A program made the position numbers and the translations under genes. A model generated the notes under the pieces. The model saw only the letters and a list, made by a program, of their open reading frames with translations. It was not told the origin of the DNA and did no database searches. Below are positions 1 to 64,000 of a DNA stretch of 64,000 nt, piece after piece (the first letter of the stretch is position 1; each line of letters starts with the position of its first letter). The stretch is from Marchantia polymorpha subsp. ruderalis (Eukaryota > Streptophyta > Marchantiopsida > Marchantiales > Marchantiaceae). Location: positions 9,426,501 through 9,490,500 of the forward strand of contig AP031353.1 in assembly GCA_037833965.1 (NCBI GenBank). Direction: 5' to 3'.

Positions 1-1752
1 AACAAAGTCAACTCATATCACAACTCGGTGTAGGGACAAGGTTGTGACGTTGACTGAAAGTCCTTCAGGAATATGTAAGGACCCATGTGGTGGTTAAATT
101 TAGTGCTCTGCAAAGCATAGGTACGATTTTATTTACAATTTGCAGCTCCAGCAAGATTTTCGTCAATGTGAATACTTCGAGTAGGCTTACCAGAGTATAA
201 GTTTCGGTATGGCTGAAAGCTTTTACTTTCAAAAAGTTACTATGATTGGAAACCGACCATGAAATCTGACTGTCTAAAAATTGTTACAAGTGTTTTCCGA
301 TCCACTTAGAATCTTTTCCTGAGAGAACTTTTGCTTTCATGGGACGTTTACTGCGTGGGGTCAGTTCGTGGACGGATCCGCGATCGGCAGTGGAGTGCCC
401 GAATCCTGGGCTAAAAATGCATACAATCTTATGCGCGTTGAGAGTGACGGGATACCCGACGTCGGTTGCGATGGGTCGTGGTCGTTTCTCACTGACATGT
501 TTTGCTGATTTCACGGGCCTTCTTCCAACCTGGCCAATTTGGTCTGATTTTCATACGAGCCACAATAACTTCTCTCCTACACATCTCAATCTTACTTCGA
601 ACCTTTCAACCGACCAAAAAGCAGAACAATTCTTCATCGTACTCCCATACAGGTTACGACAGGCGAGAAATTTACGCTATGATCTGCCTCTATTATAAGC
701 TGCTGATAACTGTTCCCCTTGGAAGTGGAACAATTACCACTTCCAAGCTTGTTCCCCTCTTAAACTCCTTCTCATTGACAAAGACACAAGTGGGCCACTT
801 CAATATCGACCCATCAAGTCCTACTTACCCATGTGGACCATGAACATAGGAAATACCCCATCACTCGTAACGTTGGTCTGGGAAATTATATGAATCGCAT
901 CCTACAGGTCCCAAATTAATCTAGGTTAATTTGTTTCCAAACAAGAGGAGTATCACAAGAAGCACTATCGACGATAAGGAACTAATATTTATTTAAGCAA
1001 TGTAAACACATTACTTAACAAATATACTTCGCAGTGAAGCAAAGAGATTGATAGTCCATTAATTTCTTTAGTCTGACATAGCATTACACAGCGAGTCTCA
1101 CATGCACGTAAGTAGTACACAGAAAGATGCGGAGACTATGGAAATGGGACACACAAATCACTTTCTTGATCTTAACCTCTCATTGTCTCAAACTGTCAGA
1201 ATGAACTCTATTGTGTTTCAAAGAGCTTCAACACTCGTTGTTATAAAGTAGTGGCAATCAATCATACACAGCATTTAGCTAGTCTAGCAATCTAGATTGA
1301 ATTAACCAAGAACTGATATTAAACCCAAGAGTAAGCGTGGTTGTGGCCTTGTTGAATCCAATGTGATTTAACATCCATGACAGTGAGTGACAACCTCTTA
1401 TCAACATGTTGGAAAAATAGTGAAAGCTGAATGAGTCCATTATCATCGAGAATAACTCAATTCATTCGAAATATATTCAATTGTAAAACATGTAAATGCA
1501 ATGTATTTTACAAGAATTTCATTGCAAAATACATTTTGCTCTCAAACCATATATACTCTACAGAATTTCTTTTCATAATATACAGATCTTTATTCCATTC
1601 AATAAGTCCAATTCTTTCGTCATAGGAATCATGATACCTGTAACGTCATCATGGCTATTTAAAAAGTGTACCCTCTGCATTCCTTAATGATGATGATGAC
1701 TTGTAATAGAACCATGTTGTATGTGGGTAGTGATAAAAATGCAATTTGAAAG
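1..1752. other. No recognised gene
   Basis: I see no conserved protein, RNA gene or clear repeat here. Open frames near 339-698 and 502-843 overlap in different frames and resemble no family known to me. Composition is mixed, becoming more AT-rich after about 900. Confidence 0.5.
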
Positions 1753-1754
1753 TA

Positions 1755-2597
1755 CAGTAGACTCCCGCTTAGTACGCATCCGTTTAAAAACGCATTATTT
1801 TCCCAAAAAATGAGAATTCAACTTTATTTAGTTCAACATGTCATGGATTGTCATGTGGCGCAAATTTTAAAGATTCTTGAGTTTGAAACGATTCAAACAA
1901 CTTGTTAAGATTATCAAATTTTTCTTTCGGTTCTTCTAAAACTTCTCAGGAGATAAAATTCTGCTCTATATCAAAAGCTTGCTTATAAAATGACTTGATT
2001 CTTTAATACAACTTTGTTTTCTAGACCCAAATCTTTCATCATCTTTATCATCTATATTCTCTTCAACCATCTTCATGTCTCCAAAACCTCTTCAACGTCT
2101 TCCAACATTGCAGTTGCAAATACTTCACTGTTTTCATCATGAACATGAACCAACTTAAAGCTCTTCTTGCCCATCATAATGATTTAAGGTTGTGATAACT
2201 TGTGCAACTTTGGTCACTGAACACTCCATCTTGTTCACTACTTCATTATTTTTGCCTTCACAAATATATTTTTCATAGAGCTTGATGATTTCTTTGATAC
2301 AACTCGGAGCATCAAGCAGATGAGTTGGACTCTAGTAATGTCGCCTGTTGTAATTTCTTCGTCTGTGTAGGGTTTAGTTCAGATTTGCTCCCGCTTGTTC
2401 CACACCTTTTTGATAGCTTCGTCAATTCTATGATATCGGATTGTTGGGACTCATTGAAATGTTTACTTATCGTTGGGTTTCTTTGACTTTGCAGAATAAC
2501 CAGAAGATCAGGAAGTGATTTTTTTAAAGAACGCACCTACCAGCTAAATACAAACCATCCTTCCGTTCAAGTTGCGTACTTAAGCGGGAGATTACCC
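1755..2597 (-). mobile_element. pogo/Tigger-like DNA element, non-autonomous or decayed
   Basis: The ends form imperfect terminal inverted repeats. The left end starts CAGTAGACTCCCGCTTA and continues GTACGCA. The right end, read on the other strand, starts GGGTAATCTCCCGCTTAA and continues GTACGCA. About 20 of 24 positions match with one gap. Both ends abut TA (1753-1754 and 2598-2599), the target duplication of the Tc1/mariner superfamily, and the end sequence resembles pogo/Tigger repeats. The interior is AT-rich. It holds short minus-strand open stretches (for example 2312-2536) rich in acidic and basic residues, interrupted by stops, which may be the remains of a transposase C-terminus. 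I could not identify the catalytic acidic triad. The superfamily call rests mainly on the termini and TA. Confidence 0.55.
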
Positions 2598-2599
2598 TA

Positions 2600-3340
2600 T
2601 AACGAGTAATATGGTAAATAGATCAAGCCCGTGGGACCCAAAGGGTCAAAAGGCTAAAAAACACAATACAAACAATCCAACTCCAAACTAGGAGAGAACC
2701 AAAAGAATCCCCTAGCTAGTGCCCAAAGCACTAGAACGGTAACTATATATGAAACCATGCTCCCACCCGAGTAATAAAAATGAATAATAAATAGTTAGAT
2801 GGTTGGATTAACCATCTCACTTGAAACAGATATAACGAAAGTAAAGGTGGCTTAAGAATAGTTTACGATCTTATCAAAGGCTTTTAAAGGCTATGCTTTT
2901 GGATGCTTTCCTGTGTTTTCGTGACATTACGTAAGGCTTTCCGAAGGGAAGCAGTATGGAGGCTTGCAGGTCAGATGGATGCTGCCGTACTACATGACCA
3001 CAAACTAAGTTCATGGTTTAAGAAAAATCAGAAGAGAAAGGGTTATTGAGAAAATCGGGTTCAAGGAAAAGAGGAAGGTCCCTCACCTCACCAGGACAAT
3101 GAAAGGAGACGGAAGTTCCGGTCTGGTTTCCGCCTTCTGTCTAGTCTACGGTCACGTTGATTTTCCGAGAAGGTTTCCGTCCGCGACCGTACAGTCAAAC
3201 GCACTTTTGGTTTCCGGCTTCGCCTACAGCTCACACTCAGACACGTACCGTCAGACGCAAAGACCCAAACAACCGATATCACGGTCGGATTCCACGGGAT
3301 AACTGGGGCAGCGAGAGGAAGGACGGGACTGGAAAGCCAG
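2600..3340. other. No recognised gene; transition to the ENA pseudogene
   Basis: Low-complexity intergenic DNA, then a GC-richer part after about 3050. The stretch at 3290-3350 may be a more decayed upstream portion of the ENA-type pseudogene that follows, but I cannot align it with confidence. Confidence 0.4.
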
Positions 3341-3563
3341 TTCTTCACGGTCCGTCAAGATTCGGACACCGGAGCTGCGGGAGCAAGTCGTTCTTCAAGG
3401 CTTCGCCGGAGGCTACCGAGACGTGCGATTTTCTGAGGGAAGGACGGCGAGGATGAGATGCGAGATCGGACAACAGATGCTCTGCCCGGATCTCGTCGTC
3501 GTGCGATGAGTGCCTCGGCGTTCGGCGCAATGCCGAAGCAAGAGGTCGATCGACGAGATGGAC

Positions 3564-3571
3564 GATCTTCC
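3564..3571. repeat. Left target-site duplication of the hAT element
   Basis: GATCTTCC, identical to the 8 bases at 4117-4124 on the other side of the element. Confidence 0.88.
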
Positions 3572-4116
3572 TAGGCTTGGCCACGGTCCGGTCCGGACCG
3601 ACGGTTAACCGGTTTATCGTCGGGACCGGTTAACCGGTCCCAGATTTCTTCGGAGCGGTTAACCGATCCGAAAAGAAAATCTCCTGTAGGTACCCAATTC
3701 GTGACTCAGTGTGAGAAAATTCGTGAGAAAATTTTCTCACGAATTGAGACATTGATCACGATCGAGGTGCACATGTCTGGAATCGAAGAGAGAATAAAAG
3801 CCTCTCCCGACTTGTAATTCAGCAAAACTCAGATTAATATCCGTCATGATTAACTCGGGGTGAGATGACGATCAATGTCAGTCATGGGTTAGAAAAATCG
3901 CGTCGGGACGTGCAGAGGGTCCCCTCGGTCCCTCCCCATCTCTTTCCCTCCGCCATCACTCCCCAGACACAAATCACCTCGACCCCTCCCCATCGGTCAC
4001 GTAGGGGTCCGGATCGATGGTTAACCGGTTAAAACATCGGTTAACCGTTAACCCACACGGACCAATACTGGACCGGCTAACCGGTCCACAAATTTTCCGG
4101 CCCGTGGCCAAGCCTA
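3572..4116. mobile_element. Non-autonomous hAT-type element with 8-bp target duplication
   Basis: A 15-bp perfect terminal inverted repeat, TAGGCTTGGCCACGG at 3572-3586 and its complement at 4102-4116, is flanked by the exact 8-bp duplication GATCTTCC at 3564-3571 and 4117-4124. An 8-bp duplication with TAGG-type ends is the signature of hAT elements. Both ends carry subterminal copies of GGTTAACCGGT: three on the left (3603, 3628, 3657) and three on the right (4019, 4039, and a GGCTAACC variant at 4075), the arrangement used for transposase binding in this superfamily. There is no transposase frame, so it would have to be moved by an element elsewhere. It interrupts the ENA pseudogene: removing it and one duplication restores the run SIDEMDDLPLVM across the joint. 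Confidence 0.9.
3718..3745. repeat. 28-bp perfect palindrome inside the hAT element
   Basis: AATTCGTGAGAAAA is followed directly by its exact reverse complement. It lies about 150 bp inside the left end of the hAT element, with a partial copy (GTGAGAAAAT) just before it. Confidence 0.85.
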
Positions 4117-4124
4117 GATCTTCC
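4117..4124. repeat. Right target-site duplication of the hAT element
   Basis: GATCTTCC, identical to the 8 bases at 3564-3571. It falls within codons for Asp-Leu-Pro of the interrupted ATPase sequence. Confidence 0.88.
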
Positions 4125-4969
4125 TCTCGTCATGCACTCCATCGACAACGAAGCTGGACACGATCGAGGCGTGGCACGGGAGGAACGAGTTCGTTTGCAT
4201 GGCGGCAGATGGGATCAGCGATGCTCCCCGACAGCCGATGTGGGTCAGGCGATGTTGCCAAAAAGCGCAGCCACATCGTCGCCGGACGACCATTTTGCCC
4301 CCATCGTCCAAGCCTTCGCCGAGGGAAGGAGGACTTTCTTAAATCTTCGTGCTTCGTGGTGCTGCTGATGGGTTTAGTTATCAGAAACCGCAATGGAATG
4401 TCTATGTTCAGTTCTCCCCGGTCCGATTTCCGTTCTTGAACATCATTCTTCTCCAAAAGTCTCGAAAGTGCTTCCGAGAATGTCATGAAAGTTCCCCTCA
4501 CCGTGAAGAGCTCACAGTCGGTATTTTTAGTCATGGCATTATCATGCGAAGCCTGATTCTCACCGATTGGTGTCTCCTGATTTATGCCTTGGGCGATCAC
4601 GAGCTGGGTGTAGATTGCAGCACATAAGAAACGCAGAAAACTGTAGCACTTTTTCGTGCTCGGGCCAGCATTCTGGTGGCCTTCACGTGGATGCTACTGC
4701 TGCTGCACGCTTACAAATGTTGCCACACGCGAGCTAGTTCGTTCACTATGCATGCAGGCGGGCCTGCGAATTTTGTCAGCAACAAGTGTCTCGGTGTGGG
4801 GAGTATTCGTGGGATCTTGATGCGCATTCCGTGTGTAAACCAGGCCTCGACTCCCAAGCCTTCAAAGCGCAGCCCTTCCACTGGGAATGGAGTCTGGTCA
4901 TCGGCAGCGTCATAGCTTTGGCTTTCTTCTCAGAATTCGACAAGTTTCTGAAAAGACTAATATTGTAGC

Positions 4970-5727
4970 GAGCTGTTTTATGACAGCGGACGCGTCTGCC
5001 TCGTTTTGACCAATGTAGGAGTGATTGTGCAGGTTATAAAAACTCGTTCGAATACGAAGTTGCACCACTTTATACAGATCTTTGGACGATACTCTTTCGT
5101 TATGTTATCGATACACTTCTCTTCAATGTCGAGTGTCTCTGCGTTGCGAGAAAGGTGTGCGTGTCTGAGATCAGCGCGACGCAGCACAAGCAGACGGGCA
5201 TTGAAAAGTGCTCATGTATGCCAAGTTCGTGAAAGATGTCAGTATCCGTGGATATGACAAGCTCCTGGTGACAGCCATCGAGCAAGGACGATGCGAGTAT
5301 CAAAGAGAACTTAGAGGCTCATGACACAAACCTGGCCTTTGATCAATCATATGCAGTGGCGATGAATTCCACCAGCTGGCTACGAATGACTAGAATGCAC
5401 GACGGTCGGGCCTGCAAGAAGTATCCTGAGAGTCATCTTGTGCAAACTCGAGTTGCCTAAAAGATGAGCAGGTTTCTTGCATCGGATCTGAGACGGTGAC
5501 CAAATTTCACCATACTGCTTCTGCTGTCTACCCGTAGGAGGCTAACATCTAGAATAAGATTATGGGCATCACTCAGAGGGTGAATGGGGACGTGAAACAT
5601 CTGAAAAACTCGATCCTGGGCTGAAGTGAACTACTCCTCAAGGAAATGCCTCATTTCAAAGCACTCCATGGTATAAATGCCGTCGGGAGCCTGGGCTTCG
5701 AATGCTCGGCACGGAGGGCAAAGGAGC
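4970..5727. other. Intergenic, no recognised gene
   Basis: Between the ENA pseudogene and the 3' end of the minus-strand expansin gene. Short open frames on both strands overlap and match nothing I know. The part next to 5727 is presumably expansin 3' UTR. Confidence 0.45.
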
Positions 5728-6664
5728 TCAAAACTGTCCTCCTTCGTAAGTCTGTCCATACCTCCAGTACTCGTTGGCCACATCGTTGACGGTAATAGTT
5801 CTCCCATCGCTGATGGTGACCATGAACGAGAGAGCCTGGTGCTCGAGCACGACACCCGTGGTCCACAACTGACCCCAGCTCCGAGTCATGGAGATCCACC
5901 GACCCTCAGACGAGCCTTTGATGGACATCGCCGTGACGTCGCCCGTGCCCGCCACGTTGTAAACCAGGACCTGCAGGAAGTAAGTGAAGCCGTAGAGGCG
6001 ATACCGAATTTCGCCGCTCCTCTGGCAGTTCACGCGCTGATAGTCGACGTGCACAACGCCGGCATTGTAAGGGGCGATCTGCACGAAGGCCGGCTCCGCA
6101 AGGTCGAAGTGGGATCTGGGCGCGTCGCACCATCCTCCTTTGCTTCCCTGCGGGCAATAGTTAGTTGCAGTCACCGTGATTCTTCCGCGCAGGCAGCGAA
6201 GGTTGCCGTAGGGCACGTAGGTGCACACGAGCTGGAAGCAAGCTCCACATGTTTTGCCGTGGTCGAAGATTGCAGAACTCAGAGCAGCGTTCATCGTCCC
6301 GTAGCCCATCGCCAGCACGTTTGGATATGCGCACGCACCAGCTGTACAAGCAAGAGATCAGAGATAGAACAGTAGATTGACGATTAGAAACTTGCTCTCT
6401 CACGCTATGATGCGTGATTGATGCATCGCTTCTACTACTGACTTTCACTAGTAGTCTCAAGTAGGCCTTGACACAGCGTCATACGTTTTCATCGTATGCC
6501 CGATAATTCACAGGATTCAGAGTTTGAAGGGACATACTATTTGTGCCTGAAGCATCGTTCCCACCGTAGAATGTGGCAGTCGCTGGTATACAATCGACTG
6601 ATTGTCTACACAAGAGCATGAAGCTGATGAGAAACGTCGTGCTGTTCAATATCATTGTCCTCAT
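5728..6664 (-). CDS. Alpha-expansin, secreted cell-wall loosening protein
   Basis: Expansins loosen the plant wall at acid pH by disturbing cellulose-matrix contacts without hydrolysis. There are two coding exons, 6664-6538 and 6341-5728, joined in phase 1. The intron at 6537-6342 starts GTATGT and ends TACAG. The product is 246 residues, the usual length. Residues 1-25 form a hydrophobic secretion signal ending SVDC. TFYGGNDASGTNTGACAYPN opens the double-psi beta-barrel domain. WCDAPRSHFDLAEPAF carries the HFD motif at residues 120-122, in the alpha-expansin form. The C-terminal CBM63-like domain (about 165-246) keeps the aromatic surface residues of WISMTRSWGQLW and ends GQTYEGGQF. The ATG at 6664-6662 is chosen because it is the first ATG before the signal sequence; open frame upstream lacks another ATG. 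Conserved cysteines are present, so the protein looks functional. The intron splits the codon just before GACAYPN. Confidence 0.93.
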
Positions 6665-6898
6665 GGCGGCCGATGTTGTATTACATGCGTGTATCAGAAG
6701 CACGAGCTGGCAGATACTGCTAGCACTCAGAAGTCGATTAAACTTTTCCCTTCGAGTACAAGCACTTCAAGTGCGGGACGCGAAAACTCGAGCTTGTACG
6801 TGCTGCTGTTGTAGGATGCAGGACAAACGCGACCTCGGTCTCAGACTGATGCTTTCTGCATTGTACTCCTCTGTCTGTATATTGCCCCTCTGTCAGCC

Positions 6899-6907
6899 TA
6901 ATATATG
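6899..6907 (-). promoter_or_regulatory. Possible TATA box for the expansin gene
   Basis: On the minus strand the sequence reads GCATATATT, about 235 bases before the expansin ATG. The position fits a core promoter with a moderate 5' UTR, but similar strings are common by chance. Confidence 0.25.
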
Positions 6908-6949
6908 CGGCTGCCTTTACAGTCTGACTGACTGATTTACTCACTCCCT

Positions 6950-9900
6950 CACTTTATCGCATCACTTGCCATTCTCTCAGAAAGCAATTCTAACACGGAG
7001 GCTTGGACCTGCTTTCAGCCAGACTGTAGAAATTGGAGGTGACCCCATGCCACGTATCAGACGATCCCATCAGTCGAAGTCGAGGTCAGGAGCACTGCTC
7101 AGACCTCCCAATCCTCACTCAAGGCTCGTTTGCCCTCACGACTCCCAGGACCTGGAGCTCAGGTCCAAGACAGGTTAAAGGTCACATAGCACACAAAGTG
7201 GAGGATTTGGTCACACGGATGAACGTGTGAACGCACTTTAACGAAGATTTCAGAGCCAGGTACAGTTCCATCCAGGCCTCACGAACGTGCTTAATATGGG
7301 AATTATACAGGCGGCTGCATTATCAGCTCGAAATTGCATCACTGAAGTGAAAGACGACCTGACACAGAGTTCTCACAACATGCTGTACATATTAGCGACC
7401 ACATTACAGTGTGGTGGACGCTGGTGGGATTAGATACTTACACTCAAACTCAAGTCACTGCAATCATAACCAGCTAATGCACGTTCCGGGAGTCCTCGTC
7501 TCCCTGGGCTCTGAAAGTTGCACATGCCGGTCCAGAAGTCGAGTGTGAAACAGAACATCAATGTGATGGGTCGGTCCACGGAAAGAAAACCTGGCAAATC
7601 TGTCCCCTTGCTCCATCTGCTCGGTACCTACTGCGCCAGGTGCCACTGCCGATTCGACCGACCTCCGAGCAAGCAAGCATGCGAGGAACGTCCACGGGGA
7701 CTCCCGTCCAGTCAGCAAGTGAGTCAATCATCTTCTCGAACAGTGAATCGCATTCGTGAATCTGTTCCTTACTAAGCTGAAACTCTAATTGGAGACCAGG
7801 GCTACGTGCATTTCAATGCTGAGTCGGCCTCCTTCATAATTTTCCTTTCTTAAACGCCACCATGTCTTCTGCATCGTCTGAGCTCTCGTAGCAGCAGAGT
7901 GGCTCCCAATCAGGAAATACGTATAGCAGAACTGTGTTCTTCTCAAATCAATTCTTCAAGGGAGGACAAACGGGAGAACAGTCATTCGTCGGATCCATTA
8001 TGTGTAAAAGTTGTCAGGGAAAACCACACCACTTTTTTCTTCCATTAAAACTCGAGATGCTTCAGACACGAAGCTGTTGGTCAAACTTACTGGCTGACCA
8101 GAACACTGAATTTCTTTCTCGACAAGTTTCCTCACGCGGAAGAAAATGACGTTCAAGAGTGGGCAAAGGCTGGAGAAGAAACAATGCCGAAAAAGAAGAA
8201 GGTCATTTTCAACACTAGCTTGCAAGTCGTCGCCTGTGGTCCAAAGGTAATCAATCCTTCTTCATCCGCTCTTTGTCGCCTGTGAATTGAACATCCATCC
8301 AACGTTCAATTTAGTTGAGCTCGCCGAATAAGTACGCGCAGTTCATAGTGCTCTTCATGTTCACCAAAACTGACTGTCATTAGGATGAATTTTCCAGACC
8401 TCGAGTGCTGGGAAAGTGCTCTTATCTTCACTTTGTTTCATTGTCATCCAGCATCAGCTCTGTTGGTGGCGGGATGCCATAAGGAGGTGGATACTGCGAT
8501 GCAAGAAGGGTTCTCGGATCGTTCACTATGCTGACTGCTCACACTTCGAATGGAGTGGAGAGGTGGCTCAAAGGACATTGAAATTTGCAAATGGTCACCA
8601 GATGATAATCTGGAACAGCTTCACGGCGCATCAGACAAGGCTTCAGGTACGGTACGACGACGACGGTGAAACACGTAGTAAGCTTTCAGACCCTGCCACT
8701 GACCCCAGTGACGTCCATCAGAAGATGATCCACTGGCACCCTTCAAGTTCCCCTGATCGCAGGGACGAAGTCTTCAAGTTTGAAAAGGCCGCGAGCACGA
8801 CACCAGGTGCAGAGATTGTCCCCAGCAGCTTCAGGGATTTGAATTTCCCGGACGCCAACTCTTCGGATTTGATTGTCGAAGGTGATATAGCACACTGCGT
8901 CTGGACTGTGGCATCAGATAAACCCAGAGCTCATTGGTTCATCTGAGCCGAAAATACTTTCTCATCGCTGGCTTCTAGCCCTCCCGCCCAGCCATCTGAA
9001 GTGGATCAGTGTCTTTCGCAGTCCATTCACCGAAGCATTTTTTGCAGTTCATGGCGACTCCCTGCTTTGCTCATTCATCGTATACAAGGACAGATGAGTG
9101 CGGATAAGGAGACTGATCGAGAATTACATTTCTGCAAGGTCGCGAGCTGACCTCGTGTGCCCAGTACTTCATCACAGGAGCTGTGTAAAGCACTGCGTAT
9201 GCTCCTCTATGACCACTATACGGACATGAAGATAGATTGGTAGGCCATGCCAAAGAGTTGGCCGGGGCGAGGCAAGATATTCGAGGGAAAGGCATTGTGG
9301 TCTGCGCAGCCTCGCCGCTAAACACAGCGAGGACACTGAAATCGCGCACCACAACTTCTTGTGAGTCACGAACAAGTCTTCTGCCGTTCAACTCTCCGAT
9401 CGGTCGAACTGTCTGATGCACTGAATCTGATTGCAAACACGGTACGAGAAACGAAGAGTACTTGCTAATTTGCGGACGGTCCGGTCCGAATGCCCCAACG
9501 AACGGAATCCTCCGGCCCTGACTAGAGTGTGCAGCACTCAGGGTGGAAGTGAGATTTTCGGTCTGATTGTTGTCTACTTAAGTGTACACATAGTCAAGAA
9601 TGTTGTTGTTGATTTGGGTTGATCTGGGTGTAGAAGAGTTAGTCGATTTCGGGAATCAGCATTCCACCATCCAGCCCGCATACGGTACAGTACTGCTTCG
9701 CTGATTCATTTAAGTGTTCCAGTATTTCGTGGACATAGTGAGTCTTGTGGAGGTTGGTTGGAATCTCTGGATGCAGTTGTCCTTTCTCCTGGATCTCATT
9801 CCATTCTCGACTGCCTAGAAGTACCGTATGAATGTGTACCGTCTACTGTGCAACCCATTACAAGGTTTAACTGAAATAAAAATGAAGAAGTCACATATAC

Positions 9901-10300
9901 AGGATCAATTGCAGAGCATAGTGACCTTCCAAAAGAGTTTACTACATTAGTTGATGATGTAAAATGCTCATATCAAGAAATTTCCCACCGCTATTTACAC
10001 ATGTATGCTTGCTCCGATTTTGTGATGCGCTTCAGTCTTCAGTCTTTCCTCCTCACTCCAGGTGCTCGACTCCGACTTCCATTTACGTTGGTGGAATGAG
10101 GCTCTTGTTAGGAGCACATGTAGAGACGACTGAGTCAAGCGGAACCAGAATGCATTCGGTGCAGAAGAGTTTAACCTTTTGTGTCACCTACAGAATCAGC
10201 ATGGAAATGTACTCTAATTTGACCTAGTTCCGACTCGCATGGAACCAGAAGCCATGAGTATGGACCAAAAGGAAAAAATTGAGCAGAAGTCAAAACTCAA
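6950..10300. other. 3.3 kb without a recognised gene
   Basis: Composition is similar to the genic DNA around it, but no conserved family is visible. The longest open stretches are 8416-8946 (+, 176 codons, see its own entry), 9071-9436 (-) and 7464-7727 (-). A short plus-strand stretch at about 8149-8248 reads EWAKAGEETMPKKKKVIFN followed by TSLQVVACGPK and then a GTAATC possible donor; it could be a lone exon or chance. These may be decayed genes, or exons of a gene I do not recognise. Confidence 0.4.
8416..8946 (+). CDS. Unrecognised open frame, 176 codons
   Basis: This frame is longer than most chance frames nearby. It uses GTG rather than ATG as its first listed codon, so it would more likely be an internal exon or a pseudogene than a complete gene. 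The middle (from about residue 37) reads like a soluble protein: HYADCSHFEWSGEVAQRTLK, then NGHQMIIWNSFTAHQTRLQV and an acidic stretch. I see no signal peptide, membrane segment or known motif. I cannot name a family. Confidence 0.22.
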   Translation: MLLSSLCFIVIQHQLCWWRDAIRRWILRCKKGSRIVHYADCSHFEWSGEVAQRTLKFANGHQMIIWNSFTAHQTRLQVRYDDDGETRSKLSDPATDPSDVHQKMIHWHPSSSPDRRDEVFKFEKAASTTPGAEIVPSSFRDLNFPDANSSDLIVEGDIAHCVWTVASDKPRAHWFI

Positions 10301-10321
10301 ACGGTTTAAAATCACCAAGTA

Positions 10322-10327
10322 TTTATT
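10322..10327 (-). terminator. Possible poly(A) signal of the J-domain/ferredoxin gene
   Basis: AATAAA on the minus strand about 345 bases after the stop codon. A position and motif match only. Confidence 0.3.
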
Positions 10328-10671
10328 TCTGAGTATCCACGAATGTTTATCGCACCATAGTTACATGAAAGTTGGATGGCAGAGAAATATTGTCTACAAG
10401 CCCTCTACGTAGTACCTTAGAGCCTTAGACAAGCTTGGTGGAAGAATGCTTAACACTTCTCAAGAGATCGGAAGTACTGCTGGATTGCATGGGACTCAAT
10501 TTAACTAACCACAGCACTCGGAAGACGTCACAAGATCCATGAGTGCATCTATATACAGTCCTCATACACCAAGAGGGCATTCACGGCTTAGTTACAAAAT
10601 ATACAGGAAAGTTATCGAGACGGCGAAATGTGCAATGGAAGAAAGAGGTGCAGTTCAGGGCTCTATAAGCC

Positions 10672-13619
<2,948 letters not shown>

Positions 13620-14150
13620 TTCGCGAGTCTCGTCGCAACCTGCAGGCTGCGAGTCTCGGCCCCGGCAGAGACGAAAGCTCGGTCGGAGAGCGACTCAGAA
13701 GCCGAGTCGTCGTCAAATGTGGTGCCATCCTTTCTCTGCCCTTCCGAGTCGATCGACTCGCTCTCGCTCGCACCAGAACAACGAAATTCGTCAGAGCTCA
13801 GAATCGGGGAAATCCTCGTCTTGCCCACAGTCCGAGCAGAGCGACTGTCGAATTGTCGAGCGCTCGTCCGAGCTTCGATGGTCTGGCCTGCAGAGCCATC
13901 GGAGCCTGGGAATTCATGCATGTAACTGAGATTTTTACCCGTGTCGGTCAGGGAATCTGGCATCCGCACTGTCGAAACCACTGATCGGAGGCAAAAGGTG
14001 GCCATATGACGACGACCGTCATCATAATTATCTCGACAGAATGAACGATTCACAATTCTACACCAGCGGAGCTTTGGATAGTCGAACTGGCGGGCCTTCG
14101 TGACTCGTCACGTCCATCGTCGCGACGTCGCAACTCTACAACTGAAGAGG
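13620..14150. other. GC-rich upstream region of the J-domain/ferredoxin gene
   Basis: Long frames are open on both strands because the DNA is GC-rich and stop-poor (for example 13085-14053 minus and 13443-13925 plus). None has a recognisable domain. Probably 5' UTR and promoter. The DNA turns abruptly AT-rich at about 14.15 kb. Confidence 0.4.
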
Positions 14151-17100
14151 TAAGACTTTGCTTGTGAACTAATAATGTGTTCGTTAATCGGGCGACCGGG
14201 CCAACTAAATAGCATAAGAATCCAAACATAACCAAAGGTTAATAATATTACTAAATTTTTTATCGAAAAATATGTAGAAGTAGACCTAAATATCAATCAT
14301 TCATATCAACAATACTTGCAAATAAAATGAATAATAGAAAGATCAGATATAGTGATTTGTGTCTTAGTTATAACACTAGTTGAAAAAATATTGAAAATCA
14401 GAATATATATATATTTTCTAAATTGCACGATAGTTCAAAAAATTATTACTACTTACCATTACTATGATAGATCTCCCTCTCTCTCTTTTGGTGACGAAAA
14501 CTTTCAATGACATACCTCCATGGTATTTTAATGCTGGAGAAAAAAATAATTTGATATCTCTATTTGTACTTTTAGATGAAAATGCCTACAAACATATTCG
14601 ATTGTGACCATTTTACTAAAATTACATGGTGGGAAATACATGTACTAACTCCTTACCTCTAATGGATTGGAAGTAATTATGTTATCTCTTGCTACTCTTG
14701 AATAGTGGATCATCTTATAGGATTTTCATCAAGGAATTTAGTAAGTAGATTTAGACATACAAATGAATATCTAATCTTCTTCAAGTAAGTTCAGCTGAAA
14801 TAAAGCTTATCTGAGTTATTTTTTAAAAAAAATATATACAAATATATTCGATGCATTGAGTTTTGAAAATAAATTGAAATTTCATTAAATTTTGAATCCT
14901 ACAAACGCTAAAAATTTCTAACCTATTCTCCTATTAGTTCAAATTGTAGATTCCACTTTATTTATTGAGTAGAAAAATTTAGCATTGTCTATGGCATGAA
15001 GATTTATTCTAAGTTTTTATCCAATTTATTCATAACTAGCTAATAATTATCATGTTATTTGAAGAAAATATTCTTCAAAAAAATTGTTATGTTTGCATGG
15101 AGGAAAAAATGATTATCAATACAAATTTTCAAACTCAAATTAAAGTTGAGATTTACATATATTGCAATTGATCACGTATAGTTAGAATTTAACTTACATG
15201 AAAGTTAGTTTGGACAAAAAAATTTGACTTCTAACAACTTTCTAGAAATTGTGTTTCAACTTCAATCTCAATCTAGCATCATTTTGAAAAATTTGAAATG
15301 ATTGTAGATTGATGTGAACAAAATGATTTAGTATGCAAGACTTATGTTGAGCTTCAAAACTTACTTTTACTTCAATATGAAATACTTTGCAAAGAAACAT
15401 TTGTACACATTTAATTCACAATTAATGCAGTTCTCTTTCGCCATGACTTTTGGTCTAACTAAAAGCAAAGTTATAAGATATATTCAAGAAGGTCATATAT
15501 TCAAAATTCTCTTGAATTTGAATTTTTAAGAAAGCCTAAATCTTATTTGGCAATGGTAGTTAAAAGGTATATGTTTTAGTTGAAAATTATGAAAACACAG
15601 ACTACATCATTGACAAGAGAGAATCACAGAAGATAAAGTAATTTGCTTGTAGACTATGTCCATAGGATCATTTCATAATTTTATTGAAAGTGTTTACCAT
15701 GGCAAGAGAGTCACATTCGACAAATCATAACATTAATACTTGTCTGCCGACGTGTGTTATATACTAACAATCTTCCCTTTAACACATGTCAAGGAAATAT
15801 GAACCTCCATAATCTATACAATTACTCTATGATAAGTACTAGAAAGAAAACTAACAAAGATCAGTGTTTAAACTAGATACAATTAGAATTAAGTTGTAGT
15901 CAAAACATGATAGAGTATAAACTATAAAGGCATAACTAAAATTGCAATAAACTCTTGTTGTGCTTCCCATGCAAAACCTACCTGTAGGGGCAAACATCCT
16001 CACCCCATACCCCTTCCTCAAATCTCCAAAGCAAATTCTAATCCTGAAAATGCAAGACTGAAAAAACACGGAATCTACAATTACGAAGACAACGTCATCG
16101 CAAAAGTTCCTTTTGTCCAAGCCACAACAAAGAAAAAAATATGGCATGTGACATTCGCAACTCATCAACTTGAATGCAGGAAATCACATAGGCTTCATAA
16201 TCAATTATTCTCATCATTTGCTCAAACTCTCCACTCCCAATCTATCTCCGAGTTTGTCTGTGCGAGAAAGAGGAAAACAAAAACAAATGTTTATAGAATA
16301 ATAAGAAAAACAACATTTGTGTTCTTGATTCTCCGAATCTTCTTATGTCTTCTGCTTTTGATTGTTTTGTGGTTGAAAGAGTAGCATGATTTTGTTTCTA
16401 ATGCTTATGTTTTTTGTTTTTGATTGTTTTGAGGTCGGAGAAGTCGGATGTTTCTGATTTTGATGCTTATGTCTTTTATTTTTGATGTTTTGTGGGTGGA
16501 AAGATCAGACCTTTATGTCTATTGCTTTTGATTTTTTAAGTATTGGAGAAGTCTAACACTTTTATTTTCTGTTTTGGTTGTTTTGTGGTTGGAGAAGTCG
16601 AGTTTGCCCGTATCAGTGATGTTTTTTGCATCAAAGCGTTAGTGTACAGAGGATATGTTTGTGGCCGCGTTGGAGCGCAATCCAAGTCTGAAATCAACCA
16701 TTTCATACTCGACTTTCAGAGGGATAAAAGTTGGAAGTCCTACATATCTAAGGTATCATTTCAACCACAACTGTTGATATATACCTCTGTAAAACAGAAT
16801 GGTAAACTTTGAAGTTTTTGTTTTCAATTATTTGTTTTGCATTCTTGATTTGAATACAGCAATGCAAAGAATGCTATGTGTTGCGTTTCATGTTATTTAT
16901 TCGTGAAGAATACGCAAGCTTCCAGGCAATTTGTAATTGAAGTTCTGGCAAGGTGGAATACAATTACTAAAAAAGATTGAAAACTGGCAAAACATGTCGG
17001 TAAACACACTTCGGCTCACTCTTTGCACTTCATTGCTTGGAAGTTATTACCAAACCAGCATTTTTTTATTGACGTCATGCTAGCTTGTTAATATGAATAA

Positions 17101-17700
17101 CAAAAAAGTGATCACAGACTCTGGTTGATATGAACTATTGAGACAGTGCAATTTATGGCACTTCAAGGTTTTGCTTTCCGCGATCATGATGAATCTAGAG
17201 ATTCATTCAATTGTGAAAATTTTCTTGAACTATTTATTTTTTTCAATCAGTAATCTGCAAATTATCAACTCGCTCGCCTTGATTGTACATCAAAAAATGC
17301 GATAATGACAACTTCACACATCCAAAAGTACATGTTGTAGGCCATGACTTTATGTCCAAAAACATATTGTGAAGCAAATCGTTGACAACTTTTTTTATTT
17401 GTTGATTGATGAGGCTCGAGACGAATCAACGAAGGAGCAGATTTCTTTGATTCTACGGATTGATGACAGTTGTAGAATATTTCAAGAGAGGTTTTTGGAT
17501 ATGATTCATGTTGCTAATATATGTTCAAAATTGCTGATGGCCGCCATTGTTTTCACATTGAGTCAAAACGATCTTTCGTTATCTCGTGTTTGAGAACAAG
17601 AATATGATGGAGCATCTAATATGCATGAAAGCATGTAACCATCTTTAGTTAGTTAACACTAAAGTAGAGATTGCTTTAAATATTGATATAGATACTTTAG
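14150..17700. other. AT-rich block, first part; no gene
   Basis: Very AT-rich with poly-A and poly-T runs and only short open frames. No conserved protein is visible. A repeat array at 16342-16610 is listed separately. It looks like old repeat DNA. Confidence 0.5.
16342..16610 (+). repeat. Tandem repeat array, 62-bp and about 47-bp units
   Basis: The string CTTATGT, followed by a T-rich TTTTGATTGTTTTGTGGT-like segment and then GGAGAAGTC-like sequence, recurs from 16342, 16404 and 16466 (62-bp spacing). It recurs again near 16512 and 16559 in a shorter form that lacks the last third of the unit. The copies differ by several substitutions, so the array is not young. Confidence 0.7.
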
Positions 17701-17704
17701 CCTG

Positions 17705-18055
17705 CATTAGTCATAGCTGTCACGTCAACAATTTGCGCACTTGGTAGGTAGAGAATAGGTGTGTTAGTTGACAGCGTCGCGTCAGCGATTTTGTGTGCTT
17801 GTTAGATAAGGATGAAATGTGTTAATTAGTATGCTAGTTGGAAGCGTCACGTCAGCCATCGGTGTGCTTGTTAGTGTTATCCGCAACGTCATCTATCCAT
17901 TAGTATTAAAAAGTATGATGGGGATAAGATCTAATTTCCTTGTACTTGTTGGTGAGAGCTATATAATGGAAAGGATAACCATTGTTGGTATCTGTCATCT
18001 TCAGAGTTTATGTTTCTATCTTTGAGTGAACTTCTCTCTAAACCTTAATGTTACA
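17705..18055 (+). repeat. Partial 5' LTR of the Ty3/gypsy element
   Basis: The end TTACA at 18051-18055 is followed by a primer-binding-like site, as expected for an LTR end. Within it, three degenerate copies of a 58-60-bp unit start near 17705, 17763 and 17821. Each carries a GTCACGTCAGC-like core (third copy AGCGTCACGTCAGCC) followed by TGTGCTTGTTAG-like sequence. ACGTCA repeats in an LTR upstream region could bind bZIP factors; that is inference. I could not fix the LTR start or find a matching 3' LTR. Confidence 0.5.
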
Positions 18056-18056
18056 A

Positions 18057-18068
18057 TGGTATTAAAGC
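18057..18068 (+). other. Primer-binding-site-like sequence of the gypsy element
   Basis: TGGTATTAAAGC matches the plant initiator-Met tRNA primer site TGGTATCAGAGC at 10 of 12 bases. It begins two bases after the LTR end TTACA. Both differences are transitions, like the other damage in this element. Confidence 0.6.
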
Positions 18069-19662
18069 AATCTTGCTCTTTTCTTGAGTGTAGATTATCT
18101 CTCATGGAATAACAAGTGAGTGATGATGAAATACAGTTTTGAGAGTGTATGGATGTTGACAGAGGTCATTGATCTGCAGGTATAGAGAATGGAAATTGTG
18201 GTTTTGCAGATATATATGGGCTTGAAAGTAATCATGTATCGCACTGGCCGATTTCTAATCTATTTGATATTCACCTTCGTTGCACGGAAAAACATCATAT
18301 TTGTATATACCTTGTGACTTGTTGGGATGCAAATTTTATGATTAGAGTGATGGAGTCAAGAGGTTTCACTGATTCTTTCAATATTTAGTTAAGGAGAGAC
18401 TTAGAATTATACCATATATATTCTATATTGAATGTTTCATGAATTTGAATTGAGAACCACCCATCCCAATTCGGTTCAACACTTATGTAGAGTTTTGACC
18501 ATATACTGACAAAAGAGATTGTGAAAAGATTTTTTTGTGAGGAATTATAAAGAATAATACTATGAAATTGTGATAGTATCATTTATATTTTTTGTGTCTC
18601 CTATTTTGAGAGTTCAGATGGTGATTATATTTACTTTGTATTTGAATGAGTGTGAGAAAGCATGGGACATCAATCGATCTGAGTCAGGTTCTCAACACAA
18701 TCATAACGGAGATCAAGGAGTTGAATAAAGCGTTAGTAGATGGACATACCAATCAACAAGCCTTGTAAAATAATATCTTCGCATTGAAGAGTTAGAAAGT
18801 AGAGACAGAAGGAGTTGGAGAGATGGAAGTTGAATCTCAAGTTCAAGTTTTCCAAGTTCAGCCAGATTCAACTATTAATGATACATGAGAGTCAAATAGG
18901 AGACATCTTAAGGACATTGAAGATCAAGCAAATCTTTTACTTCGAATGGAAAAAATGTGTAACGTGAAAACTTAAAAAAAGAGTAGAGCGATAGGATTGT
19001 TAAAGTGATGGATAATGATGATGAATACTTATTTATAATATTTTTATGTTTTTTATTACATTGCAAGAATGTTCATGAAATCTTATCTTATTGATAAGGC
19101 TCTCACATGATACACAACATGGGAGAGAATGCTTTCAAAACGATGTGCTATCATTTTGTGAAGTGAAATGCAGGAAGTATTTTTGCAAAATTTTCAAGCT
19201 GTGTACTTTCTTCAAACTTTAAGAATGCATTTGTGAGATTTGAAGCAGAATGGATGAATCTATGAGTACATTAAACAATTTTGTGATCTTCAAGTATTTA
19301 TCATGGATATGAGTTGAGCAAAAGTCTTGGACGTGTTCAAACGAGGCTTGAAACATCAAATTTGAAAAAAAATGATAATAAGCAATCCATCCACAATGAA
19401 TGAAGCAATTGCAACTGCTCAACAAATTTTGAATGTTTTTGATGTCACACACAATGAACCAGTAAACAATTTTTGAGACCTATCTGGCCCAACACCAATG
19501 GAGTTGGGAAATCTTTGACGTAGAAATGGTTTTACACCAACAAGAGTACCACCGTCAGGATTTGAAGTTGGAATTTGACGACTATGAATTCTAAATTTAC
19601 AAGAATGTTATGCAAATAATGGAATGGTTCGAGGAGAAGCAGTAGTTTGTGACAATTGTCAA

Positions 19663-19704
19663 TGTTATGCATGTGGACAAATGTATCATATTGTCAAGTT
19701 TTGC
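19663..19704 (+). pseudogene. gag zinc knuckle of the gypsy element
   Basis: CYACGQMYHIVKFC is an exact C-x2-C-x4-H-x4-C nucleocapsid knuckle. Stops lie in the same frame nearby. Confidence 0.8.
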
Positions 19705-20454
19705 CAAATTTGACCGACACCACAAGGAGTATGGCTCATATTGCGATGAACGTTCAACAAAATGGAATGAATAGAGTATGAAGAGTTTGAGTATGAAGTC
19801 TCTGGTAACAAAGATCATCAATCATTTGTTTCACGGTCTTATTGGTTGTACAAAGCAAAGAAAAAGTGAGATTGGAAGAAGTCAATGGTTGGGAGCTCAT
19901 GGAAGAAATAAGAAGCACGTTCAACTTATTGTCACTGATAGTTTGATGAAAGTACACAAGCTTAGAGTTCTAATTGATCTTGGAGCAACAGAGAGTCTGT
20001 CAATGAGTGTTGCTATGAAGTTAAGTTTGATGTTGATGAAGAACGTGAGTGACAAAGTGAAATTGCCAAACTGACAAACTAAAGTGATAGAATACTACCA
20101 TGGAGTGTAGAATTATCTATAGGTAGATACAAGGAGAGCATTGAATGGAAAATAATTTGTTTAGTTCGATATTATGTCATTCTTGGAATGTCATGGATGG
20201 AGCAATATAATTTGGCGATGGATTTGAGAAAAAAATGATTACAAGTAGTGGAAGAAATATCTATGGAAATAGAATTAGATCTAAGAATAAAAATTTACCC
20301 CTCTTTGTGATGGATACAACATCCAAATCTAGAGATGATGTATGTATCTTTGAAATTACAAGAGATATTGGGTCTATAGACAAACTTTACATCCTAGAGT
20401 ACTTGACATTTTTATGGAGTATAAAGATGTTATCTAAATGATCTACCTGCAAGA

Positions 20455-21165
20455 TTGTCACCAAAGAAACTAGTAAATCACAAGATTAAAGTGACACGTA
20501 GTAGTACGCCAACTTGCAAAGCTCCATATCGTTTGACTTCAAACAAATTGAAAGTATGCAAAGCTCAAGTGGAGTAGATGTTGAGCAATGGATTCATTCA
20601 ACCAAGTGTTTCACTTTATGGAGCTCCAGTGCTCTTTGTGAAGAAGAAACATAGATCCATGAAACTATGCATTGACTACTGGGAAATGAATCAAGAAATG
20701 GTGAAAAATAAATATCTATTAGCTCGTATGGATGATTTGTTTGATTAACTTCAAGGAGCAAAGTATTTCATCAAGCTAGATTTGAGAAGCGGCTACAATC
20801 AAATTTGAATTGCAGATGAAGATGTACATAAGACAGCTTTTTGTACTAAGTATGGTCACTTTGAATATCTAGTGATGTCTTTTGATCTCACTAATGCACC
20901 AGCTACATTCATGGGATTGATGAACAATATTTTTTGTCCATATTTAGATAAATCTATCATTGTATTTCTAGATGATATACTGGTGTATAGCAAAACTTTG
21001 ACTTATCATAGAGGTCATTTACGAGAGGTACTTCAAGTTTTGAGGGACAATCAATTGTATACCAAAGCTTCAAAATTTGAATTTGGCAAATCAGAAATAG
21101 ATTACTTGGATCACATAGTTACAACCACAGGAATTCAAGTTGATAATGTGCTATTACAAAATAAA
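20455..21165 (+). pseudogene. Reverse transcriptase fragment, Ty3/gypsy
   Basis: The polymerase fingers and palm are recognisable through FLDDILVYS at about 20970. In-frame stops are TAG 20575-20577, TAA 20746-20748 and TGA 20806-20808. By family comparison the TAA stands where FDQLQG has Gln (CAA) and the TGA where NQIRIA has Arg (CGA), so both are C-to-T changes; the TAG fits CAG. CIDYREMN has become CIDYWEMN and MPFGLT has become MSFDLT, also transitions. Homology ends near 21165. Confidence 0.88.
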
Positions 21166-21170
21166 ATAAA

Positions 21171-24100
21171 AGATGATTACACAAATTGCAAAATTTGTCA
21201 TTTTAAATCTAAATTAACTAAAAAATGAAGAAAAAATATATATTTATTTGAAAATGAAAAATATCTAAATAGATTTTAGTATAAAGAGCAGTATAGTTGT
21301 GAAAAAACATATGGTGACGCCTAAAAGCATGAGGTGGCAAATTAACAGTTAGTGAATAAATAAATAAAGTTTATATATGTTGATTAGAAAAAATTAAGAA
21401 TAGAAAATGACTGTTAATATAAATCATTATGGTTGTAAAAAAATGAAAATTGGTTATGAGTAACAAAAATTCTGACAGATCAGTATTCAAGTTCACTAGA
21501 ATTGTAGAATAATTTGAAAGTAGTATTCATAAAGTTGAAGTTGCAAGAAAATTTCATCAATAGATGATGTTAAAAAAAATTCATTACAAGAAAGTTTAAA
21601 AATTTGCATTTAAGTTAAATTTATAATATTTAATATTATGAGGTTTTAAAAATAAAGAATTGGTCCAAGTATTTGGATTTTTTTTGGATTAAAATTAATT
21701 TCCAAATGAAATGAATCAATTTTCAAGACAAAAAAATTTATCTCAAGTTGGTTAAAGAATGACATTTTAGGATTGATTTGACAAATAATTTTGATAATGA
21801 AATTCAAAAAAAATATAGATTTTCATAATGCATTTGTTTCATATTTTTTACAATTAGTGCACTTTGCTAGATTAAATTTTGATCAGATTGAATCAATTTC
21901 AAGGTGATTTGGCTATCAAATTTAAGAATAAGTGTACAAACCTTTTATTAAATATAGAAAAAACATAAAAATATATTTCTTTGTTATAGAACATGTCATT
22001 CAATGATAATTTTAAAAAATTATGTTTGAGTGTGCATAAAAGTTGGATGTTTATGATTTGTTAATGTGATGTACAAGTATTTGTGAATTTGATTTTTTTA
22101 TATTAAAGGTCTGTATATTGTGTTCTGATATATCCAAAGTTTCTAATTGATTGAAATAACGCGCTGGAGTTTTGGTAGATGCCAAATCTTGCAAAAAAAA
22201 TAGTTATGTGTCTTCAAACTTTGTGCCAAAGCAATGAAATAAGAATAAAACTTATGAGTCATTGTATTATTTTATTTAATTTCAAAATATCATTATAATT
22301 AATTTTCATATATATATATATATATATGAAATATCATGAGCTTTGAGATTAAATATTCATGTATCAAACTTCAAGATCATATGGAAATTTTAATGATCTT
22401 GAGTAATTTTGAAAAGAAATTTGAGTGATGGGTGTAGAATTTTACATTTTTGTATTCATAAAAAAAATTATAACAAATTATCACATATAAATTTATTATT
22501 TATATGTTAATTCCTAGTGATAAAAAATTTCTCATTTGCAATAAATTTTCTTTTATTTATTTTATTTATAATTTGCAAAGCAAATTGATGACATCTTCAT
22601 TACACCATGTTAATTCTTCAAATAGTGCACAATATTTGAGTTCCGCCTGAAGTTTCTCATCTTGATCTATTAGAGTTCACTGAATCAGTAGTGCAATATT
22701 TACTCGCATGAGATTTTTCAGGTATATTTTCTATCCGTGAAGTACTTTTTGGCCACAATTGAAGCAAGTTCAATACTCACATGATTATATGAGTGAACAG
22801 CTACAAGATCAACAAAAGTACAGAGATGAGATAAGAAGTGATCCAAAAATATATTCAAGTTTAAAGTTATAATTAAAAGAAAAAAAACATGTTAAAATTA
22901 TGGCAAGATTGTTTAGCAAACAAAATTAGTGATCAAAAAAATATTCAGATGTTACTTCATAAACAATCATATCTCATTTCATTGTCAATGATGTTAATAA
23001 AAGATGGCAATTCTCTTTGATTGTATAATTGTGTTTTCAACACATCATCAAAAAATTTAGTTGATTTTTGAATTCTTGATGATGTTTGTTTTTTATAGAT
23101 TTGGTGCTATTTTAAATTTAATGAGTTAACTTTTTACACTAAATAGATTACTATTCATGAGTATTAATCAATGAAGTGGTATCTTGTATATGTACTTTTA
23201 TCTTGTATGAAAAATTGTGAGAAATGATTTGCGTTAGATTTGTATCTAAAATGAAAAAAATATGATTTCATTTTAAATATGATAAAGTTTTTTTAATAAT
23301 TTTATTGATGGCTTATTTTGAATAAATTGAAGTGATATGATTATTATCAATTTTTTCATGCAACTTAACACAAACTAAAATCTTAACATAACTGACATCA
23401 TTATCGTTTTTGAAGAGCAGCATAATACTATTTTGAAAGATTATATGATTAACATGTTTAATTCACATTGAGCATAATCAAAACATTCAAATGCTAAATA
23501 AAAAAATATTTACATTTTAGGGTAATATTGACATTAGTGAACTTTTTGTAATGAAAAAAACCAAACATCTTTGTGTTGAGATTTATAATTTTAAGCAATT
23601 TTGAAATGTTTACATGAGTAAACTACATTATTTTTTTTATTAATTTTATTTTTTAGCAAGTGATATTATAAATATTTTCATGGAAAAAGTTTAATTTTTT
23701 AAATTTTTTGAATTGAAGAGCATGAATGCAAACTTATTATGAAAAAAATGAAGTTATGAGAAATCTAAAATTTGATATTGGCGGTGATACAATCTTAGAG
23801 AATTTAAAAATCGTCACAAAGAGTACTAGTGAATTACTTGCCATTCAATCACAATATATAATTTTCAACAAAAGCATTGTTGAATCTTAATATAAAAATA
23901 TTGATTAATATTCAAATAAAATTGGATCAAATTGATTCACAACATAAATTTTGCATGGAAACGTTAAATTCATGGTTTATTTTTGATAATTTTTTTCTTG
24001 ATACAATCAATGTAGAAAATTTGCTAGCATTAAAGCATAGATCCATGACAAAATAGATTAGGTTAGAAGTCTTTGATTGCAATGCATATAGAAAAAATAT

Positions 24101-25223
24101 GTTCAGGTCTGAGTTAAAAGTTTTTAAATATTTTTTTCTTGAATATGCTACTTATATGAATAAAAAATATATATTAAAGTAATATTAATTTCAGGTTTTT
24201 TCTAATAGAGATGTTTTATTTTAATGGAAAAAATTACTGATAGATTAAGTAATTTATAACGTTGATAATAATCTGTTTCAAATACATTTGAAAAATATTG
24301 TTCATTACGATTTTTATTACATTAAAAAAAAATATGCAAGAGTATGTGATTTTAAACCTCGAAAAAGTTGAGAAGCAAGAGATAATTGATGCTACTTTCT
24401 ATAAAACATCAAACAATCAATATTAAGCAAAGTAATATACTATATATCTTCTTATATATCTAATTTAAAATCTTGAAAGCTATGAAATAATGACCAATCT
24501 GTTATTATTAGAAGGTAATGACATTGTTAAAGGGAAAAAATTGAAAATTATTAGATCTTGGAAAAAGAACTGATTTTTTATATAATATAACTTAGATGTG
24601 TGAAATCAAATTTGATTAACATGTTATTATAGAAAGACATATTCAATCACTTGAGTTCAATGAGACTTCACAATTAATATAACATATTGAAAATTAACTC
24701 ATTGTCAATTGCGAGTAAACATAAAAGATGAAAAATTGATCACAAGAAACTTTATACAACTATAGTTGTATCATAGTAGTACAATAAAAAAGGTGTGATT
24801 TTTTGAGTTAATTATATATTGATTAATCTTTCTACAAATTGATTAATCTTTTAACTTGTATTATATACTAGATCAATTAAATACTGCTACATTATATTGT
24901 ATAAAACAATTAGAAAAATTATATGACACAATTTTGAAGCTTTGCCACAAACGAGCAAAAATAATTAGATTTGTTAACTTCTTAAATACTTATATGATCT
25001 TAGCAATCTTAGATGAAATGATGAAAACATTTGAATTTGCATAATGCAGTTTCAATACATTCATGTGTTTTTATCAAATTTTATGATGATAATTTGATTG
25101 TATTATCTTAGTTTTAAACATGGATGATATGTTTATTTTGCTTAGTAGCAATTAAATCATGAAAGCTTCAAATTCAATTGAGTAATGATGTTTGGATGAA
25201 AACTCAAGTCAAGGTTAAAATAA
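21171..25223. other. AT-rich block, middle part; no gene
   Basis: About 4 kb of very AT-rich DNA with homopolymer runs and TA repeats (for example 22310-22326). There are only short open frames and no recognisable family. Probably transposon remains decayed past recognition. Confidence 0.5.
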
Positions 25224-25326
25224 TTTATGTCATATATATTTCTTGATTTCTGAGTACCATCCTTGTGCAGGGGCCACACTAATCTTCTCTGCATCATTTC
25301 AACTTTATTGTATTGTTTCAAATGAC
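25224..25326 (-). pseudogene. U6 snRNA pseudogene, full length, decayed
   Basis: Read on the minus strand, the core GCAGAGAAGATTAG then TGTGGCCCCTGCACAAGGAT matches the conserved centre of U6 (ACAGAGAAGATTAGCATGGC then CCCTGCGCAAGGAT). The flanks align too: a GTC at the 5' end, ACAATAAAGTTGAAATGATG for the CGATAAAATTGGAACGATA region, and AAATCAAGAAAT for AAATCGAGAAAT at the 3' end. Most differences are transitions. The invariant ACAGAGA box reads GCAGAGA and the catalytic AGC triad reads AGT. No upstream sequence element or TATA box is visible at the usual distance, so this is probably a retro-copy. Confidence 0.85.
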
Positions 25327-25329
25327 TAT

Positions 25330-26700
25330 AATCATTATGATATGAAAGTTTTGGTTAGATTAATTTAAGAATATGAAATAAAAGCTTGCAAAATTCAATA
25401 TGGCAAATGCAAAGTAAGTTGATATTTCACTTGACATCAATTCTAAGGTTTCAAATGCTCAATGATTTATCACAAATGTAAAAAAAAGAAGCCATGTTCT
25501 AATTTCTATATAGTAAATCTATCGGAAGCATTGTAAAACAGATCATTAATTAATTTATATTAATATAAATATATACATAAAATTTTAATATAAAATTTAA
25601 GATTATTTTACAAACATCACATTCATATGATTTGAATTAAAATGAAAATGAATATTAAAATTTTGTAATCATCGTTTTGTTACAAAATGAGGAAATGATT
25701 TGACATGATTTAAGGAGTTTTAAGTTTTACAATAATTAAATACTAAATAAAATATAAGATTAGTAATAAATTTAATTAATTTGTTAAAAATTAATATAAT
25801 TAAATTCATGTATTTTGAAATTTATTTTCAAAATAAAAATGAAATAAAGTAACATATATATATATATATAACTTTGTATAGCGGTTTTTCTAGTTTGTCT
25901 TGCACATTGTACAACATTGGATGACCACACTCATGTCCATGGATTTTGGTTGAGATTATCTTTTCATATGTAGAACATAGGTGGTTATTATTTCCTAGTG
26001 GGTTTTAATGAACATAATTTTCAAATGGGTACAAACACATGCCCATCAATATTGCTTGAGACTTGGATATGTGAGTGATAGTTTGAACTTTAGCCATCTT
26101 GTTTTCTCGCTCCCCACATCGGACGGACACGACACCATGAGAGTTGGAATACAATCATAAACATAATGTGAATGTCAAAATCTAGCTACATGAAGATCTG
26201 CACTTGACTTAGGAAAAAACTATCAATACCCCAAAAAATGCCAAAAGTCTCGGGAGAGACTTTTGGATGAATGACTAATTTGATAATCATGGATGGTTGT
26301 TAATGACTATGATTTGAAGTAAAATGTTGGACTCAATAAATAAATAAATAAATATTACATAAAAGAATCCATGTGCTTCAATTTCTACAATTCTTTGTTA
26401 TTTTATAGAAATGTATTATGAAAATAAATATTAATTAGATTAGAATAGAATAAAAATACTACAAAATGATATTTTTTTTAAAAAATACGTTGAATAAAAT
26501 AATTTTTAGGTTGATAATCAATAGGTATTGATTATTTCTTCTAGACAAGAGGTTTGGAGAATCATTTAAAATTACTTTATAAAATAAACCAAACAAGAAA
26601 CTAGGAAATTTACAGACTTTGATAATAATAATAATTAGCTTTGGTATAATTATGAACATTGATATTACATATATTAATATTGAGTAAATTTCCAAGGCTT
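25330..26700. other. AT-rich block, last part; no gene
   Basis: A TA repeat lies at about 25857-25870. A less AT-rich stretch at 25880-26260 contains CCCCACATCGGACGGACACG near 26114, similar to motifs in some LTRs, and a hairpin at 26242-26267. No coding sequence is recognisable. Confidence 0.4.
26242..26267. repeat. Small inverted repeat, 11-bp arms
   Basis: CCAAAAGTCTC, the loop GGGA, then GAGACTTTTGG. Perfect arms. Function unknown. Confidence 0.7.
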
Positions 26701-28338
26701 TTAGTTAACACTTAATACTTACGCAGGATGATGCTTTACAAGTTGTCAAGTCCTGAACGAAATAGTAGTCAAGTTTCCCCACGATGTATTGAGGTGGATT
26801 GAAGCCACCGTCACCATCCAGCCAGTCATATACGGCAAGGTACCGTGAGGTGGGTTGTGCCATGACACGCAAGTCCCAAAACGGGCTTCTACACTTGCTT
26901 CTTTGTGCTCATTAAACACCAGTAGCCACATCATACGTTGAAAAGTCTTCTCAAGGAGAAGTAACTGAATTACCGGTCTGTAATTTGGAAATAGTTTTCA
27001 ACCAGCAATTGACGCGTCTCGGTTTCACCTCAGTAACTGCGTCATTGCCCCAAGCGCAAATATGAGGCCTGTTGAGTATAACGTGGGGACAAAGGCGGAG
27101 ATGCATGTAGTGCAAATTACCATTCGCTTTCCTACCACGTTACGTGGCTTTCACTCTCTTACCAGCATGGTCATGCGGGTCCCTTTAATGTACTTTATTG
27201 AGAGACAAAGGAAAAAGGCAGAATGACTCTGTCATTTTACTCCCCCACCTCTCCTTACCTAGAGGAAAGGTGGCTGGTCTGGGAGCCTAGGGCACATCTC
27301 AGTTAATTTGTAGACAATTAGTCATAATAATAAGTAGTGAAGGATAATTACTAATTAATAATTAAAAATCAGTTTTTAAATGATTTGTTTAATGATTCCG
27401 TTAAAGACAATGAAAACCAAGCAGTAATGAAGTACAATATTTCGCTGAAAGTGATGGTAACGTACTCCATCAGATGCATAAGGTGAATGATTTCTCCTTA
27501 AAGAAGTTGGTGACATCAAAACATCTATCTCATTTATGAAAAAATGTGGTTTTCGGTCTACGATGCTGTCATTGCAGCTTCAATCGCAGGGTCTGCCGTG
27601 TATTCGGAGTCTCCAAATTTAGATCTTGACGTAAAGGTTGACGATTATTGTACCCAGCAGAAGGATAGTAAATAAACAGGAAGTTCAGATGTTGGAGATT
27701 TTTTCCCGGGCTGTTGTTTAACGGTCTAATCCGGTTACAACTCAAGTATCACACGTCGTCTTAATTAAATGTCCACTCACTTCTCATAAATACGAACTTT
27801 CGTTTAGGAGCATGGGATACGTAATCTCAACTGTGAGTGACCGTTCGACCGGATGGTCAAGTTCATCACCGGGCCTGAAACCGAGGGAGCGCAAGGAAAG
27901 AGATCTCATTGGCGAGAGGGCAGTGGGTTCGCCCATGCCAAGGAATCTAGGACTCGGGGTTTCCCCTAAGGCATGGAATATCGCCAATCAGGTGTTTAGG
28001 GACGGGAAGCCCGAGGCAGCCGCAAGAGCCGTTGATAGATCCGCAGATGCAAAAGCGGCAGGCGGACGTGGCACAAGGTGGCACGTGGGGCCAAGAGAAG
28101 AGCAGAGAGAAGAGCATTTGAAATCTCAAGGCTCGGCGACGAAGGGCGGATTGACCTTCAGTCTCGGATCGATTGAGCGATTGAGCGATCAATCATTGGA
28201 CCAATCCGTCGATCTGATACTTTCGTGCCTTCCCAGCCGCTTCTGAGACGAAGATCGATCCGTTCCTGTCGGGGGGATTTCACCATTGAATGTATTTCGT
28301 TACCCGTGCATTGAGAAACGACAACATCCACCAGAACC
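26701..28338. other. Intergenic and upstream region of the OTU gene
   Basis: Mixed composition up to about 27.8 kb, then GC-richer. The minus-strand frame at 26746-26934 and the plus-strand frame at 27812-28246 have no recognisable domain. The part from about 27.8 kb to 28338 is probably promoter and 5' UTR of the deubiquitinase gene, whose ATG has the context ACCATGG. Confidence 0.4.
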
Positions 28339-31300
28339 ATGGACGGTGTGGTGCTGCGTCGAATTATTCCTTCAGATAACAGTTGCTTGTTTAATGCCAT
28401 CGGGTATTCGTCACCTCCCTTCCTCTTTCCTGTGCGAGATTTCCATTTCATTCCAATTCTGGGAATGGATGGGTGAGTAGATTGACTCGGTTCTTGGAGG
28501 AGATTTCAGTGGAATCTAATTCTTTTCTTCGAATTTGGTCGTCCGATGGCTTCCTGGATAAGTGATTTCAATTGTAGACCAGTTTTCGGCGTTGTCTTGC
28601 TTTTCCGAGACTGCGACAGTGTTTGTCCAGTGTTGAAGAATCCGGAGATGGTCAGTACGGTCGATATTTTTGATTTGATTCCTGTGTTCGAAAAATTGCT
28701 GGTCACCGGTTGATTCTTATGAGGAGGTCGCAAGACTTGAGATTTGCATTTCTTCTTGACCCATCTTCGATTGAAAGATTTAAATTGTTTTTATGCTGTC
28801 CATACATAATTAGAACCACATTCTTTTCGTTTATCTTGGAATGTCTCCCTTCTCTCATGAGAGCTGGAGATGCAGTTAACCCATGCTGCCTGTTTTCTTT
28901 GGACGTCCGTGACAGAGTCTAGGAATTTGCAATTTTTCCTAATAACACTCATTTCTGAAATGAGTTCTTTCTTAACTCATCGTCTGAGGAGGTGTCTTTC
29001 CATGCCAATCACCAAACCTGCGTAATTTATGCTCTTTAAAATTTGCAGGTATGTTATGGAACACAACCTAAGTAAGGCGCCAGAGCTGAGACAAGTATGT
29101 GATCACCTCGCAAACCTCTAAACATATCGTGTTTGAAATTTTGCCTACAAAGTTCCCGCTTGGATGTTTCAGCTGAAGTTTGAAGCGTTTCCGTAACCCA
29201 CCTCCAAGTAGATTTCTTCACACTTCGCAGAAGTCACAAGAAAGAGATAGTTGACCTTAATTGTCTCCGAGAAGAGCATGAGTGTCCGGGAATAGGAAGC
29301 CCTTTGCTAGAATTCTAACTGTGATAAAAATAAAGACCTTTTTTATTTCAGATATACCTGTCTGCATATCTCTGACTTAAGTGGGTACTTTACACTGCCG
29401 ACACTCATGACTGATCTGGAGATGTCGGATGAAGGTTATTGCCGCAACTGTAATCAGTGATCCAGTGACGTATACTGAGGCCTTCTTGGGCAAGCCCAAT
29501 GAAGAATACTGCCAGTGGATATTGAATCCTGATAAATGGGGAGGTTTGTCCGAACATCTTATGCATATCTTTCAATTTATATTAGTTAGAATGGTTCATC
29601 CTGGACATGGTTGCTAATTAGTATACGAGTTTCATGGAAACAAGCCATCAGGCTAGATTGAATTGTACAACAATCCACAGATTGAAATTTCGAAACTCTC
29701 CGAATCAGCTTGAAGAAGCGATGGAAGAATGGAATCTTTCAAAAGAAACCATTCCTCTCAATTTCTGTTCTTCGACTGAGTTCGGACTTGTCCACTGCAG
29801 GTGCAATTGAATTAGCTATCTTATCTGATCACTACGGACGTGAAATTGCGGCGTATGACATTCAAACCACACGATGTGATCTATATGGCCAGGTACTGAT
29901 GCTTAGCACATTCACCGCACGTTACAACATCAGATATCTTTCAGTTCCGCTTCTCAAGTCATGTTTTCGAACAGTACACTATAAAGTTGGTAGTTACTCT
30001 CTCTCCTTCCGTATCAACGATTGGGTGTCAAACGAGGTTGCTGTCATTGTGTCCGTTTACTAGAGCAGTAGGTTCACTTGAAGCTGGTTTCAATGATCTT
30101 GGTCTGTCAATATTCCAGTCAAGATAGAGACTTTGAAGATTTGTTCTTGTTCAAATTTTCATAATCTCAGTCAGCTGCATGCAGGGCAAAGGGCTGAATG
30201 AGCGTGTGATGGTAATTTACGATGGTCTACATTACGATGCTCTTGCAGTAAGTCCTCTCAAACACCAATGACAGAGAAAGACATTGTAATCAGTTACTAG
30301 GCCAAATCTAAACTGAGAAGATTTGTCTATATTTTCTACTATTTGATTGTCGGTTTTTGCTTCTCGTTTCTTCATGGAGCAAAGTGAGTAACCAACCTTG
30401 AGGATACTTGACTTCGAATGGTTTTTTAGTCAATCAGATTGCGAAGTTGAAGTTGCTCTATCTGTTCGATCAGCAACATTTGCTGTTTTTGAGACCTGTT
30501 ATATTTCATTGTAGAAACCTGCTGTGTAATCGTTTGTTTTATTCAGTTTGTATTACCGCTGGAATTGTCGAAGTTATGTATTATTCTCAAGGACCAGTAA
30601 TCGCTGTTGTGTCATCAATCTTAGTCAAAATCTCAAGTCTCAGACGACCTTTCATGTAGTCCCGTGGATCGAACTTTTCAGATCATCTCATCCTCTTTTC
30701 CGCAGTCGCAAACCATGAGAACATTTTTTGAATTAGTAGGCCCAATCATCGCAGGACAAACAAAGACTGCCTTTCGGGCTTGTTTATGTTGAACTACTCT
30801 TTACGGACTTTCGAAGTAATATTACGAGAGTGCTATCCTAAAGTTCGGGCTCAGTCAAAAAGTGTTGAAAGTTGGCTGAGTACTGATTGCATATCACTGA
30901 GTTTGTCTAACCAGCTATTAGGTCCTTGTTTAACAAGCAAGTCCAGTCGTTCGTTTAACTTCAGTCAGGAGATTTTACCATCATTGCCGAGGTTCCTGGC
31001 GATCACTGCAGTGTTGGCACCCGCGTTTTTCGGAATGATAGCATTGCTAGGTGCTCTTCTGCCCAGTTCACGTTGTTGACCCATCTTAATGACTCATCGG
31101 GTTGCACTTTATGCAGATGGCTCCTTTTGAAGAGGCACCGATGGAAGTCGACCAGACTATCTTCAATGTCGATAAGCATGGTCAGATAGGCATCGCAGCA
31201 AAGTTAGCTGAAAGATTGGTAGAGGAATCCCACAGGTAAGGTTTTGACTCTACGGTCGGAATGTCCAACACATGCTCGAGAATGGTATCCAGTCTTGACA

Positions 31301-31794
31301 GGAAGGCACATTAGACTCGCGCAGGTCCTCACGTCAGTAGAAGGAGAATGCAGGAAGGAAAGTAATTCAGTCTCATGCATTGACATGCAAGTGTGTCAGA
31401 GATTGTTGCTTCAGAGAATTGTTCTCCTTGTCGTGTAATCCTTGTCGCTCAATTCTGGGTGGAGCTGAAGTCACACATCACACAAAGATCTTGCGGACTC
31501 CTTATTAAGTGTTGGACTGCTGCAGAGCTCGGAAGTTTACCGACACAGGCAACTTCACCCTGCGATGTGGTGTGTGTCAGAAGGGAGTTGTGGGACAGAA
31601 GGTCAGTTGTATGGATCCTCCCGTTCACGTGATTAAAGCTTGTAGTGAGCATGATCCTAGTTCCTTCACGATGCCTGTAAGTACGCACCTGCAGGGAATT
31701 GCAGAACCAAACTAACATATATGGTGTACGTTTGCAGGAGGCGGTTGAGCATGCGAAAGTTACGGGGCACACCAACTTCCAGGAGTACAGATAG
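28339..31794 (+). CDS. OTU1/YOD1-type deubiquitinating cysteine protease
   Basis: OTU1/YOD1 enzymes remove ubiquitin from substrates handled by the p97/CDC48 system in ER-associated degradation and related quality control. Eight coding exons: 28339-28403, 29049-29094, 29435-29543, 29801-29892, 30185-30247, 31117-31235, 31526-31601, 31738-31794. They sum to 627 bases and 208 residues, the size of the compact plant OTU1 proteins. Catalytic sequence: MDGVVLRRIIPSDNSCLFNA with Asp13 and nucleophile Cys16, and YDGLHYDALA with His120. The C-terminal C2H2 zinc finger is CGVC (Cys179, Cys182) with His195 and His201, then TNFQEYR and a stop. Every intron is GT-AG. No N-terminal UBX-like domain is present, as in plant members and unlike yeast and animal OTU1. 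Intact and probably functional. Confidence 0.93.
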
Positions 31795-33647
31795 TTCTGA
31801 ACACCATTTTTATGTCTCTATGTATACTCGTTTGCCCTGAAGGACCTCAAAAGCTTCAATCTTATGATCAGTTGCGTTTACTTCCTCATTTATTTCCACT
31901 AGATACTCCGATAAATCAATGGTTCGGTTGATTTTCGCCCTAGATTAGAAAGCTACCGTCATGACTTGGTGTACCATCATCTTTTTTGACCGTACATGAA
32001 TCAACCAGTACCAATGGATGGTTCCTCCAGAGGAATTGAGTTATTTGGCCGAACAAAGTGCGCGACGATTCTCACACCGATATTAGTTCAGTTTATTATA
32101 TTCTACACTTCGAAGACGACTGCTTAGTCAAGATGCGTAACGTTCCTGGAATAGGTCAACACTGCGCTCATGACTTCTGCGGAATGAATATTCGTGGCCT
32201 CATCAGTGACTGATGCAATTCGTACCACATGTGTTTCGATGAGTACTAGGGCGTAGAAATGCTCGCCACGGTGCCAATCTGGTCTTCGGCAAAGTGTACC
32301 ACCGTGGACATCTAGTCTGGGCTGGAAACTAAACTCGATTGATTTCCATTAGCTGAATGAGCTCCAAATGCGGAAAACGAGGTCATCAGACTGTCAACAA
32401 CGCTACATAGACAGCTTTCTAGACAGACATACATGTTCACCAGCAAAAACGGATCTCAGCTAGCGAAGCACAGATCTCACGTGAGTTTTCAAAATATCAA
32501 TCATTCGTCGAGACAGATCCTAACTCTTCTCCTCTGTCCACGTCCACCTGTTATGTAACGAGCAAGGGTTGCACACTAAAGCCCTCACGTCAATGCAGAC
32601 CAGCATCTTGTCCTCTCGAGATGGTCCCGAGAATAAGTCCACGAGGATCCTGCCCGGAGACGACCTCAACCACCTACACCCACTCGCGAGATCCGACCCG
32701 GAGAAGGGCGGACAGTCGCCAGAAGGATGTCACGAGAGGAGAGAAGGAATGAGAATTCGATGAGACAAGAAAACAGAGATCGCTGGAGATTTCAGCTGTA
32801 GAGCCACTCAAGTGGACGAAGGGAGGGAGGGGAGATTAGCGACCCCTCCGGACGGTCTCGCTCGGGGAAGTTGGAAGGGGCAACGGCTGGTCGTACAGTG
32901 GTCAACTGCGGGGCTATAAATAAAGCCAAGAGAGGAAGGAAGGCATGATGTAGGCACCACACGGAGCAGGAGGAGGAAGCGAATTAGGTGGCGAATTAGC
33001 GATCGATCGACGAATTACGCTAATCGAGCGCATTAGGGGCGGGGGGGGCCGTCGGGTGGGTGCGACCGAGGCAGGACTCACCACACGTGGTCGAATATTG
33101 CGCGATGGTGGACCGCTACCGGTCGTCACGTTGCGCGCTCGTCTGGCCCGACGGAAGGGTCCGGACACCCGACGAACAGTGCGAGGGCTGCCGGAGCCCG
33201 CGAGAGGCTGTGGGGCCGCTGGGCCGTCGTCTGCCGGTCGCCCTGGGGGTGGCCACCCGCAACTGGAGGTGGCGCGCGCCGGGCGACGGGCCCAGGCTGG
33301 CTGCGGCAGCGGAGCGCTCGACAAGTCAAAAGTGCCAAGGCAACAGCGGACCCTTTCAGAGGCACCAGCTCCTCCCTCCGAGTGTGTGAGTCAGTCCCGT
33401 GGCCCGTCTGTCGGACAGACAGATAGCAGAAAGGGATTCATCCGGCTCCTCTTCCGCCTCTCTCTCTGTCTCTGTCTCTCGCTCTCTCCCGGACCTCTTC
33501 TGGCGCGATCGGTTCTGGCCATCCTGCTCCTCTCTCGAGCGGAACGCGTTGGTTTCTCTTGCGAGGCGGTCGTGCTGGTGGCCTTCGGCGGATCGTTCCG
33601 TTCGTTCTTTCTCCTGCAATCCGGAGGTAGGAGAAAGAGGGGGCGCA
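31795..33647. other. Intergenic and 5' UTR between the OTU and PDH E1 beta genes
   Basis: The first part is presumably OTU 3' UTR. From about 32.6 kb the DNA is GC-rich. The stretch 33440-33500 is rich in TCTC. Long open frames on both strands (33056-33796 plus, 33356-33660 minus) reflect GC-rich UTR sequence and have no recognised domain. Confidence 0.45.
32915..32923 (+). promoter_or_regulatory. Possible TATA box for the PDH E1 beta gene
   Basis: TATAAATAA at about 730 bases before the ATG, in GC-rich context where it stands out. It would imply a long 5' UTR, or an intron within it. Confidence 0.35.
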
Positions 33648-36600
33648 ATGTTGGGAGCAATTCGAAGACGCGTTGGCGGGCCTCAGTCTCTGCTCAACAC
33701 TGTCTTGGTTCGTTTGTCGTCCATTTTTTCCCCGGGATTTCGTTTCGCTTCTTTCTTTACGGTCCCCGTGGTGTTGTCCGCGGGGTTCGTTTGTAGGGTT
33801 TTCGTGATGGAGTCAATTGATGGTTTTAATTGTCTTGTCGATAGATCAGATCGATCCGGAAGTTTTGTGTGAATGTTAGGGTTGTTTTTTCTTGTGAGAT
33901 CCCGCATGCTTGTGGAATGTCGTCCATTTTGGTGAAGGTGATCGGTTTAAGTTTCGTGGTCGATGGTTGCTGTCATTCGCACCCGTAGGGCTGGTCTTCG
34001 AGTTCATCTGTGGCATGCAAGTAGGTCGTCGGAGCTGGTTTGTTTCGAATTGTGCCGTGCTAGGTAGCGGATGCGAAGACTATATTCTGAATTTTATAAG
34101 TTTCCCTTACTTGGATGTGCAGAAATGTAAAAGTGGGTTGGAGCCCACAGCTGCTGCTTGGACTAGTGGTGGCCGAAGAAATGCTTCCGAGGTATGTGGC
34201 GGTGGAGGATGAGAGGAACGGAGTATAATTAACAGAATAATGTAGCTGAAATTGAAGATCTTTGCAATCGAACACGTGCTAAGTAGCAGTAGCTGCAGCT
34301 AAGAAGGATCTAATCAGCCAGTTCGAGGTCGGTACCGGAAGTTTAACCGTCGATAGTGGGAAGTTGGTTCACAGAAAAATATGAATCATCCCCAGACAAG
34401 CACTTGCATGAGGAACCGAAGATGACCCGTTGTTTGTCTGCCACTTCGCAAGTGCAGCCGCAGATTCTGTCCACCTGTTTCAGGCCGGACTTCGCGCCCC
34501 CCGCTGCTAGTTCACCTCCTAGGTCAGGAACGGTATGCCGCCTCCTTGTGTAGATTCCTCACGACTATGACCTTAAATAAACCAGGAGCTGACACGAAGC
34601 GAAGGGTAGTGTTACTCTTCAGAAACTTTTCTGTCCATAGTATGTTTTTGGAACCTAAAACTTCTCAGCGACATATAGACGATCCACGGTATCCCAGCAA
34701 AATTTTACAGATTCGGTAGAATTGAGATTCTACATTGACGCACAGATCTTTAGAAATAGCTTATTTTCCACTTTTCAACAATCTATGATACATCCTTGTC
34801 CTTTATGGCTGGCCAGTGGCCATGGTGACGGTTACTGGGTAGATATGAAAGAAATATTCGAGTTTGGTCCAAATTGGCGGTCCTCTGCCATACTTAACTT
34901 GGGAGTTGCCACTTTTTGTATCTTGGATTGAGAGAGGGAGTAAAAGGATTCGGACCTGCCTTCAAAGAGTTGAAAAAAGGATCACATGACAGCTGCATAA
35001 CACGTAGATTAAACACGGGCTTTTGATTTGTTCGTTTATTCTTTCACACTCAGGAACTAATCTTTGATTCAGTTCCTTCTAATCTTTAAGCTTTAACCAA
35101 GCAGTTAGTCTATTTCGATGTTACCCTGAATCACCTTGTTTTCTTTGTAGCCTTGTCGTCGAATTGTTTATAAGTTTTAGTCACTGGTTTCAACAGATGA
35201 CTGTGAGAGATGCCCTCAATTCCGCAATCGATGAAGAGATGGCTGCTGATTCCAAGGTCTTCATTATCGGAGAAGAGGTAAGAATAATAAATCTTCTGAG
35301 ACATGATTGTCGATATCTTTCATGTGTGGACTATCTAGATGTGAACAAATCGACGCGTGTTCTACTGTTTTTGAAGTTGTCGATTGTTACTCATGAGGAT
35401 TGCGCCGTCACCTGTGCCTAAGCTTACCAGGCGTTGATTTAAAATGGTCCAAATTATACTTAGTGGTTACTTTCTGCATGTATAAAGCAGGTTTAATGAT
35501 TGTGAAGATCGATCAATGTTTCAAGTGATGAACTGATTGTCAAATGTGTGATTTGACCTTGTCTTCGGAGTTCAGGTCGGAGAATATCAAGGAGCGTACA
35601 AGGTAAGCTCTGGACTATCTTACTTTTAGTAGTCCTGATTGCAGCTGGCGTTTACTTCAGAAAATTTACTTGGATCATGAATTGCCGTAGGAGTTGTGCG
35701 GGCTGTGGCTTCGCTGTGTCGAAAAAAATTGCGGAATACCTCTTTGCCTTATATCTGACCGAAGTCGGTGTTGAATCTCATATCCTTTCTGCTTGGTTTG
35801 CAGGTCACTAAGGGACTTTTGCAAAAGTTTGGTCCCGATAGAGTTCTTGATACTCCCATTACCGAGGTAAGAGTTCTGAACCCCTCAAGTACCTTGTAAC
35901 CTGAGCATAATAGCTGACCTAAATACTGCTGAGTAGCTCCTCAAATGACTCTCAATACGTGTAGTTTCTCAGTATCAGTACAGATATACTCTGCAAAGCT
36001 CCTTTAGTTAGCATATATCTCCTTTCTATGATGATTTTGTTCGGGGTCTTTTTTTCCTTCCTCGCTTCGCGTTCTTTACATTTGAGTTGAAGTTGGTCAT
36101 AGTTACTCTTTGTCCAACACGTTTCTAATCATAAGCCATAGTTCAGATAAAAAATGTACGTGACCGAAGTCCTTTGCCAGTTGTGAACAGCTATTTACAC
36201 GTCTTTTGTTTGTGAATCCACTACTTTACTACGTGACTTGATATACTACATGAGACTTCTATGCTCACTTTGATCAGGCCTATATTATTTTTACTAGATC
36301 GATTAGGTTGACACATAGAGGCTTCAGACTTTCTGATTTGTTTATCTGTATTGTTGCAGGCTGGATTCACAGGAATTGGTGTAGGATCCGCTTTTTATGG
36401 ACTGAAACCGATTGTCGAGTTTATGACATTCAATTTTGCTATGCAGGTCTGATCATTCACAATGGAACTCGTACCAAATTTGTTTCCTTCTCTTTGTTGA
36501 GGTTGGAGTTTTTTGTTATTATCTTTGTGATGACTACACACCCAGTACTAAGCAAGAATTGTCGATGGTGCAGGCGATTGACCATATCATCAATTCTGCT

Positions 36601-38903
36601 GCAAAGACACATTATATGTCTGGTGGTAAAATCGAAGTTCCAATTGTCTTCAGAGGTCCTAACGGAGCAGCCGCCGGTGTGGCTGCACAGCACTCTCAGG
36701 TAGTTTGCAGTCTCTTCTGGGAGTCCTGTCTTGTGTTGCTGGAGACGTTTCTGAAGCTTATTTTCCTGTATAGTTTGGAGTGTGTATGTCACATTATCTT
36801 CGATTGACGGAGCGGTCTATGCATGATCCTTTCAGTGCTTTGCAGCCTGGTATGGCGCATGCCCAGGTTTGAAGGTTCTGGCCCCATACAATGCCGAAGA
36901 TGCTCGAGGTCTTCTCAAGGCTGCCATCCGTGACCCTGACCCTGTCGTCTTCCTAGAAAACGAACTCATGTATGTATGCTCTATATTTTAGAAACGTGCG
37001 ATCTTGGAAAAATTTGTTTTATCGTACTGGGTTTTAGACTGAAAACTCATACTTCCTAGTAAGGGTAGGCTTAGGGTATATTAGATTGATTTGTGTTCGA
37101 ATAGTTGTCCAAGTTCGAACTCCTAAAGTTGATGGGTTACCACGCGCGATGCTGTAGGTACGGTGAAACTTTTACCGTGTCCGACGAAGTTCTGGATCCT
37201 AGTTTTACTCTTCCCATCGGCAAAGCGAAGGTAGAATTGTGTACCTTTGTCGTTGTGTTTTCTCTAATGAATTGCATCGTCAGTGAACTACGTTATAAAC
37301 ATGGTTCATTATGTTTTCAAGTTCACATCTTTATTGATATTAGACACAAGTACAATGAGGTAGTATGGATTTTCTGGTTGACAGGTTGAGAGGCAGGGTA
37401 CCGATTTGACAATGACAGCGTTTTCGAAAATGGTTGGAACTTGCCTCAAGGTGAGATTTTGGAACGCATCCTTGCTCTTTCTGTATTTCAAACAACAAGC
37501 CGCTTATTGAGCCATAAGAGTCTTGAGTCACGTAATCTAGATATTATCTTGTTTTAGTATCTTGTTCGTACGATTTGTAGCTATATTGGCAAGTAAAATG
37601 CTGGATGTCGAGCCCTCCCTTTGAACAGCTTAACCATCTTTCGAAGAAGTCGTCAGACGTTTGATGTAGTCGCAATTTTGCGAGCGGGACTGTTGGTTCC
37701 TTGGCTAGTGTGCTCTTCTTGAACTCCTTACTGAAGTGAATGAGTTTTGATGTTCAGGCAGCAGAGGAGCTGGCGAAGGAGGGCATTAGTGTTGAGGTGG
37801 GGATTCCTCACGTTGACTATTTATTGAGATGTGTTTACAGCGTGATTGCGGAGTTGTTAGTTCTACGTTTTTATCCTATACTAGTAGTGTCGTGTTTGCC
37901 CGAATTAGTTCTGAGTGTTATGTGTATTTGGTTTTCTCAAGTTGGTTAGTATTTTTGTTTCTAAATTCGTCAGTAACACGAAGTTGTCTCCAGGTCATCA
38001 ATCTTCGATCGATCCGGCCGCTAGATAGAGCAACTATTAATGCATCTGTCAGAAAGACATCCCGACTTTTGACTGTGGAAGAAGGCTGGCCCCAGCATGG
38101 TGTCGGAGCCGAAATCTGGTAATGGTTGTGGAGACTTTGATAATTTAGCTTCTTGTTTCGACCACTTTCATGCCGGGCAGATATCTTGACTTATTACATT
38201 TGTATTGTTTTCGAAAAATTTATTTTGGATTGCCATCGAATCCCTCACGTCAGCTTAGGCTTCAAGGTCTTTGATGATGATGTGGTTTTGTCACTGGGGT
38301 CCGTCAGGTGGTATAGCAATGATAACCATATCAGTTTTCCCGGTACATGTTACAAACTTTACTGCTTTACTTTGTACTGATACTAATGTCGATGGTTTGA
38401 TCGGTAAAAACAGTGCCAGTGTGGTGGAGCAAAGTTTTGAATATTTGGATGCACCAATTGAGAGGATTTGTGGAGCCGATGTCCCCATGCCATATGCTGC
38501 AAACCTTGAGCGTTTAGCCGTTCCCCAGGTGAGATTTGTTCGTTCCTGTTGTTTGGTGTTTAGTTTCCTTTTCCCACGCTTGTTGATGGAAGTAAGAATA
38601 GATAAATTCCAAATTTTGTGTATTGATGCTTATGGTTATGAGGCTTGAGAATGAAGCTTATGGAGAAAATGCCAATATAACGCTTTTTGCTCCACGGTTA
38701 TCTCAAGACAGATCCTCAAGGAGAAGAAGGCAACATTGTGACTTAAATATCTGTCCTGTTTGTGCTTGAGATGAATTTGCCGCTCATTCCTTCCCGTTGT
38801 CTTACTGTTTTTCTTCCAAAATGTCCGTATGCAGTTGGAGGACATTATTCGTGCCGCCAAACGAGTATGCTACAGATCTACACAGCAGAGGGCTGCTGCG
38901 TAA
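33648..38903 (+). CDS. Pyruvate dehydrogenase E1 component subunit beta, mitochondrial
   Basis: With E1 alpha it forms the thiamine-diphosphate heterotetramer that decarboxylates pyruvate and passes the acetyl group to E2 lipoamide in the mitochondrial matrix. Fourteen coding exons: 33648-33707, 34123-34191, 35197-35277, 35576-35602, 35804-35866, 36360-36446, 36574-36699, 36836-36969, 37158-37230, 37385-37450, 37758-37796, 37994-38118, 38414-38528, 38835-38903. They sum to 1134 bases and 377 residues. Residues 1-43 ([20 protein letters not shown] and on) are a basic presequence. The mature part begins [20 protein letters not shown]. Conserved blocks are [23 protein letters not shown] with Glu100 near the cofactor, [40 protein letters not shown] with His169, [43 protein letters not shown] and [17 protein letters not shown]. 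It matches the mitochondrial (PDB1/MAB1) rather than the plastid form. The C-terminus STQQRAAA is slightly longer than in Arabidopsis. Intact. Confidence 0.95.
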
Positions 38904-41900
38904 TTGTGCATCTTTTTGTCCCTCAGGGCCACTGGTTCCTCCTCCTCGTCATATTATTGGTTGTGAATCTGGTGATTGCCCTTTTCCTCGAGTTGTGTAA
39001 AATTATACAAAAGGACTGAAAATTATGGAAAAGGAAATGGAGCCACCAGTTCTTTCCTGGTAATCTTTTTTTCGAGTTCAACACCCAAGTACAATAAACA
39101 GATTAGTCTGCCGTCGCAAATGACCTCGTGATTACTATGTGGGCCCTGTAGTTAGGCCTTTTGAAATTGAATGCCAGTCTCTCGGAGACATTTTTGCCAA
39201 TCACGGTCTGAACTTCGACCCTTTGTAGCTACTACTCATGTCACGGCCACTAAATCGAAGGTGTATAGAGCCACAGCAAAACTGCATTGAGTTTCAGATC
39301 ACATTTGAGTAGTGTCTTCTTGAAGCTTTACTGGCGAAAGGGCATGGCCCACTCAATTTGTGTACTTGTAGGGTTTACTTATCCATAATTGGGATTGAGA
39401 GCTGATTCCTTTCTACCCGCTTGTGTGCGACAACTCGACATCTCAAATGTTACCCACGGGCACCAAAAGTTTAATTTGCTAGAGACGCATCTTTTTCACA
39501 TGTTCGTGCCAGGTATTGATAACAGCATGGATATTCTTTCTTGTGTCTTTGGTGCTCTTTGTTCTGGACTAGACATGTACGAGAGAAAACGTTGATTTGG
39601 AACCAATTGCTGTGTTGGGGAATCATGTACTGTTTCTCGTATCAAACTCTTTGTACACGAAGAGTTTGATGAGGTGACACCCCTGTAAGTATTTGCAGGC
39701 TGTACTCGCAGTGGGTCGGGTGATCGTTTTGCCACGGACGAAAATACTCAATGAATGGTCGATGTTGATTGTCACGTATAATGGCCTGAACTAACTTGTC
39801 CGAGGTGCCCTGGTGTTGGCACGTCAGTCTGGTTCGATATCAGTCGAGATGTTTTCTGCATTTCAAAAGTCAAAATCGTGTCACACGGTGCGTGATCCGC
39901 CACCAAGCCGTCACGCTGTCGTGGTACCAAGTGACGAGAGGGAATTACGAACAGTATCTTATAGAGTAATGATGTTCCGCGTCTCCAGTTGGGGAAGTGA
40001 ATAGGAGCTCGTTTCACCCGGGTGAGAAATAACTCACTCGGATAACTCTCTCCAGACGGTCATAGTCAGTGTTGTAGGAAATAACAGAGGCTGGATACAC
40101 AGATGTCACATGTAGTCCTGTAGAATGTACGCTTTCAGTTGAGCGAAATTGTACGCCCAAGCCAGTGAAAAACCTGCATTTAAGCTTTCAGCTGAGGAAT
40201 CAGCACACCACTTCCACGTATCTCCGATTTCCATGTGGATGACGACGAATGACCGTTGAACGATTTTCAACGTCGTACATGTCGTAAGGGACTAAAACAT
40301 CGTAAAGGCTGACGAACGTCCAAGCCCTGCGCTCTCGCTTTTGAAGACGGAATGGCGGGCGGGGGCGCATCATGGCCGAGCTAGATTGGCACGGAGAAGG
40401 CCGAGTATGGAAGCAAGGCCCAGGGTATCATACTACTACGAGAGCATAATCTCGTGCTTGCTAGTCCCGTATATCTCAATCATGCCACGCCCATCTCCGC
40501 CCGCCCGCCGGCCAGGCCTGCCTGCCAGATTACTGTATCCACAAGGCGGTGCTTACAAGCCGAACTTTACACATGTGCATCTGGGAACTCGACCTCTCGA
40601 CGGCACAAGCGGAGGGGCACTGGGAGCCAGTGGAAGGCCCAGAGAACACATGAGCTTCCTTCCAGCGGCCAGGACTGATGTCTCGGCGGAAACTCAAGCT
40701 ACGCGAACAGTTGGATGCCCAGAGCAACTCAAAAGCACTAGGCCCATTATTATGGCAGAAAGGTCAGAGCGCACTGGAAACCGGTACAATGATCTCTTGA
40801 GAAGATCTGGGGCACGTAACACAAAATTTCTCCTTTTGGACGATTCAGTTCTTTGTCCCGCAGATGGAAGTCGTCCGCAGTTGAAAGAGGTCGTTACTCA
40901 TGGAATTCACTGGCCGGCGCTTGCCTTCGGCGTTTTCCCTTGAACTCGGGGTGCCGAAAACTATCGGGGAGGGCAGAAAATTCTACGGACTGCTGCTGCT
41001 CGGTCAGTAAAATCAAAAGTCACCGCGCGGCTGTCGTTAGAAGGCGCACAGTGCTGGTAATCATGACACTGAGAGCGCGGAAGTCCGTTGAGTGGTCCTC
41101 AAAAGCGCAAGGGCTTGCGCCTGGAATGCATCGAAGAATTTACTGTTGTGGCCTAGAACTTATCGAAAAGTAATGAGCGCCTCGCTCAAAAGCACGGAAC
41201 TCTAGAAGAATCCGAATCGCCCGGAAGACTAGTGTTCGTCGAAGAAGGTCGATCGTTTCGTTTCTTACTTGATGGAGACGATCCCGTCCCCCCCTCCTCG
41301 CCCCACCCCCGTGGTACTTCTAACTACAGATGGATCGTTGTTGTACAACATTCAACGCGAAATTCAACTTTGAAAAGCTGTTGAATTCAATGACAATCAT
41401 TGAATCGATCCAGCGACCGTGACCCGTCCCCCTCTTCCCCTCTTCCCCTCCCTTGTCGTGGGAGTGAGAGAGCGAGCGAGTAGTCGTGGACAAAATGAAC
41501 AGGCATTCGCCCGCCGCAAGGACAAGAGACGAGAGAGCCGAGAGTCGAGACTCTCCGTCCCTCCCTCCCGCCGAGGAGCCGTGTGGCCACATGTGGCGGC
41601 GCACAGTCGACTAATCACTCGGCTCCTCATTTCGCTTTCTCGTCTCGAGCGTGCGCGCACAAGATCTCATTCTCGTACCAGCGCCTCATCTGCTCCTCCT
41701 TCTGCGGCCCCCGCAGCTCATTGTCAAATGATTCACGTACAATTTCATCCATCCGGCCCGTCGTTCCGTTTCGCAGCCGCGTTAGTCAACACGGCCCTCC
41801 CTATAATTGCCAACTTGCGACTTCCGGCCTACGTGGTAACTCCCCGCGCGGTCCCAACTTTACGGAGTTGGGGCTTTACGGAGTTGGCACACTACAAATA

Positions 41901-43720
41901 TCTGCGGCTCTCGTGCACGTACCGAGCGCTTGGGTCGCTATTTGGATGCGCGCGCATCGCCCCTCTGTACTGTGCCATGGCCTCCCGCTAAATATCTTCT
42001 CCGCTTTACGTTGTACCCGTTTCCTACTCTTCTCTTCCTCCTCGGCTTCTACTTGCTGCTACGACTCCTACTCACTTACCTCCTCACTCGGTCGCCGGTA
42101 CTTGCTACTGCCAGTCGCTTCCCATCGCAGCGACAACTGCTGCTGCTGCTGCTGCTGGTCTCCTGTCTACGTCGTAAAGGTGTACCGTATGTCGTTCTAT
42201 ACCTGGAACGCAGTAGTTGGGGCTCTGGGCTCCATTTGGGAACCGCCTTCCTTCCTTCCTTCGTTGCTTCCTTCCTCGGGACAGCCCTTCCTTCAGGGGG
42301 TCCCTTTGTTTGTTTCGATCCGCTTTTGGTAACTGCAAACAAAGTAGATCGTTCGGAAAAGTAATCGTATGAGAGAGCGGCGAACAAATCTGAGCAGAGC
42401 AGATAAGCATCATCACGAGTATCATCGACTCCGGTACAGTCAAGTCAAATTACAGTTGATCCACTCCTCCTCCTCCTCCTCCTCAGGCTCTGGACGGTAC
42501 AGCGTTGCCTTCATCAATTTCAAAGCCTGCTTCTGCTTTTTTAAGTTCAAGGCAGCAACAAATCAATCATTCTATGTACATATCACGGGGACGCTCACTC
42601 ACTCTCTCACCATCCCAACGCCAAGTCCACTGAATCTCCCTCCCTCCCTCCCTCCCTCCCTTCACTCTCAGGTCCAGTTTGTTGGATCTTCGAATCCTCT
42701 CTTAGTCAACAGTAACGCTTATTTTATGAATCTCAACCCATGCTATGGTAACGGCAGTCAGCCGATTGCCACATTGCTCGAGCGAGGTGTCTTTTCAAAA
42801 GGTTACTTGTCCGAAATTCGAAATAGTGAATGCGCTAAGGTTTTCCTGTGTATTTTAACCACTAGTGTTGTGATAATCATATATAGTTAGAGAGTTCAGA
42901 TATAGAAGTTTCCTTATTATAATAACCTTTTTCTTACTGTACTTGTGACAAGTCTACTCATGAAATTGTCAAGGAGATTATATTATCATATAATATAGTT
43001 TCTACATAACAAGTTTTTTTAATGCGTATTAATCAAAGATATGTTTTTCTTCTCAGTGTTTCATGCTCAGACTCTTGGAAAAGTCTTTCTTTACTGGCAG
43101 AATGGAATAAATGAAGAGAGATGTTGTATACATACATGCGAAGGAGGGTTCAGGTCGTGTGTGTGAAGTTTACTTCGTACGAGAGAGGCTTGTACCCTCC
43201 AACCATCCGTTCATACGAATGGGAGCGAGAAGCATGCATGCTGCTGATGCTAGGTCCTCAACATCCACCGAGCGAGAGAGATGCATCTGATCGAGGCCGA
43301 GCATATTAGATTACAGCGTGTCGAAAGCAACATGTTGGCCAGGAAAGCAAAAAGCCGTCAACATGCTCAGTCCATGCAGCGCAATGTCGTGTCATCGAGC
43401 AAAAGTTAGTTATCTGTAGCTGCATCAATCAAGTCGTATCAAATCGATGCGTTGATCTATCGTTGAATGCAAAACAAACAAACAAACAAACCATTTGTCC
43501 TGTATAAAGCGGATGTCACGAGTACAACACGTTTCTCTACACAGTACATAACCGAAAGTGAGTACCGTATCACTATCTCTAATAAACATTGCGACTCCCA
43601 TCTGACATGTTTTAGTACCCAAACCAAATGCAACAGCTTACTCCACTCCCTGACCCTTCGCATGCGAAAGGACGTCCATCATTTTTTCAATTTTCCTTTA
43701 TTATCAATTATACTTTTGGG
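38904..43720. other. 4.8 kb without a recognised gene
   Basis: 3' UTR of PDH E1 beta, then GC-rich DNA from about 40.3 to 43.4 kb. It holds simple repeats: CTG near 42137-42157, CTTC near 42250-42275, CTC near 42465-42483 and CTCC near 42640-42660. The 13-mer TTTACGGAGTTGG is repeated at about 41868 and 41887. The long open frames (41419-41991, 41583-42332, 42369-42890, all plus) overlap in different frames and carry no domain. This may be UTR or promoter of a gene I cannot see, or a non-coding transcript. Confidence 0.4.
39093..39098 (+). terminator. Possible poly(A) signal of the PDH E1 beta gene
   Basis: AATAAA about 190 bases after the stop codon, in a T-rich context. Confidence 0.4.
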
Positions 43721-46009
43721 AAAACGTTTTTATCTTCTTATTAACAGTAAGTATATATATATATTTATATTTATATTATAATCTCAAAATAAGAATGTAC
43801 AATACAAATACAAATGAGCTCACTTATGTCAAAACCTTTCATGTACCCACTACATACAAAACAGGTTTAAGACGCAAGCATTAAACTTCCATATGAGCAA
43901 TATGTACTTCAAGAAATGACAATATGGACTTTATTGAACAGGTCATGCAATAAATTTAATCATGAATATGTTCAATTTTTGCCTTCAAACCTGCTGAATA
44001 TTGTATCTAATTCATGACCAATTATCTATTATCGATTGATTCCACTAACACACAATGAACAATACAAACTTTAATGTTTTGGCTTTGATCAGTATATACT
44101 TATTAACTATGTATATGTGTATGTATATTTATTTTTTCAAAAACAATTGAAAAATAACATATTTTTAAAAAATTGACCCAAAATTTATAGTTTATAAATT
44201 TTATATAATCAGAATCATTACTTTGAAAAAAAATGAAAAAATGAAAATTTTTTCCTATTAATAGTTTTCAAATATTATATTGATTGAATATGTTTGACTA
44301 TTTTCTGAAATTGTAAACATTCATAATGAACGTATATGTATTTATTCTTTTTGACATAAATTCATTTATGTTGACTAACATGATAGTAACACCATTTTTG
44401 ATAATTGATATATATAACAGTTTTTTTTCATAAATCTATTAATCTATATTTTTTCACTTTAACAATTAATCTTTTACACGACTATCATCATTCTTGAAAA
44501 GTAAATTCCTAAACAAATAATATGCAAATCTAAGTTGCCCTCAAAGACTAAAAAAATTGATGTTAAAATTTTAATATTGATTTTATAATTAGCGTCTTTT
44601 AATTTTTTAATATATTTATTTATTTAAATTCAATTGATAAAAAAAGAGGAATTCAGTTAATTAAAATTTTTTGGTGATTTATAATAATATACATGATATC
44701 ATCAGTTGTTATAATCCTTGCATATTTTTTTTTATAACCTTTTGAACACACACAAGAATCTTCTCTTAGTGAATATATACACATAACGAATTCAGGCAAA
44801 ACTTTAGAGCAAACTTGAGAAAAAAAATATCATATGTTTATGTTGATTTCATAGAAAAATTGTGACATCTATCTATAAGTTACATGTATAGTTTTTATAA
44901 TTATATGGTTGATATCTTTTGACTTCAATGTTAATTTGCATTACTCAAATCAATTACATGAACGTTCCAATTGCATTTTGTGATTTGCATCCACTTGATC
45001 ACATCCCTAAAGAATGCAATTTAAAGAATTAAATGACTTTATTGTATATCAATATGTTTGTTCAATTAGCACATGATAAAATGATTGATTAATTTAATAC
45101 TCTTTTTTTGCAATCATTGAATTTTTATTCTGATGAATTTTGTATCACATTTTTAATCTATAAAAAAACCGCACCTTATTTAGTGTTATAATCACGACAC
45201 TCAAACATTTGTTTATTGCATTTAATCACATATTTATCTCAGTCAACCTTCAAATAATAGCTAAATTATTGAAATTTTTATCTTTTAATAATATCATTCA
45301 AATGAATGTTATATTAAAATTATTTTACAACGTTATCGTAAATGCATCACATATTATAATATTTAAATTATCTAGTTGATGATTGATATCATACATTTAA
45401 GTCATTTCTGTTTTTATAAACTTCAATATTTTCATTCATGTATTTTAACATGAATTGATAATGATTGATATTTTTTGAAATTTTTTATTATAAATAATTA
45501 AGCTCAGAATTGAGTTTTAAATTGAACTTTATGTTTCTTATGTTAGATCATATTGATTTGTTCTTCATTTTTAGAAGCAAGAATTAATTCATCTAATCCC
45601 ACTTGATCAATGAAGAATTTATTCTTGATTTTCACTTTACAAACTATTTTTAAAAAGTAGGGTTCAAATTTCACATTATGCATATGATTTTAAGCATTTG
45701 AAGTGATATTCTAGTTTTAAATTGTAATTTAATTTAAAAATATATTAACATACATATTAATATTTATATCTAAAAAAATATAAATTCTATGTAATATTTA
45801 TTTGAAATTTATATCAAATATGTTGCATTGCTTGCACTTGATGAAAACATATTTTGTTCAAATGAAGTGCCATATCTTATTACATATAGTTTGAAAATTT
45901 GAATGTTAGACTTGTTGGCATGCATAGTATAAATTGAGGTTTTTTATTTTGTATAAAATATTTTTATATTTATAAGTATGTTTTTATCAATTTTTATTAT
46001 TTCAACAAG

Positions 46010-46045
<36 letters not shown>

Positions 46046-49000
46046 GTGTGTTTAATATTGATATTGTCTAGAATAAATTTGTATAAAAAATTTGATTTCT
46101 AGGATTCAAATAAATTTTTTTTATTTTATCTTATATACATACAAAATTTTTACATGATTTTATTCTAAATTGTTTTAAAGAATTCTTTTATTAATAGATT
46201 GATACATGAATAAATATTAGTTAAATTTAATGAACATTGTGACATACTTTTATTTTGTCTAAATTCATATAATGAAAAATTTTCAAATATTTTGATTAAA
46301 AAATAATATATGCTAAATCTTTACTTAAATTGTTTTTGGAAAAAATATCATTATTTCTTGAAAATGAAAATGAAAATAATATAAGACAAAAAACATAATC
46401 TTATGTTATGTGTAGATTGCATGTTTTAATCATCATTAATTTTAAATTTTTTTTCAATTTAGATGCATGTTAGCATTTAAAATAAAATAAAATTTCAATG
46501 CAAGATTAACATTTATTTATTTGAAAATTAAAGATAATAAAATATATATAACTTTGTAGCATTTTAAAAATATGCATAAACTTACAAAATTAAATCTATA
46601 TATTTTTAGTTTTAATTTTAATTTTTTGATTAATTAAATTTAATTTATAATGAATATTCAGATGTTTTTCGTTTTGAAGATCTTGTGCGTATATGTAACA
46701 ATCTTTACATCCATGTTTATATGAAACAATGGGTGATATGAACATTTGCACCTTGCCATTGATTGTCTTGAAACTAGTTATTATCAACTCATTCTTTAGT
46801 TAGATGTGTATATCGTTGGCAAAAATTATTCACAAAGCTTTCTTCTGTATTGCTACGTAAGGAAGAATTTCTTGTCAAACATGGGTTAGATTTTTGTTAC
46901 CGGCATCTGTCACCACCTAGATGAAACGATTCCGACCTCCTCTGGTATTCGTACCATAATCAATTGCACAATCTACAAGTGTTTCGCGATAAATTCCCTA
47001 AAATCTATTGCACATCTAGCAATCATCGATAGAATTGTACATCCCACAACCATCTATGTAGTCTAAGCTCTTCATGTACAAGAGCTCTTTACTTGACTTC
47101 TCTAATGTAGAATTTCCATTTGGTCTGCAATCCAATCGATGTAAAATATAAACAAGGTTTTTCATAAATTACATGTATCAATCATCATTAATGTTTGAAT
47201 ATATTTTATGCAATCATGTTAGCATTTAAAATAATAACATTAATTTCAATTTAGGATTAAAAATTTAGAGTTTTTTGAATAATTATAAAAAATATTTTTT
47301 AAATAAATCAATTAAATATTATAAAAAATTTCAAAAATTGTGGCAAATCAATTATAACTATATTTTAGATTTATATGTTTTGTATTTTAAAATTGATGTG
47401 ATATATTAACATATGTAATATATTATACTAATTAATTGAAAATAAATACAAAGTTTTGTTCCTAACAAGAATTACATCATTCTTCTTTGTTTATTATTAT
47501 TTTTAAAGTATTATATAATCATAATTAATTGATTATTATTTTATTTATTATTTCATAAAATTATATATATTTATATAAAATATATGATATAAAATAATAT
47601 TTTTATTAATATCAATGTAAATATATTATACAAATTCAAAATTATTAAAGAAGAATTATTGCAAATTATTAAATATTTGATTTTTTAGAGTAATGTGAAT
47701 GTTGTTTTAATTGGTGCTATCAAATATAAATATAAATAAATAATTTGTATCGTAGATAACAACAAAATATATTCTAATGGTATTTATTAAATTTATAAAC
47801 ACCAATTGTAGATATATTCATTATATTTATATTTCTCAAATTAAATTATTTTCAAAATGTATTGAAATATAAACATGATATTTTTATTTTTAAAAATTAT
47901 CTATGCACTTCATAAATAGTAATAATACCAATATAATATTAATTTTATGTATTTATATGAATGAATACTATGCAAAACTTGATTGAATGAAACAAGTATA
48001 AATCAATAATTTTAAAAATATAAGACGTGAAAATATAAATAAATATAGTAATAATTTATTTTTATTTTTTTCCTGTTTGATGCATAATTTATTTATATGA
48101 AAAAAAGTGTAAGCTAAATTAATAGTTTAAATTTGTATTTTCACAAAAAAATTTATAGACACTTTAAATCTGCATGGTATTAGTTGAAGTGGGTGTAAAG
48201 TGACTTTAAAGCTAATATTGATTACGCCTTACTTATAGAAAATATAAAGATAAAAATAGTATTTTGGCTGTGCAAATTGCATGTTATACAATAAATTGAA
48301 AACTATTGTTTCAATATCATAATCAGCACTGGATCTATTATTCATATTGCTCGATTTGGAGACAAAATATATTTTAAATCTAAAGAAATTTAATTGGTTT
48401 TTAAAATTTTATGTTTTCATAGTAGTTTTTAATTTATAAGCAAAAATTATCTCATCTTTGTTTTAAATTGATTTTTTTTAATTTAATTGGTATACTAATA
48501 CTCTCAATAGTGGTGAAAATTTATGGTACAATCTGCTTATATAAAATTTTATTTGATAATAATTTGAAATATTTATTAATTTTGCAAGATTTATTATGTA
48601 TGTTTTATTATTTTTCATGAATTTTAAGATAATCTTTTTTGCAGCTGCAAATAAATAGTTTGAATATATAATATCAAAGATTTAAAGCAGTAAAAATTAT
48701 ATTGATAATTATAAATGATAATAAATAAAATTTTTATTAGATTATATATGAAAATTTAAATCATATAAACATTCCAGTATATAAAATATTCTTATATTAT
48801 ATGTTTTAATCATTTAGTCAAGTCTTGAAATGACTCTGGTTAATTTAATTAATTAGTTTATCGTTGTATAAAAAAACTCAATGAGATTTTAAATGTCACA
48901 ATCGTTTGTTTTTTTTTGTCAACTTCTTGTTCTAGCTTTTTTTATTGTTTTATGTGTATGTAGAAACTTGTAATCCGTAAAATTCAAGTTGCAAATCCAG

Positions 49001-51750
49001 GTAAAACCTTGTAGGTTTTATCTAATTGAAGCTTGCTTGTGCGAAAAAAAGCTATTCACCAAATAAATCCTATGACTAGCTGCGCCACTGCGAGTACATT
49101 CTGGATATTAAATTTTTTTCACTTGCAGAGGGGTATGATACCGTTTAGTATAAAATGGTTGACACCTAGAGTTTTATTTATATCTTCTTTCAAATAAGAT
49201 GAAAAAAATTTAGCTTTAGAATATTTCAATTTAAAAATTAAATATTGAGAATTTGGATTAGATTTGATTCAAATTTTTCACAAAAAATGTATGACAATTG
49301 ATATGATGATGATGATTTTAATTATGTAATTTGAACTTAAAAACTTAATATAAATCCAACAAGAGTATATTAACAACTTTGCAAATCCTTACCCGAGAAA
49401 AAAATCAGACTACAAAGATTTAACACCAAGTTGTAATGATGTATGATCCATGTATTATTTGCATTGGTTGTGTGTATGAATACGTTTTTTGTGATTTAAA
49501 TTTTATAAATTCATATACATTGAATTAATAAATATTAAACATGATGAGTCAATGTTAAATCTATTCAAAAAATTATAGAAATATAATCGTATTTGAAAAT
49601 TATCAAAATTATTTAAATAATTTTTTTAAATAAATATTTGAAAATTTATCCATTTCTATTTTTTTGATTTTTAATCATTACATTTAATAATTTTTTAGTT
49701 TTTGATAAATAATTTTTAAGGAAATTTTGGTGGAATGAAATATGTAATTTTAAATATTAACATAAATAAATATTCTAAAAATATTAAATATTATAATTAT
49801 TTTTATACACATGTTTATATTTTTAGGATTCAGAATATATACAACGAATTTATTTAATAATTAAAAATTATATCTCATAAATGAAAATTTATATGTTATA
49901 AGTAGTTTTACATTTTCTTCAGAATTAACTCTATAATATAATATTATTCTTATTATTGAATATTTGGTCAAATTAAATTGCTTGGAAAAATAAACAAATA
50001 ACACTTGAAAAAAATCTTTCTAATGCAATAAGCATTTGAAGTTCTTTATTTAATTCACACTTTAAAGTTTTGCATATAAAGATTTTCAATAAAATATGAA
50101 ATTCTATTGTTTGCTGTTTATTTTTTAGAATTTATGAAGTATATCTCTTCTTGGAACATTCATTTGGATAAATTGTAATATTAAGTTGAAATGTGAATGG
50201 TGTATGTTAGATATCAGAAATATATGTTTTTATATATTATATGAATGATATATATTATATCATATGAAAGCAAAAATGAAAATTTGAATTAATCTTTACT
50301 GTATATCATAATTGCTAGATGTTGAAAAATATTATTTTCTTGTTGCAAAGACTTTGTATTAAGTTTTCTGGAAAAAACTTTGATCATAGTCTATCTTGCA
50401 AGTGTGTTCTTAGTATCATGCAGTTCTCTTTTTCTTCTATACAGTTATTCTCAAAACCTAATGAATCAAAAACTAAGAACAAGGAAAGATGATTCAACTA
50501 TTATTTTTTAGTTTTTTTTTTCCATTTTTGATATACTCTTGTTGGACTTCTTATATGTTTTCATGTTCAGATCACATGTAAATCTATTAAAATCATCATC
50601 ATGCAATATCTGTCAAAATGATATTAATTCTCATGAAAAATTTGATTGTAATCTAAACCCTAATTCTCAATTTTTGAGAGTTACATTCAAATGTTGAAAA
50701 TCCAATATATCTTCATCTTATTTGAAAAAGATTCAAATACAATTTGAAGGTTGAAATTTTTTTTTGCAAGATAGAATGCAACAGTCTGTAGTTTGTATTG
50801 AAATGATAATAATAATTGAAACCAAGATTTTTTATCAATTACATTCTGGTAAATTTCAAGATAAAAATTTGATAAAAATTCATCTATTTAGGATAAATAA
50901 ATTTGTTTAGAGTTGATGAGAGGCATGTGTGAAGCTTTTTGAATACATATATCTGCCGATTGCTCTGTAATGTAAAGTAAGATCATAAAATTATATAAAC
51001 TACATAATATAAGTTATATAAAGAGGGAACAAATTGTCTAACTATATTGAAAATCAACCTTAATCACACACATTTATAAAAATTATACAATATAAATCAA
51101 AATTCTTATATGATATTTTTCATACATGAATTTTGAACAAGAGTTGACCAGCTTTATTTTGCATATCATTGTTTTAATGCGGGAGTTCTAACAGCTTTAA
51201 TCAACTATATTAAGATATGATATTAAGTAAAATAAGTATATATTCACTCCATGCAGCAATCGGAAAGGTGTTTGTGCATTCATTTACTCATCATTTTTAT
51301 CAATGAGTAAATCAATGTACTTACGACAACAAGTGTTTTGGCATCTCATAAGTTTTGTACTACGTAAATTTTTGATTCAATTCTCATCCAAAATTATATA
51401 CTGAAAACTTATCAATGTTTAACTTCTAGAGATTGAACAACACAGTGGCTCTTGAAAGCCTTACAAGATATACTATCACCTAATCTAAAACATTGTCATG
51501 CGAAAATACTTGAAATTGATATGTCTTGGTTGAGTAATTGTTTTATGGCATAACACACACACACACCTAATATATATAACTATTTATTTATTTTCACAAA
51601 TGAAAGTCTTCAAGTCTTCACCAAAAGCTTGTGATATAGGTACTATGGTGTAGTAAATGATTCAGATCAAACACAAGTTTACACAATTTGTGCATGAGTT
51701 ATCGCTTCTGAATTACAGGTGTGTTGTAGGAGGTTTATTTTTCGGAATTC
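43720..51750. other. Second AT-rich block, about 8 kb; no gene
   Basis: Extremely AT-rich with homopolymer runs and TA repeats (46012-46042), and almost no open frame above 60 codons. A less AT-rich island lies at about 46800-47150 and a smaller one at 48960-49130. I cannot recognise any protein or RNA gene. By analogy with the first block it is probably old transposon DNA decayed by C-to-T change. Confidence 0.5.
46800..47150. other. Less AT-rich island within the AT-rich block
   Basis: Contrasts sharply in composition with both sides and may be a younger insertion or a slower-decaying fragment. Minus-strand translation gives short runs such as FREFIAKHL and LPYVAIQKKAL, broken by stops. 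I could not assign a family or find ends. Confidence 0.35.
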
Positions 51751-51818
51751 AATATTAATCTGTTGTCCACATACACTAGGCAACTGGAAGTCGGATTCCT
51801 ATAAACAATAGGACAAAA

Positions 51819-52447
51819 TTATGCATAATCATTCATGGTTTTTGTACACATATGGTTCAGATGTAAGAAGTCGTGGAATAAAAGGCAATGCATCAGCAGT
51901 TGTTCGTTTTTCGAACTGCAAAGTTCAGCGAACACCTTGCATTCTGCTTGAAAGAGAGACTCGGATCCAGTTAGCCCGAATGAAGTAGTTTGGACTTCGG
52001 GTATGATTCCAAGTACTGAAGACTTGGTATGGAAGGCACTATTTTCAATTAATTTTCGAATCTGCAATTTGCAACACTTGGAGAGTTCTGTGGATGCACC
52101 GAGCACATACATTTTGCTCATGCAAGAACGAGGAATAAGTGCTCCAAACATGTGAAGTAATGTGAGCGTTGAAGCCACATGCCGTTCAACCTCTGTACAG
52201 TAAAAGCCAAGAGATCAGTGGTACAATTCGCGACCTTTACTGAAAGCTCGTAGTCGAAGTCTGGTATGACCGGGTGCATATTCTTTCCTCCTCGAGAGAT
52301 AACGTCCCCCTTGTCATCCACGATTGTGATAAAAGTCCCACAAAAGCAACTTTTGAAGCCCTTCTCTTCTCCTCTCACTGAAATTCTTCTCATGAGTACG
52401 TACTGCGCTGGCCCTTCTTGAAAACAGCGTACATGGCTTGAGGTCAA
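51819..52447 (-). CDS. Unrecognised open frames, possibly two exons of one gene
   Basis: Two overlapping minus-strand frames, 52447-52118 and 52178-51819, lie just outside the AT-rich block. The first reads FKSCFCGTFITIVDDKGDVI then HPVIPDFDYELSVKVANCTT, like a real soluble protein. The second includes KLIENSAFHTKSSVLGIIPE. I do not recognise a family, and neither frame has a clear start. Could be a small hypothetical gene, a decayed gene, or chance. Confidence 0.28.
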
Positions 52448-53327
52448 GTCGAAAAGATTTTTTTTGTGCTCTTGCTCTTGAATAGTTCACAGCGCGAAAC
52501 AATAGAATATGTGTTGCTTCCTAAGGAACATGACATGCCATTCCCGACATCTTAAAGATGAAGCTCCGATATAATAATTAGCCCAGAGCGGTATCATGCT
52601 GAAGTGGTTAGAAATGTGGAATTAGAGTGGAGGTTGACTGATGTGATGTGACTCCCCCCGGGAACAGAGAGAAGAGAGAGAAAGAGAAAGAGAGCAGAAC
52701 TGTTGTTTGTTGACTGAAGGCCCTGGCCTGCGCGCACTGAAGTCTGAACCTCTGCACAAACACAGAATCTACCACGAAATCGCGAATAAGTTGATTGATG
52801 ATCACTTTTGGGGCAAAGTGAGCGAAGTTGGTCCTAACCAGCGGTAGAGTAGATGGAACAACTTCTACTGCACTACACTACGCTCCAGATACGATGGTCT
52901 CGTCGGGAATCTGCTGCTAGCCCACAACTACAGCTCCCGTCTGTACTCGAGTGGGCAACGTACGTGCTCTCGCACATTATTTATTGTGAGCCGCGAGGTT
53001 CGTATAACCACTCCACTGTTCGAGCGCTTGTAGATGAGAAGATTCTCCTCGCTTTCTCGCGCCTACGTACTCGAGTGTAGACGAGGTGAGGTGCGCGAGG
53101 CCCAGCACGCACATTGCCACATTCTTTCCTCTGTTCAGCGTTCAAAGTAAAGCGAAATCGTAATCCTTCCGTACACCAACGGTATGAGGAGGCCATACCA
53201 TACCATACCATACATACCATGCCATACCTCACACCTCGACGGCCTCCGCTTCTGGGAATTCGAGTCCTCCCTACGTACTCTCTACCGTCGGCTTGCGCTA
53301 CGTTGGAATCCCTGAACGAATGAAAAC

Positions 53328-53357
53328 CAGTAGAAAATTCTCGAGGATTTTCTACTG
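53328..53357. repeat. 30-nt near-perfect palindrome
   Basis: Arms CAGTAGAAAAT and ATTTTCTACTG flank tCTCGAGg; only the T/G pair next to CTCGAG is mismatched. Confidence 0.75.
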
Positions 53358-54248
53358 CTGCAAATACGTACGGTTTCCTCGTCGTCTACAGTTGTCTCTC
53401 CGGCCCACGATGTATATAGTACAGGAGAGAATTTGCATTTAGTGAAATTCGGGAATTCTTCGACTGACTGTGAGACATGCAGTGGGGGCCATCCGCCCCC
53501 GTTAGGCTCTACTGCAGTACAGCGTACCCTGGACAGTATCTGTCAGCGAGTATGTACAGGGGTGTATCTCCGACGTCGTCCGTTCGCTTAGCGACCGGAA
53601 ACTCATCATCCTTCCGGTTTCCATCACTTCCAGGTATAGTATCACCTCTCGTGTGGACATACGCGCGATAATGATCAGTATTAATGACTGTACTTGCAAG
53701 GTTCCTACTGACTCCACCTGTTTGAGCCTGACTACGAATTCATTACGGTGCAGTATTTTGAAACCTCAGAGTATGATTGCGTGCCTGATGCGACTGCTGG
53801 AATCGGTTTCCTACTCGAAGCACGCATGCGAGGAAAAGCACGAAGTGTGAGCTCGGATTGGTCGAGAAATGGAGAAATATAGAGAAAGGGAAATTTCTAC
53901 CTCCTATACGATGTACTGATATCTTATATTACCAAGAGTGACGGCGCGTCAGACGATTTCAGTGCGGAGAAGGGCGCTCTTCGGCGACGAAGGAGTCATG
54001 TTACTCACGTACGAGTGGGTATTCAGAAGAGGGACGTCTCGAGGGAGCAGCTGCTCCCAAGTACCTCCGTTGTACAGCACCCACCAATGCTATTGCTGGA
54101 CTGACATAGGGTGGCCCGGATTACGATTCTCGTATGCGTACCGCAGTTGTTGGGCCGGTCAGGTCTAATGTAGTTCAGCAGTGGAGTTCGCTATATTCCA
54201 CATCTTCGTCACTGGGACGGATAGCACTTTGTCGATTTCCACTGGCCC

Positions 54249-54995
54249 TTGGCATTGGACTCGAGCGGGGACTTGGAGCCAGAGACCTTTACAGATCAAC
54301 GATACTTCAGATCTTCCTCGATGGTTCGGAGGGCGAACGCCGACGTCGAGGAGAATTATGTTTCCAGTACAGTGCCCGCACCGTCGAGCCGCTCGACGGT
54401 GGAGAAACCGGGCGGGCTGTCGGATGGTTGTCCTCCGGCATCTTCGGGGCTAACGGGCGCGCAGGGTGCGACCTGGGGCCAGACGTGGGCACCGGCTGAA
54501 TCAGCACGCCCGGTGCATGACGTGTTTCCGCGAGGAATACGGCGCGGCCTCAAACCGGGTGTGCGGCTGTGGCAGTTGCAGACAAGAGGAGAGCATTTCT
54601 CAGACCGTGGAACCGCGCACTTACGGCAGAAAGCGAGAGAGACGATGAACAGAAATCAAAGCTCAGGCCAAACATATCCTGATCGAGAGAATATTCCGAA
54701 ATCGAACCCCCCGCCAGAGAAAGGGTATGAACGACGACCCCAGACGAAAGCGATGTCGCTCACACACACGGCCCTGTCTTTTGTCGTCGGGTCTACCCGA
54801 GTCTCGTCTACTGGAGTAGACCGGACCAGACCAGGTCAGGTCAGGTCGGGTCCGGTCAGGTCCGTGGTGGAGGGCGATGGGGAACTACGAGGCGCGGCGA
54901 GTACATTGGACCTGCGGAGACGAGAACCAGGTGCGCCATTCCCGCTTCGCTGCGTGCGCTGGGCAGCGCCGAGGGCGCTGAGTGCTGAGGGCTGA
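54249..54995 (+). CDS. Unrecognised 248-codon open frame, doubtful
   Basis: A long frame from ATG to TGA in GC-rich DNA. The predicted protein is hydrophilic and low in complexity, with SDGCPPASSGLTGAQGATWG and a repeat-derived stretch VDRTRPGQVRSGPVRSV encoded by GGTCAG-type repeats. Other frames are also open here (54134-54499 plus, 54307-54507 minus), which is expected where stop codons are rare. Probably not a gene. Confidence 0.15.
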   Translation: MALDSSGDLEPETFTDQRYFRSSSMVRRANADVEENYVSSTVPAPSSRSTVEKPGGLSDGCPPASSGLTGAQGATWGQTWAPAESARPVHDVFPRGIRRGLKPGVRLWQLQTRGEHFSDRGTAHLRQKARETMNRNQSSGQTYPDRENIPKSNPPPEKGYERRPQTKAMSLTHTALSFVVGSTRVSSTGVDRTRPGQVRSGPVRSVVEGDGELRGAASTLDLRRREPGAPFPLRCVRWAAPRALSAEG

Positions 54996-57569
54996 TTACA
55001 CTTATCGTTACCGTTAGCAGCTAAGAAGGCGAGGGTTCTATACTTAGCATGTTCCAGACGGACGTGGACTAGTTCACGCCAGTCGCGCTGGTCCCGCCGC
55101 GCTAAATGTGGCGCTCTCTCCCGTCCCTTGCTTCTCTGCCCCTATATACCGCAGGTCCCCAGACGCATGCAGGTCGGTCGTCGGCGGGTGTGATTATCCG
55201 CCCCGCGCCCGGCCAACCCGGGCGCGCCACGTTGCGGTGATGTCCCACATCGGGAATGATCCGGTCTATGGAGTTGCGGCTCTCGCTCGACCTCGGCTGG
55301 AATGTCTCGCCACGAGACCTACCCGCGTAGCTTTGCGGCAGGTAATGCCGCAGGTCCGGCTCTCGGCCGGGTGGCTGCGACGCGACATCCTCGTCGCGGC
55401 GGGGCGGTGCGCGTGGTGGGGTCGGGCTCGTGAGTCTCGTCACGTCCACGTACAGCGCGAAGGACACGACAGGCAGACAGAGCGGGCGACAGACTCAGAC
55501 TCTGAGGCGCAGGCTCGCAGAGAGTCTCAGACGAGAGACAGCAGAAGAAAGAAGAAGTTGCGATCCAGACATGAAGAAGGGAAAGAGAGAGAATGGCAGA
55601 CGGGCGCCAGTGGTAATGAGTGAGCCCGAGTTTGATTGAAAACGTGACTGGGAATTAAGCAGAGATAGGAGATGGGCCGAGCGAGATCCCAGAGATCCCA
55701 TCATTTGCACCGACTCAGAGGGACGGACCGAGAGAGGGGCCGATTTGTTGTACCAGGCGAGCCCATGGGGTGGACTACCAGTCGGCCCGGGTTCATTCGG
55801 GCCGGGCCCTTAATCCAATGGAACAGATTTTTTATTGGGGCCGGGCATTGGAAGCAAAGGGAATGGCAGACGGGAAGGAAGGGAGGAAGGAAAGGTGAAT
55901 GGTAAGAGGTGAGAGGGAGAGGGAGAGGTGGGTTGGGGAGGGGGAGGACGAGGAGGAGGAGGAAGTACATGGGCAACGCTTGGCAGTCAAAAGAGATATT
56001 TCATCGTTTTCAGGGAGATTCGACAGCAACGTCGATCACATGGCATGCAAAGAGGAGGAAATTACCAAGTCACAACGCGCTGTAAAATCCTGCTGGTGGT
56101 GGCCCCCGGCTCTCGAGGGAGGACGGACGGACGGGTATTTAACCTTGCCTCTCGCTTACCTCTCTCTCATCAATGACTGCTGCTGCTGCTGCCGCTGCTG
56201 ATAGCAGAGCCAGCAGCGATTTGGCTTTATCGCCAATCCCCGGGGAATGTTCAGCCCTCCCCCCACCCCTCTCACCCTCGCGTGTCGCCTCGAAACGTAG
56301 TGTAGTGTAGCTGTAGCAGCTGTGGCAGAAGCGGATGATGAACAAGACTCTGAAGACTCAGGCTCATCAGGCAGGATTCAGTAGTCCTAGCAATAGAAGA
56401 GAGGAAAATCTCGTAGACCCAGTACAGTGTAGGAAAATACAAAAGTCTGCACGCTGGCTGGGCCGGGGGCTGCTGCTGGCTGTGGAGCGAATGAGAAGGA
56501 TTGGAGATGGACAGAGGTGCAGAGCGAGGGATTGGCGAAGTTGGGGACCTCTCCTGCTTGCTTCCCTCTTCTCGTCTCTGCACAAGGCTTGGCCTGAGAG
56601 CCTGAGAGCCTGAGAGCCTGATACCTGTTTGCAGCTGGTGCTGCTGCTTCTGCTGCCGGTCGCTGGTGAGTGATGAGTGTTCTGCTCTCCTCAGGCTGCA
56701 TTGCTGCATGCGATGGTCCCGCCTCCCCGCCGCCCTCCTGCCGCTGGTTTCCCTGGCCCCCCCTCCCCTCCCCATCCCTTCTGCAGGGACGGGAGGGGCC
56801 GAGCGACGGGGACGAAACGGGAGTGGGAGTGGGAGGGGGAGGGCGAAGCCGACGGAGGCTGCGCTTGTCTTCCCGATGCGAAGCCGAGAAGGCAAGGAAT
56901 CGGGCCATGCGCTGTAAGACATGGACGGGACGATGCTCTCGTTCGGCCGCTTTGCGCTAGCTTGCTAGCTAGCTAGCGGAGCTGGCTGGCTGGCCGGGGC
57001 AGGGGCAGGGGCTTGGTGGTCGAGCGTAGTCTCCAGAGCGTAGAGCAGTGTACTGTGCTGGCTGGCTGTCTGCGCAGCGACCCTACTTATCTTACTCCTG
57101 TACGATATTGGCCCTCTGCAAGGCAAGGGAAGGGAAGGCAAGGCAAGGCAAGGGGAGGGGGGAACGGATGGAGACATGTGAGAGCGATATTTATTTGGGT
57201 GTCTATGTATCTATCCACTTCTCTCATTCTTAACAGCACCTCAACCCTCAGGTCCAGGAATAGTCAGTCAGTAGTCGGGAGAGCGTTCCGTAATAGAGCC
57301 AGGCGGCTTTCCTCTTTCCTTCAGTATCAGTCTCTCGCTCCCTCGCTCGCTCACTCACTCCCTCCCTCCCTCCCTTCCCTCCATCCCATCCCCCTCTGTC
57401 GCAGTCGGCAGTCGAGTCGGAATGAGGACTCGTGCCTTGCGCGGCCGCACGAAAGGCCGATGGCGGGTAAAGCAACCTCCCGTTGGTTCTCGGTCATCTT
57501 TTAGTGTGCGTGACTCTTCCGCATATTTCGAAGCGCTTGTTCCGCCTTGCACGTGGTATTGGCTCGACT

Positions 57570-57705
57570 CTCTCCTCTATCTATCATCTATCATCTCTCT
57601 CTCTCTCTCTCTCCTCTATCTATCTCTCACACTCTCTCTCTCTCTCGACTCTCTCTCTTTCTCTCTCGACTCTCTCCTCTATCTATCTGTCATCTCTCTC
57701 TCCCT
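57570..57705 (+). repeat. Pyrimidine-rich TC/TATC simple repeat
   Basis: Almost pure CTCT interspersed with CTATCTATC, including a repeated CGACTCTCTC-type unit near 57643 and 57667. It lies about 470 bases upstream of the MIR319 stem. Confidence 0.85.
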
Positions 57706-58169
57706 CTGTGGCTCACCTCAGATACAAGCGCGTCGTCTTCGTGTTCCTCTTCATAAGCTTGCAGTGGATTTCTGAAGAGTCTGTCGAGACACGGATGATT
57801 TGTCTTCTGTCGAGTCGAGCGGCGGCAGCAGCAGCATCAGAGGCAGCAGGCCACGCCACCATCATCTCATCAGTTGCAGCAGCAGCGGGGGACCTTGCGG
57901 TTGCGCCGCCCGTGTCGAATTCCGCGTCGATGCCACCCTTCGCTGCCGTTAGCCACTTTCAAATTCCCCGGCGGAGGTAGGTGATCGTCTGAGTCGGCGG
58001 TTTGGCTTCAATGCATCCATCGCTCGTTCAGTCGAGAATGCGATCCCTGAACTGTTTTCAGCATCCCGTGTCGTGTCGGGTCGACTCTTTCGTTCGCGCA
58101 CGGGTTTGGATTTACATTTTTTATTTTCTGGTGCGGGGGTCGTGTGAAGGAAGAAGTGGTGGGAGTGTA

Positions 58170-58365
58170 GAAAGAAGTTCGGATGGAACTCCCTTCAGTT
58201 CAACAGTGGGCTGTTTGGGTCCATATCTGCTGCTGAATCATTCATTCGCCCGTTCAATCCTACGAGAAAAGGATTGATTGGGCGTGTGATTGAGGCAGGA
58301 GCTGCTTTCGATCTGTACAATCCGTCCTTGGACTGAAGGGAGCTCCCTCTCAGGCTTCGTCTCGT
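58170..58365 (+). ncRNA. MIR319 microRNA precursor
   Basis: The conserved miR319 sequence TTGGACTGAAGGGAGCTCCC (then T) is at 58328-58348. Its partner GGAACTCCCTTCAGTTCAA lies on the 5' arm at 58185-58203 and pairs at about 19 of 21 positions, with one G-U pair and a C-A mismatch. The stem continues below (GAAG near 58174 with CTTC near 58355) and above. Near the loop CGCCCGTTCAATCCT (58247-58261) pairs with AGGATTGATTGGGCG (58269-58283), and GCTGCTGAATCATTCATT pairs with TGTGATTGAGGCAGGAGC. The mature RNA on the 3' arm of a long stem is the arrangement of the miR159/319 superfamily, which is cut loop-to-base. Family targets are MYB genes of the GAMYB type and, in flowering plants, TCP genes; I recall MYB and RKD targets in liverworts. 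Confidence 0.93.
58328..58348 (+). ncRNA. Mature miR319
   Basis: All 21 bases agree with the land-plant miR319 sequence as I know it. A one-base-shifted form starting CTTGGACTG at 58327 is equally possible, as annotated in some species. Confidence 0.92.
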
Positions 58366-61120
58366 CTCGACTCGTAGAAATGTGATTCCTCTCCCGATTG
58401 TTCTTCTGCGTTCCTCCCTCATCCACGCACGCACTCTCGCACGCACGCAGTCACTAGACTCTCGTTCAATTCTTGTCGACTTGAATGCATCCATCCATCC
58501 ACCCACACAATCACCTGTTAAATGAAAGCAAGTTTCTCCAGCCCCTTCTTTGTGCCGATGACTACCATCCCATCCAACTCCAAGAGAGAAAGGAAATGTG
58601 GGAGCATATCTTTCGAGGCACATCACATCGTCCCGCAGATCGATCGGTGCAGCATGATGTTTCGCAGGGTTGTCCTCGAACATTGATTCTGGGCGTGGCC
58701 GTCCAGCGACCGGTTTGGAGCATCATTTCGTAGGCAGGCAGGCAGGCATGGAGGAGGGGCGATATCTGCATGCTCTTCCTTCCACCAGTTTCAGCGAGCA
58801 CGTCTGAAGACACAAAAATGCAGACGCGTCCCTGGACCAGTGCACACACGGTATCTCAATCTCGAAATGTCGGTGTTATCAGCTGCAAACCCCAGGCTCT
58901 TGGCGTGATGCGAAACCTAGCACTGCTTGAATTCGCTTGGCTTGTGCCTCTGGGCGCGATGAGTGCATGTTTAGAACTTTCATGCAATGCTAGTGAGTGA
59001 GTGAGTGAGTGTGTGCGTGCCTGCTCGCTCTCCCGGAAGACCAGGTTTGGTCGTCGTCCGGTCACCTCGTCTGACCACCACGAGCTAGAAAATCTGGGGA
59101 CAGCTTGACTTTAATTGAGGTGGATCGGTGCCGGTTGGATTGCGCAAATGCTGCAGCTTTTGGACAGGTGGTCTCGGCGTCAACGCTCTGCCTGGGCTTG
59201 ACATCATTCCGCAGCCGATGAGGTTTCCGAATATGCCGACGAGGCGAGGATTATGATGAAATCTCGCTTTTTCCACAAAGCGGAGCTGCGAATGATTACG
59301 CCCGAGATCACTCCAACAGCGTCTACTCTTTGCCAACGAGGGAGAGGTAGTAAGTTTCACCATCATCGCACTGTGTCCTCGATTTCTGTCTGTCATACGT
59401 GTCTGCTCATGTTCAACTCGATGTCACGGTGCCGATAATATTCGACGACCCGTTCATCCTCGTGCTGATCTGAAAATTCAACAGCGCACGCTGGAATGGC
59501 GTCAGTCAGTTTCTGAAAGGAGGTTGTGATTTCCCAACTGTACAGGACAGAAGCTGCGGTGCGGTGGGGGCCGATAGGAAATGACTGGAAATGCTCCAAG
59601 GCAGACAGACAGCGGCGATTAAAGGCCGAGTCCGTACATGGCATCCGGCGACCATGATTCCCAGTAGTGGATTCTGGCGCTAACTTATATATCTTTCAGC
59701 TCAGCTCGGCTCAGCTCAGCTCAGCTCGGCTCGAGGTTGGTAGATGGCAGTACAAGCAGGTGGCCGAGCTGTAGGTGTTTGATGGAGAGAAGGTAGTGGA
59801 CTGGTCTGGACTGGACTGGACTGCCAGAGGCATATGTCGTAGTCGCAGTGAGTAATGTAGTGTTTGTGGGGGCGAATCCTCAGCAGCATTATAATTTATC
59901 TATCTATCTATATATCTATCTACATGGGAGAAACGCATACCGCTTTTGCGCTCAACTGAACTGAACCGAACTGAGCTTCCTTCCATAATGTGCACTGGAA
60001 AAGTGGTGGACGTTGTCTGCTGTACCGAAACCTTGCGGAGGATGAAACTACTGCATGCCGAAACGGGTCGATGATTTAAGAGTGGATCTGAAAAAGATCA
60101 TGTGTGCAGCAGGTCGTGTACACACTAAAGCATTTGTATACAGTAGTCTCTTAATGAAGGTATGTCTGTTGTCGGATCATCAGAGATATGACAGCAAAAA
60201 GCGTTCGCTTTACACAAGATTCTGCAGGAGAGAAGCATTTTTTTATTACATGATGTTGGAGTTTTCCAACGGCCGTAATCATGTCTGTCAAACTGCACCC
60301 GTCCGACTTCACCAGAAAATATCTCGGTTATCATTGAATTGATGTGACCGATGAAGGGTCACCCGACCACCGCCGCAACCACGTATATTTTCCAGAATTG
60401 ATCTACCACGGTCGACCACGATTGCACCACTCCCGAGTATCCAAATTCCATGGAATTGAACAATGCAGCGTTGGACGGATGATTCACGGTCAGCCTGAAC
60501 TGAAGTTCCACTTTGAGACTGATCTGTAGAAATTGCGCACGATTCATGTCACTCACATTGTTCCACCATACGGACAATTAGTAGACACATGCCTGACGTT
60601 TTGGGCTGGACGTCTTTGTATCTTTGTGTCTTTGAATCTTTTTGCTAATTGCGCCTGTAATGACAATGGCATCCGGATGTCAACACGTTTGGCATAGTTG
60701 CCAGCGCCAAGTTCGTTGTTGCTGAGGTGTGCAAGAATGGTGTTTGTAGTTTGTGGCCTATTGGACCACACGGATGGCAACTGTCAGCATCTCAAAGCGC
60801 ATTGCACTTGGACGAGGCCGAGTGTAGTTTGACACAGATCACGACAGAAGGCAACTATTCCGAACTGTGCATCCACAACACAGCATCGAGCTATGCCCCT
60901 GTCAAGTATCCACTTCACTGCGCTCCAGAATCTGAAATGCTGAGCGAACGGAAGTTATCTCGTTGAACACTGGTCACAGTCTACTCGCGGTGACAATGAG
61001 TTCAGACGTCTAGTATACTTCAAATACTTTAAGTGGTGAATAAATTATGAAGGAAGGTTCGAGGTGGGAGGAAGGGGGAAGGAAAAGATGGATTCGCAAG
61101 ACAGCGAAAAAGTTGTTGAA
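58366..61120. other. Downstream of MIR319; no recognised gene
   Basis: Simple repeats: GGCA near 58733-58748, GAGT near 58994-59010, CAGCTCAGCTCGG near 59698-59733 and TATC near 59897-59922. Minus-strand frames at 60359-60577 (KVELQFRLTVNHPS then NAALFNSMEF) and 60553-60780 look faintly like a beta-strand-rich LEA-2-type protein, but I cannot support a gene model. Confidence 0.35.
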
Positions 61121-61132
61121 TACTAATAATAT

Positions 61133-61160
61133 GATGTGGCACATTGCAATGTGCCACATC
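61133..61160. repeat. 28-bp perfect palindrome
   Basis: GATGTGGCACATTG is followed directly by its exact reverse complement. Outer CTAATA at 61123-61128 and TATTAG at 61162-61167 extend the symmetry with a small offset. Confidence 0.9.
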
Positions 61161-61169
61161 GTATTAGAA

Positions 61170-64000
61170 GAGAAGAGGAGATCATTTGATCACGATTCTT
61201 AGATCTGTGCAGGCGAAGGGACTCCCGGGAAATAAAACACTGGCAGCAAAGCTCATACAATGGGTTTGCAAGACCCGACAACTGCTGTCGAAGAAAAAAG
61301 CTCTACCCGTGTCTTGGGAAAATACAACGTCATGTTGCTGCTGCTGCTCTACTGCCACTTTATTCTGATGACATAACTGACTGTACTTTGAGGGCTCTAC
61401 CAATGTGCGAAGTTGGTTCATCTAACAGGCATGATCAGCAGCAGCAGCAACTAAGTTGTATCAAACGACGTGCAGCACGATTATCGTAACTCCCACCGCT
61501 CGAGCTCGGAAGGATGCTAGGAAGATCACATCGATCCGATCCGAGCTCAGCTCAGCTCAGCTCAGATGAGCATGAGATGAGCATATGCATACGTGAATTA
61601 GCCTTGCTAGCTGGTGCTCGCAGGAAGGCAACACAGCCCCCATTAAACAATCATCTAGCTTCCAACATGAGCTTCACCAGCACTCACTCACGCACGCACT
61701 AGCTAGCTTGCAGTGGACTCGATTCTATTCTGTTTTCAGAATTGCACAGGCCCAGCACTCAGTCTCTGGCCACGGGTGGAAAAGTGTCACTTTTCAACCG
61801 ATCGGCAGCAAAGGGGATTTCGAAGTCGATGTGGGTGCCGTGCGACTCAATCGAGGCAGGCTCAAGCCAGTCAGTAGTAGAGGTAGTAGTAGTAGTAGTA
61901 GTAGAAGTAGCAGCTAGTCGTCAAGAGTCAACATGGAAGCATGACTATGACTGCTCACCAGAGCAGTCGAGATGGTTCAACCCACGAGACGGGACCCGAC
62001 CTTAGAACCAGACCAGTCATCTCAAAACTATTCACGCACTCGCAAACGAGAAGCGGAGGGAGGTTTACCGATCCACATGTTCCGTTTGACTCGAGCCGGC
62101 CCCAGCACCCGGAGGCCTCAGCTATTTGGCTCATCTCATCTCATCTACAACATTTGCCTGTCAGCCTCGACAGAACAGAATACAATAGAACAGAACACGC
62201 AGGCCTCGCACAGCTCCGCAGTATGGCCCCGCCCGGGTCCTGCATTCCTGCCCATCCGAAACCTGACTCGGTCCTTTGGATTTCCTCCGCCTTGCCTTGC
62301 CTTGCCTGGCTCGGAAGCAAGCGAGGGGGGAGTGCAGAAGCTGAGGTACGGTTGGAGGTTGGATCACGAGATGAGTGCGCGGGGGCTGGGGCAGGGGCAT
62401 CGATATTCCGGAAGGGTGTGCATGCCCAGGGCACTTCGGCCTCGACAGCAATGCAGCAGCAGGCAGAGGGCGGGTGGGGACGGTCTCCGGAATTCAGGCA
62501 CTCGAGGGAAGGAAGGTGAGTTTGGGCAAACGAGGGCCGACATTGCGAGGGGAGCAGGAAGAGAAGAGGGCAACGGCAGCTGCGTGTACTTGAGAGGGAG
62601 CAGGCTTTTGGCAGATGTTTGCGGGCAATGTGCTGCAGAAGCGCGGAGGCAGATGGATCTATGGGATCTGTAGACATGAGCGGCAGCAGAGGCAGCGGCC
62701 CATGGCCATGTCCAACGACATCCACGGATTGGCAAAGTTTTCTCGATCCGCAAAACACAAAAAGCTGGGGACGACAATAGTTTTATCCCCCTCGAAATTC
62801 GTCGCCCTCCTTGCGAGATCATGTTATTCCAAAGCGCGGCACCTCGTGCACATGCTTTGTCTGCAATCCACTCCTTTTCGCACCTGTCGCGCGCTGCGCC
62901 ACTCGTCCCCCCCACCCCCCCTCGCTCCTGCAGGCCCTCCAGCGTCATCATGCCCCCGCCCCCCGCCCCCCCTCGCGTTCCAGAATCTTCCTCACCTCTA
63001 GTCCCTCCCCCCCACAACACCCCCTCCCCTTTCCCCCGCCCGCCCTCCACTTTCCCCCCTCCCGTTATCACGATGGTGCCTCCTCTTCGACAAATACTCA
63101 GAGAGAGAGAGAGAGAGTCTGTGGTGAGTTTAGAGTGGTGAGCTTAGAGTCGAGCTTTGGAAGCTTTCGTCGAGATCGGCACCTAGAGGGATCTGGCAAT
63201 TGGGTCCGTGGACGATGATTGATGATGCGTCACGAGCCTCGAGCAGTAGGTGACCAATTGCCGAGGGATGCTCGATGATGGAAGTGCGCTTTTGGGAGGG
63301 AGGGAGGCGGCCCTAGAGGAGGGCTGCAGCTGCTGCTGCTCAATGCATGCTATAGCTAGACTCGATCGTCTAGTATGGGCGTTATGTGTGCTGCAGTGGC
63401 GTAATCAAATCAGCGACACGAGGTTCTAGATAGCTGCAAAGCTGCTGCGTCCGAGCCGCTTGATGACCAACATTTCTTTCGTGGATCTCATAGCTAATGA
63501 TTGATCTAAGCCCGTAGCGAGTCCTCGCCACCTCCGTCCCCGTCTGCTCGGGAAATTTCGGGCGACCAATCTTCTCGCTCGAACTGCTCTCTCCCTAGAG
63601 CTGCCACGTTAATCTACGCGTAGGTCGAAACGAGGTCCTTCTCTCTAACGAAACTCAAAGCACGAGCCGCGAGCTCGTATGCAAGGTAAGGCAAGAATGC
63701 CATTTCCGGCAGTGGCCTCCATCGTACGTAGCACCCTCGTGCTGGGAGCAGTACGGGAGGTACGAATGCAAGCCAAGTCCACGTCCAAATCTTTCGTAGC
63801 CCCTTGGCTTGGTCTTAGGGCGCTCTGAGTTCTCGGCCGCAGTCTCTGAGTCAGCAGGATGGGCACGGATTTTGTTTTGCATACGAGGCAGTAATGCAGC
63901 AAGTTGTCTGTCCGGCCAGATGGACGAGCAGAGCTCAGATTCAGAGCCCTCCCTGCCAGTGGGTTCGCGCACTCGAGGGTTCCATGGCGAACATGAGTGA
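61170..64000. other. GC-rich end of the window; no recognised gene
   Basis: Contains AGCTC repeats near 61547-61565, a GTA repeat at 61880-61910, CCTTG repeats near 62290-62310 and C-rich runs at 62910-63060. Long frames on both strands (61972-62673 plus, 62364-63071 minus, 62141-62758 minus) overlap each other and have low-complexity translations. Probably regulatory and UTR-like sequence, perhaps of a gene beyond 64 kb. Confidence 0.4.

Follow-up and report, generated by a model that had tools for sequence, protein, structure and literature searches.

A canonical MIR319 locus in a 64-kb window of a Marchantia genome and a possible RKD-matching relative among diverged MIR319-like hairpins

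The window analysed in this study is a 64-kb stretch of DNA (C4:9426501-9490500) belonging to a genome of 241.5 Mb in nine contigs. On the plus strand, the window contains a MIR319 precursor hairpin at 58174-58359, which was identified by cmscan against Rfam as a match to RF00638 with a score of 92.8 bits (gathering score, 74; E = 9.7e-19). This match covers the full length of the model (positions 1-196) and is the sole microRNA match at gathering scores in the 64-kb window. RF00638 bears the name MIR159, and we take the same family to cover miR319. The mature miR319, TTGGACTGAAGGGAGCTCCCT, is located on the 3p arm at 58328-58348 of the plus strand, where all 21 nt were found with 0 mismatches, exactly as claimed in a preliminary description of this DNA. 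When up to three mismatches were allowed, two matches to miR319 were detected in the window, as against an average of 0.01 in shuffled sequence; besides the mature sequence itself, the star arm matches on the opposite strand at 58183-58203. A form starting one base earlier, CTTGGACTGAAGGGAGCTCCC, corresponds to 58327-58347 of the plus strand and is the most-read form in the fern list contained in the consulted part of PMC5426797.

Folding of 58150-58380 (plus strand), which had been proposed as a check of the locus, paired the two arms and yielded -101 kcal/mol (z = -6.29), and none of 200 shuffles was as good. In the minimum free energy (MFE) fold, positions 16 and 20 of the mature sequence have no pairing partner, and the terminal loop lies at 58262-58269, leaving 58 nt between the loop and the start of the mature sequence. 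According to the pair table of this fold, the miR319* predicted from 2-nt 3' overhangs is GGAACTCCCTTCAGTTCAACA on the 5p arm (58185-58205, plus strand). A paired star strand is thus present, as had been described, whereas its earlier placement at 58183-58203 needs to be shifted by two bases in the 3' direction. Between the two arms, a loop-proximal long stem that includes the terminal loop extends over 58206-58327 (plus strand), as indicated by the fold and by covariation with homologous hairpins, and its length would fit the loop-to-base dicing of MIR319/MIR159 precursors. The locus therefore combines a 3p-arm mature sequence, a long foldback with a basal duplex and homology to MIR159/319 precursors. 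Together, the RF00638 score, the z value of the fold, the exact mature sequence and the paired star bear out the view that the MIR319 locus is complete.

The surroundings of the hairpin had been regarded as a desert of protein-coding genes. The closest clear coding gene identified upstream encodes pyruvate dehydrogenase E1-beta. Of five ORFs compared at 35083-38645, four showed similarity to transketolase domains, which exceeded the Pfam cut-off in two cases, and the last of the five also matches solved E1-beta chains. Between 43 and 64 kb, 67 ORFs of 80 aa or longer were counted from stop to stop, and none of the 13 that were compared with Pfam, including one of the 24 downstream ORFs, reached the curated cut-off (best score, 12.8 bits versus a cut-off of 29.4). 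The desert is thus roughly supported, with E1-beta as the nearest clear upstream gene and a sample of 13 of the 67 ORFs. A CT-rich low-complexity stretch was detected by TRF upstream of the hairpin (57568-57707, plus strand). In addition, a putative splice donor, GGCGGAG/GTAGGTG (57970-57983, plus strand), is present as letters with its GT at 57977. The stricter donor consensus MAGGTRRGT does not match at 57977, and it occurs twice in the window versus a chance mean of 2.68. The MIR transcription units published for M. polymorpha number 23, of which seven contain an intron, and MIR319 is absent from the table of these units in the consulted part of PMC9291395.

Several other features were found in the window. 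An exon of an expansin gene is located at 5731-6357 on the minus strand (Expansin_C, 82.7 bits), and matches above the Rfam cut-off to U6 snRNA (25225-25334) and U4 snRNA (26949-27063) are present on the same strand. Because the U6 match differs from the consensus at many places, it may be a pseudogene. When examined in 2-kb steps, the window exhibits AT-rich blocks at 14001-26000 (23-36% GC) and 44001-52000 (20-28% GC) amid GC-richer DNA. A retroelement piece at 17636-21225 (RVT_1, 59.4 bits) is related to sequences that surround two of the diverged hairpins described below.

A genome-wide search with RF00638 generated 12 rows at E <=10, which represent both strands of five hairpins and two weak matches (E = 2.85 and 3.72). 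Only two of the 12 rows are above the gathering score, namely the window locus and C5:2362615-2362802 (92.4 bits). The same two loci are the only places in the whole genome where the 18-nt miR319 core was found with 0 mismatches, and the full 21 nt are present in both. When these two canonical loci were compared over 3 kb by BLAST, the only shared pieces were 23 and 24 bases long, both within the hairpin. The three further hairpins are under the cut-off (52-62 bits; E = 5.8e-11 to 2.3e-8). Weak RF00638 rows mean little, because weak matches, none above the cut-off, were also obtained in 7 of 14 prokaryote controls. In an alignment of the five homologous hairpins, 88.9% of the pairing cells are kept. 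Two-sided changes were found in 23 of 67 pairs, against an average of 10.6 in shuffles, none of 500 of which reached this number, and values of no more than 10 in slid controls, although the structure used for this covariation analysis was taken from the same five-hairpin alignment, which is a bias in its favour.

The presence of three diverged MIR319-like hairpins below the Rfam cut-off in this genome raises the question of whether the window hairpin is likewise a decayed, or an unexpressed, copy of MIR319. We consider this very improbable, because its mature sequence is exact, its stem is long and its score (92.8 bits) is close to that of the other canonical locus (92.4 bits). Furthermore, the members of the canonical pair are alike at all 16 bases of a 16-base core but at only 85 of 148 aligned bases outside it, suggesting that selection kept the core. 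The idea that the minus strand is the functional precursor was rejected as less probable still: that strand does fold well (-78.1 kcal/mol, z = -4.45, 0 of 200 shuffles as good) and scores 68.3 bits with RF00638, as is expected for a near-palindromic foldback, but the plus strand is ahead in both fold and score (92.8 versus 68.3 bits) and is the one that contains the exact miR319.

Genes of the target type in this genome are predicted to contain sites complementary to miR319. The search for RWP-RK sequences detected four places, and in one of them, an RKD-type gene at C4:4413822-4413965, the sequence TAGGGGCTCCCTTCCGTCCAA begins two bases past the TGA stop codon. The predicted pairing of miR319 with this 3' UTR site has a penalty of 4.5 and an energy of -34.4 kcal/mol, whereas no miR319 site at a penalty of <=6 was found in 3 kb of the other three RWP-RK loci. 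Among eight loci scanned for miR319 sites, the RKD-type gene was the best, and one other locus (L014) contains a candidate site with a penalty of 5.5. The position of the RKD site, after the stop codon, is the same as in MpRKD, in which, according to the consulted part of PMC10721683, a miR319 site is present just past the stop codon and degradome cleavage was found there. In PMC5426797, ferns are likewise reported to have a site in the RKD 3' UTR; such a site is supported by degradome data in Pellia, and moss has a candidate. At up to three mismatches, the 18-nt core has 137 places in the genome versus 107 for the reversed control. Target sites chosen by sequence alone are therefore weak evidence, and the RKD site rests on its published position.

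A search for GAMYB-type sites yielded 21 places at up to three mismatches versus 11 for the reversed control. At two mismatches, only one place was found besides the two MIR319 loci, and it is situated in a coding exon of a MYB gene. This gene encodes two MYB repeats (94.2 bits), and the site, TGGAGCTCCCTTCAAGCCAA, falls within LELPSSQ. The pairing of miR319 with this GAMYB-like coding site is moderate (penalty 6). The R2R3-MYB gene containing the coding site probably corresponds to the MYB21 target described in the literature.

Taken together, these data make us highly confident that the window contains a canonical MIR319 gene from Marchantia, very probably of M. polymorpha and then one of the known MIR319a and MIR319b. 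The assignment to M. polymorpha is supported by the RKD site just past the stop codon and by the MpSAND and MpAPT primer pairs, two of the 11 pairs published in PMC4370483. All four primers match exactly, each forward primer at a single place, and the primer starts are 591 and 472 bases apart, respectively; these distances exceed the cDNA amplicons of 142 and 146 bases, as would be expected with introns. An origin from another Marchantia, such as M. paleacea, which would make the locus an orthologue of the studied gene, is improbable, although a close relative could share the primer matches. Since the genome contains two exact miR319 loci and two M. polymorpha genes have been named, the locus is most likely known. 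MIR319a and MIR319b of M. polymorpha have already been described and mutated, according to the consulted sections of PMC10721683, and the novelty implied in the preliminary description is thus not upheld. The mir319a, mir319b and double mutants form fewer gemma cups (PMC10721683, same sections). Published coordinates of MpMIR319a/b were not found in the literature searched, and the match rests on two loci versus two named genes. The shared features are the two canonical loci, the RKD site 3' of the stop codon and the R2R3-MYB site; no difference was found in this comparison with the published description. With the RF00638 precursors, the window locus shares the full-length match, whereas the loop region differs in the alignment. 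At the level of the small RNA, the Pellia sequence cttggactgaagggagctcccttt, given in the consulted part of PMC4368373, is identical to the window from 58327 over 22 bases and differs at the 23rd base. The Pleopeltis sequence CTTGGACTGAAGGGAGCTCCC is identical to the window from 58327 over 21 bases, and the fern list pairs it with an entry from a moss (PMC5426797).

By analogy with the family and on the basis of a published review, RNA polymerase II would make a primary RNA from the locus, and a Dicer-like enzyme would process the long foldback in steps of about 21 nt, starting at the loop and moving towards the base. miR319 loaded into Argonaute would then slice the mRNAs of RKD, in the 3' UTR, and of MYB21, whose complementary site lies in the coding region in this genome. 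With the window locus, one of the most ancient microRNA families of land plants has an anchor in the principal liverwort model, where the role of MIR319 has already been studied by knock-out.

The three diverged hairpins identified by the RF00638 search are located at C2:19244179-19244334, C2:19371931-19372116 and C5:13064825-13064971. They share the long foldback, the inner-stem motifs and the covarying pairs with canonical MIR319, whereas their scores (52-62 bits) are below the Rfam cut-off. The C2:19244179 and C5:13064825 copies are approximately 89-92% alike over a unit of approximately 2.4 kb, and the C2:19371931 copy contains the same unit with a gap of approximately 580 bases relative to C2:19244179. 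There are at least three copies, as a 901-base flank probe detected three places and a hairpin probe detected the same three loci. The C2:19371931 and C5:13064825 copies have direct repeats of 67-70 bases on both sides and are located in transposon-like DNA, which is related to positions 17.6-21.1 kb of the window. Direct repeats were also looked for around the C2:19244179 unit, and none were found. Two other explanations for the diverged copies were discarded. The gap of approximately 580 bases has no GT...AG ends by eye, so C2:19371931 does not appear to be a spliced retrocopy, and the three loci obtained with both probes, a lower bound, do not fit a high-copy transposon.

The hairpin at C2:19244179 scores 62.3 bits against a gathering score of 74, but its homology is clear (E = 5.8e-11). 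Its 3p arm, TTTGGACGGAAGGGAGTCTAAC, differs from canonical miR319 at the 3' end and retains 14 of the 16 core bases, and it shows an RKD-like position 7 and a poor fit to the MYB site. Outside the core, it is alike to the two canonical hairpins at only 71 of 147 or 75 of 148 bases (Fisher p = 0.003 and 0.007 for the core versus the remainder). Of the two core changes, one replaces C with T before the mature start and the other replaces T with G at position 7. Each of them matches RKD, and the new base at position 7 is paired because the star arm has changed in a compensating manner (alignment columns 40/178). By our own estimate, both core changes would be towards RKD by chance in approximately 1/9 of cases, which alone is modest evidence. 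Of the other two diverged copies, one is altered in the core once and the other twice. Private changes in the 44 arm columns number one for C2:19244179 and one and three for the other copies. Over the whole hairpin, it has 2 private changes in 156 positions versus 44 in 1311 in the flank, a difference that is not significant (Fisher p = 0.22).

The guide predicted from this hairpin, UUUGGACGGAAGGGAGUCUAA, pairs with the RKD 3' UTR site over 16 consecutive bases, with a penalty of 3.0 and -36.9 kcal/mol as compared with 4.5 and -34.4 kcal/mol for miR319. Its penalty with the MYB site is 10, as compared with 6 for miR319. If the diverged guide is started one base later, the RKD penalty becomes 4.0. 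The cut in RKD predicted for the diverged guide nearly coincides with that predicted for miR319. The 16-mer TTTGGACGGAAGGGAG occurs exactly at two places in the genome, one in the C2:19244179 hairpin and one antisense to the RKD site; at one mismatch, 9 places were found versus 4 for the reversed control.

From these sequence comparisons, we tentatively propose, as a possibility that we still regard as doubtful, that an old diverged MIR319 lineage exists besides MIR319a/b and that its least-decayed member, C2:19244179-19244334, is a predicted RKD-specialised microRNA. The core of the diverged guide was not found in the literature when searched in five spellings, the primary Marchantia lists (Lin 2016, Tsuzuki 2016) being outside the scope of this search. 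The diverged trio may be annotated under another name among the Marchantia precursors, of which there are 256 according to the consulted part of PMC9291395. The RKD-matching relative is the only part of the present findings with a claim to novelty, and it may be new. If the proposal is true, RKD, a regulator of germ cells and gemma cups, has a microRNA of its own that diverged from the regulator common to MYB and RKD. This would be an example, open to direct testing, of how targets are divided within a microRNA family in the germ-cell/gemma-cup pathway. As a separate observation, Table 1 in the available portion of PMC4368373 lists a rare 18-base 'miR159' read from Pellia, tttggattgaagggagct (mean count, 1.28), and this read and C2:19244179 share the T before the usual miR319 start.

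Finally, one miR390 locus was found on C8, with 20 of 21 bases matching and a further hairpin approximately 200 bases on. This arrangement, which also speaks for M. polymorpha, is similar to that of the MIR390-MIR11676 pair on chromosome 7 described in the consulted part of PMC9291395, with the second hairpin here placed by position and fold alone. C8 would correspond to the published chromosome 7 if C1 (5.6 Mb) is the sex chromosome. The location of MIR390 on C8 argues against contig numbers being equal to chromosome numbers, and four loci selected from Tak v6 coordinates on that assumption were left out of the analysis. The coordinate of MIR390 is 7.12 Mb here and 6.04 Mb in the published genome (PMC9291395, same part), a difference that would fit another Marchantia species but would also be accounted for by a longer assembly or a different strain. 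The miR390 sequence found here (L049, 1501-1521) ends in GCGTC, unlike the main miR390 form of the fern list, which is matched there to Arabidopsis and ends in GCGCC (PMC5426797, consulted part).
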